From positions 18,108,348 through 18,172,347 of the forward strand of contig CAIIXF020000006.1 in NCBI GenBank assembly GCA_903813345.2: a DNA stretch of 64,000 bases, given 5' to 3'. This document shows positions 1 to 64,000 of the stretch, in pieces. Below the pieces are notes generated by a model. That model was not told the DNA's origin and searched no databases. It was given only the letters and a program-made list of their open reading frames with translations. The stretch is from Owenia fusiformis. Taxonomy: Eukaryota; Annelida; Polychaeta; Sabellida; Oweniidae. Position 1 is the first letter of the stretch. Every line of letters starts with the position of its first letter. The translations under genes were made by a program, and so were the position numbers.

Positions 1-222
1 AATGCAAGATAAATGTAGAGTGAAACAAGCGAAGTGGAACACCTCTACAAGTGGAACATCCCTATTATATCAGTGGGACACTTCAGTTTCAAATCTGACT
101 CAATGTTAAATGAACCTCTTTAGTGGAACACCTCCAAAGTGCTCTATTTGCACCAACAATTTCACTGTCAAAAATATACCAATATACATGTACAGTATAG
201 TATACTTTAAGTCCATACTTAC

Positions 223-790
223 CATAGTGTCAATAACAGTGATGCCATCCTCATAGGTACCATTATACCCCTCAGGGCACTCGTAACACTGGTAGCCTGG
301 TACAGTGTTCAGACAACGCTCCCAGAAACATGGCTTGTCAGCAAAACACTATAATACGTAAATAAAAATATAAAAACAGAATAAGGGACATCAAATAAAT
401 CAAATCTCTGTTCCACATTTTTTACAAAATAAATGAGATTCTAGTAAATAAACATGTACATTTCTTTAAAAGTGAAGTCTCTGATAAATACAATCTCCAC
501 ACTTAATCTAAAATGTAATCTGAAGTATTTCTGTTAAACTGGATACAGGGTGTGTCAAAATAACACTTTTACACAGTACCTCATCCACATCAACACAAGT
601 GACGCCATCTCCTGAGTAACCTCCTGGACAACCATCACACGTGAAGCCCCCTCCATCAAGGTCATGGCAGGGAACCCTGGATTGGTCATCTTCAAAACAG
701 GGGTAGGGATCCTGCATACATGCACACACACTGGGGTCACATGCTACACATCCAGTGCCATCTGGTTTTGAATATGAGAACTCAGGGCAC
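223..790 (-). CDS. Gene 1 coding exons 44-45: thrombospondin-type EGF modules (gene continues off the left edge)
   Basis: Exons 580-790 and 223-348. Exon 44 contains the thrombospondin/COMP-like EGF pattern with PCHDLDGGGFTCDGCPGGYS and GDGVTCVDVDE, including the DVDE start of a following calcium-binding EGF module. Exon 45 begins CFADKPCFWERCLNTVPGYQ and continues CYECPEGYNG, again the PCF...C-N-T-V-P-G-Y pattern of thrombospondin EGF repeats. The donor after base 223 (GTAAGT, phase 0) shows that coding continues beyond the window. In thrombospondins these modules lead into type 3 calcium repeats; whether that happens here cannot be seen. Confidence 0.82.
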
Positions 791-3700
791 CTAGAGATAT
801 TATTATAACATTAAATTCAATCATGCACGGTCAAGGTCATTCTATAGGTTAAAGTGGCCTTGCCCAACTCAGTCTCTTTTACTTATCTTGATTTCTATTA
901 TCAGATAAGATCAAAAAGATCAGATAAGTCAAAAAATACTGAATTAGGCAAGCCTAGGTCGGGGCTAAGGTTAAAGGTCGAATAAAGAAATATACATGTA
1001 ATCATACTCTGCTCTGTAACTCAAGATCAAAATGTCCCTAAATCTTCATTATAACACCTGAAAAGTCAACTTATTTAGAACGTATAGTTACCTGTTTGCA
1101 TGGTTGAGTCATGCTTTTATGTCAATTTATGAAGTTCTTGTTCCAAAGATCATCAAAAGGCAGAAGTTTATGTTAACCCCATAAGTTATGACTAATATCT
1201 GATTTTATGTGAGATATGGCATATTTTTGCTCACCAGCTACACTGGTCTTTCATGGCGCTGCTATAGAAACCTGTGGGGCAGTTTATACAGTGGTCTTGC
1301 AGGGGGAGATCTTGATATGTCCCTGGCTCACACATTAAACACTCAGCTGCAGTCAGATTAGAAACAATACAGTGCAGTAAAATACTGAGCAAATTAACAA
1401 ATAAAACAAAAAACTGAGATTCATGAATTCATCAATAAAATTATCATAGCACTATTATAAGCTTTTAATTGTTCTTAATATGAAATAATTGTTCAATATA
1501 GATAACTACCCAATCAAATGTATATAGTTTACATCCGGCACAAACAAGTTTTGACCTATATAACTGGAATAACCATGTTTTAACTATACTTTCATGCTAT
1601 CAATCAACATACTATATACAGAGATTTCTGTTTCTCAATCATAATTTCTATATATACTGTACATGTATCTTTTGCAGAGGCTAAGGAACATACTTTGTTC
1701 ATACTTCGGTATTTAAGACTTGTATTATACATTTGGCACTTTGTTCGCTTCCTAGTCAACTCGTACCCAAGACAACTCATACCCAAGACAACTCGTACCC
1801 AAGACAACTCGTACCCAAGACAACTCGTACCCAAGACAACTCGTACACAAGATTATTTTCAGTATTATGGGTGCATATTAGGGAAAAAATTATACAATAT
1901 ATGGTAAGAAGTGCATAAGATGACAGCCAGAAGATCTACATGTAGGGTGGTCAATTTAAGGAAAAATCTCAACAACAAAAATGAAATTTCAACGTAATTC
2001 TAACAGAACATTTTGATTTTGAATTATATAATATTGAGTTTGTAATGCTTTCATGTTATAATGTGAATCAAATAAGCCTCAATATTTTTTTGAATTTAGA
2101 AGACTAGAATTTTTAGAATTTAGAATTGTTTCTCAATGGATCAGTAAAGCATTTTTTTATTAAATAAAAGAAGTGCTTGAAGCGCTTGTTCTAAACATTA
2201 TTTTGTCAAACATATATGTAAATAAATATAATTACAACATTAGATCTGACACTTGTTCCAAACACTCATAAACATACAAAAAAATATGAAAAATGATATT
2301 ATGAATATGTGGAATAAACATGTCTCTTCACTCAAACATCCTGAATCTGTGACCAATATAAATTAATAGTCAATATAAATTGACACTCAGCTCAAAATGT
2401 CACAAAATTAAATCAATCTCTTCCGAAAATTCTTCTTCAAACTTTAAACTATTCTGAACAGTATGTTACAATTATAATATGTATATGTATATCTATTCAA
2501 AACAAAATATATATACTTGGGTACGAGTTGTCCTGGGTAAGAGTTGTCTTGGGTACGAGTTGACCAGTTACCCTTTGTTCTATGTCACTGTATTGAAATT
2601 ACTAAAATATATTTTTTCTCTGAAATAAAAAGTATATAAATAGAAAAGCAACATACTTTGATAGCCATCAGAATATGTTCCATTTGGGCATGCATATTTG
2701 AGGCCTGCATTACAAGCATACCCGGTCTCACACTGTGTGCATGTAGCAGGGCATGTATTGGTGCAGTAGATGTAATGGAACTCAGGGCAGTACTCTGCAA
2801 GACCCTGGTGACAAATCTGGAAAATAAATCAAAAATATGGTATATGATTTGATACAGAACAATACATGTGTATTGATAGCCTTGCCCCAAGTCGGTATTT
2901 TTTACTTATCTGATCTTGAATTATTACCAAAATAAGTAAAAGAAACCAACTTAGGACAAGTGTATCGAGTTCTACAAAAAACAGTGTATACTCTAGAAAG
3001 GAATATTTGAATCATTGATGAATTATTTAATCAAAAATACATCCAAGGAGTACGAAATGATCTTTATTAAAAAATAGATTGTAAAACATCTTTTCTCTTA
3101 ATTCAAAATGATGAACTGTTGCTGGATAATTATAGAGAAATGTGATGCTAAAAGGTTGCCACATCACCAATCATCCTTAATATCTCAAATGAGTGCATCT
3201 CAATTTGCACCTGAAATATACAATCTGCAGGCCAAATGCCCAAATGGAAAAGACTGAAAACAGAGTGAGAAAAGTCAAGTAAGAGCACGACTAGTTTTAT
3301 ATTTACAGGCTTAATTGGCATTAAGTACAGGATAAATATGAGGGACGCACCCATGAGTGTCGAAACTCAACCAGTCATAAGAAAAAACCCACAACATCCC
3401 AAACTATGATCCAACCCATAAAGAATAAAACAAACAATGTCTAAAGACATAAATACTCACATGGCCTTCTGGACATGGTTCACATTGGGAAGATTCACCA
3501 TAAGAATGTTCAGAGGGTATAGCATTACATGTAGTGTTACTGTCAGGGTCACACCAGCCACATGGGTGATGTAGGCCATCTCCCTCACAATAGTACCCTG
3601 CCACACACCTCTGACAGTTGACATCATCTGAAAAATCATATGGTTAAAAAATTCATGTGACTACCCTGCGTGCAGAGTCTAGTTAAACTACTGAAGACGA

Positions 3701-6700
3701 AGCTCTCTTTTAAGAAGTGAAGTCAAACGAATGCAAAGGGTAATATATGACCCAATTGGTAAATTTCTGTTATCAAAAGATTGAAATTTTTATGAAAAAA
3801 ATTGAAACATCAAAAATCTATGACTGTTTGTTTGACTTACGGTAAAACTGTTTTTGTATAGGACAGCCAACAACCTCAAATCTCAAAGCAATTTGTCCAA
3901 ACCATGCCCTTGGATTGAGCCTCACAATTTGGCCATATAGAGGGGGTACGAGGTCTATTAGTACGATAGTGTTCCTATCGCTTGAACCAGGGAAGTCCTA
4001 CAAAGCATATATCATATATTATTAATACAGTAAAAAGTGTGAATAAGAGATACCTATGTAAGGGAACATTTTATCCTTTTTGTAATATGAAACAAATTCA
4101 ACCTTTATAAAAAAAAAATTTAATTTTGAAAAATAGTTAATTGTTAAACCTTATTAGCTTTGAAACTAGATTTAAGTCTCATAAAAATATTTTTGAAGAT
4201 TTTTGATTCTATCCATTCAAGTTTTTGGAACACAACAATAAATATCATCAGCAATTAGTGGTATTAATCGGAAGTCTTGCAACTTACATTAGAGAACAAG
4301 ACTTTTGTTTGATAATGGTGCAATTTTCTAATGAAGAATACTTACAGTAACTGCTGAATCATCTGTGTATGTCACAAAGGGTCCCAGTGTATTGTTGCTG
4401 TAGAGAATTCTCACTTGTGTTACCCACTCATTTTCATCTTCTCTGCCCTGTAGCTGAATCTACAATATTGCCAGGAGAGGAAACAGTTAACATGTGGTAT
4501 ATGCTATATCATGTATAATTGATGATATGTATGATATATGTACAGTGTGCGATGAGTTAAACCTGGTACTCAACATGTTATAGGTGTATGATATTTTCCA
4601 GTGTTTGAGGGGGGGGGGGTGCGATTTTTTGGGTTTGCATCACTGCAAGCAGAGCAAGGCCCAAAAAGGGGGATACAGGGTTCATCCCCAGAAATCTTTT
4701 AAAATATACTTTGTATAAGGTGCATTCTAGGCATTTCAAACTGTAATTGTAAATGTTATTTCAACTAATTTTACCAAATTGCTCTTTTTCTTTTTTTGTG
4801 GGTGGTGGTGCGATTTCATCCCATGTCTACGCCCATGCCTGATGTACAAGTATGATATGATATATTATTCAGTATTACATACCCAGTGAAGCATTTGTAT
4901 TGAAGTCAATGGAGCTGAAGGTCGGCTATATATTCCTGTATAGCCGCCAAACCTTTTACCATGACAATCTTATGACGTCATCGGGACGTCATGTTTCATT
5001 TCTTCCTAATTTCACTCGCACACAGACACGTGGCGTCATTGATATAACGTAGCCATGATATAAAAGTATGTAATACAACAGTTATGTCGGTATCATTGAA
5101 TATATGCCTTCGGTCTGTCGTAATATAACCCTCGCAAGCTCGGGCTATATTGGTGACAGACCTTAGGAATATATTCAATGATAGGGACATAACTGCTAAA
5201 TACATGTACCTGATGTATAATATGAGGTTCCATAAGGTCTGCCTGTATCCACTGTGCCGTATCAGATACATCAGCCACCCAGCCACCACTCAACAACTTG
5301 TATGACTCTACAAGCAAATTATTCAACTATTCTAGACCTTGTATTTACAAACGACCTTGTATTTAAAACGTTTCACAATCATATACAGCAATCCCAGACT
5401 CAGCTAGAACACAAATAAAACCAAATTACCCGTTCACTTTCCACATTAATCTGCCATCAGATAGACTTACCGAAAGTCATGTTCAATCTTCCTCTGCCTG
5501 GATACCCCAGGAAGTGATGCGTTGAGGCATCCATCAGCTCATCATAAATGATTGCATTAGCAATTCCAATGGTGTCACGGCATGCTGGAATAAAGTACAC
5601 AGAGGAAAATTAAAGAGCAATTTTGTTAGATGCTTAAACAGAGTCTGTCAAAACAGTGAGAAAACACAAGTACAAATGTGAAATGTGAAAAAATTGTGCA
5701 AATTCTCTGCATTTATTCACCTCACCAATGAATACATAATACTATAAGGTCCACTCACGATAATTATAGACCCAATAGCCAGGCACGCTAAAGTAAAACT
5801 CTCCGGTGTCATTGGACACATATGGATAATGTGGAACCGGCCGGTGCAGGACATCTATTAAACATGTGTTCCAGAGAGTAATCGTCACAGTGGCAGTTTT
5901 CCCCCTTGGTGGGTCGCCTTTGTCTATTGCAGCAATTGTGACAGTGATGTCTGTGGTCTGGTTGTACACCACCTCATACAGGTCAAATGTATCATTCCAA
6001 CCTGATAGTGGAGGACTGAAATAGATTGAGAATTTACACTCTCCTTTAAAAGTTTAGTTGCCCTGGCTATTCATTGAAAAGTCTGTTTAAGTTTGACATT
6101 TTCCCTCAATCAAAATGACCAATTTGATGATGACTTTAAATAGCCAAACATTACAAGCTTTAACATGTGATCCAATAGGGTTGAAGGCACTATTAAAATC
6201 TTCGACAGGGTGAATGTTTATACAGGTTGAGACTGATCAAAGGAATCATATCATGGGAGATACATCTATCAATGTATACCCTTCCCCTTATAGGACTATG
6301 AACATGCTCTATGCAATGTACCCTGTACCACTCCCATATGTTTGACATAGATAGATTTAGTGCAGGAATGAGCTATAGATCAATGCATGGCTCCCTTCAG
6401 AGTCACTTACTTGGAGATTGTATCGGAGATGTAAAAGTTGATATCTTGATTGACACCGCTGTCAATATCACTGACATTGATGGACAACCAGGGTTCAGGC
6501 TTTAAAGCAGGGATAGCTTCAATATTGAATGCAGTTTGACTTAACTCAGGACAGTTGTCATTCACATCCAAGAGCAATATCTAAAATAAAAGATTTGATA
6601 AGTAATATTGTTTACATGTTCAGAGGCATAGCCAGGGGATGGGGGTGTGATGGGTGCGATCACACTCCTGGCCCCAACCACACAAAAAAAGAAAATTTTT

Positions 6701-9700
6701 TGGATGCTCGTATGCTTTTTGAAAATTAGTGTTTGTAGTATCACATGCACATATACAATAAAAGCATCTCTGTGTAGGTAAAGGGATATATAAAATATGA
6801 TGCCATTTGTGCATGCTGAATTACTCCAGTTATAGTTTTTGATTGAGCACCGAACTTGTTCCAAGCGATGACAATATTAATATCTCATTCTTATTCTTTA
6901 TTTCTTAAGTATATGCAAGGCATGGCATTGTATTTCACAGCCATATATAACATTTCAATATATTTAAGGATTTAAGCCCTGCAGCCATGCAGCGGAAAGT
7001 TTAGGAAACAACATCTGAATGGAATGAAGCAGCCACAATACATCGAGTCTTGGGCTTAAATTCTTTTCACACATTGCAAAATATTTTCTAAGAAATCCAC
7101 TGAACCACTAAAAGAACATTTTTTTGCCTATCATCAAAAGATACAAAATCACTAAAAGAACATATTTTTGCAAGGGTCAAGTTGGCAAAGTATCAATTTC
7201 AGCTGCAATAATACTGACATTGAAATACTGTGTAATCTCATTGGCTGGATTCAGACACACATTGCCTAGCTATGTCGGAATCTAATTCTACTCACCCGTA
7301 TACATATGGTTCCCTCTAGCATGGTACCTTGATCAGTAACTTTGAGTACTAATACATATTTATCAAGGTACTCATAGTCTAGGCTGGTTGCAAGGGTAAC
7401 TAGGGATGTTGATGTGGAGATAGAGAAACTCTCTATTCCAGGAATGTCTGGATCTGGAGTGATTACTGATGGAACTGAACATTCTGAAAATAATAAAAAA
7501 TTCATTCAAAAGAACACCCAGCGATGTTGCTTTGGTAACAAAATCTGTTGTGATGACAACAAAAACACTTCATATACCATGGATTTCTGCCAGTTGTGAT
7601 CACTATAACAAAAAACAAAAAACTTGCAATGTAACAAATGGTTCACTTGTTTATCGCAGTGTTTTAAGATATTCTGATAGCCCCTCACTGATAGTATATA
7701 TCAGTATTCAGTATATATGCCATCTAGCCCACATGCCATATAGCCAAGAGATTAAATCTTATTTACATTAACTTAAAGGGTTAATAGGATTTGTTGAAAA
7801 CACATTTTATTTGAATCAAGAGCCAGTTGTCAATACAAGTTCATACTGACCTACAAAGCTGATGTTAATGCCTGGTAAGGTTGTATAGGTTGGGGGTACT
7901 ACAGGGGGTGCAACGCCTAGTGCCTGATTGGCAGGTGTGTCCTCAACAGCTGTGAAGTGCCTTCCTTCATTACCTGTAATGTTAGAGCATTTAAAGGTAG
8001 CAATAACTTGTATTTATGATACTATCAAAATGTTGTCTACTGAAATATGATTCAAACCAATACACAATTGTTCTATATCTCTATAGAATTTATGAAAAAA
8101 AGAAAGTTCCAAGTTGTTAGTAAAATCTGTCAACAGGTCAAACAAAAAAAGAAAATTCACAATATATAGATTTGATATGTCAATTTGATACCTGCTATCT
8201 GCAATACTTAGTCACACCTGAATACTTTGGTCTTTTCTACCCTATGTATTTTCTGTACTATTTTTTATCAATGGGTACATATATCTCACCTCTTGTAATA
8301 TCCAAAGTATAAGGCCCAAATGAAAAATGGTCTATTAAGTTAACTGTCCCTATGATACCATTGATGTGGAAGTCCTCACCAACTGTCATTGAGTAATCTA
8401 AGGGAGGCTGTTCCGTTGCATTCTGAAATTGAAATATCAACGTTTCACTAATAAGGTCAGATTATAAAATACCATCGCATTGTTTTATTTTAATAAAGAT
8501 ATAAACAAAAAATAGAAAAAAATCAAATCAAAAATGAGACAGTCAAATGATTTAAGTACTTCTCAGCAATTTGGCACTGCAGGTATATTTACCACTTTCA
8601 GAAAAAGTTGCACTGAAATGCTCAAATGTATTTTTAGAATAACTGGTGAATTTTCACATACAAAGATAATGCTACCTCACCTGTACAAATACCATGCCAA
8701 CAGTCTCAATGAAAATCTTGGACTTGCACCAGTATCTTTCTACATGGAACATGTCAAAGTGAAACGTCTCTCCGACCTCCAGTTCCAGCCACACTGATTG
8801 TGATGTCACAGGAACCAGACTGAGGCAGTCGTAACTTCCACTAAGTAGCCCAATTTCAGGTGTGATTAGACCTCCACCTACAGTAGATCTAAATGTTACT
8901 ATATGGCATAAAATTGTTGTGTTTTGTAATTCTCATCCTAAATTACCACAAAATGTTTTTTAATCATCAATGATCTAAAACGAATGTGTATAATTAATAG
9001 ACCTCTCCATCAAAAAATGCTCTAGTAAGCAACATGTCAAGTTCAAAATCAAATGTAAGAAAACAAGATTAATGAATTTTGCTCTACATCATTAATGGTG
9101 ACATAATCTTCAATAAATCCATTTACAATATATCTATTTTAAATTATTTTACCAGGCTTTGCAGATGGATGTTGATCATTTGATCATGACATGCTTATTG
9201 ACTACAAAATTTGACTTTGTCTGTCCCACATCATTCAAGACTAAATGCTCCTGACTGAATACTAGTATCTACAACTTTTTTTGATGTTTTGAGAATTAGC
9301 TATCAATTTTTTTTATTCTTCTACATGTATATTCAGCATGAATGAAATGTCCCTTGGTGTTATTGTCTTGGATTGTAAATGGTTTTGAATGGTGGGGAAA
9401 GGGGATATTAGACATTGTTTCTTTTCATGTTTGATTATACTTTAGGATAGTTGGGGTTTATTTTCTTTATGACTGATGTACTTTTAGGTTTTTTTTTTCT
9501 TGCTGTGTTCTGTAACATTTTTGTTGGCGCTAGCACACACTGTATACATATTTACCAGAGTTTGATGCAGGGGTGAGGTCCACTGACATGCATGGAATGT
9601 TCACATCATTAGGGTCAGTGATCAGTTGTAATACTAGTGTCTTGTTTATATACAACCACATCTCATCACCACCAGCAAGGACGATCACTTCATCTCCTTG

Positions 9701-12700
9701 GTAGATAAATCCTTCTCTAATAGAGCTTGTAAACCTGGTAAAATATAGTATACAAATGTATTTAATTGATTAATTTTGAATTTTGCATCACTGGAGCACT
9801 CCTCTAAGTCAAATGGGTCTGTACAATATTCAGTTGGTGGAGTGCAATCAAATAAAAAATTCCACCAAAAGGTGTGTATGAAAAAATTAACCTGTATTCC
9901 CAATTGAGAACATCTTACCAAAAGTTATTATGAAGCATTATGAAGACAAGTTGTATGACCAATTGAAAAACGTTTTACCCTTTGTGCATGATAAGGAGAA
10001 CATTTCATCTTACCCAAAGTTGTGCACAATATTAGAGCAATCTCTCTGACCCTCTGCCAAGAATCCTCTTCCATCTAAAGGGTAGAAGTCAAAGTCGAAG
10101 TATCTAAAATAAAATGCAATGTGACAAAAACATGCAATGCAATTGGAATGAATGAAATGCAATGTGACAAAACATGCAATGCAATTGGAATGAATGAAAT
10201 GCAATGTGACAAAAACATGCAATGCAATTGGAATGAATGAAATGCAATGTGACAAAAACATGCAATGCAATTGGAGTGAATAAAATGCAATGTGACAAAA
10301 AATGCAATGCAATTGGAATGAATGAAATGCAATGTGACAAAAACATGCAATGCAATTGGAATGAATGAAATGCAATGTGACAAAAACATGCAATGCAATT
10401 ACCCAGATGCGAGTAGGTAGTTACCAGTTTCGCCACCAGGTGGCTGATTCGGGGGAAATAACATGGCAGGGTATTACAAAGTTCCCTTAAACTTGAATAT
10501 TCATCAGTTTTAGTGGTTCACTTTTCATATTACCCTTATGTATCTGATAGTTATACAAATTAAAATATGTCCAGTAAAGGAAAATGTTATCTGCCCAACA
10601 CAAGAAAAGATATTTCACTTTTTGTGATTTTACAACATGGGGTCTATGGGGAATCTCCCCGACCTAGAAGTCACATTTTCAAAGAAAATTAAATTTTCAA
10701 AGTTGATAAACTATTTTCAAAACCACATATCTAGATTTAATTTTACATGTAGATTTCATATATGACATCAGTTTGACTGAATTTTCAATTTTTAATGACG
10801 TAAATCAAGATTATTTCTACTCGCACCTAGTCTATTGGAATGAATGAAATGCAATGTGACAAAAACATGCAATGCAATTGGAATGAATGAAATTTCCCAT
10901 GAGACTGACTACAAATATATTGTTGTAATATTTTGGTCCAATAAAGTAATTAACTGCTATTGCTAACCAGTAAAACAATTATACAACAGATTTGATCCAT
11001 ATTATCTTGCATTACATGTATATCAAAAGTTCTACTCAGGATTAATCCTTTTTCATCCAAATAATGTTGTTATTTTCGTTGTTCTTCAAATAGTACAAAA
11101 TGTCACAAAAATATGTGGTTCATTTTCATATAAAGGAACCATAAATATAAAAATATAAAGGAACCATAAAAACTAAAAAGACTATTAGTATATGCAGGGA
11201 AGAGAGGTTTTTGGTAATTAGTTGTTACCTATTTTTGTATGGATCAGTTCCAAGAACATAAGCCAAGGTCAAATTCTCTTTGTAGACATGGTTTGAGGGA
11301 GACACATCTCTAAACCAATCAGAGAATGTATCTGCAGTTGGTGTGTTTGATATACTGAGCCAGGCCCCGTACGGACTATCTACATATTCAGGCATGTCAA
11401 TCACAGCCTCTGAGAGACCAGTGAAGTCAGGGTGACCCCTGCTAAAATCCGTTAAAAACATTTCCAATATATAATCTCTTGGGTGATTTCCTCCACCTAA
11501 ATTTGCTGAAATAGAAAAATCTTGCTGATTACCAGATTAAGCACAATAACAATGGGTAAATTCAAAATAACTCTAGCAATATGTCAACAGATTTTCAATA
11601 ACTAAAATGGTGTCATGTCATTATTGAACCTATTTGTTGCTACACTTACATAGCACCTCTATGGTGGTAATATAAGATGGAGCACTCTTGGCACTTGTAT
11701 AGCCAGCATCATCAGTCTGTACAGTACAGCTATAGTCCACCCCTGCTACCACTCCATCTGCTTGGCCAAATGTATGGCTGAATATGAGAACTGATGTTGG
11801 GGAGGTCAGATTAAATGTCAATACAGGACCAACATAACTACTGCATACCACTCTGTAGTCCCTGTAATAACAATGTTTTGTGTAAGAATCAAGGAAATTT
11901 TTTATTCCTGATCATAACATCACATTACTTTTAAATCAAATTTTGAGTTTCATTACAAAACTCAACTCTTTTCAATTTTGTACTTACAACATGGCAGGGC
12001 TGATTGAACTATTTGTTCCATTCGGGCAATTAACATAACATGGTAAGATAAGGTCTGCCGGTTGTTCCCAACTCACTGTTAGTTCATACTCTGCCAATGC
12101 TGTAGTCGTGACATTATATCCAGCTAGAGTATGAAATACAAGACAAATATGTTAATATGTGAAACATGTCGACATTATATCCAGCTAGAGTATGAAATAC
12201 AAGTCAAATATGTTAATATGTGAAACATGTCGACATTATATCCAGCTAGAGTATGAAATACAAGACAAATATGCTAATCTGTGAAACATGTCGGCATTAT
12301 ATCCAGCTAGAGTATGAAATACAAGTCATGTTAATATGTGAAACATGTCGACATTATATCCAGCTAGAGTATGAAATACAAGTCAAATATGTTAATATGT
12401 GAAACATGTCGGCATTATATCCAGCTAGAGTATGAAATACAAGTCATGTTAATATGTGAAACATGTCGACATTATATTCAGCTAGAGTATGAAATACAAG
12501 ACAAATATGCTAATATGTGAAACATGTCGACATTATATCCAGCTAGAGTATGAAATACAAGTCAAATATGTAAAACATGTCAATTGTCAACTCTGCCAGT
12601 TTTTCCCATCCAACCAAACCCGTAGTCTGGATTTTGTTCTCTATTTAATATAATGCATGGTTATCAGGGCCGTCAGATGGGGGGGTGCGATGGGTGCGAC

Positions 12701-15700
12701 CGCACCCCCCTTTGTTACCCCCCAAAATAAATTTTTAAAAAAAATTTGAAAATTTTTGAAAATTTTTTTGGTAATTTTTTTTCATTGACTCATACACTTT
12801 TAAAGTACCCAGAAAGCACCAAATAGCATCTTAAAATTGTAAAATTTTCTAGGGGTATTGGCCACCCCTCACACCCCCCACAAAACAATGGAAAAGATCT
12901 AAATTTATTTTAGTGTTTTGTCTCAGACACTTTTAAAGTGCCCAGACATCATCAAATAGCTCCTTGATAGTTAGTGTTTCTGGGGGACTTGCTCCCCCTC
13001 TTGCATTTGCATAACCCCCCCCCCCTCTGGCGCCCCCCCCCCAAAAAAAAAATTGTGATTTTCTCAAATTCTTTAATTGACTCATAAAATTTGAAAATGC
13101 CCATAAAGCACCAAATAGCATCGTAAAATTGTAAAATTTCCTAGGGGGAGTGGGCCACCCCTCACACACCAAACAAAACAATGGATAAGTTCTGGATTTG
13201 TTTTATGTATTGTCTCAGACACTTTTAAATTGCCCAGACATCATCAAATAGCTCCTTGATAAAGTTAATGATTCTGGAAGACTAACACTTACTCGCCCTC
13301 TGGCATCCCCACTCCACATCCCCCTCTGGCAGCCCCCCCCCCTTAACACCCCCCCCCAAAAAAATAATAAATTGAGATTTTTCAAATTTTTTATTGACTC
13401 ATACATTTTGAAAGTGCCCAGAAAGCACCAAATAGCATCTTAAAATTGTAAAATTTTCTTGGGAAATATGCGCTTTTAGGCACAGACACTTTTAAAGTGC
13501 CCAAACTTCAATGAATAGCACCTTGATATTGTAAATTTTGATATGGGGGACAAACACTTGCTCCCCCTCTGGCACCCCTGCACCCCTGCACCCAATCGTG
13601 ATTGTTTTCAATGTTTTTATTGACTTAAAAGTGCCCAGAAGCACCAAATATCATCTTTAAATTGTAAAAGAATTTGAAAAAATTCACATTTTTCTTATTG
13701 ACTCATAACGCACAGGCGTACCAGATGGTTGCAAATTCGCTCCAAATACAAGCAAATTTTAAATTTTCATGGGGGAGAACCCCCAGAACACCCTTAATGC
13801 TCGGTTTTTATTCACTTAACTCTTATTCTTGTGGTGGTGGCGTACTACTTAGGAACTTACACTTTGAAAGTGCCCAGAAAGCACCAAATAGCATTTCAAA
13901 ACTGTAAAATTTTCTAGGGGGAGTGGACCACTCCTCACACCCCCCACAAAACAATTGGAACGTTTGGAAGTTGCATTTGTTAATTCCAAACCAATATAGG
14001 GAGTAACTGACCCCCCCCCTCTGTCTTACGCGATTTGATTTACGCGGCAAAAAAATTGACAGTTTTATATTCTCTTTAGTAAGCTAAAAACCGCACCCCC
14101 CTTGGAGAAAAGTGTCTTACGGGCCTGGTTATTATGTTAAATAAGATTTCGGCTTTAAAAATAGCAATCAGTGCATCACATCTTCGAGGAGAGGAATGAC
14201 ATAAAAGAGTAATACTAGTTTATGTTTCATGTTTGGCCACGTGAAGTTGCCTCAAATCAGTTTTAACTGAAATAAGTTTAGTGTTGTGTGAATATGCCTA
14301 ACATATAAAAATATACTTACGACATTGAAAATCATCTGTTGTAACATTTGCATTCAAGAAATAATGGCTCTCATCTTTAGATCCTTTTGCAAATGTGTAG
14401 TTTAGTGCAGGAACAATTCGTGGGAGAGGAAAGTAACATTCTCCACCCACTATAGCTTCAGCCACATTCAATAGGGAGAGATAGTTGTTACAACTACAGC
14501 CGAGTGGATTATTTAACAGGTTCCTAAAAATATAAAAAAATTACCATTTGTTTACAGAAATAATTTAGATCAATTCAATTATAAGAATGCTGGGTTTAGA
14601 GGAATGCTTTGAAACAGTTTTAAATAAAATTAATCATTGTTTGTTTTGTTGGGATGTGATACATGTACACTTATAACCAATTGTACTATTTAAGTGATAT
14701 CATTTTCCAATAGGTATTTCAAAATGTTTTGTTTTTCCTCTGATCCTTTGACACACTGGTAATATTGTTCTAATTTCAAAACATTTACGTTCTTTTCCAT
14801 TTAATTCATTTTGATTTAGACCATTGGCACAGGTATGGTGGGTAACCATTAACGCTGAAAGAGAAGTATTCAACCAACATGACAACTCCTTTTTATCTAG
14901 TTCAATCTCCTTCATTTGAAACCAAAGGCAATCATATTGACTTACACTGAGCTGATAGAGTCAGATTTGGTTAGATTAAACAGCAGGTCAGCCATTGCGA
15001 AAATCTGGTTATTTGAGGCATCCAAGGATTCGAATTGTGTAGCTTCAGGGAATGGTGGGAGGTATGCCACCTGGTTGTTTTGTATCTCCAGGTTCTTTAG
15101 GTTAGTGAGGCCATTCCAGGCTCCATCGTGTATTCTCTGTATCTGGTTATTATTCAATATCCTAAAATGTATTGTGAATGAACAAACAAATTGAGCACAT
15201 GAGTTTGTTAAGTTCAGTTGTTAAGTAAAAAAGGCTAAGCTAGATGAAAAAACTAGTTCCATTTATTTAAGTGTGTTGCCTCCTGTTAATGCATGATAAT
15301 GATCAATGGCAATACATAGATCCCCATCTGTCAATGTTGAAGAACTTTAACTATTTTGAAAAGGGAAGTTCAAGTTTTGACTTACAGATCAGTTAGCAGA
15401 CTCAATGGTGCAAAAGCATCATCCTTGATCTCGATAAGTTTATTCTCAGCTATGTTCAGGCTCCTAAGGTTGATCATTGTTACAAATGAGAACAATGGAA
15501 TCTCCTCAAGCTGGTTTCTGGCTAGACTCCTGCAAGGTAAAGATATTGGACAAAGTGACATAATAGAACAATGGGACCATGTGGTTTTGGGCTATAGACA
15601 CACTATTTACAAATGTACAAAGTATGATACTCACAGCTGCTGTATGTTGTTGATCTCAGACAAGGCTTGTGCTGGGTAAACATAGATAAGGTTATCCTCT

Positions 15701-18700
15701 AATAAAACTGTGGTGACACTTAGGCCCAGGAACGTCTCTGGTGGGATTGACTTCAATAAGTTAGATTTCAAAGAAAGGGTTCCTATTATGCATGCATCAG
15801 AGAACAATCGACCTTCAATTTTGGAGAGGAGATTGTTGTTCAACAAGCTGAAATATAAAATATCGCACTAACCAGTGCTCATTGTTGGTAGTAAACAAAA
15901 ATACATTTACAATTTACTTATCTAATATAATGATATTTCTTTATTTGATGAATGTTGCATTATTGCTCACCTAATTAACTGCAATTTTCTTTTAGATAAT
16001 AAGTATTATAATACTATCAGCCCGGGGGTTTACTGTGTACAAAATTTGGCGGGGGTCCTAGGCTGAACCCTCAGATATCAATATATTCCCATACCAAAAT
16101 GTCAAATTTGGATGTGTTCCCATACCAACCGATATAGTGCCCAAAAGCCATACCAAATGCCCAAATATGAAACCAATGCCATACCAAATGTCAAAATATA
16201 GGACCAATGCCATACTAATGCCATGACTGGTCCAAAGTAGAATATTTCCTGGGAAAAAGCTATATCTTCTTAAACTGAAGAAGGTCCCAAGAAGAAGGCG
16301 ATCTTTGAGGAAAATGAACCAACAACCTCATATTAGTATATGTGTGACTACTAGACCAATTCCATACCATAATTGTGAGATAACATATTTTCCATGACCA
16401 TTCTCATACCAGAAAATTGAAAAATCTGACCATTTCCATCCCTCAAAAGTCATAATAAGGGGGCATTCTCATACCACATCCTAAAATGTGGGTCCATTGC
16501 CATACCAAATGTCAACAAAAAAGGTACCCCATGTGCGCCGAGGATCCCTGTCAAGGTTTATATACAGTGAACCCCCCGGGACTATCAGCCACGTATGAGA
16601 GATACAAAGCAAGTGACAAGTTAAAAGAAATATTAAACTAAATACTAAATTGTGGAATGATGTCCAAATCTAGTATAATACATGTATAGGTCATTTAGTT
16701 TAGATCACCTACTTTTTTCTTGCTTAATTTAAGATCCTGGATGCACCCAAAAATTTGATAGGAAGTGGTGGGTGTCAGTAATTGTTTTTTGTAACCTGCT
16801 AATGTCAACTGACAATGTACTTACAGATTGTTCACGTCAACAGTACAGAAAGCTTGATCATGTATTGTTGTGATTTTTCCAGATGAAAGGTCCAACTTCT
16901 TGGCAACAACATTCTTGAATGTACAGTAAGGAATCTCTTCAAGCAAAGAGTTGTCAATTAAGATGTTGTCTGCATTCACGTCAATGAATGATTCTGTATA
17001 GACATGATGTATGATGTTGTCTTGGAGGGTAATCTTTTTGCTGTTCACTGAGTTAAATGCATTTGGCTCAATCACAGAGATACGATTTGTCTGTAGATTT
17101 CTGAAACAGAAAAAGATAACAATCGTTTCAAGTCCACACGTTTATTTTGTACATAGTTTTATTGACTCATTGGCATTTACTATTATGGGATAGGGGTCAT
17201 GTGATTGATATTTGGCTGTTTATTAAGTATTGGTTCTTTATGCAAGACCTGTTCTTTGTTGGTAACTAAATAAAGAAACATAATATAAAGTAATTTTACA
17301 GGGTGGGCCAAAAAGGTAACCCAAACAAATCTTAACCAGAACAACCACATATTTCTTTTCAAAATGGCCGCCTTCTACCAAAAGTGTCATAGGACAGTGT
17401 GCCATGCTTATATAGTATTCACATACCAAATATGAACAAAATCGCACCACTACTTTTCGAGTTATAGTAAAATACATTAAAATGGCGGCAATTTTTCAAT
17501 TTTTTTTTCAAAATGGCCGCCTTCTACCAAAAGTGTCTTTAGACAGTGTACAATGCTTATAGTATTCACATACCAAATATGAACAAAATCGCTCCACTAT
17601 TTTTTGAGTTATAGCAAAAATCGTAAAATGACGAGTAAAGGCCGCCATTTTTCGAGATGGCTGCCATGTGCTTCTTTAATATCTACATTTGTAGCATTAT
17701 TAATGTCCTTTATAATTTTTTTACATTTAAAACATATTGATATAACAGTTTTACATATTGCACCTAAATTACTGTAAAATCGGCACTAAAATGGCCGCCA
17801 TTTTGAAATGAGCGGCCATTTTGAAAATCGGCTTTCGAGCAGAACTTCTACCCCCATAAGGTATATGTGTACAAAATATGAACAAAATCGGGCCAACGGT
17901 ATTTGAGTTATTGCCCGGACGGACGGACGTACGGACGTACGGACGGACGGACGGAGGCGTTCCCTATATCCCTCCGAACTTCGTTCGATGGGATAATAAC
18001 CCAGTTATCCTGCATGGGTTAAGTATCATATTTGGCAGAATTGGGCCTTGTTCAAATGTATTGTCATTATACCAAGTTTTAGTGGTCTACCTCTAGTGGT
18101 CACAATTTTATGGCCATTTTACAAAACATGCCATAAAATATGGGCGTCATGTCTGGAGGCCAACTTGAACCTATCGGGCGTAGTTGTTAACAATTGGAGC
18201 ATAAACATCTTGTGTTATTGCTCTTATTTTCCTTCTTATTTCTTGTTTCAATGTTTCAAGGGTTTTTGGTGTAGAAAATAGGCCCACAGATAAAAACCTG
18301 GTGGAATTATGTCCAGTCAGTGAGGCACATTTCAGCATTTTAAGCTCAATGATACTTAGTAGAATGAAAGAACATTGAACAAGGTCTAATTGTGCCAAAT
18401 ATGATTTTAAACCCATGATGAATGACTGAGTAATTAACAAACATTTCGTTTGTTTAATTACCTTTTTTGGCTCACCCTGTACAAGCACCCCACTCTGAAA
18501 CTGCCCAGACCATTTTTCATAAAAGATGCTGTTTTTCATCAGAAAATAACTAATATTAGTCCTTAAAAATGTTCAAATTGCTCAATCAGTTCAGACGAAA
18601 GAAATTTTACCCTGGACCCCGATATGGGTGGCCTTAGGGCACCCAATCACTTGCGATGCCACCTATATTTTCTGGAAAACTGCACACATTTTCAAATATG

Positions 18701-21700
18701 GTCTAACGCCCCTAACTTGTGTTGTAACTTACATGTCTTCATTGGTGGCCAGGTTTTTGAAAGTTCCATTTTTAATACGTGTGATTCTGTTGTTTTCAAT
18801 GTTCAGATAGTCCAGGTTGAGATCATGAAAGTCACCCCCCACTGGCAAACTAGTCAGCTTATTGTTGCTCAGATCCCTGAAAAGATTGATATGTTTATGA
18901 AATAAAGTTGCGTAATTATGTACGCCATAGTAAATTAATTTGTTTGATTAAAGGCAGAATCAGATCCATGGAGAGTAACAAAATTGTTAACATCATGAAC
19001 ATTAGACCAATCTATTTCTTACAATATCAAATACAATATCTTCCAACAAGATCAGTGATATGTTATCAATTGGTGAAGTTATTTAGGATTCAAAGTGCAA
19101 AAAATGGAGGAAAAATATTGAATTCTCCCAAATAATAAGAATGGTAACCATTCTTAAAGAAAAATGATTGCATTATTGTAAGAATCTTTCTTTAGATCTT
19201 GCTAGATCTGATTCTGCCTTTAAAATGATACTGAAAGCCTGCATAGGTTATATCTCAAACAATTTCAGGCAATCCTAGCTTGGATTATGAATTTTTTTTA
19301 TCATGAACATGGGTATTCCCTTTAGACCCTTTCATTATATCTAAGAAAAGTATATATGATGATAATTAAGTTATAATTAATCAGTCTAAGTAATGTCAAA
19401 GGGATGGCCAAAATGAGCTTAAATCAATGGATAACATGAGTTTTTTCAATGGGGAAATAATATGGAGAACACTAATCTTAGAGGAATTCAGTTTTCCTTT
19501 CAAGAAATAAAAATCTTTGAAAAATCTTTGAAAAAGTATGATGATGAGTTGATTGCTGGCTATATCAATCTGAGTCCAAATGACTTAATCATCATTGATG
19601 AGATAATGAATGGATCTAAAGATAAACCTGTATTCATGGTCAGAAAATACTCATAATCGAAGATAAAATCGTCTGAAATTGTTTGCGATAACCTAACTGA
19701 ACCTTTACATCAAACACATTGACATCCATAAAATCGGTTTTTACTTTCAACATTGAACTGAAAATTCACATGAATATAAATGTGTAAATAAATGTTTCCT
19801 CTCAACAGAGTAATCCAGACTTCATGAGCTAGATCAGGTAAGTCCACTTTTTTATGGTTAATTTAATAATGTGAATTTTGAAACAATACTCACATTTCTA
19901 ACACACTGGTAAAATAGTCAAAAGAGCCATCTTCGATGTAAGCAAGATCATTATTTTGTAAATATAGCCTGGTTCCCATCGGACAATCTCTGAAATGGGG
20001 CTTCATTATTCGGCCTATTTTGTTGTACTGCAATTCCCTGTAACGAGTGTGTTCATATAATGTACAGTACATGAATTATGTTAGAGCATTACCAAGGGCG
20101 CATAGCCAGGGGGTGGGTTGGTGGGTTCGAGTGAACCCCCCACCCCAGCTGGCCAAAAATTCTTTAAAAATCATGATTTTTTTTACCATTCTGAGAACTT
20201 GAGTGATTTTGGCCATTTTTGGACCAAAATTGTTAAAAGTGAACCCCCTTATACTTCACATATTTTATGTAGGTGTATTTGTCTGGAAAGATTTTTACAT
20301 ATTTTAGTGGGCTTTGTATAAAAAAACCTCTTACCTCATACCCAACTACCCACTTACACGGGGCATGATACAGTCTTTGAAGGGTCCAATTTTAAAGATT
20401 ATTAAATCCATGGGCTTTCAATGAGAGTTGATATTGTATCTTAGTTTATATTGTATTTTTGTGTATTCACTTTCAATTATTACAATGAACTAATGATTAA
20501 GAGCATTTTCGTTTTGTGCACTTAACTTACAAATGTTGAATTGGAGATCCATGGAAAGCATCATCTGGTATAACTGTGATGTCATTTCCTGAGAGCAAAA
20601 GTTCTGCCAAGTTCCCGAGATTTGAGAATGGGTTTGAGTGAAGAAAGCGGAATTCATTATTGTACAGGCTTCTGCAAAAATAATATGTGATACTGTTATT
20701 TCAGAAATCACCACGTCATTAAACATTCAAACATCAATCAAACTGATGTCATATTTGGAATCTACCTGTAAAATCACATGTAGAAATGTGGTTTTGAAAA
20801 TAGTTAATCAACTTTGAAAATTTAATTTTCTTTGAAAATGTGACTTCTAGGTCGGGGAGCACTGGCGGATTAAGCCAAAAAAGGCCTTAAGGCCCCCAAA
20901 AAGTCGGTCTTTTTGGTCATTACTGGGCCTTTTAAGGCCTTATTTTTTAAATTCAGGCCAAATTTTGAAGAAAATGGGCCTCAAAATTTCAAAATTTGGG
21001 CCCACTTTTGCGTTTTAGGGGCCCAAAATTTTTTTTGGGCCCCTAAAGATGTTTCTTTCTTTAACCTGAAATTTGGGCCCCCCCCTTGTTGGTTCCCAGA
21101 TCCGCCCCTGGGGAGATTCCCATACACCCCATGTTGTAAAATCACAAAAAGTGAAATATCTTTTCTTATGTTGGGCAGATAATATTTTCTTTTGCAGGAC
21201 ATATATTAATTTGTATAACTATCAAATACATAATTGTAATATGAAAACTGAACCACTAAAACTGATGAATATTTAAGTTTAAGGGAACTTTGTAATACAC
21301 CCTGCCATGTTCATGTTATTTCCCCGAATTAGCCACCTAGTGGCGAAAATGGTAACGACGACCAACTCGCATCTGAGTAGCTTACAGAGGAGCTTATCTG
21401 GCAGAGGTCTGTGCTGGAACCCACCCTTTCAGGCAAATATGCGAACCCCCCCCCAAATTTTTAGTTTAATATTTTGCAGTATTTCAGTAATTTATTGTTT
21501 TTTGATGACTTTAGATATTTTATATGTTTATGACATGTATAACTGCATGTTTATGACATGTATAACTGCATGTTTATCTTGAGAAAAACGATCTATTTTA
21601 AAATTAGCGATAGTACACTTCGATTCGCATTTTTGGCCCGACATACTGATCTAATACCATGAAAAGGAATTCGTAAAAATAAAGCATTGCCGAGTAGAAA

Positions 21701-24700
21701 CTGTCCGATTGTGATATAGGTCCTTTTATGACATCAATCAGAGAATGTTGAACATGTGAAAGTTCTTAACTCACTCTGTATCACAATACGTATTAACACG
21801 TCCCTAATAGGATCACAGTACGGCACTTTTTCGAAGGCTACATTTGTAGTGTACCTTCCCGTCAGAGCGTTTCCAAAAGTTCATTAAAATATCACAAAAA
21901 TTCCTATTACGTCCAACCCGTTCGTGCAACGTTTGCCCGTTTGGCAACACGATTCAAGAATATAGTGAAACGTTGTTTGGTTTGACTTGGGGTCGATGCT
22001 TGATGTTGATGCCCAGGGGTTGATCAATCAATTCAATTTAGTTCTCACTACGTTCTCGAAAACGGGCCTCAACTGTGTACGAACGGACTGGACATACTTA
22101 GAAGCGTTTGGGGTCTATATTTACAAACTTCATCGAACGTACTCGAACGGGTAGGTCCTCTATTTAGAATTTAAAACATGCTCAAAAGGTTCTCATGGTC
22201 GTAACGTTCTACAATTAGAACTGGACGTACTATGAACGGAACCCTCGTACTTCAGTCCTACAAGGGACGTTCTTACAACGAGTTGAACTATTTGAGGACG
22301 TATTCAGAGCGAGTTAGAACTAATTGCAAACGAGTTTAAACTGCTTAAGAACGTATTAAAGAATGCTTATGAACGAGTTATAAAAAATATAGCTATCACA
22401 CCAAACAAGTTTTCACTGCGTTCTTCAAAACGAACTTCATGAACATTCTCAGACGGGAACATGGGGAAAACACCGACCGCCGACCACCGACCACCGACCA
22501 GTCACTCTCCACAGTTGGGTACATGTGGTCGGTGGTCGGCTGACGGTCTTTTACATAAAGATGAAAAAATGCAAAATTAGAAGTAAAACTAAAACTGGGA
22601 ATCCAATGACTATAGTACCTTTACTAGGTCGTGATTTAAAAACGTATAATTATCATTTCAAATCACGATGAAAACGTTACATCGTCGTATTTTTAAGTGA
22701 TGTTTCAGTTGTTAGAAGACCAATTTCATCCTGGTTAGTCACTTTGGAAAAAAACGCACGTAACATTGCATTAAGTTCATTCTTCATTCATATGAAACGC
22801 AATAACAAAAACACACAAACATCGTCGATGTTGACGTCGTAACGTTATGTTTGATTTCTCAGTTGTTAAACGTCAACTGGTAAAAACTACATTTGATATG
22901 ACAAAAAAGCTTTCTAATGATGTACTGAAATGGTAAGTCACTTTTAATCCCGATAAGAGAACGCATGTAACATTATATCGTGTTTAGTATTCAGTAGGCT
23001 ATGACGATAACAAATCATTTTTGTTTCGAAATTGTTAAATTTCAGTAAAAAATTAGGATAGATTCCCGTAGAAACGATAGGTTGGTTAATGATAGGTTAG
23101 GACTTAAGGCAGGGCAATTAATCGAGAGGAGACGGTCATGACCAATTTGTTTGCTTGCCATTCGTTGCAAGGTACAAAATCGGTAAAAAACGTTGCCTAG
23201 TCCAACGATTGACATTCAAAATCAAATTATTAATATTCTAAGGCTACAAATATGTTCGGTCTTTTACATGATATGGTCGGTCTTTTACACATTTTCTTCA
23301 AACCCTGTTTTGAGGCTACCAGTGGAAAACACCGACCGGTCGGTGGTCGGTGGGGTCGGTCTTTTCCGAAAACCCCTTCAACCCTACTAGTGACGCGTTA
23401 TACAATGTTGTGCAATCAGATATTAATTGCAATACGTGTACAAACCGACATGGTGCGATCTGAACGAACTGCGAATGAGATGGACGTATTGAAGACTGTT
23501 TATGAACGAAGTAGCTGATTATTTTAGTCCGTTTTACAACTTTTTCGTAGACTGGAAAGAACGATTGAGAACTAGTTTGGTGTGAAAGGGAAGTTACTAT
23601 AACACCAAACTAGTTCTCACTACGTTCTCCAAAACGGGTTTCAACTGTGTACGAACGGACAGACGTACTTAGAACTGTTTTGGGTCTATTTACAAACGTG
23701 AACGTACTCGAAAGGGAAGGTCCTACAGAAGTTAAAGCATACTCAAAATTTTCTGATGGTCATCACGTTCTGCAATTAGATGAGCTGGAAGCACCACGAA
23801 CAGAACAGTCGTACTTCAATCCTAGTAGGGACGTTTTTAGAACAAGATGAATTGTCTGAGGATGTATTGAGAACGAGGGCGACTAATTGCAAACTGTTTA
23901 AACTGATTAAGGACGTCTTACAGACTACTTATGAACGAGTTAGCAAAATATAGCTATCACACCAAACTAGTTTCCACTGCGTTCCTAAGAAAATTCTATG
24001 GCGACCATACAGTTCACTGACAGTTAGATTAATTGTGACAATGCATTTCAAACAAGATGACCAAAGCAACTAGACTGGACGTTTTAAAGATGTTTATGAA
24101 CGATGAACCTAATAATTTTAGATATATTTCCCGACTAGAGCCAGATTTAGCCCGTTGTAGTCCTGGAAAGAACGGTTGAGAACAAGTTTGGTGTGAAAGG
24201 GGGTAATATAAAACCTTTCAAAGATAACAAAGATGTTGTAAACTTCTAAAGGATGGGTATCGATATGGTGAACTGAATTCAACAATGTTTTTCTCTTAAA
24301 ACCAATTATTCAACAATGTTTTTCTCTTAAAACCAATTATTGAAAACATTCTGTAAAAAACACGGTCCTTTTATGTAATGTTGACTGATTGACAACACCT
24401 TAATGCGAAAATTATTTATGTATATTTTATATAATTGTTTTTGCTAACATTTTTTGTTCTTAGTGCAATTGTTCCTTTCTATCAATTCTTGAGAATGAAA
24501 TAAAATGTCTTTCCGAACCTTATTGGAACAAAATAGCACATACAACATTTTCATAGACCTCTCAATATGATCATATTTATACAATGGAAATTTTGGTTGA
24601 TTTAACAAAAATAATTGATTCCGAACATATGATACCAAGAACAAAAGAAGTGTCTGATGTGTTTTCCAAAACAATATAGAAATAAAAAGATATATATTTC

Positions 24701-27700
24701 AAATTATATCGTTACCATTCAAAAGGTGACCATTAAATTGACGATGTGTAAAAATTTTCGAATTTTTTTGATGACTGGTTTAAGAGAAACGTATACATGT
24801 TAAAAAAATTCACCATATCGATACCTATCCTTTGGCCAAGTTGTGATAGTGTCACTTACAATTCATTCAGGTTGTCCTCGGGAAAACTTCCATCTTCAAT
24901 AGATATTATTCCATTATTATGTAACCAACTGAAAGACATTCACATTTTCATACGGTGATCTACAAGCTTGAGTAAATGAATCAATAGGGAGTTTAAGCTA
25001 CCATATAAAATTGAAACGCCAACCTATACGTGTGACCAATCGCCCATACAAATGCATTGCTTAAATATTTTCCATTGGCGTTTAGGTTGTGAAAAACATT
25101 ACTAGCTTAAACTCCTTACTATTGTTACAGCGAGCATGTGTTTTATATCTCTAAATATTTAAGAGAAAGAGTTGTAATAACTATGATTTTACTAATCCTT
25201 TTCAATACTAATTTACTCTTTATTATAAAATTAAATACTTTTGAATTCTTTATGGGCTTTGACATAACTTTCCTTGTAAATACGTTTTCACCAGGAGTTG
25301 GAATTATTAACTATATATAACAAAAAAATCTTTCAAAATCAAACGTTTGTACTCACAGAGTTTTTAACGTTGATAGATCAGAAAAGGCGTAACGTTGTAG
25401 AAACGTCAATTTGTTAGACTGTAACCGTAACTCCTCAATAGCAGGCAATCCAGTACTATGACGTATTGCTTCAGGGATGTATTGGATGCGATTGAAAGAT
25501 AAGTCCCTGGATATAAAGAAAATTACAACATAAGCTGCAAACAATAAACAAAGTTGCCCCAAAAAATCGATCAATTAATACCATAAGAATTTAAAAACAA
25601 TTGTAACAGCTGTTTTGGACACCCTGTAGATCCATAACTTACAGAAATTCAAGCCTCAAGTTACAAGCCCAGGCTGTGACATGGATTGTGTCTTCTGTTA
25701 GGAGATTACCAGCTAGATGCAGTCTTGTCAATATAGTCATCTCACAGAAATCATCTTCTTCAATCTCTTCTATCCTGTTGCTACTCAACCACCTAGAACA
25801 TATTAATACAATGCGAGACAGATCAATCAGGTTGATTCTTATATATCAAACTTTCAAAGGGGGGGGGGGGTGTACAGGATGGCCATACAATATGAAGCAA
25901 AATTTCAGAGTTCAAACGGCATATATCTTACCCTGCGTGCAGAGTCTAGTTAAACTACAAGACGAAGCTCTCTTTTAAGAAGTGAAGTCAAACGAATGCA
26001 AAGGGTACATATTATATCTTCATGAAAATGTTAGACTTAGTGGCATTTTATCACAATGATGTACAATATAACATTTAATGCCCTCCGAACCTGCATTCAA
26101 AGCAATCTCTTTAACACTTTATTTATCACGGATATTAACGATTTCAGCATTCAATGTCTCATTCATCATTTGAAGCATTTTTGGAAAAATGAAAATTCTC
26201 TGGAAAAAGGTCATATAAATTTTCAGTGTTTCCACAGTTTTTTCAAATTCAAATGTTTTCTAGAAAGTTAATTTATGCTTAATTAATATAAAATATCCCT
26301 TGCTGGATTTTCCATGAAATTCCAGAACTGAGCCACCCTGATGAATCTTCACATGGGTGAAATGAGCATTGGTGGGGTGAAGCTCACGAATAGTAACTAA
26401 GCTTATATCTTATACTATATCTACAGTGTAGTTCCTATACTGGTTTCATGCAAAGCACTTTTGTGCACTAAATGTAGTTAAGATATATATGAATAAATAA
26501 GATAAAAAATAATAACTTTGTACTAACAGAGTCTGTACATTTGGGGTTGTCTCAAAGGGCACAAATGTCTTCAACCTCGCCTTCCACGTTGCTCGTAGAT
26601 TGATGCTAAAGGCCTCCTGACCATAGTCCGTATGGTTAACGATTTGGTTGTCTTCGGCATGTCTTAAATAATGCAGAAATCCTTCGTTAAACAGAACATA
26701 AAGTTAATATGTACAATCGAACGCCGACTCAAAGAATATTGGCAACTGAACAAAGGGGAAGGCCTATTTAATCATTAAGAAATGGATACTTGAATTGGCT
26801 TCAATTGGCATGATGATTTAAGGTCAGGGTGCATGATGGGAAATTTTCTGCATCCCTCAATTGAGTCACATGTTATTTTTCAAACAAGAATCACTCCTTC
26901 CCCACATTGCCTATATCTTCCAGTTTTGCACAAAGAGTGCACTTATGTGCCTAGAAAAGACTTGTGAGAAGAATGTTTTGATCAAGTGTATAAAAAACAA
27001 GAAAATTCAGTGAAAAAAATCAGAAAATTTTTAGAAATTTTTTTCACCTAATTTTCTCATTTTTCATACATTTTACAAAACAAACCTTCTCACAAGGCTT
27101 TTCTAGGCACATAAGTGTACTCTTTGTGTAAACTTGGAACATGTAGACAATATGGGGAAGGAGTTATTCTTGTTTGAAAAATAACATGTGATTCAATTGA
27201 GGAATGCAGAAAATTTCCCAACATGCACCCTGTCCTTAACCCAGTTCATTGATATCAAACGAATTTTGTTCACCATCTTGGATGCTACTACCTCCAGTTA
27301 GTAGGCCTATCATCCTGTTGTGTGTCAGAGCCATTACTTATTAAATGTGTAACAGTGCCATTACATATTACTTGTATAAAAGTGCCATACGTGTGTAACA
27401 GTGCCATTACTTATTGCTTGTATAACAGTGCCAGTACTTATAACGTGTATAACAGTGCCATTACTTATTACTTGTATAACAGTGTCATTACTAACACCCC
27501 AGTCACATTTGTCGTACGGAGGCCGTGCGTGTATTCACGATTTCTGCGGCGAGCGTAGGAAAACTACGCTCACCTTGCGGCCTCCGTACGGCGTATCCAG
27601 TTTTTTACAGGCCGCAGGGTCGCCGTAGAAATTATAACTCGGAGTTATAATATTGGTTCATTTCCGAGGTCCCCGTAGAAATCAACTGGCTCAACAATAT

Positions 27701-30700
27701 TGAATCATTATTTGTCAATGTTTCACGATCACTTTTCATTTGATATTACATCCTAGCACTATGAATAACATTTATAAGTTGTCCCGATGTGAATAAAAGA
27801 GAGATTTCGCACCTAGTGAAAGTACAACTTATAACGTATACTTATACTTATAAGCAAACGTACAAGGTGTTTCATAATGTAGGCTTTTCGTCAGGAAAGA
27901 TCTTCTCGGACTGTAATAAATACAGGTCAAAGGGATGCCATTTGTACTTTCTTGAATTGTAGCATGTTTAGTTGATCCAAATGTGTTTGTCTAGAATAAA
28001 ATAGGCTCATATATAGTACATATGTTATTAGTGTTAAAGGAATTGACAAAAATTTTAATATTACCTCCTGTTCAAGTTGCAATCATTTTTATAGATTATA
28101 TTGATACATTTAATATCACTGAATATGATATTGCTTGTTGAGAGCCACACAACATTACCGTTTATCATTTATTAGAGATTTAAGCAGGGGTCCATTTTTT
28201 AAAGAAATAATCGTTTTAAAAGATTTCTCGTGAATAGATAATAAATAAGTACAAAAAGTATGAATTATTATACATCTAGAGCATAATGTAAAATTTCAAC
28301 TGAAAAGGTAGATCAAATTGTAATCCAAGATCAAAGTGGGGGGTATAACTCATCAAACACTATATAATTTTTTTAAAGCTTATTGTTACAGCCTTATGTT
28401 TTAAGTTTGCATTTGTTAGTTAGGATTATATCATTGACCATTTATGAATTTTTGTGCACCATACAAGGTTACAGAACTTCATTTATGAACGATTTCAGCA
28501 GGGGTCTATTTTACGAAAATTAAATATTTTTCCGGATAGTTCCTAGATGGAAAGCTAGTACATTGTTACGATTAAATTACATCATTTTAAGGTGTTTAAA
28601 TCATGAAAACTGGTTTCATCCTGATGTCTACAACCTAATTCGTATAACGCCACGTTACAAATGGGGGGGGGGGGGGGCATTGACCTCCGCTTGGGGATCT
28701 TTATTACTTATATGATTTCAATATTACAATAATGTTGGTTGGTATCATTATAAACAGGCACTTAATAAGTGTAGACTATTATAAATATGTTGACAGCAAG
28801 AAGATTTATACAATTAAAACTGTAAAATGAGATAACATTTGGGCTCTAAAATCATAATGATTGGTATAACTAATCAAATGTTTTAAGCTTATTATCATAT
28901 CCTAGCTTTAAATCCTATATTTAAATTGGTTTAAATAGCTATAATTGAATCATTTGCAGTTTCTGAATATCTTAAAATGGTTTAGATTTTCATTTATTGA
29001 AGATTTAATTCAAGTCTAATTCAAAAAGATGAATATTTTTGTGGATAGTTCTCAGATCAATTACTATTATTACCACCTTGCCGGGAATATTATAGGGGTA
29101 TTAGTGCTAGTTTAGAAGGCATTTATGTTACTTACTCGATCTGAGCAATATGTGACGTCATAGTGGCGGGCCAATAATGCTTTAATGCCCGGCAATTTTC
29201 CCGATTAGGCGATTTCTGCAAGAAATTGTCTGATCTCTTAAAAGTATGGCTATATTATACTCAAATTGAACGAATTTCAGAGTAGATCACAATTATCACG
29301 CCTGGTGATTGTACAAAAATGATGGAGGGGGATTAGGCCATTTCTGCAAGAAAACTCAACAAAATTGGAAGATTTACTTTTTCAAGAGAACATTTTCAAC
29401 TGAATTGCCAAATGAATAGGCGCAGTGCATGGCAAAATATGTTAGGTCATCTAGTATTTTTTTTTGAACTGATACCCTTGTAGGATATGAGATCTATTAA
29501 AAAAGGCGCGTCATCACCAAAGTGCAAAAGCAATGTTCTTGCTTTAAATCGGGCAACAATGGTCTACACGACCTGTAATAAATAGGTATCAGGGACGTTA
29601 TTATCACAATACTAATGACATTGCTCACTTTTTAAAGTTGGTTTCCATGCGTTATACAAAAAATAATCGGAATAAATTAATTTGGGATGGAGGGGGGATA
29701 CGTGTATATAAGACATGTTACTGGGGTACTGAGTTTAGTTTTTTCAAATACACGAGTTCTTGTGAATTTGTTCCATCGTAAAAATATATAAATCTCCCCC
29801 TCCATCCGATCCCCCCCTCCATCCCAAATTAATTTATTTCGATTATTTTCTGAGTAACGCATGGAAACTAACTTTAAAAAGTGATCAATGTCATTAGTAT
29901 TGTAATAATGACGTCCCTTATACCTATTTACTACAGGTCGTGTAGACCATTGTTGCCCGATTTATAGCAAACACATTGACTTTTGCACGTTGGTAATGAT
30001 GCGCCTTTTTTAATAGATCTCATATCTTAGGAGGCTATCAGTTCAAAAAAATACTAGATGACCTAACATATTTTGCCATGCACTGCACTTATTCATTTGG
30101 CAATTCAGTTGTAAATTTTCTCTTGAAAAAATAAATCTTCCAATTTTGTTGAATTTTCTTGCAGAAATCGCCTAATTCCATCATTTTTGTACAATTACGG
30201 GCGTGATAATTGTGATCTACAATTGAGTATGATATAGCCATACTTTTAAGAGATCAGAAAATAATTGCGAAATCCCGCATTAGACAGCCATTTTGAATTT
30301 TTTAAGGCCCGAATCAGAAAAACGCTACAATATTTGCAATCTACACTAAATTGCCTTTCATTTGAGTATAATAAAGCTATACTTCAAAAACATCTCAAAA
30401 TTAATACAAATTTGTGTTTTCCCAACCCCCCGATTTATGGCCCCTGGGGATAAGGGAGAAAAATCTGGGATATAAGTGAAAAAGATAGATATTGTTAATA
30501 TACTACCAAAATTTCAAATAATAATGTTTCTTATTTTGGTTTAAAATGAAAAACATAAGATTTTTGAGAAAAATTCCCGCCATTTTCAAACTGGCGGCTA
30601 TCTTGAAAAAAAAATTTGCGTAAAACTATTCATCAATATACATCTTTCCACCAAATATGAAGAATATCTGTCTACTATCTAGTATTCAAGTTATCTTCCG

Positions 30701-33700
30701 GACAGATGGACGGATGGACTGACTGACTTACTGACGGACTGACAGACGCAGGGCTTCACTATATCCCTACTGAACTTAGTTCGTTGGGAAAATAAACTTT
30801 CCAAAAGCCGATTAATGAGTAGATAATCTGTTGTTAACTTCAAAAATATCAAAATCTAATATTTTTGTTGACCCCTGTTAAACCCCTCAATAAGTAAACG
30901 GTAATGTTGACAGGTCCTCAACAGGTGAAAATGTATGTAGTAATATATGTTTTATCATTTAAACATATCAAAACAATTGGCGGATCAACAAAAAACAAGA
31001 TGATGTTAAAAGAAAGTGAACTAAATGGAACCATCATTTTTAATCATTTTGAATGCAAAATATAATCAGACAAACGATCTTATTTTCAATTAAACAGAAA
31101 AATCAATAGGTCATGCTAATAAGTTTCCAAAAAACTAATTCATAAGTAGATAATCCGTTGTAAACTTCAAGAATATCAAAATCTAATATTTTTTATTTTT
31201 TGTGGACCCCTGTCAAACCCCTCAATTATAAGTAAATGGTAATGTTGACAAGTGCTCAACATGTGAAAACATATGTAAAAATATATGTTTTATCATTTAA
31301 AGATATCAAAACAATTGGCGGATCAACAAAAAACAAGGTGATGTTAAAAGAAAGTGTACTTAATGGAACAATTATTTTTAATCATTTTGAATGCAAAATA
31401 TAATCAGACAGACGATCTTATTTTCAATTAAACAGATAAAATCAATATGTTATGTTAATAACCTTTCTAAAAACCGATGCATAAGTAGATAATCGGTTGT
31501 AAACTTCAAAAATATCAAAATCTAATATTTTTTAATTTTTTGTGGACCCCTGTTAAACCCCTCAATAATAAGTAAACGGTAATGTTGACGAGTGCTCAAC
31601 AAGTGAAAACGTGTGCAGGAATATATGTTTTATCATTTAAACTCATCAAATCGATTGCAGGATGAACAGGAGGAAACAGCTTAATTAAGGCTTATCTGAA
31701 AAATTCCTTTATCCCTATATACAACCATCTCTTCTCAAATTGACTTTTGGAGATGCTCGTTATGAAACACCCTGTATGTCATATGTTGAGCTACTGAATG
31801 GGTCGTTTCCAGGAATTGCTAGAACCTACTGGTTTGATTGGTGTTTCAAATTGATGGTTAAAGTATTTGATTGGATACTGTTCCCACTCAGCCAATTAAT
31901 TTCAAAAAATGCTTGCGGTCAATTGTTCCACACACATGTAGGCAAATCTTTATACGGAGATCCAACTGTATACGTTATCATCTACGTAAATATACCGTTT
32001 TGTAAGTTCATTGAACTTATACTGATCATGAAAACATTGAAATAATCAACTTGTTTATGTAATGACTCACTTTAAAGGATCGTGTTTATAATACACTACA
32101 ACTAAAAGGACACGGAAGCAAGCATTTAATTATAATGTGCATAATCTACACGTGCAGATGACAGTGTATTCACAGTCTCTAGTTGATGGAGCTTTTCTAT
32201 AACGGGAATAGTTATGTTCCATTAAGTACAATTTAAAATTGATTTTAGTAAATATAATAGTTCGACACGACCCTTTAAACTATACGTATACGTATAAGTT
32301 GTACTTTCACTTATGTGCGAAATCTCTCTATTATGAAAAAAGTATTATTTATCAACAGAAATTTAAAATTCACCGTGCGGCTGCCGTGGGAAATGTGACT
32401 GCAAAAGTATGAGAGCGCAGAAATTCCACGGCGAGCGTAGAAATGTTACTGGCCGCAGAAATGATAGACCGCAAAGTCGCCGTAGGAAATGTGACTGAGG
32501 TGTAACACCCCTGTCACATTTCCTACGGCGACCTTGCGGTCTATCATTTCTGCGGCCAGTAGCTTTTCTACGCTCGCCGCAGAATTTCTGCGCTCTCATA
32601 CTTTTGCAGTCACATTTCCCACGGCAACCGCACGGTGAATTTTAAATTTATATTGATAAATAATATTTTTTTTTCATTTTATTTACATCAGGACAATTTA
32701 TAAATGTTATTCAAAGTGCTAGGATGTAATATCAAATGAAAAGTGATCGTGAAACATTGACAAATAATGATTCAATCTAGTTGAGCAAGTTGATTTCTAC
32801 GGGGACCTCAGAAATGAACAAATATTATAACTCCGAGTTATAATTTCTACGCCTTCCCTGCGGCCTGTAAAAATCTGCATACGCCGTACGGAGGCCGCAA
32901 GGCGAGCGTAGTTTTTCTACGCTCGCCGCAGAAATTCATCGATTTAATTGTTCTGCGGTCGACTTGCGGCCGCCGTGCGACAAATGTGACTGGGGTGTAA
33001 AATATTTGTTCATTTCTGAGGTCCCCGTAGAAATCGACTGTCTCAACAAGATTGAATCATTATTTGTCAATGTTTCACGATCACTTTTCATTTGATATTA
33101 CATCCTAGCACTATGAATAACATTTATAAATTGTCCAGATGTAAATAAAATGAAAAAAGTATTATTTATCAACAGAAATTTAAAATTCACCGTGCGGCTG
33201 CCGTGGGAAATGTGACTGCAAAAGTATGAGAGCGCAGAAATTCCACGGCGAGCGTAGAAATGTTACTGGCCGCAGAAATGATAGACCGCAAGGTCGCCGT
33301 AGGAAATATGACTGGGGTGTTATCATTTGTATTAGTGCCATTACTTATCACGTGTATAACATTGCCATTACTTATTACTTGTACAACAGTGCCATTACTT
33401 ATAACGTCTATAACAGTGCCATTACTTATTGTAAAACAGTGCCATTACTTATCAAGTATACCATTGCTATTACTTATTACTTGTATAACAGTGTCATTAC
33501 TTATAGTGTGTACCAGTGCCATTACTTATTATGTGTATAATAGTGCCATTGCTTATTACGTGTATAACTGGTGCCATTACTTGTTACATATAACAGCGCC
33601 ATTACTTATTACATGTGTAACATTGGCATTACTTATTACTTGTATAACAGTGCCATTACTTATTTAATGTGTAACAGTGCCATTACTTATGACTTGTATA

Positions 33701-36700
33701 ACAGTGCCATTACCTGTTTTGTGTATAACAGTGCCATCACTTATTACTTGAATAATGTAATATTCCAAGCAGGTTATTTATAGCGAACTTTCACAATACA
33801 TTTATAGTTTACTGTATAATGTATATGGACTTCCAAGTTCTGGTTAAATGGCTAATTCAATTAAAAATTATAATTACGGTTTTAATAACAACTTACACCT
33901 GAGCGAGCGTTGGATAAATGTCCTCTCCCAAAGCCTGGTGGGGATAGTTGGGGAGACTATTATCACTGACCCACCTACAGCATAGAAAATATATTTATTT
34001 TAATGTTTAACATGTATTTTGACGCATTTAACTCATAAATTTATTTAATTTACAATTGTTAGTAATTTGTGATGATAGTTGCATAATAAGACGTAAATGG
34101 CGTAACAGTTTCTTCATAACACACGCGCAGTTCAACAACAAACAGTATGAGATGCGAGTAGAAATGATATTGATTTACTTCATTAAATATTCAAAATTTA
34201 CATGCTACAAAACCACAAAAGTGAAATATCTTTTCTTGTGTTAGGCAGATAATATTTTTTCTTTTACTGGACATATTTTCGTTTGTATAACTATCAGACA
34301 CATAAGGAATATATAAAAATTGATTCACTTAAACTGATAATATTCAAGTCAAAGGGAATTTCCTTATATACCTGCCATGTTAATTAACCCGAATCAGCCA
34401 CCTGGTGATGGAACTGTTAACCATCTACTCACATCTAGGTAATTGTCATTTGTTTAAAACATGATTTTAAGTAACAATACCAGTATATCAAAAATAGAAC
34501 GTTCGAATTTACTCGATATTACTGAAAATAAAAATGTTAACAGGAAATAGTGACTCGTGTGTGTCAAGCCTACTTTATACTTACAGCATGAACAGGTTAC
34601 TGTTGATTCCATTGAACGCATTGAATGCTATAGATGTCATCGGAGTCTTCTGAGAGTGAAGCCGGAGCTCCCGTAACTTTGGCAAATTCACCAGTGAGTT
34701 TGCTGGCAGTGTTTCCAAATTATTGTTGTTCAGATCTCTGCAGTAGAAAAATAATGTCTATTTAGTTTATTTGTATCCCCATTGGTTTTGGAAATAAGCG
34801 TATTTAACAAACCCATGATCATCCCCAAAAAGAGATTACATTCATTTTTAAGATTACTTACAGATAAAGTAGCTCTGGGAGATCATAGAAGACTTTCCAG
34901 GCGAGTGTTTCCAAGCTGTTCTGGTGAAGCTCGCTGTAATAAAATAATAAAAATATGAATTAAAATATGAAATGTTCAGTTCGTTTTCTGAAGAAGTTAT
35001 ACAAAAGGCAATCAAAAAGCAAGAAATGGGACAAAAATGACATTTGACTTTTCAATTGTTTTTCATGAAACTGAACGGTAATTGGGAATCCTGACATGAT
35101 AATGTCGATCGGATATCTACACCGTTTTAATTAAAATGAGGCAATGTCAAAGATGGGGCATTTCATAATTCTACTCACAGCAACTGTAGATTAGGGAGGA
35201 CGTTAAATGCCCCTGCCGCTATAGTCCGTATTAAGTTGTTGCTCAAGTTCCTATAAAAAACACAAGGGAAATGCTTTAAAACGCCGAATATTCTATTACA
35301 GGGTGGGCCAATAGAAATTGGAACATTTTTCTGTTTATTCAATTTTCTCTATTATTGCAGTTCAGACAAAAAATTCAGATAATGGTAAAATGATTATTTG
35401 TGAAAATGTTAAAGATAAAAATATGTATGTATGATTATTTTTGGCTTGTTATGGTCATGATCTTTATTCTGCGCGTGTCATGAATAATTTCCAAATTTTC
35501 TCTGCTTGAGAAATAACTGCTGAGTATACAATATATTTCATACCATACAATATGTACACTTCAAATGGTCTCATTACAATTTCCATCGATCAAAACATAT
35601 ATATCTAGGAGAAGCAAGACTTGTCTCCCTTGACTGTATTTTCAGCAATGATGTCTCAAGCAGAGAAAATGAGGACTTTTTTCATTACGCACGCAGTACA
35701 CAGATCATGATCATGACAAGCCAAAAATAATTATACATACATTTTTTTATCTTTAACATTAATAGAGAAAATTGAATAAATTGAAAAATCTTCCAATTTT
35801 TATTGGCCCACCCTGTACATTCAAGATACATTTCTCTACTACCTGTTTAAGAAAATATTTCCATGTGTTAAGAAATGTGTTTATTGTTAATTTTTATCGA
35901 TTTACCAATCAGAATATTTAACATGCACTTTGTAAGAAGGTGATCCGAGAGTGTTTTACAGAAGAAGCCCTTTATAACCATTGGCTTAACATGCAAAAGG
36001 CAAATGATATGAACTTACAAATGTTGGAACATTGGACTTGTATCCAATGCTATCATATTCCTTTTGGATATCGAAGTTATCTCGTTTCCTTCGACGCCAC
36101 TGCAAAGATAAAAATGCATGAAGTGAGGAATCGAAAATAAATGAGTTGATGTAATGTGTCAATAATTTTAATTCAAATCGCTGTGTGGTATTTTGCAATT
36201 GATAGTGTGCAATTTGAAATGGACTAATAAGAACGATAAAAAGTAGAATGTCAATGCTACAATTTAACAAAATTGGCATGGAATAAATAAGGGTTATGTA
36301 CTGGGAGGTTTTGGATATAGGGTATATCCTGAGTGATATATTTATATCTCCCCGAGGGACCGAAGGGACCAAGGGGAGATATAAATATTTCCCGAGGGAT
36401 AAACCCTATATCCAAAACCGAGCGTACATAACTGGTGTATCTCATACTTCAGTGGGTTTGGGGTAGATATAACCTTTCCACCTTTTTCAAATGACAATAT
36501 TGGCCTATACTGTAAAAGCACAATTTATATTTAACATTTTTGTAATATTTCTTTAGTTCAATACAATGAAATTGTAACATTTAAACTTTTGTAATTGTAA
36601 AACATGAACTGTTCATAAAAAGAAAATAAAAAAAAATTCCCGGGAGCGGGATGGATATATTATATCTGCCCGCATTTGGACTGGAGCGGGACATATATAA

Positions 36701-39700
36701 TATATCCTGCCCGCTCCTCAGATACGATATATATTCCCGGGTGATATCTACCCCAAACCCACTCAAGTATGAGATACATACATATACATCATTCATGCAT
36801 GGAAGTAGAAGTCACAGACAGAAATGACAGACAGAAATGAATACTTAAGGACAGAAATGAATAGGCCTACTCACAGATATACCAGGTCAGTGAGACCACG
36901 CACTGCTTCCTGAGGAAACTGCTTGAGTTTGTTGTTGGCAAAACTCCTGTAAAGAGAACCGAAAATAGTAGTTAAGTTCAATATTAAACTGGGAACGAAA
37001 ACTGAAAGAGGTTTTCAAAGTGTTCATCCTACATACATACATCCTAAAAATTGATTTATTCACCTGAAGAATTTTAGTCCAATATTCTATAAATAAAAAA
37101 TGAAACACTATATTGCATTTTAAATGGAATGCAATAACACCATACCGAAAATAAAGTTCAAAGAGACATACCATCCATAGCCCTGGGAAAAAATACTCAC
37201 GCAAATTTGACACTGGTGCCAGCGAGGAAATCAGAGGGCAGCCAAATGATCTCATTGTTGGTGAGTGAACTGAAATGAAGAAGGTATGACTGAGCTTAGC
37301 CTTGCCCAAGTCGATATTTTTTACTTGATGATAGAAATCAAGATTAGTCATTTCTTATTAAAGTGTCTGGCTCTTTCTGGAGTCCGAGAACCCATGATTA
37401 ACATTGTAATGAGCAATTTGAATGTTCAAGATGACAATTTTATTCTTAAGGTAATACACAGTATAGTATGTGACAATGAGAAACTATTATCTGTATCACA
37501 GAAAGTGTACATAATGCATAAGCAGAGACAACTGCTGTTAAAAATGTCTAATCACTGTACATTACCTACTCTTTATTAATCTTTGTGTGATGCTTTTACT
37601 TTTTTAATTAGTTTGTAAAATAATGTAAATGTAACTTTCATTTTATTAAGAGGTAAATAAATTATACATTCATACAAACATACAAAAGAGACCGACTTGG
37701 GCACTTGTGGCTTGCTTAATTTTTAAACACAGTAAATCATTTATTCTCTCGGATACTATAAAGTATATTTTTATATGAACAAACTGTAAATGTATGCAGG
37801 TTTGAATTTTGTCTCATTGATGTCTACTTAGGTTGTTACTTACATGTGAGTCAATGTCGAAGGCATCATAAAGCGAGTATAATTCCTTGTATCAAAATGG
37901 ATTTTGTTGTGATTAAGATTCCTAAAATGCCAAAAATGATTATTTACAGCATGCAGTAATTGATCAAATTAGAAATTAGAATACAAACGTAAACTTACGA
38001 TAATCATCATTCTAATTATCATTCTAAAAGTATTCAAATGTTGCATATTAAAACAACACAATCACGTGTGGCATATTGTGGGAGAAGTTGGGTAAAAAGT
38101 ATCTAATGTTATGCAAACATACATGGGTTCCTTTCTATGTTTGATCATGGACTTTTTCTAATTGAAAGCCCATGGTTTGATCATAGCTTGGAATTATAGA
38201 AACATTTGGTTGGGCTTATTCTTGTTGTATTTTGTAATCTTTAGCCTTCCCGTTTGATACCTTAATGTGGATGATGTAGAATTTGCTTGTAACTTACAGT
38301 TTTGTGAGTATAGTATCAGATAGGTCTGGAATAATCTCAAGCAGGGTGTCTTGTATCAACCTGAGAACGTAGGAAAACAATAACATTGTGTAATAAATGT
38401 ATGAACTATAATCCAAAATCCAAGTAAAATAAGTTTTTAAGATCCTCATACAATAAAAGGCTGACGTCTAGTTTAATATTTATCAAATGCTGTAAACTTT
38501 TAAACTGGAAATGTAAATTGCTATTAATAATACCAATACGCTAGTAGTACCATAGCAGAGGGATACTTACATGGTCTCAAGCTGCACCATACCTTGAAAT
38601 ACATTCTCACTGGTCTTGGCAAAATTTGGACAGTCTACGATTGTACTGGAATACCATGTGAACACAAATTAAAACAATCGGCAATGCAATGGGTTCATCA
38701 TATATTGTACTGGAAGACCATGTGAACACAAATTAAAACAATCGGCAATGCAATGGGTTCATCATCATAAAGTGTACTGGAAGACCATGTGAACACAAAT
38801 TAAAGCAATCGGCAATGCAATGGGTTCATCATCATAAAGTGTACTGGAAGACCATGTGAACACAAATTAAAACAATCGGCAATGCAATGGGTTCATCATC
38901 ATATATTGCACTGGAAGACCATGTGAACACAAACTAAAGCAATCGGCAATGATGGGCTCATCATCATATATTGTACTGGAAGATCATGTGAACACAAATT
39001 AAAACAATCGGCAATGCAATGGGTTGATCATCATATATTGTACTGGAAGACCATGTGAATACAAATTAAAACAATCGGCATTGCAATGGGTTCATCATCA
39101 TATATTGTACTGGAAGATCATGTGAACACAAATTAAAACAATCGGCAATGCAATGGGTTGATCATCATATATTGTACTGGAAGACCATGTGAATACAAAT
39201 TAAAACAATCGGCATTGCAATGGGTTCATCATCATATATTGTACTGGAAGACCATGTGAACACAAATTAAAATAATCGGCAATGCAATGGATTCATCATC
39301 ATATATTGTACTGGAAGATCATGTGAACACAAATTAAAACAATCGGCAATGCAATGGGTTCATCATCATAAAGTGTACTGGAAGACCACGTGAACACAAA
39401 TTAAAACAATCGGCAATGCAATGGGTTCATCATCATAAAGTGTACTGGAAGACCACGTGAACACAAATTAAAACAATCGGCAATGCAATGGGTTCATCAT
39501 CATAAAGTGTACTGGAAGATCATGTGAACACAAATTAAAACAATCGGCAATGCAATGGGTTCATCATCATAAAGTGTACTGGAAGATCATGTGAACACAA
39601 ATTAAAACAATCGGCAATGCAATGGGTTCATCATCATAAAGTGTACTGGAAGACCACGTGAACACAAATTAAAACAATCGGTAATGCAATAGGTTCATCA

Positions 39701-42700
39701 TCATAAAGTGTACTGGAAGACCACGTGAACAAATTAAAACAATCGGCAATGCAATGGGTTCATCATATATTGTACTGGAAGACCATGTGAACACAAATTA
39801 AAACAATCGGCAATGCAATGGGTTCATCATCATAAAGTGTACTGGAAGATCACGTGAACACAAATTAAAACAATCGGCAATGCAATGGGTTCATCATCAT
39901 AAAGTGTACTGGAAGATCACGTGAACACAAATTAAAACAATCGGCAATGCAGTGGGTTCATCATCATAAAGTGTACTGGAAGACCACGTGAACACAAATT
40001 AAAACAATCGGCAATGCAATGGGTTCATCATCATAAAGTGTACTGGAAGACCACGTGAACACAAATTAAAACAATCGGCAATGCAATGGATTCATCATCA
40101 TATATTGTACTGGAAGACCATGTGAACACAAATTAAAACAATCGGCATTGCAATGGGTTCATCATCATAAAGTGTACTGGAAGACCACGTGAACACAAAT
40201 TAAAACAATCGGCAATGCAATGGGTTCATCATCATAAAGTGTACTGGAAGACCATGTGAACACAAATTAAATTAATCGGCAATGCAATGGGTTCATCATA
40301 TATTGTACTGGAAGACCATGTGAACACAAATTAAAACAATCGGCAATGCAATGGGTTCATCATCATAAAGTGTACTGGAAGACCACGTGAACACAAATTA
40401 AAACAATCGGCAATGCAATGGGTTCATCATCATAAAGTGTACTGGAAGACCATGTGAACACAAATTAAAACAATCGGCAATGCAATGGGTTCATCATATA
40501 TTGTACTGGAAGACCATGTGAACACAAATTAAAACAATCGGCATTGCAATTGGTTCATCATCATAAAGTGTACTGGAAGACCACGTGAACACAAATTAAA
40601 ACAATCGGCAATGCAATGGGTTCATCATCATAAAGTGTACTGGAAGACCACGTGAACACAAATTAAAACAATCGGCAATGCAATGGGTTCATCATCATAA
40701 AGTGTACTGGAAGACCATGTGAACACAAATTAAATTAATCGGCAATGCAATGGGTTCATCATATATTGTACTGGAAGACCATGTGAACACAAATTAAAAC
40801 AATCGGCATTGCAATTGGTTCATCATCATAAAGTGTACTGGAAGACCATGTGAACACAAATTAAATTAATCGGCAATGCAATGGGTTCATCATATATTGT
40901 ACTGGAAGACCATGTGAACACAAATTAAAACAATCGGCATTGCAATTGGTTCATCATCATAAAGTGTACTGGAAGACCATGTGAACACAAATTAAAACAA
41001 TCGGCAATGCAATGGGTTCATCATCATAAAGTGTACTGGAAGACCATGTGAATACAAATTAAAACAATCGGCATTGCAATGGGTTCATCATCATAAAGTG
41101 TACTGGAAGACCATGTGAACACAAATTAAATTAATCGGCAATGCAATGGGTTCATCATATATTGTACTGGAAGACCATGTGAACACAAATTAAAACAATC
41201 GGCAATGCAATGGGTTCATCATATATTGTACTGGAAGACCATGTGAACACAAATTAAAACAATCGGCAATGCAATGGATTCATCATCATAAAGTGTACTG
41301 GAAGATCACATGAACACAAATTAAAACAATCGGCAATGCAATGGGTTCATCATCATAAAGTGTACTGGAAGACCACGTGAACACAAATTAAAACAATCGG
41401 CAATGCAATGGATTCATCATCATATATTGTACTGGAAGATCATGTGAACACAAATTAAAACAATCGGCATTGCAATGGATTCATCATCATAAAGTGTACT
41501 GGAAGACCATGTGAACACAAATTAAAACAATCGACAATGCAATGGGTTCATCATATATTGTACTGGAAGACCATGTGAACACAAATTGAAACAATCGGCA
41601 ATGCAATGGGTTCATCATCATAAAGTGTACTGGAAGACCATGTGAACACAAATTAAAACAATCGACAATGCAATGGGTTCATCATATATTGTACTGGAAG
41701 ACCATGTGAACACAAATTGAAACAATCGGCAATGCAATGGGTTCATCATCATATATTGTACTGGAAGGCCATGTGAACACAAACTAAAGCAATCGGCAAT
41801 GATGGGCTCATCATCATATATTGTACTGGAAGACCATGTGAACACAAATTAAAACAATCGGCAATGCAATGGGTTCATCATCATATATTGTACTGGAAGA
41901 CCATGTGAACACAAACTAAAGCAATCGGCAATGATGGGCTCATCATCATATATTGTACTGGAAGACCATGTGAACACAAATTAAAACAATCGCCAATGCA
42001 ATGGATTCATCATCATAAAGTGTACTGGAAGACCATGTGAACACAAATTAAAACAATCGCCAATGCAATGGATTCATCATCATAAAGTGTACTGGAAGAC
42101 CATGTGAACACAAATTAAAACAATCGGCAATGCAATGGGTTGATCATCATATATTGTACTGGAAGACCATGTGAACACAAATTAAAACAATCGGCAATGC
42201 AATGGGTTCATCATCATAAAGTGTACTGGAAGACCATGTGAACACAAATTAAAACAATCGGCAATGCAATGGGTTGATCATCATATATTGTACTGGAAGA
42301 CCACGTGAACACAAATTAAAACAATCGGCAATGCAATGGGTTGATCATCATATATTGTACTGGAAGATCATGTGAACACAAATTAAAACAATCGGCAATG
42401 CAATGGGTTGATCATCATATATTGTACTGGAAGACAATGTGAACACAAATTAAAACAATCGGCAATGCAATGGGTTCATCATATATTGTACTGGAAGACC
42501 ATGTGAACACAAATTAAAACAATCGGCAATACAATGGGTTGATCATCATATATTGTACTGGAAGACAATTGTGAACACAAATTAAAACAATCGGCAATGC
42601 AATGGGTTCATCATCATATATTGTACTGGAAGACCATGTGAACACAAATTAAAACAATCGGCAATGCAATGGGTTCATCATATATTGTACTGGAAGACCA

Positions 42701-45700
42701 TGTGAACACAAATTAAAACAATCGGCAATACAATGGATTCATCATCATAAAGTGTACTGGAAGATCACGTGAACACAAATTAAAACAATCGGCAATGCAA
42801 TGGGTTCATCATCATAAAGTGTACTGGAAGACCACGTGAACACAAATTAAAACAATCGGCAATGCAATGGGTTGATCATCATATATTGTACTGGAAGACC
42901 ATGTGAACACAAATTAAAACAATCGGCAATGCAATGGGTTCATCATATATTGTACTGGAAGACCATGTGAACACAAATTAAAACAATCGGCAATGCAATG
43001 GGTTGATCATCATATATTGTACTGGAAGACCATGTGAACACAAATTAAAACAATCGGCAATGCAATGGGTTCATCATATATTGTACTGGAAGACCATGTG
43101 AACACAAATTAAAACAATCGGCAATACAATGGATTCATCATCATAAAGTGTACTGGAAGATCACGTGAACACAAATTAAAACAATCGGCAATGCAATGGG
43201 TTCATCATATATTGTACTGGAAGACCATGTGAACACAAATTAAAACAATCGGCAATGCAATGGGTTCATCATATATTGTACTGGAAGACCATGTGAACAC
43301 AAATTAAAACAATCGGCAATGCAATGGGTTCATCATCATAAAGTGTACTGGAAGACCACGTGAACACAAATTAAAACAATCGGCAATGCAATGGGTTCAT
43401 CATCATAAAGTGTACTGGAAGACCACGTGAACACAAATTAAAACAATCGGCAATGCAATGGGTTCATCATCATAAAGTGTACTGGAAGACCACGTGAACA
43501 CAAATTAAGTTCATCATCATTAAGTGTACTGGAAGACCATGTGAACACAAATTAAAACAATCGGCAATGCAATGGGTTCATCATCATCATATATTTGTCA
43601 CGAGGACAATGCATTTCAAATAACAACAGAAACTCATGTTCAATTGTTACTGTTGTATACTTGAATATATAAATAAATATAAATAAATAAATAGAAATTA
43701 AAAAAGAAACCGAGCGACCAAAGTTAATAAGTGAATAAGGAATGATTAAAACACCTACATGTCTGTGATAAGAGTGGGATCTGGAAATGTATTGTTGGTG
43801 ATGTTTGTAAATGTCTGTCCTACCAGTGACCTGGAATACCAAAACGAAAAGTTATTAACATATAAATAATGAATGGGCATATCCTGTCCCATGGCACATG
43901 TTCTCCGGGCTACATCCATTGATATGCTTCTGCACAGATAATAATTCTTAGTAAAGAATATTACATGTGCTTTAAATTGAATGGTAATAATAATATACGT
44001 TATTGGTCATCAGGAGATCATAATACATACAATAGAACTGCTAGCTCAGGAAGACTACACCAGCATCTCCCTAACAAATAAACACACCCTCCCATAGAGG
44101 ACCAATGAACAGTTCTTTTTAGCTCATACGGTGTGGGGTATTGTAACAACCCACGATCTGTCCGTGTGTCTGTCCGACTGACAATTGTCGGTTTATCATA
44201 CAATTGTCACATTACACTTTTCTCCTGTATCATTAGTCTCGTCACACACACACCCTATGCAGACAGAGCCTGTGGGAAATATTGGGTGCGGAGCAAATGA
44301 GCGGAGGGTGCGGAGCTAACGGTCATTTTTGAATTTAAATTTGGGATATTTCTGAAACTAAGCCGTTTTGGGACTTCAAATATACCAAGATATGTGTATT
44401 TGACACCAAATATCAATACAATTGTGAAAATAGTAGCGCAATTCATTCTATAGCGACGCAGTGTGCCTTAAACCTTTCCCAGACCTATATATTTTGAAAT
44501 TATCCTTTTAATACTGAGTCCCCAGCATTCATAAAAAATGGTGTTCAAGGTACACTATCTATACAAATTATTTTTGCATCTTGGAAGCCAGGCAGTATCT
44601 GTGTGATTTTATAAAAATTCGGAAATGTTTTTCAGATATGAGCCCCCTCTAAATATTGGGTGCGGAGGGGCTCCATAAACGTACCTCCGCACCCAATATT
44701 TAGAGGGGGCTCATATCTGAAGAACATTTCCGAATTTTTATAAAATCACACAGATACTGCCTGGCTTCAAAGATGCAAAAATAATTTGCATGGGTAGTGT
44801 ATCTTGAACACCATTTTTTATGAATGCTGGGGACGCAGTATTAAAAGGATAGTCTCAAAATATTTAGGTCTGGGAAATGTTTAAGGCATACTGCGTCGCT
44901 ATAAAATGAATTGCACTACTATTTTCACAATTTTATTGATATTTGGTGTCAAATACACATATCTTGGTATATTTGGAGTCCCAAAACGGCTTAGTTTCAG
45001 AAATATCCCAATTTTAAATTCAAAAATGACCGTTAGCTCCGCACCCTCCGCTCATTTGCGCCACACACAATATTTTCCACAGGCTCTGTCCGCATAGGGT
45101 GACACACAACCTTGACATACTGAACCAATTAATTTTATTATAACACCACATACTTACACGACTGGTCCTAAACAGTTCTCTACTGTTCCAGCGTCGATGT
45201 CACATTCACAACCTAGACATGGGTCACCTGGCCTGGGGTAACGGTAGGGCGAATCAACAGTATCCTCTTGAGTGAACATTCCATTTCGAGTCTCATCTAC
45301 AATTGCAAACAGTCTTTGTTGTTAATAACGATATTATCACACTTATTTTAATACATAGAATCACAACTTTACAGGACTATCATGTTTCCCTGTTGTACAA
45401 ATTATCGGGACAAACTGACACATGTTACATTTCCACAAAAAATGGTTTCTGCGATTTTTAGAATCAATATTACTTGTTATTCATGTACACTTTAATTAGT
45501 TAGATTTTTTTTATAAATATTCAATAGAGAATGCGTTCACATTCCTTCGAAATCAAAAACCATCGAAATGTGAATACCTTCTGTACGAACGCTTTTAAAC
45601 GGACCCAATGGCGTTCGGATTAGACAGGTTTATTGTTCTCATTTAATTAGCTATTCTTATATTATATTGAGCAAAATATTTGGATTCTACTTTAGACAAT

Positions 45701-47580
45701 TTTCTACAAATTTAAAACAAAAATCTCGAGGCATTAGGCATTATTCTCGAAATGTATGAATAAACTTTTTTGTAGCAGTGGCGTTTTGCGTATCCCAAAA
45801 CGGTGGTGATCCTTTTGTAGTGGTTTTCTATAAAACTTATTTTGTAATTTTTTCTCTCAAAAACAATGGAATACATATTGCATAACTAATAATTAATGCT
45901 ATTATAAATATCATATGAAACCCTTTCCAGTTTAATCCAACAGTTTCAATTGGCCAAATACAAAGTGAAGCATTGCAGAATACTAGCATTATGGGTATTG
46001 GAGATTGGTAGATGCAGGTTTCTATGGCAACCCGTACTGCCATGGATACTGTGTCAGCCTAACCTTGGATGATGGGAGACCTTGAAAACCAATGTTACGA
46101 ATTGCCTTTATCCAACGTGTAATACTTTAATGAGTTGGGTGATTCTTGGAAAAGTATTTTTCCAATTTCCGGGTCAGATGCCTTTCGAATAATCAATAGA
46201 CAGACTCCACTGAGAGCTTTTTAGGAAACTCTACTGCCTACATGCATTAATATTCAGATGCAGATCGGAACGAATAACTGACTGGTAAATTGCCTACATT
46301 AAGAGGGTCCCTTTCAGAAAAGCTAACATCCTGTTTTATTAGACTCTTAATAGAGTCTATTGTTTTTGCCTGAATTTTCGGAAAAGTCAGTAAAAATTAA
46401 ATTTGGCAAGAATAGAGCATTATACATTTTCTTTCTCATTTTCTCATCAATATCAGATGTCAAAATTACTTTTTATTTAAAATCTGGAATCTGGAGTCTT
46501 GAATTTAATTTGTTCAATTTCACCAATCTAGTTTTCTATGCTATCAGATGAAAAATTAATTGAAATATCAGGTTTCGCTTCTGATTATATTCTGACATTT
46601 TTTCCATTCGAAGGGTAAAGTTACAATGTTACATATAATGTAGGGTTACATTGCAAGAGAAGCTAGCTGACGAACACCATATGATAAGGTTTAAGCTATA
46701 CGTTGTCTATTTAGACAGAATATAGCAATGCGCTGGCTAGAGAGGTCCGGAGACTTTGGGTTATCTTTAAGTTTGTTATTTATAACATCTGAAGTCCTCC
46801 CCCCATTGTCGCCTGTACATCGGTTGTACAATTTGACCTTCTCTTTTTGCATTGATCTTAAGCAATTCTTCCATCTAATATCACTGCAAACTCACTTGCA
46901 ATTTTGCTGAATTTTATTTGTTAATACTTATCGAAAATTGCAATTACAAACTGCGATGGTCTGTTAGTAAGAGTTAAATAGCAAGGTAAGAGAGAATTCA
47001 AACCTGTGGTATAAGATGGATATTTTTATTTTTGAGGTTTTAGGTATGCGATGTGTTGTTTCCTTTTAAAACGTTCTCACATATTCTTGAATATGAAGAC
47101 ATCTATCGTAAAGACAATAGAGATAGAAATGTCCTTTCTAGATCAGTATGCTATGCAAAGTTTACACATTAGGGCGTATTTCAAACGTTCATCAATTTTG
47201 TCATTCGTTATCCAAAAATGTTTTGTGCAAAAATTGACATGAACTCAACACGCTCTAAATATATTTAGACAATTGTTTTGACCTTTATACAAATTTTCTT
47301 TATATAATTGTAATTCAAACATTAAATAAAGTGGGAGTTTCCAAGCATGTAAATGACAGTGAAAAGCGCACCTCTGTGGAAATGGCATACATAGATATAT
47401 AAAATGGCACACATGACCTAACGTGATGAACATACCCTCTGTATATTCAACTGTCATGAAAGTACTGAAGCGGTCATTGTAAAACTCATGTGCGGGCCAG
47501 AAATCCTGGCCATGGGTAGGGGAGACACACAGAATCACATACACCACTCCCAGTAAGATCAGTCGTAGGAGAAACCTCAT
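223..47580 (-). CDS. Giant multidomain LRR / fibro-slime / cadherin / discoidin / EGF protein gene (3'-incomplete)
   Basis: Forty-five coding exons can be joined with GT-AG introns and matching phases from the ATG at 47580 to the donor after 223. Their lengths sum to 6375 nt, exactly 2125 codons with no stop, which is strong internal support. Domain order by approximate residue: signal peptide 1-25, LRR N-cap 49-94, LRRs 95-983, LRR C-cap 984-1051, FN3-like 1052-1167, fibro-slime 1168-1415, cadherin region 1416-1705, F5/8C 1706-1866, Cys-rich GCC2/GCC3-like 1867-2012, thrombospondin-type EGF 2013-2125. The protein continues beyond the left edge, so I cannot tell whether it ends in a membrane anchor. 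Many N-x-S/T sequons and paired cysteines fit an extracellular protein. LRR, discoidin and EGF modules usually bind proteins or glycans, so a role in adhesion or recognition is inferred. I do not recognise an orthologue. Exon coordinates are given in the domain entries below. Confidence 0.85.
846..956. mobile_element. GCCTTGCCCAA hairpin MITE, copy 1
   Basis: GGCCTTGCCCAACTCAGTCT pairs imperfectly with the right end AATACTGAATTAGGCAAGCC; the centre TTATCTTGATTTC/ATAAGATCAAAAA also pairs. The same TIR occurs at 2878, 37302 and 47857. Confidence 0.65.
1235..3627 (-). CDS. Gene 1 coding exons 41-43: Cys-rich ephrin-receptor-like (GCC2/GCC3) modules
   Basis: Exons 3461-3627, 2657-2816, 1235-1346. 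Each encodes repeated CxxCxxGxY-type cysteine patterns: CQRCVAGYYCEGDG, CEPCPEGH, CETGYACNAGLKYACPNGTY and CLMCEPGTYQDLPLQDHC with NCPTGFYSS. The last block matches the ephrin-receptor-like (GCC2/GCC3) signature best. The middle exon is looser and could be a TNFR- or VSP-like cysteine module. Twenty-five cysteines in about 146 residues indicate disulphide-stabilised extracellular stalk modules. Frame is kept across all three junctions (phases 0, 1, 2). Confidence 0.78.
1757..2566. mobile_element. TIR element whose termini are tandem 16-mers
   Basis: The left end is about six copies of CAACTCGTACCCAAGA (1757-1853). The right end (2518-2566) is about three copies of the same 16-mer inverted (TCTTGGGTACGAGTTG). 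The terminal ~48 bp are therefore inverted repeats. The AT-rich interior has no useful frame. It lies between exons 42 and 43. Confidence 0.7.
2878..2962. mobile_element. GCCTTGCCCAA hairpin MITE, copy 2
   Basis: Left AGCCTTGCCCCAAGTCGGT; right ACCAACTTAGGACAAGT; interior TTTTTACTTATCTGATCTTG pairs with AAAATAAGTAAAAG. Confidence 0.6.
3662..3744. repeat. 83-bp dispersed repeat, copy 1
   Basis: ACCCTGCGTGCAGAGTCTAG through ATGCAAAGGGT. It is nearly identical to 25930-26008, with short inverted ends (ACCCT/AGGGT). Confidence 0.75.
3841..5584 (-). CDS. Gene 1 coding exons 37-40: F5/8C discoidin domain
   Basis: Exons 5471-5584, 5210-5307, 4346-4459, 3841-3997. About 160 residues run from the opening Cys (CRDTIGIANAIIYDELMDAS) through GRGRLNMTF, GGWVADVSDTAQWIQADL, IQLQGREDENEWVTQVRILY and NPRAWFGQIALRFEVVGC. 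These are the diagnostic blocks of the coagulation factor 5/8 C domain: the W-x-Q-x-DL strand, the Q-G-R turn and the closing L/I-R-x-E-x-x-G-C. The length is normal for the family. Such domains bind lipids, glycans or proteins at the cell surface; which applies here is unknown. A foldback repeat starts about 15 nt past the exon 38 donor. Confidence 0.88.
4598..4845. repeat. G-rich dispersed repeat fragment
   Basis: A run of ten G's followed by GTGCGATTTTTTGGGTTTG, and at the right GGTGGTGCGATTTCATCCC and CTACGCCCATGCCTG, indicate a degraded member of the same TGCGAT-type family. It lies in intron 38. Confidence 0.4.
5080..5194. repeat. Foldback repeat next to the exon 38 donor
   Basis: CAGTTATGTCGGTATCATTG at the left pairs with CAATGATAGGGACATAACTG at the right, and GAATATATGCC with GGAATATATTC. 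The centre CCCTCGCAAGCTCGGG also pairs. The transcript strand would form this hairpin about 15 nt into the intron. Confidence 0.75.
5759..8422 (-). CDS. Gene 1 coding exons 32-36: cadherin-type segment
   Basis: Exons 8290-8422, 7851-7973, 7296-7483, 6411-6580, 5759-6015. Exon 34 ends and exon 35 begins within a cadherin repeat: YVLVLKVTDQG, then ILLLDVNDNCPE, which is the calcium-linker motif DxNDNxP. Exon 35 has the DxDxGxNxxI motif (DIDSGVNQDI), and exon 36 ends the repeat with AAIDKGDPPRGKTATVTITL. So one full repeat and the end of a preceding one are clear. Exons 32-33 precede it and are only weakly cadherin-like, with a Pro-rich linker. Exon 36 continues into a Tyr-rich linker that I do not recognise, leading to the discoidin domain. 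Calcium-dependent rigidity or adhesion is the family role. Confidence 0.78.
6624..6715. repeat. CATAGCCAGGGG dispersed repeat fragment
   Basis: GGCATAGCCAGGGGATGGGG followed by GTGATGGGTGCGATCACAC is shared with 12668-12720 and 20101-20150 (CATAGCCAGGGGGTGGG). The last bases are A-rich. It lies in intron 34. Confidence 0.55.
6971..7060. mobile_element. TTTAAGCCC foldback MITE, copy 1
   Basis: TTTAAGCCCTGCAGCC pairs with the right end GACTCGATG... in reverse (GTCTTGGGCTTAAA), and the right flank TTCTTTTCACACA is shared in inverse orientation with the copy at 52960. Confidence 0.55.
8681..11505 (-). CDS. Gene 1 coding exons 28-31: fibro-slime domain
   Basis: Exons 11229-11505, 10014-10103, 9556-9734, 8681-8877. 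Reading them together gives the fibro-slime family landmarks in order: LTDFSRGHPDF, a TFSDWFRDVSPSNHVY block, FYPLDGRGF, HNFGFTSS, GGDEMWLYINKTLVLQL and finally FHFDMFHVERYW with KIFIETVG. The family, named from Dictyostelium and Fibrobacter surface proteins, is a PA14-related beta domain in carbohydrate-facing extracellular proteins. That part is family knowledge; sugar binding here is inference. The usual GDDD metal-site stretch reads GGDE, so the acidic positions are reduced. The second exon is only 90 nt and abuts a 43-bp tandem array. Confidence 0.75.
10107..10400. repeat. 43-bp minisatellite abutting the exon 29 acceptor (7 copies, an eighth beyond an inserted MITE)
   Basis: The motif gcaatgtgac recurs at 10116, 10159, 10201, 10244, 10287, 10329 and 10372, a spacing of 42-43 bp. 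A further copy lies at 10833-10891, after an insertion. The array starts a few bases upstream of the AG of exon 29, whose pyrimidine tract is the end of the first unit. Confidence 0.93.
10401..10832. mobile_element. MITE (family A) inserted inside the 43-bp minisatellite
   Basis: The ends are imperfect inverted repeats: CCCAGATGCGAGTAG on the left, and the complement of CTACTCGCACCTAG on the right. The interrupted unit resumes with ATT repeated on both sides (10398-10400 and 10833-10835), a likely 3-bp target duplication. Related copies lie at 20760-21385 and 34146-34441. Confidence 0.75.
11650..12123 (-). CDS. Gene 1 coding exons 26-27: FN3-like beta-sandwich segment
   Basis: Exons 11988-12123 and 11650-11861. 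About 116 residues follow the LRR C-cap. The first exon carries a Trp (LTVSWEQPAD) and two cysteines. The second carries the late-strand pattern of fibronectin type III domains: YSCTVQTDDAGYTSAKSAPS, with Tyr, Cys and the S-x-P-S end. Two-exon coding with a central phase-2 intron is common for FN3. The match rests on pattern only, and another immunoglobulin-like fold is possible. The acceptor of exon 26 is copied eight times in an adjacent tandem array. Confidence 0.6.
12113..12590. repeat. Tandem array duplicating the exon 26 splice acceptor (57/61-bp unit, 8 copies)
   Basis: The motif cagctagagtatg starts at 12121, 12182, 12243, 12304, 12361, 12422, 12479 and 12540, giving 61- or 57-bp spacing (the short form lacks 4 bases). 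On the minus strand each unit holds ATATTAAC (branch-point-like), TTTCATACTCTAG (tract plus AG), and then the first 14 bases of exon 26 (CTGGATATAATGTC). The copy at 12113-12123 is the true exon edge. Confidence 0.93.
12661..14125. repeat. Decayed repeat tract with alternating ~140-bp units
   Basis: CCCAGAAAGCACCAAATAGCA-type blocks recur near 12813, 13099, 13417, 13630 and 13871. They alternate with CCCAGACATCATCAAATAGC-type blocks near 12943, 13232 and 13500, with G- or C-runs between them (ccccccctctgg). The tract starts with a GGGTGCGATGGGTGCGACC block shared with 6640. It fills most of the intron between exons 25 and 26. Confidence 0.7.
14321..45296 (-). CDS. Gene 1 coding exons 2-25: LRR ectodomain with N- and C-terminal caps
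   Basis: Exons: 45158-45296, 43759-43830, 38571-38645, 38298-38360, 37844-37921, 37201-37269, 36875-36946, 36019-36099, 35179-35250, 34862-34933, 34585-34737, 33897-33974, 26528-26662, 25643-25792, 25357-25506, 24860-24928, 20531-20671, 19894-20037, 18733-18876, 16825-17100, 15635-15847, 15386-15529, 14946-15161, 14321-14523. Exon 2 holds the N-cap cysteine cluster CLGCECDIDAGTVENC (C-x2-C-x-C-x9-C). Most following exons encode one, two or more repeats of the LxLxxNxI type, for example LNLNHNKI, LNLSNNLI, LDLNNNNL, LDLSFNRI, LDLSNNKL and LILNNNQI. Exon 25 holds the C-cap (NPLGCSCNN plus two later cysteines). All introns between exons 2 and 25 interrupt codons after the second base, so LRR exons can be added or lost without frame change. 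I count roughly 35 repeats. This is an extracellular-type LRR solenoid; the ligand is unknown. Confidence 0.85.
16021..16580. mobile_element. 560-bp hAT-like MITE with perfect 8-bp target duplication
   Basis: The element is bounded by CCCGGGGGTTTACTGTGTA and the complement of TATACAGTGAACCCCCCGGG, and flanked on both sides by ACTATCAG (16013-16020 and 16581-16588). The interior consists largely of diverged CCATACCAAATG-type short repeats. It lies in the intron between exons 21 and 22. Confidence 0.88.
17299..18479. mobile_element. CAGGGTGGGCC-TIR element with TA target duplication (1181 bp)
   Basis: Left terminus CAGGGTGGGCCAAAAAGGTA is repeated inverted at the right (TACCTTTTTTGGCTCACCCTG), and TA flanks both ends, as in Tc1/mariner-type elements. 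It contains AAAATGGCCGCC repeats, a (GGAC) microsatellite near 17920-17955 and a TCCGAACTTCGTTCGATGGG block shared with 63.8 kb. No transposase frame is visible. Confidence 0.78.
20101..20250. repeat. CATAGCCAGGGG dispersed repeat fragment
   Basis: Begins GCGCATAGCCAGGGGGTGGG with a CCCCCCACCCCAGCTGGCC partner, then A/T-rich sequence. Related to 6624-6715 and 12661. Confidence 0.5.
20760..21385. mobile_element. MITE family A, second copy (inverted), carrying a nested hAT-like insertion
   Basis: The sequence is the reverse complement of the 10401-10832 element: shared blocks include AACATGGCAGGGTATTACAA and CCCGACCTAGAAGTCACA. It is interrupted at 20868-21112. The right end carries CTCGCATCTGAGTAG; the left TIR is degraded. 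Confidence 0.7.
20868..21112. mobile_element. hAT-like nonautonomous element nested in MITE family A
   Basis: Termini CACTGGCGGAT and ATCCGCCCCTG are inverted repeats of the CAGGGGCGGAT type. The host element reads cggggagattcc where intact. Here gggag flanks both sides, a 5-6 base duplication still recognisable. The interior is rich in AAGGCC and GGGCCC blocks. Confidence 0.65.
21600..24200. mobile_element. CpG-rich cluster of related TIR elements in intron 17
   Basis: The segments 22030-22400 and 23600-23965 are diverged copies of each other (both contain TCAACTGTGTACGAACGGAC). Termini of the type ACACCAAACTAGTTCTC occur at 23602, and inverted at 23568-23585 and 24179-24194, so 23602-24194 may be one unit, with a neighbour ending at 23585. 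Between them, ACCGACC/GGTCGGT blocks occur at 22463-22552 and 23323-23367. This stretch has more CG dinucleotides than its surroundings. No transposase was recognised. Confidence 0.5.
24248..24833. mobile_element. TIR element (GGTATCGATATGGTGAA family)
   Basis: Left AAAGGATGGGTATCGATATG and right CATATCGATACCTATCCTTT are nearly perfect inverted repeats of about 25 bp. The interior has no long frame. A diverged relative with GATAGGTATCGATATGGCAA lies at 48793 inside another transposon. It sits just left of exon 17. Confidence 0.72.
25930..26008. repeat. 83-bp dispersed repeat, copy 2
   Basis: The same block as 3662-3744, except for a 4-base deletion (ACTACTGAAGACG versus ACTACAAGACG). It lies in intron 14 of gene 1. 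Confidence 0.75.
26822..27235. mobile_element. TTAA-flanked foldback MITE (414 bp)
   Basis: The arms start GGTCAGGGTGCATGATGGG and end CCCAACATGCACCCTGTCC, with TTAA on both outer sides. Paired internal blocks (TTTTCTGCAT, ACATGTTATTTTTCAAACAA, GTGCCTAGAAAAG) extend almost to the centre. TTAA targets are typical of piggyBac- or Kolobok-type elements; no transposase is present. Confidence 0.82.
27325..27492. repeat. 27-bp minisatellite, left part
   Basis: About six copies of CAGTGCCATTACTTATTACT with GTATAA, matching the array at 33322-33760. The two parts appear to be one array split by the insertion at 27494-33320. Confidence 0.88.
29200..30285. repeat. 1.1-kb foldback (arms ~500 bp)
   Basis: The left and right arms mirror each other around about 29750. 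Paired blocks include GATCTCTTAAAAGTATGGCT, CAAAATATGTTAGGTCATCT, GGTCTACACGACCTGTA and AATTTGGGATGGAGGGGGG. Arms differ by scattered substitutions, so the inverted duplication is old. Confidence 0.85.
30795..31670. repeat. Tandem repeat of ~330 bp, 2.6 copies
   Basis: Copies start near 30795, 31121 and 31458, with the recurring GTAGATAATC.GTTG, GGACCCCTGT.AAACCCCTC and CAATTGGCGGATCAACA blocks. The last copy is cut short near 31670. Confidence 0.85.
31752..31998 (+). pseudogene. Exon-like open frame captured in a transposon; weak TRP-channel resemblance
   Basis: An open frame of about 82 residues is bounded by a plausible acceptor (ending TTTTGGAG) and a good donor (GTAAGT after 31998). It encodes hydrophobic and aromatic blocks: SYVELLNGSFPGIARTYWFD, KVFDWILFPLSQLI, then CGQLF and YVIIYVNIPF. 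The LFP-containing stretch recalls the pre-S1/S1 region of TRPC-like channels, but the match is weak and from memory of the family pattern only. It lies on the opposite strand to gene 1, inside a 4.5-kb mobile element, so a captured host exon is the simplest reading. It could also be part of an element-encoded protein or chance. Confidence 0.3.
33322..33765. repeat. 27-bp minisatellite, right part
   Basis: About sixteen copies of the same CAGTGCCATTACTTATTA / GTGTATAA unit with small variants. It ends about 130 bp from the donor of exon 13. Confidence 0.9.
34146..34441. mobile_element. MITE family A, third copy
   Basis: Left end GATGCGAGTAGAAATGAT and right end CTACTCACATCTAGGT are inverted. 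Internal blocks (GTGAAATATCTTTTCTTGTG and CCGAATCAGCCACCTGGTG) match the other two copies. It lies in intron 12. Confidence 0.7.
35299..35815. mobile_element. CAGGGTGGGCC-TIR foldback MITE with TA target duplication (517 bp)
   Basis: The ends CAGGGTGGGCCAATAGAAAT and ATTTTTATTGGCCCACCCTG are inverted, and TA lies outside both. The interior is also near-palindromic: GATTATTTTTGGCTTGT on the left pairs with ACAAGCCAAAAATAAT on the right, and TTTTCTCTGCTTGAG pairs with CTCAAGCAGAGAAAA. The whole element could fold into one hairpin. Confidence 0.8.
36294..36778. mobile_element. Two adjacent palindromic MITE-like units
   Basis: 36294-36432 is a hairpin (GTTTTGGATATAGGG pairing with CCCTATATCCAAAAC). 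36436-36778 has 35-bp inverted ends (TGTATCTCATACTTCAGTGG; the right end is the inverse with GAGTATGAGATACA changes). It contains an inner hairpin of GGAGCGGG/CCCGCTCC near 36638-36716. Confidence 0.7.
37302..37703. mobile_element. GCCTTGCCCAA MITE, copy 3 (longer)
   Basis: Left AGCCTTGCCCAAGTCGATAT and right GAGACCGACTTGGGCA are inverted. The ~400-bp interior contains an uninterrupted but unrecognised plus-strand frame ending at 37579. It lies in intron 6. Confidence 0.6.
38643..43590. repeat. ~4.95-kb minisatellite filling intron 3 of gene 1 (64-67 bp unit, ~75 copies)
   Basis: The unit (64 or 67 bp) begins TACTGGAAGACCATGTGAAC and ends GGGTTCATCATCATAAAGTG or the shorter CATCATATATTG form. 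Copies differ by a few substitutions such as accatg/accacg/atcatg and aaaaca/aaatta, and blocks of variants recur in series, indicating unequal exchange or gene-conversion growth. The array begins exactly at the 3' splice site of exon 4: unit 1 contains the working acceptor, and every unit carries the same CTTCCAG acceptor on the minus strand. Intron 3 is 5113 bp and almost entirely array. A shortened unit (43508-43515) lies near the far end. Confidence 0.95.
44251..45101. mobile_element. 850-bp foldback element in intron 2 (arms ~400 bp)
   Basis: CACCCTATGCAGACAGAGCC at the left pairs with GGCTCTGTCCGCATAGGGTG at the right. The arms mirror almost fully to a short centre near 44675, where GGTGCGGAGG faces CCTCCGCACC. 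The flanks are both ACACACA-like, so the target duplication cannot be fixed. The arms are >90% alike by eye. Confidence 0.85.
47436..47580 (-). CDS. Gene 1 coding exon 1: signal peptide and N-terminal leader
   Basis: The exon starts at the ATG at 47580. It encodes MRFLLRLILLGVVYVIL, then a small-residue stretch (SPTHGQ) that fits signal peptidase cleavage, then an acidic/aromatic linker ending EYTEG. The donor GTATGT follows codon phase 1 and joins an acceptor at 45297 to restore frame. A clear acceptor (TTCTAG) lies 58 bases upstream of the ATG at 47639, preceded by a pyrimidine-rich run, so the first intron is in the 5' UTR. Confidence 0.85.
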
Positions 47581-47856
47581 TGTGAGGTCACATCGGGCCT
47601 CATCTTGTATCTATTGTAATGGCATCAAGTGGTAGGACCTAGAATTCGAAATAGACATAGATTAGAGAAGTAGAGAAGGGGAAAATCAATCGATTAACCA
47701 AAATACATTTTAATTCACTGCAATCAAAGTCATACAGCTTACTGTTTAGCTGTATACAATTTACTTTACATTCTTTATAACCCTCCTTTTGTATATAGTC
47801 TACCCATGTCAGATCGACCGATAAAATTTGATTCTGTGTTTCAAAACAATTATAAA

Positions 47857-47957
47857 GGCCTTGCCAAAGTCGTTGTTCTTTTCATTTTATTCATTTTCAG
47901 ATTCTAATGTTAATTGAAACTCAAGATAAATAAAAGATAAACCGACTTGGGCAATGC
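47857..47957. mobile_element. GCCTTGCCCAA hairpin MITE, copy 4
   Basis: Left AAGGCCTTGCCAAAGTCG pairs with right CGACTTGGGCAATGCT. It lies in the 5' UTR intron of gene 1. Confidence 0.6.
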
Positions 47958-48211
47958 TAAAGGGAATAGGTAGTACATTGATGTGGACGATGTTTAAGAA
48001 TTTACGATGTAATGTAATATAGATCTATGTCATTATCTTTAATACCAAGTCAAAAAGAGCAAGCCACGAGTTAAGAAAAATATCTATTGGCCATGAAGAT
48101 ATTTGTGTTACAAATACATTTGAGTAACGAAATAACAGCTTGATATGTCAAAATCCTCTAAAATACCACACATCTTTTTAAATACATCATTGCAATGCAC
48201 CATGAATTATA

Positions 48212-49944
48212 CAGGGTGGGCAAAAAATGTCCATATTTTTGTTTTTGCTACAACATTTTTAACACTACAGACAAAACTTTAAATCATGTATCAATGGAAA
48301 GACAATTAATTTCCAACAGACTGATATATAATTTATTTCACATAAATAAGTATTTGTTTTAAAATGACGTTTCGATTACCACAGGGGTCAAAATCATGAT
48401 TTACCAATTGCTGAAGACGGAATGCTCAAAACTGGCCAGATAGATATAACCCCTGTGTCAGCTTTGGGGATATAAGTCTAATTATAGAAGGTCAAAATTG
48501 TTGATTTATGTATCAAATGAAAGCAGATTAATTAACTAATACAATATTGATGAGTTCTTTTACCATTTTGAAAGGTATATTGGTAATAGTATAGTCTGAA
48601 TAACACAGAAATCTGCATCAAATAGTTGAATATTTACTCATTTCAAGACATTTTGGAGATAATGCCTATTATAGGCTAAAATTAACATGAAATGATATAC
48701 AACTTAACTGACATTCTGAATGGCAGACAATGCAATAATACGTACCAGAAGAGGAAGTTATGGAAATGTATTCCATATCATGGGTTGTTGCAAAATGATA
48801 GGTATCGATATGGCAAACTTTTTGAACACACGTTTCTCTTAAACTAGTCATAAAAAATTCTGAAAATTTTACACATTGTCAATTTAATGGTCATCGTTTG
48901 AATGGTAACAATATAATTTGAAATAGATATATATACTTTTCTCTATATTGTTTTAGAAAACACATCGGGCACTTCTTTTGTTCTTGGTATCATATGTTTG
49001 GAATGAAATGAAACATCTATCCGAACCTCATTGGAACAAAATGACATAAACACAACTGTCTCTCAATATTGTAATTATACAAAGGAAAGTTTGGTTGATT
49101 TAAAAAAAGTATCTTGTTCATGAAATTAAAGGTTTATCTTAGTTTTCATCTATTTCGGATGTTTTTGTTTTAATTTTTTGAATACGTTTTGTTAAATCAA
49201 CCAACATTTCCTTTGTACAACTATAATATTGGGAAGTCTAAGAAAATGTTGTATAATTATGCTATTTTACAAGCTTCGGAAAGATATTTTATTTCATTCT
49301 CAAGAAATGGTGAAAAGGAACAAAAACAAATTATACAGTTATATAAAATATATATGAATTATTTTTGCATTAAATTGTTGTCAATCAGTCAATATTACAT
49401 AAAGGACCTTTTTTACGGAATGTTTTCAATAATTGGTCCCTTTCAATTGAGTTTCTTTGCAAAACATGTTTGAAGCAAATATCAATTTATCTAACAATCT
49501 TACTTTATAACAAACTACAATGCATAAAAATAGGTTCCATGATTATTTTAGAGTATACAATGATTTACAAACAATAAAACTCAACTCCAAAACCTTTTTG
49601 TCATATATAAAAGCCAAAAAGTGTTGATTAAGCAATGTAATATTATGTATAAGCTCAAAACATATAGCGAAATGTTGTTTTCAACTGTTACTACCCCATT
49701 ATACAGAAATGGCCATGGAGTCACCAATAGCCGTTCATATTTTATGAATCATACATCACTTTGTTGGAAATTGAATTATCTTTAAAATGATATGGATAGT
49801 TCCAACATACCATACCATACCATACCATACCATACCATACCATACCATACCATACCATACCATACCAATACCATGCCATGCCATACCATACCAATACCAT
49901 ATTACAAAAAATAAAAATATGGACGTTTTTATTGGCCCACCCTG
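48212..49944. mobile_element. CAGGGTGGGC-TIR element with TA target duplication (1733 bp) in the 5' UTR intron
   Basis: The left end CAGGGTGGGCAAAAAATGTC and the complement of the right end (CAGGGTGGGCCAATAAAAAC, then GTCCATATTTTT) are inverted repeats of about 35 bp, with TA on both sides. Inside, 48790-49490 resembles the element at 24248-24833, and 49806-49898 is a CATAC microsatellite. No intact long frame. Confidence 0.75.
49806..49898. repeat. CCATA microsatellite
   Basis: About 18 near-perfect copies of the pentamer (CATAC phase), with a few ccaat and ccatg interruptions at the right end. It lies inside the 48212-49944 element. Confidence 0.9.
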
Positions 49945-50329
49945 TATTATATTTTAACCGAAATGAAATGAACTAAAATATGTACTTGGGGAATGATTGA
50001 TATACATTGAATAGTTCATGAATATATATCATAAAACAGAAACATGGGTTCTTGTGTCTTTGATAAAATGCTTAATAGGAAGAATAATTTTTCCTCGTAC
50101 AAAGGTGCCTAATTAACAAATTTGTTCTCATAAACGAGGCGAGCGCTAAAGATGTAAAAAATATTAAGATGAACAAAAATATAAGTAATATACGCTAGGA
50201 TTTAAACATATTAACAAATAAACATAAAATGTTAAATCAAAGCATATAAAAATTGTAAAATATAAAAGTGCATTTGTGAATAAATTAATTAAGATAGATT
50301 AAAGTAAGTGTTAATTCTGACTTATCTGC

Positions 50330-50425
50330 TTATAATATGATTGTAATTGTGTCTCATAAGCCTTTGGAGGCTGGCCGTATAATTACGGGTGACACTGTAA
50401 TAAATAAATAAATAAATAAATATAA
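50330..50425. repeat. Possible non-LTR retroposon tail ending in AAAT repeats
   Basis: A unique stretch with GGCTGGCCGTATAATTACGG and GTGACACTGTAATAAATAAA ends in about five AAAT units. Short tandem tails of this type end some LINE or SINE copies. Only the tail is visible, so the class is uncertain. Confidence 0.35.
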
Positions 50426-50654
50426 TATCAAAGTAGATTCTACATGTCCTACCGTTACACAATGGTGTCATTCATAAGGATTGTCTAGTTAGTGCATATA
50501 GTAAAAGTATTTCTTACCTTGTTGCTTTTTTCAAGATGGAGGTTTTGTAATCCTACGTAAAGAATACCGTGGATTAGTTGCGATGGTCGTTTGATCCGTG
50601 ATCAGGGAGGGGTGTTCCATTTAGCTGACCTTAACAATGTTACATAGCAAGCGG

Positions 50655-53600
50655 GAGAGGGAGCTGGATTTCATATATAAATATAATTATAAATCATTAA
50701 GTAATAAAACAATAGGGATAATATAATGGGATACTTTTTCCAACTGGCTTTAGATGTAATTAGACTTGTGAGATAAAGTTAATTTCTTTATGTTACACCA
50801 TATCTATGTCCTATTGTTATGTTCAACGATGTCCAATCTAGTTAAATCTTAACTGATAAATTAAAAAAAATAATGATAATTATTTAAGATCGAAAGTGAG
50901 AAAGCAATATGTGGTGAACATAATAAAAATACCCAATAATGATGTTGGTGCTTGGTATCTTATGGTACAGCCATAAACCCCAATGCGTAGCCAAAATGTT
51001 TGCAAAATGCAAAAAAGAAACCTTTCAAACAAGAATTGTTCAAACATTATTTTAGAGTCAACATGAGTAAGAAAATAGTTCATTGAAACAATGTCAACAG
51101 AATCTCTAAGATTCACCTGATTCAATGCCAATCGTAATAATAGATATTCTGGTTTGTATTTACAATCGCTTATCCGTCATTTTCTAATGTTCTTTGTTGT
51201 TACTGTGTAAATAGCGTATAATATTTAATGCTTCTTTTATACAAAACTGAGTTCAATATTGACATTTTGAAAATATAATTTGCATATGGATTTAAATGTG
51301 AAAAGACTTTTTACGAGGGAAGGGTACTGGTGTAACAATGACAAAAGACGAACAGAATTACTTTTTTAAATTCTGGATACCTGCTGAGGAGGATGTCTAA
51401 AACCATACACACAATATGTACAATATTTATTGACCAAATGTCATGCATTTTTTCTAAAAGTTCAGCGTTTTTGATTTAATTTTATAAAAGAATGTAAATG
51501 ATTTGATTTTTAGGTAAATTGGCAATGATTTCGAAAAGATAAATTCCCAACTTCGAATCTAATGACTTTTTAATGTTTTTTATTTTATTTTTTTTGCACT
51601 TATATGCATTTAATAAAATCATGAAAGTAAGGAAACATGAAATTGTAGAATAATTGTTTCCCAACATTTTACACTTTATCCTCTGATACCGCTCTTGAAA
51701 AAATGGTTACCTCTGTTGTTTTGGGTCTCATACTTTCCTAGAACTGCATTTGTTTTGTTTTCCTTACAAATATTTTGATCGTTCAAAAAAATATTAGAAA
51801 ATACAAACTCCAGCAATGAGACAAATGGTACAACACGACGATACAATATAGAAAAAACTAAATATAACCTTAACTATTCACGTTAATGAAAAGAGTTCAG
51901 AAGATTTATTAGTCTTCATTGTAAAATAAATCAATAATTGTCCCCTTTGATTTCGTACAATCCATCTCCATTTCTCCCATTCTTTTATTTAACTTTAATT
52001 ATTTTATGCAAACACTACACGTAGGTAAATCCTTATTGATGCATGATCAAATAGAAGCCCAGCCCAGGTAAAACCAAATTAAAAGGAGGCGTTCGGTTAT
52101 ATTCAATATTTTAAGAGGTTATTTACTGGGAGCGATTAAATATGGGTTTTATTCTGAGGGGACAATATATTTCTATGATTTTGACTGTCTTTGTCAGAGC
52201 GGATGATGAAATTACAATTCGCCTGTGTTTAATAGTCCTAATGGTTTCATACTTCTTACGCGCGTCTCAAAATCTTTCTATCTTCAACCTTGTTTGGAAA
52301 AATATAATTTTACACAAGTATAACTTACACATAAGAACATCATTGAAGCACGCTCTATCGACTAACTGATCAACAAAATGGGAATCTTGCAGAAATTCAT
52401 GGGATGTGAATATCATTTTTGTGAGAGGGATTTGGAGTTTTTTACATTATCAGAAATATTTGTGGTTGTTATTCACCGAGGAGTAGTAGTTGCATGGGAT
52501 AATACAATATTAATCCACTTCAGTTTAAATTTATCAAAAGCTGCCGCCTAATAAACAGCGCCTCTTGAACTTGAAAGGTATAGGACTAGCTGATCAATGT
52601 AAAGCACATTCAGAAGAAACGGATTGTGTGTTTTAGATAGGGAAACGTGGAGAGTAAAACATATTGAACAATACACGAAACACTTCTATATTCTATAATA
52701 TTCACCCACAGCTACGCAAGGTGTGTCCGATTCCAGCCAATCCGAACATAGTATTTCATATAACTGCAGTGCATTATATAACCAATCACAGCATCAAAGG
52801 TCATTCTTTATGTGGTTATGAAGGTGACAACACAACTTGACTCTGCAGATTGAAATTTATGCTTTGCCAACTTGACCCTAGCAAAAATTTCATAAAAATA
52901 TATTCTTTAAGTGATTTCGTATATTTTATTAAGTGACGAGGTAAACAATATTTTGCAGTGTGAAAAGAATTAAAGCCCAACACCTAATGTATCGTGGAAT
53001 GACCATTCATTTCAGGCGTTGTATCTAAAAATTAAAACTCGATGCTACGCATCTCGTGCAAATTTTGGAAAGAAACACCTACAAGAAATGGTCACTCCAC
53101 AATGCATTGAGTCCAGGGCTTAAATCCACCACTCAACATTGTGACATGAATAACTCAAATGCGTTCATACGATAATATGATGCTACTGCCATCTTTTTAA
53201 CTGAAATGAAATCCAATTCTCATTTTCATGTGACTATCTCACCTTCACTGATTTCTGGATCTGGTACTTTGATAATGCTTTAATCGCTTTTCAATCTTGC
53301 AAACAATGGTTTTTTCTAGCTTTGAAAATCAGATAAAATGGTTTATGACCAAGCCAATTGATTATTTAAGTTACATATCATCATTTATAAATCTACTTTT
53401 TGACAATTCGGGATTATAATAACAATTACTGGTTTTTGAAATACATGCAGTTTACTTCATAAGACTACATGCCAGGTACAAATACTGCAAGACACTGAAA
53501 TCAAAGTCCCGCCCCCCCCTCTACAGCAAAGACCAAGTTATATGGTACCAACTTACCAAGTGTGATATATCATTGGAAAGGTCTTCCAAAGTTACGTTGA

Positions 53601-54909
53601 TAGGCATATATCTGACACAAGTCAATCAATCTCACAATTTTTTACATTATATCAATTGAGGTGACCATAGGCCTAGAAACATGGCAATTTGGCGTATTTG
53701 GCAGGATTTTAAGAATCGGGTATAAGAAAGGTCAAAGGACCTAAAGATGACTACATATGTATAAGGCAATGAATTCGAATTCAACCAATTTCTGGATAGG
53801 GCTAGATGTGTAGAAAATAGAGGTGCATGGAAAAATGGTGAAAACCATTTTGTTTCAAGCTGAATGCGAAAAAGATTAACTTATTTCTGAGGTCATATCC
53901 TTTTTTCATTTTGACGCAATGGAAGCTGCTTAAGGAGGGTACAGTAACTATAAAGGACATCATGAAAATATAGGTGAATTTCATCCAAAATACTTGACAG
54001 TTGGTGAGTTAACATAACTTTGAATGATCTTTCAAATGGTATATCACACTAGGTACCATCTATTAAGGTTTTAGCTGTACAAGGGGGGACGGGTTTATTT
54101 GACACCCTGTATTTCTATGATGTTTTTTAAGGTCAAAGGTCATTTCAAATGTATATTTACTGCTCCAAAGTTAAATAAATTAAACTTATTTGAGAACAAC
54201 TTTTTCAAAATATTTCTTCCAATTCAATTATTTTAGACAATTCTTTAAAATCAACTTTGCAGCAAGCACAATTCCATTACACTATAAGATTGTTATTCCT
54301 CACATATCCATCTTTCCAATGGTATATTCAATTCTTGTTCAAATGGTATTCATTCTTTTCATCCTTGTTTGCTTAACTACTACCCAAAGTGTCAGAGCCT
54401 AGAACATTATACACCTAGTACATATGTTGATGAAGCTTCCCTTAATGAATATATTAGAATTGGTACTCAACTATGTACATACAAGAAAACGATTGTAGTA
54501 AAGGATCTGAGCCCAGAGGCCATTGAATTGTGGATGATTTTAAGCACATGGTCCTAACATGAGCAATGGGGTTGGGAACCCAAATTCAATGCCATACAAG
54601 ACACAAGTGCATTAAATCACTTACAAGTCAATGAGTATTGTGTTTAAATTCTTTTCACACATAACAAAAGATTTTATGTAATAAAAAAACAACAACTTGT
54701 ATTGTATACTATGTTCTGATTGGCTGAAATATTCATGGATATATTCTAATATATGTATAAAACTTGGTAGAAAAGAAAGGGAGACCGGCCATCTAGTTTG
54801 TAAAGTGTTACTTTATCGGAATTTCACTGATGAATCATGGAGAATATGCTCTAGACTCAATAATTGTAAGATTGTACATTGCACATTGCATTTGAACTGT
54901 TCAAGGCCT
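50655..54909. other. Intergenic region between gene 1 and DHDH
   Basis: No coding frame, RNA gene or conserved signal is recognised here apart from the foldback at 52960-53124. The sequence is AT-rich, with stop codons in every frame at short intervals. Gene 1 regulatory sequence is presumably in the part next to 50.7 kb. Confidence 0.5.
52960..53124. mobile_element. TTTAAGCCC foldback MITE, copy 2 (intergenic)
   Basis: TAAAGCCCAACACCTAATG at the left pairs with CATTGAGTCCAGGGCTTA at the right, and GTGGAATGACCATT pairs with AATGGTCACTCCAC. The TGTGAAAAGAAT left flank matches copy 1 inverted. Confidence 0.65.
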
Positions 54910-54915
54910 TTTATT
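54910..54915 (-). terminator. Poly(A) signal AATAAA of DHDH
   Basis: The hexamer reads AATAAA on the minus strand about 62 bases past the TAG stop at 54978-54980, a normal position. No competing hexamer on this strand is nearer the stop. Confidence 0.6.
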
Positions 54916-54977
54916 AAGCCTATCAATTGTGGCTGTCAATCAACTCCAAATAAGCATAGTAGGCTGTGCCTGTCAAT

Positions 54978-57900
54978 CTATTCCAAATCTACTGCGTAGA
55001 CCACGCCTGTTTGCTTTCTGATCTGATCCAATGATGACATAAGAAGCCTAGATTCAGCATGTGAGGCAACACTATTCTCTAGTTCACCTGCAAAGAAACA
55101 ATTTGGTAGCTGGATATTGAGGCTGGACAGAGACTGAGACTAGTTTAATTCCAGAATACCTAACACTCATGCAGCAATTGAGTTCCAAGCAAGGGAATGT
55201 TACAATCTTCAAAATGAAATCTACTCTAAAGCCAGAAGAAATATTTTTGAACCAATTTATCATCTCTGAAGTACAGTGTGCCTTTAATGGCTGATCCCTA
55301 ATGAAATGAAGGCATTGGGGGAAGTTATTCTGCACATGTTCCTAGAAGAATTAACTCCATATCAAAAACTATGGTATGGAATGAAGTTGGAAGGAATACC
55401 CCTTTAAGAATACTGTTTTTTCAGAACCTACCGCAAAAACTCCCGTTTTTTCTGAAATCTTCCGTAAAAAAGTCACGTTTTTCAAAATTTACTGCGAAAA
55501 ATCTTTTGTTTTGGTTCCACTGAATTGCTCCCTCAGTGGCAAAAATGCACAATATTTGTAGCTTTTATTTATAATATAATTGCAACTTTAAGAGCTAAGG
55601 CTATCTCATTGCAACTTAAGACTGAGCTTCATTAAACTTTGCATATTGACAACAATTTTCATTGAGTTACAAGTTGTCAGTATTATTGCATTACCTTTAA
55701 GTAGGCTCTCCCTAACAGCTTGTGCTTCATACTTCAAACCTGCACTGTTGTGGAAGTTGAAGCCCTCCGACTCTAGCTCAAAATGTTTAGTCTCTCCATT
55801 GATTGTCACTTGAGTTGGGCACCAGAACAGTTCTTTCAGCTGTAACAATATGAATGGATGATAATACAGAATCAAGTTCAAAACAAAACAAAGCAAAAGA
55901 TCAATACAATTTATTCAATCAGCAAGATATAAGCTAGGAAAATCTGATATATTATTTAGAATTAGCTTTTCTCAAACTGATGAGGCTTTTCTGTTTTTTA
56001 CAACCCTAAAATTGAGAAAGGGAGGTATTTTTCTGAATTTTCGCATATATTTTTAAAATGGAAATAAATGTTATAAATCAAAATATTGCAAAACCAAATC
56101 ATTTTGTTTGTAAAATGTATTATGGGAAAATTCAAACTTAATATTGACCTAAAGTCTGATGACTTTTGAGTAAATGGTAAATGCTTGAAAAAAGGGTGTG
56201 AGGTGTGCCTCTACCATTCTATGAATAATGCATGTTTGCTTACCTCAATGATACCTTTGGTTCCACAGATAATGGCTCTGTTAGGCAGGGTTACATTCAT
56301 ATTACAGGCTGTCTGGGCAGTTCTGCCCCCGCTGTAGTGTATTGTAGTAAGTGTAGTCTGGTCCACATCTACAGTTTATAAGATAACAGTAAGTTAAAAA
56401 AATGTAATTCGAAATTGATTTATAATATTAAATATATGGTATCTGATAAACACGTACATGTTTTTCAATAAATTATATAATACTGGCTCTTATTAGAACT
56501 ATGTGACACGAGGTAATCTTTAACATGCAGTTATAGTAGATGACTGTGTATATTGAACATTTATTGCTAAGAGAAATGTTTAGTGTTGGTAGGTGTTCAC
56601 AACAGAGAGAGTAACTTACACAGTAGTCAATAGCACACCGGAATAGCCTGACAACAGTAAAGTCAGATACTGTTGTCACAAATGTATGTACTGTGGAAGG
56701 GTGTCCACTAGAGAGATAGAGGTGTTCACTGATACAGGTTGTACTGTACTACTTTAATCAAATGCACATACCATCATCAGTCATGACTGCAGAGGCAACT
56801 ATCCTCTCGGGCTTTTCACCCTCAAACACAAAACTGGTGCAGTGAAGTGGATAGATTCCAAGGTCTAACAATGAGCCACCACCCATTGATTTCTTTGCCA
56901 TCCGAGGAACACCATCCAGCGGAAATCCAAACTGTGTACTTGTGTATCTCACATCTCCTATAGCCCCAGCCCTTATCTGTTTCCTCATCTCAACATATGC
57001 AGGGAAAAATCTGCTCCATAAACCCTGAAAGTAAAATAACATGATTTTAGGAAAATTTAAAGCCCTGAAGCAAAATTCATAAGAATTTTGGAAAAACTTG
57101 ATATTTTAAGCAGTGAAATAAAAATAAAATCCAATTTTGAGAAAAAAACTTAATATTTCAGTCAGAATTGTTCAATTCTGTAAAAGAAAGATTAAACACT
57201 GAAAGTAAAGATTCAATGATGAGTTTTAAGTGAAGCAGGAAATATGTTTTTGTCTTGATGTCATCTAAGTCTAGGTCAAAAAAAGGTCAATTCTAAAAAC
57301 CAAACAAGGCATTAACATGACAAAATTTCACCACCTAGTTGCTCAAAATATTAATTTTAAGTCAGATTTGAATTTCTAAGAACTTGTCGATGATCTTGAA
57401 AAAAAATCGGTCAATTTGAATCAAGTTGAAAAAAGACCTTTGAGAAGGTCATTGAAAGTGAAACCTCAAATCTAAAGTCAGATTTGAACTTCTGACAACT
57501 TGTAGATGATTTTGAAAAAAATTGGTCAATTTGAAGCAAGATGAAAAAGACCTTGTTGACCTTGACAAGGTGATTGAAGGTCAAATCTTTTTTGACCTTG
57601 AGAATATCATTGAAGTTAAAATATATAGCCAGAATTGAACTTTAGAGAACTTGTGGATGATTTTGAAAAAGGTCAACTTGAAGTAAGTTGAAAAATTACC
57701 TTTTTGACCTTTTTTGACCCCGAGAAGGTCATTGAAAGTGATACCTCAAATCTAAAGTCAGATTTGAACTTCTGAGAACTTGTAGATGATTTTGAAAAAA
57801 TGGTCAATTTGAAGCAAGATGAAAAAAGACCTTGTTGACCTTGAGAAGGTTGAAGGTCAAATCTTTTTTGACCTTGAGAATGTCATTGAAGGTCAAATAT

Positions 57901-60010
57901 ATAGCCAGAATTTAACTTTTGAGAACTTGTGGATGATTATGAAAAAGGTAAACTTGAAGCAAGTTGAAAAAATACCTTTTTGATCTTTTTTTATGTCACC
58001 ACTTTTTGGTGGTGACATAAAAGCTATAATACTTTTGAATAGAATCTTTTGAGCACAAGCCAATCTGTTCATGCCACTTGATACATTAATTTTACCCCAA
58101 AAATCCTATATTTTCCCATTCCCAACCATCATCAAGTACTTGACTCCTGGAGAAAAGACACAGAGTGTGTGAAGATGTAATTCCCAGCTACATTGAATCT
58201 GTATACTTTTATACACACATTAATTTCATCCCTAAATCATCTTTCCCAGTGACCTTTGTTCACTTGGATCCCTGAGAAATGACCAAGAGTATGAAGGTTT
58301 TTTCCAGTTCACCAATGAGGGGGGGGGGGTAGGTACGAGAATTTTCAAAGCAATTTTCATATGAAGACATTTCGAACCAAATGCGTGACATTTACGAAAT
58401 TCGCGTAAAAAGTCTGATGCGTTTTATTTTTTTGCCATTCGTTTTTTGCTGTAACGGTATTAATAAAAGGCAGATTTTTTAAGTATCAAACATAATGCGT
58501 GATTTGCGTGACATTTTATTGTACACGCAAAATTAATGCATGATTTCCATTTTCCCAGCAAGGGCAGATGATGTACCAAATGGTCAACATACCTCCATGA
58601 AAAACAGTTTCTTCTCTTTTGCCAGAGTAAGCATCTCATCAAGCTGTTTGGAGTTAATGGCAGATGGCTTTTCACACAGGACATGTTTTCCATGGTTCAG
58701 AAACAGCTTGGTCAGCTCACAATGGTAGGTGTGTATGGACCCAATATAGACAACCTCTGCAAATCAAAAGTCTATGCAAATATGCTCTCTAAAAATGCCT
58801 CAGTCATGTTTGATCAATGGTAACCATACAGCGGCCGTAGCTTCCCATAATTGAAATAATACATTGTAAAATATGGGGATAAGCATTACAATGTAGATTT
58901 TCTATCTCAATTTTGTGAAGCTTAGGGCCACTGTAGAGCAAATGGAATCGAGGCTTCAATCAGATTCTATTTCAACTGAGGTACAGAAGACCATTACTAG
59001 TAATCAAGATGGCGGGGGGGGGGGGGTGGTGGTAATAAATGTGGTATTGTCAGTGAGCTGGGTCTGTTTTGGGACCCCTTGATCTTTTTGATTTTAATGA
59101 GATAAATCAATTATGGATGGCATAAAGGAAGTATCATCTTACATAAATTAGCAATTCACAAACTAATGGATAAACTAGACAGATTTTTAATAAGTTCTTA
59201 TCATATTAAATCTTTCTAGTTATTGGTGAATTTACCGAGTACTGTATCTACTAGCAAACTGTACTTTGGTCACTAAAACCCTAAAAATCAAAATGTATAT
59301 TCATCAAGTTCATTTACAGCATGACCCGATCCAAGGACTGATCTTCAAACCCCTTCAGAACTTAACACTAAACTGTGAACCTTCTTTAATTTATTTTATT
59401 TATTATCTTTCAGAGCTCAAATATCAAATTCCTTGGTATTACTTACTGCATTTGAAATTGTTCATTTGCGCCTCACTAAATAATAATTCGACAAGGCATT
59501 ATCATGCAAAATGTCATCACCTGTCATTTGTTACAGATGCCAACTGCCGAACACCAAACGTTGAACTCCAATCACCATCCACAAAACCAAAAAACTTATT
59601 TTACAGGACTAAAATCACCATTCAAAGCATCCCAAAGTTTACCCCTAACAAAATTACTAAATGATCTCACACATGGAACACAGGATCTTCAGTGGGGAAC
59701 CAGAATGCAGGGTCTTGTTCTATCTGTATAATGACCCCAATTAGACTACGATGCATTCATATTTCCTACTGAAGAGCCTGTGATTTGGCTTACACTCCTT
59801 ACCAACATTACTGTCCTCAGCCATTGCCTTGTATGAGCCATATGCTTTTGCACTCTTCAAGCTTAAAGTTTCAATAAACTTTTCTGCATCTTCAATCTTC
59901 CGTGCTGCTACACCAACAATTTCATGATCAGCTCTGGGCAACAATTGAACAGCCCTCCCAAAATCACTACTTATTTTCCCAGTTGTGCAGATACCCCATC
60001 TTGTGGCCAT
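54978..60010 (-). CDS. DHDH: Trans-1,2-dihydrobenzene-1,2-diol dehydrogenase (dimeric dihydrodiol dehydrogenase)
   Basis: Coding exons 59803-60010, 58593-58756, 56772-57024, 56244-56368, 55695-55839 and 54978-55087 join in frame to 1005 nt, 334 residues plus a TAG stop. That is the same length as mammalian DHDH. The enzyme oxidises trans-dihydrodiols of aromatic hydrocarbons to catechols, and also D-xylose, with NADP+ in the cytosol. Visible landmarks: N-terminal MATRWGICTTGKISSDFGRA (Rossmann glycine pattern), AYGSY, VVYIGSIH, HVLCEKP with the family lysine near residue 99, LFFMEGLWSRFFPAY, then GGGSLLDLGIYPLHC with the catalytic-region Asp and Tyr, LFWCPTQV and GLKYEAQAVRESLLKG. The C-terminal exon has a normal SRLL...I-R-K-Q-T-G-V end. 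All catalytic-region residues appear intact. The start is set by MATRWG; an acceptor lies four bases upstream. It is downstream of nothing else on this strand and independent of gene 1. Confidence 0.92.
57360..57990. repeat. Tandem repeat of ~276 bp in DHDH intron 2
   Basis: Blocks TCAGATTTGAACTTCTGA at 57479 and 57755, and ATATATAGCCAGAATT near 57620 and 57897, repeat at about 276 bp. Each period is itself two related ~130-bp halves sharing GAACTTGT.GATGATTTTGAAAAA. About 2.3 periods are present. Confidence 0.82.
57990..58020. repeat. Perfect hairpin TTATGTCACCAC / GTGGTGACATAA
   Basis: A 12-bp perfect stem with a short CTTTTTG-type loop lies at the junction between the tandem repeat and unique intron sequence. 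It may be the end of a dispersed repeat. Confidence 0.6.
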
Positions 60011-60024
60011 CTTTCTGAAATATT
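60011..60024 (-). promoter_or_regulatory. Splice acceptor immediately upstream of the DHDH start codon
   Basis: The minus strand reads ATATTTCAG then AAAG before the ATG at 60010. A good pyrimidine/AG acceptor four bases from the start codon suggests a 5' UTR exon further upstream, beyond the repeats at 60.7-64 kb, or a trans-spliced leader. No matching donor was identified. Confidence 0.45.
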
Positions 60025-60715
60025 GCATATAAATTATTATGTCTAGCAAGTTAAAAATCAAATAACATTTATTTGTGCAATTCCCCTCTTCTTGCACACC
60101 TTTATATACAGCTAGTTTAAATTGATAACGAGTATTTATCAAATCAGGTGATACTGGAGTACTTATTAGTTAAATATTAATGGGCAGAGTGACAAAGCAA
60201 AGTTAAACCAAGGCAAAACTTCTTTAAGTACATGTACACATGTTTGACTGGTTACCACATGTTTGAAAGCTTTCGAACCCCTCACTCCCTTCGGTAGTTC
60301 TGGGTTCAGAAAACGTTTGTGCCAAGACCTACGGGGTGTATTCGAAACTAGTAGCCCTGCTCTTTGGTCTATATTTCTTAAATAAATGTAGCCCTTGGTC
60401 ATGTTGGATTACCTTATCAACTTACTGTGTATGTCATAGTGACTTACAAATAAATTGCATGTTGGGGCTCCTGAAGAGCAACTTTGAATTATAAAAGCTT
60501 TAGATTTTTATGAATAAAATCACCATGGATGGCATAAAATACATTAGTGCTGGGGGATCCCCCAGAGTTCAGAGTTGGTACTATAGGGTCATATGGTATC
60601 CATGTGATAGATCCATATAAGGCTTATATAGGACCATAGGAATCCAGCTTACTGCTGTCTGCCATTTTGAGTGTCATGTGATAGATCCATTTTAGGCTTG
60701 TAGGACCATGTAGGG

Positions 60716-62145
60716 AAAGGAGGAGGGAAATTAGCGCAACAGATTTTGGACAGTCATATGTTTGATTTTGGCAATTTTCTAAGGATTTAAACAATTGCAT
60801 ATGTTAGGCCAATGCATTACCTCCAGGAAAATCACTTCTAGAGATGATAAAATAATTTCGACTTTGAGACAGGGTAGATGCACACAACCCACCCAGATGT
60901 TTTTTCTGAAATGTTTTCCTAATTTTCGACCCCTTCCATCCCTGTTTTTTTAATTTTTCTTGCATCAATATGTTGCATTTTGACACATAGTTAACCACTT
61001 TAAAGGAATAAGTGATTCCTTAAGGGGTTTTAAAGATACCCATTATGGGTGAACAAACTTAGCTGAAAGCAATGATTTTTCCTATGGGAAAATAACATGG
61101 GAAATATTGTTTTCCACTTTATCTAAAAGGAATCATTTATTCCTTTTAAAGATTCTCGCAATCTTTATCCAATCAGCGTTTGCGAGTGTGTCGGCTCACG
61201 TATAAAAGGCGAATCCAACTCAAATCCATGCAGGGGTGTCGAGGTACTCGAATAGGAAAGAGCTCATGAAATCTGAATTTATATGCACATGGTCAATGTT
61301 TACACATGTTTGGAGTCATTGAAGAAAATGTGATATGGGTGTGGTTCCGAATTTGAAGTCATTGCTGGAAAATATGATTTTAATACGTGAAATTATATCT
61401 ATAAATACAGCACTAAAAATAACAGTACACATGAAGTACATGTATGATTGTGTTCAGAAATGTCTGAAACCCTTACTGAAAATTCTGTCTGCATTTTGTC
61501 ACCATTGCTCTTTCTTCCCGCATTCTAGTGCTGTTTGAATGAATATATTAATTAATGTATTTCTAACTAAAATATTTCACATTGTTTTATAAACCACAAA
61601 CATTTAGATCATAAAAAAATTATTCAATACTTGAGTGAGCACAATATGCAAGGGTTACTAAGTTGACACAGTAAATGACCACTAATATTGTGTTAGTCCA
61701 TGCACACAGCTTACACCCCTCACTTTCATAGTGAAGTGACTAATTGGTTTATGTTTACGTTTTAATGTGTTTTGGGTTCCTTGTTACAGCAAGGGGGGCC
61801 AGTAAAGTAGACTAACATGTTTGCATGGCAAATTTTGATAGAATATGTGAGACACTTTAAGGGATTAACTCAGTGTCAAAACGCAACGTATTGATGCAAG
61901 AAAAATTAAAAAAGCAAGGATGGAAGGGGTTGAAAATCAGGAAAACATTTCAGAAAAAACATGGGGGTGGGTTGTTTGCATCTACCTTGTCTCAAAGTCG
62001 AAATTATTTTATCATCTCTAGAAGTGATTTTCTTGGAGGTAATGAATTCGCCTAACATATGCAACTGTTTAAATCCCCAGGAAATGGCCAAAATCAAGCA
62101 TATATGACTGTCCAAAATCTGTTGTGCTAACTTCCCTCCTCCTTT
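60716..62145. mobile_element. 1.43-kb element with ~300-bp terminal inverted repeats upstream of DHDH
   Basis: 60716-61015 and 61857-62145 are long inverted repeats: AAAGGAGGAGGGAAATTAGC and CAACAGATTTTGGACAGTCA at the left, inverse at the right ending CTTCCCTCCTCCTTT. Both arms encode the same meaningless frame. The unique centre carries a TATAAAAGG box at 61200-61208 and a short frame after it. Confidence 0.72.
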
Positions 62146-62149
62146 AAGG

Positions 62150-63850
62150 AGAAGCCCCTAATACAAAATGACACTAAACTAAGACAACAGCAATGCCAAA
62201 GTGTAGCAGATCCCATTGAACAGCCATGGCTGGCATTTTTGCAAACGAAGTATATAGCAAAAATTGTAAAATAACACTTATAAATGGCCACGATTTTCAA
62301 AAATGGTTGCTCACTAGCTAAATTGTCATCAGAAAGTGTAATATGCTTAGCCCATATAAATTTTAGCAAAAATTGCACACATTCAAAGGGTACATGTGTA
62401 AATGGCGGCCATTTTTCAAAATATAGTCACCTGCTAGCCCAAATGTCATAAGACAGTGTACCATGTTTAAGAGTATTCACATATTAAATATGAACAAAAT
62501 CGCTCCACTACTTTTCGTAGTAAAATACGTAGAAATGGCAGCCATTTTTCAAGATTTCCGCCTACAAATTTTTTTGTCTCCCTAAAAAAGGTAAATTGTG
62601 CATGTTGTATATACCCTTGAGAGGCCAATCAGATATTTTATTTATTGGGTAGTCTCTCTTAAAACATCAGATTATAGTATTCTCGAAACATGGCCAGGCA
62701 CTTTAATAGTGCAAGTCATTCTACATTTTGTATTCTGCATGTAATTCCACACATGTACATCTTGACGATATAATAAACCAGAACAACGGCAACGCCAAAG
62801 CGTAGCGAATCCCATCGAACAGAAATGGCTGGCATTTTTACAAACGAATAGCAAATATCATAAAACAACACACCAGAAAGGCCACCATTTTCAAAATGGT
62901 TGCTCACTAGCCAAGTTGTCATCAGAAGAAATAATATGCTTTTCAGTAGCCACCTCTAAAATTTTTGAAAAATCGCACACATACTTGTAAAATAACACAC
63001 ATAAAAATGGTGGCCATTTTTCAAAATGGCCGACTACTCCCCAAAGTTTTATTAGACAATGTGCCATGCTTAAAGTATTCACATATCAAATATGAACAAA
63101 ATTGATCCACTACTTTTCGAGTTATAGTAAAATACGTTAAAATGGCGGCCATTTTTCATAAAATTTTTCAAAATGGCCGCCTTCTACCAAAAGTGTCATA
63201 GGACAGTGTGCCATGCTAGTAGTATTCACATACCAAATATGAACAAAATCGCTCCACTACTTTTCGAGTTATAGTAAAATACGTTAAAATGGCGGCCATT
63301 TTTCAAAATGGCCGCCTTCTACCAAAAGTGTCTTTAGACAGTGTACAATGCTTATAGTATTCACATACCAAATATGAACAAAATCACTCCACTATTTTTT
63401 GAGTTATAGCAAAGATCGTAAAATGACGAGTAAAGGCCGCCATTTTTCAAGATGGCTGCCATGTGCTTCTTTTATATCTACATTTGTAGCATTATTAATG
63501 TCCTTTATAATTTTTTACATTTAAAACATATTGATATAACAGTTTTACATATTGCACCTAAATTACTGTAAAATCGGCACTAAAATGGCCGCCATTTTGA
63601 AATGAGCGGCCATTTTGAAAATCGGCTTTCGAGCAGAACTTCTACCCCAAAAAGGTATATGTGTACAAAATATGAACAAAATCGGGCCAACGGTATTTGA
63701 GTTATTGCCCGGACGGACGGACAGACGGACGGACGGACGTACGTACGGACGGACGTACGTACGGACGGACGTACGTACGGACGGACGGACGGACGGAGGC
63801 GTTCCCTATATCCCTCCGAACTTCGTTCGATGGGATAATAATACAGCAAG
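62150..63850. repeat. AAAATGGCGGCC / GGAC repeat region
   Basis: Diverged repeats of AAAATGGCGGCCATTTTTCA, CATACCAAATATGAACAAAA and TTGAGTTATTGCCCGGACGG lead to a microsatellite of GGAC/GTAC tetramers (63710-63798) and the block CCGAACTTCGTTCGATGGG. The 3' half is close to 17340-18000, and a diverged version is at 30620-30790, so this is a dispersed family. Confidence 0.8.
63710..63798. repeat. GGAC/GTAC tetranucleotide microsatellite
   Basis: About 22 tetramers, mostly GGAC with GTAC variants in palindromic ACGTACGT groups. Confidence 0.9.
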
Positions 63851-64000
63851 AGAGCAGATGACATTCTAATTTAAACAATGCAAAGTCCAATACTTTAGTA
63901 CACTATGAGTGTATTTAGTGTATTTGGATTGTGTGATTACAATCAGATGGACTCTCAAAACTACTGTCAATCTCAAAATTTGCAATATATTTTCACAAAA

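Follow-up and report, generated by a model that had tools for sequence, protein, structure and literature searches.

An acceptor minisatellite of 75 tandem copies in intron 3 of a modelled LRR gene from the annelid Owenia fusiformis

Among the tandem repeats known to overlap splice sites, the closest to the array described here are the 'mirage' minisatellites of amphioxus, reported from Adh3 and from the globins BflGb6 and BflGb9, which are tandem duplications of an intron-exon boundary (PMC3087553). According to the available text of that paper, the BflGb6 array repeats the 3' end of the intron together with the start of the exon, its units measuring 150-160 bp and numbering 6 in one of two haplotypes and 3 in the other. 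Many, not all, mirage copies keep their splice signals, and splicing seems, on the RT-PCR and Adh3 data as reported there, to proceed normally despite the mirages (PMC3087553).

Three further systems share parts of this arrangement, as far as excerpts of the reports describe them. In human ABCA7, a VNTR in intron 18 has a 25-bp unit starting with a GT donor; the array begins inside the splice site, the exon-adjacent copy is the canonical one, and alleles reach kilobases (PMC5954066). Retention of a single unit was found at 2 ± 1%, unchanged with array length, and skipping of the next exon rose with length (PMC5954066). Internal tandem repeats at human exon-intron boundaries, with units averaging 30 bp in four copies, change splicing and can form novel introns (PMC2812944). 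In UBC, dual-specific splice sites form a tandem array whose AGGT cores are used as donor or acceptor (PMC10809524).

The locus considered here lies in a window of 64,000 nt, the whole stretch of DNA that was analysed (GenBank assembly GCA_903813345.2, contig CAIIXF020000006.1, positions 18,108,348 to 18,172,347). Judged by its sequence, the array in this window is the same structure as an amphioxus mirage, an extreme example of a rare class of repeat, and it is unusual in its copy number and its annelid host. As in the mirages (in the available text), the tandem units run across an exon-intron boundary, here 6 nt of the modelled exon 4 and the end of the intron, and the authentic boundary is the terminal unit with the rest intronic, a position assigned here by reading frame, which is open for 1 of 75 copies. 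Unlike the described BflGb6 array, that of Owenia has 75 copies of 64 or 67 nt that fill the intron, more than ten times the copy number of the globin case with a shorter unit. The mirage hosts in the accessible part of PMC3087553 are cephalochordates, whereas the present host is an annelid; among the papers listed, no title or abstract start reports such an array in an annelid.

The array also resembles the ABCA7 VNTR, as excerpted, in beginning inside a splice site with the exon-adjacent copy as the canonical one (here the likely one). It differs in lying on the acceptor side and in being known from sequence alone, whereas the ABCA7 repeat is on the donor side and has measured splicing effects (PMC5954066). 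With the human internal tandem repeats, on the available description, it shares the placing of minisatellites at boundaries (PMC2812944), and with UBC a tandem array of repeated splice sites; unlike the described UBC sites, the Owenia copies read AG/TACA (the slash marks the splice junction) and are of acceptor type only (PMC10809524).

The gene and the array in intron 3

A minus-strand gene with a signal peptide and LRRs was modelled with 13 exons from 47580 to 33897. The exons were placed by eye, with splice flanks and reading frame as guides, and the model makes no claim to the 3' end of the gene. The relevant features are:

47436-47580, minus strand: exon 1 (model); by eye, its start resembles a signal peptide
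45158-45296, minus strand: exon 2 (model), a cysteine-containing segment ahead of the LRRs
43759-43830, minus strand: exon 3 (model), 72 nt; acceptor end TGGTATTCCAG, the same as in array unit 1
38646-43758, minus strand: intron 3, 5,113 nt, of which about 230 nt would remain if the 74 extra units were taken out
38640-43594, minus strand: tandem array carrying the acceptor 75 times, most units being 64 or 67 nt long; distal edge (about 43594) set by eye
38646-38647, minus strand: AG of unit 1, likely the working acceptor, in the context CACATGGTATTCCAG/TACAATCG
38571-38645, minus strand: exon 4 (model) of 75 nt with phase 2 at both ends; donor GACCAT/gtaagtat; open frame and splice flanks
33897-38360, minus strand: exons 5-13 (model), each divisible by 3 in length, exon 12 with 153 nt and the others with 63-81 nt

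The joined 13-exon frame is open over 389 aa. The whole model matches LRR_8 with an E-value of 4.6e-25, and its PDB matches are LRR proteins, the best being the acid labile subunit of the IGF-binding complex and LGR4. The lengths of exons 3-13, which all follow the pattern given above for exons 5-13, agree with about one LRR per exon. A search for a close paralogue lacking the array revealed none, the 11 matches being seven of the gene's own exons and four distant sequences (27-31% identity). The other introns of the gene measure 124-2,139 nt, and the array makes up about 97% of intron 3.

Several other features of the window were recorded. Intron 2 contains, at 44255-45097, near-identical 70-aa frames on opposite strands, which points to inverted copies of one sequence, as in a foldback-like element. 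A 27-nt minisatellite occurs at 33334-33755 and at 27326-27492 with flanks that look similar by eye, and may be borne by a mobile element. At 17351-17955 and 63004-63797, a 147-nt repeat is followed by a AAATGGCCGCC repeat and a CGGA microsatellite, in the same order both times. Exons of a gene upstream of the LRR gene, which we take to be dihydrodiol dehydrogenase-like, lie at 55606-60169 on the minus strand. As to the host, matches to Eryth_link_C that exceed the cut-off at three places and a PDB match to hemoglobin linker 1 (E 0.0021) point to an annelid; to our knowledge, the Eryth_link_C family is annelid-specific. COX1, mollusc haemocyanin and the GFP family yielded no match, in the last two cases in searches lacking a positive control.

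Tandem Repeats Finder places the array at 38640-43508 (period 67, 73.5 copies, score 8224), with an additional segment at 43462-43555. A direct scan of the transcript strand with a 15-nt acceptor word, allowing at most 4 mismatches, detected 75 acceptor copies, whose first exon-like bases run from 43528 down to 38645; an array of such length is no chance match. The 74 spacings between copies are 67 nt (53), 64 nt (15) and 65 nt (3), and once each 68, 62 and 47 nt. The 64- and 67-nt units consist of six exon-like bases and 58 or 61 intron bases, so that a unit contains the first 6 nt of exon 4 and the last ~60 nt of intron 3. After the AG, the six exon-like bases are TACAAT (37 copies), TACACT (37) or TGCAAT (1).

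These counts bear out the claim of about 75 tandem acceptors in intron 3 made in the earlier note, whose interpretation is supported in part. Both the AG and the longer TTCCAG are kept in 75/75 copies. Of the acceptor context that it describes, the exact ACATGGTCTTCCAG is present in 43/75 copies, with the exon-proximal copy itself reading ACATGGTATTCCAG, and the upstream TTGTTTTAATTTGTG is found in 59/75. Its expectation that a change in copy number would alter intron 3 and leave exon 4 unchanged agrees with the position of the array.

The units are also simple in the signals they offer. Internal AGs are absent from 71 of 74 units, in which the terminal AG is the sole one, and a branch-point-like TTTAAT, TTCAAT or TTTAGT lies upstream of the AG in 74/75 copies; in most units, the last A of a branch-point-like TTTTAAT stands about 24 nt before the terminal AG.

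Long tandem arrays are hard to assemble, and the array might have been inflated or misplaced in the assembly. Such an artefact is highly improbable, given that the window is without N, no array copy was seen on another contig, the 74 units compared (distal edge row u75 left out) comprise 37 distinct sequences with 30 distinct variant bases, and the longest ungapped exact self-match is 203 nt. The exact self-matches within the array, up to that length, lie at distances such as 131, 396, 2973 and 3970 nt, and fit block exchange along the array, an observation from one assembly that bears on the length instability among alleles that marks mirages.

Identity and strength of the exon 4 acceptor

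The copy used by exon 4 can be proposed from the reading frame. Only the exon-proximal copy (1/75) continues the open frame from exon 3; with all 74 upstream copies, a stop is encountered. The AT at the end of exon 3, joined to the start of exon 4, gives the codons I-T-I-V-D-C, an LRR-like pattern by eye. The peptide of exons 3-7 matches LRR_8 over residues 28-77 (E 0.00069, below the curated cut-off), with exon 4 occupying about residues 25-48, and that of exons 3-5 matches LRR_5 over residues 5-58 (0.0073, below the curated cut-off), together with one unrelated weak match. Because its frame is the sole open one, the phase-2 exon pattern of the LRRs is continued and the unit carries six exon bases, the exon 4 acceptor is likely the exon-proximal copy, with 38645 as its first exonic base. 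This agrees with what the earlier note proposed for the terminal unit, whose acceptor joins phase-2 exons; the LRR_8 match of the exon 3-7 peptide, although weak, takes in most of exon 4.

The weakness of this acceptor and of the LRR match near exon 4 could also mean that exon 4 is not an exon, or that it uses another acceptor. Of the nine AGs from unit 2 to the exon 4 donor, the frame is preserved only by those giving first exonic bases 38645 (a 75-nt exon) and 38609 (39 nt, score -3.86), and 38645 scores higher and yields an LRR-like segment, which makes this reading hard to credit. AG 38581, inside exon 4, scores 0.61, above the working copy, and would leave an 11-nt, out-of-frame exon.

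Acceptors were scored with a model built from 13 sites chosen by eye, 11 from the LRR gene, that of exon 4 being excluded, and 2 from a neighbouring gene; the model is small and serves for ranking only. In leave-one-out scoring, the 13 sites themselves range from -4.58 to 7.51. The working copy has a score of -2.01 and the decoys have -2.38 to 0.43 (median -1.46), with 73 of 74 decoys at or above the working copy, and among the other intronic AGs, 81/323 reach the score of the working copy. By these scores, the array acceptors are weak, and sequence gives the terminal copy no advantage. Since 65/323 of the other intronic AGs score at least as high as the median decoy, the decoys are not far above background. 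Because the used acceptor is weak in the 13-site model, exon 4 may be partly skipped.

Selection of the terminal copy

The donor side is clearer. The exon 4 donor scores 7.9 (in-sample), where the 13 modelled donors span 2.4-9.0, and none of the 377 GTs in the array reaches the weakest modelled donor (best -2.5 vs 2.4). AG/GT is found in 0/75 copies, all of which read AG/TACA or AG/TGCA. Recursive splicing, whose intermediates the earlier note proposed to look for, was rejected as a candidate on this ground, as no copy has GT after its AG. Given an array with neither donor nor AG/GT, recognition across exon 4 from its donor, rather than recursive splicing, is the likely selector of the terminal copy. 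The same note saw exon 4 itself or its donor as the necessary source of the selecting signal; this is a fair inference from an array lacking donor-like GTs and a used copy no stronger than its decoys, and the necessity goes beyond what these results prove.

In the mechanism proposed, upstream acceptors would be ignored for want of a donor within exon distance behind them, whereas the terminal copy stands 75 nt before a good donor, and recognition across the 75-nt exon would favour the nearest branch point and AG. As most units have a branch-point-like TTTTAAT and a single terminal AG, the choice of branch point would fix the AG. Some misuse is expected: with units 2-4, exon 4 would grow to 139, 206 and 273 nt and contain premature stops, and such messages would probably be degraded. 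Skipping of exon 4 would be in frame, at the cost of about one LRR.

Hairpins that might hide the decoys in the RNA were considered and rejected; none of the sequences folded, which were two single units, the terminal unit joined to exon 4 and a pair of adjoining units, is more stable than its shuffles (z 0.69, 1.06, 1.48 and 1.05).

The array might instead act as a length-dependent regulator, compatible with the preferred explanation, in which the many decoys take up 3' splice-site factors, leading either to in-frame skipping of exon 4 or to loss of the message through use of neighbouring units, with a stronger effect the longer the allele. The 75-nt, phase 2-2 exon would allow such skipping without loss of frame, the used copy scores no higher than 73/74 decoys, and in the available text on ABCA7, VNTR length goes with next-exon skipping and lower expression (PMC5954066). 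However, the same text has the use of neighbouring units not varying with VNTR size, and no sign of selection keeping the decoys was found, 41/67 unit columns being without substitutions. Such a regulatory role is thus unlikely. The six acceptor columns are all substitution-free (P 0.046; column shuffling, post hoc, 74/75 rows, distal edge row u75 left out), which was not taken as evidence that selection keeps the decoy AGs. A more specific form of the idea, in which longer or shorter arrays change the frequency with which decoys outcompete the weak terminal acceptor and hence the rate of in-frame exon 4 skipping, would make the array a tunable splicing element and a heritable, perhaps somatic, switch of LRR number; it is put forward as a distinctly improbable speculation.

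Origin of the array

The explanation preferred here, to which a probability of about 0.8 is assigned as a whole, is a minisatellite that probably developed from a genuine 3' splice site, with splicing still using the exon-proximal copy, as frame, donors and phase suggest for what is a model rather than a cDNA. The array would have arisen in place and then spread as blocks of units slipped or were exchanged unequally. In the 498-Mb assembly, all 75 matches to the unit fall within the array, a missing match being no proof of absence. A 24-nt pattern allowing at most 3 mismatches hits 77 places in the assembly, 74 in the array and 3 elsewhere (3 mismatches each), and the reversed control none. 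Because the assembly yielded the unit at no other place, in a search that can miss copies, growth in place appears most likely.

Tandem arrays are frequent in the window, and the 27-nt repeat occurs at two places, so some arrays are dispersed; a foreign minisatellite or mobile-element array could therefore have landed beside exon 4 and supplied the acceptor by chance. Against this, the unit is known only from intron 3 of the LRR gene, six exon bases in the LRR frame belong to it, and the copies hold one register with the exon boundary. A foreign origin is considered very unlikely.

The intron ends before exons 3 and 4 (43831-43894 and 38646-38709) share an 11-nt suffix, TGGTATTCCAG (column-permuted P 0.017), and align over most of the unit, with the best local score of the 66 pairs in the gene (38, next 32) and 0/1000 shuffles reaching that score. 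Without the last 11 nt, 43/1000 shuffles reach the score of these intron ends, and for exons 3 and 4 themselves, 137/1000. Common ancestry of the two intron ends is suggestive only.

The locus amounts to a natural competition experiment, with 75 nearly identical acceptors in one intron and a single donor behind them, differing chiefly in their distance from the exon. Junction reads on the array would measure how acceptor choice declines away from the exon, and a comparison of length variants would test whether the decoys matter. The array may extend mirage arrays beyond the lancelets, and it hints at intron growth that starts from the splice site itself.
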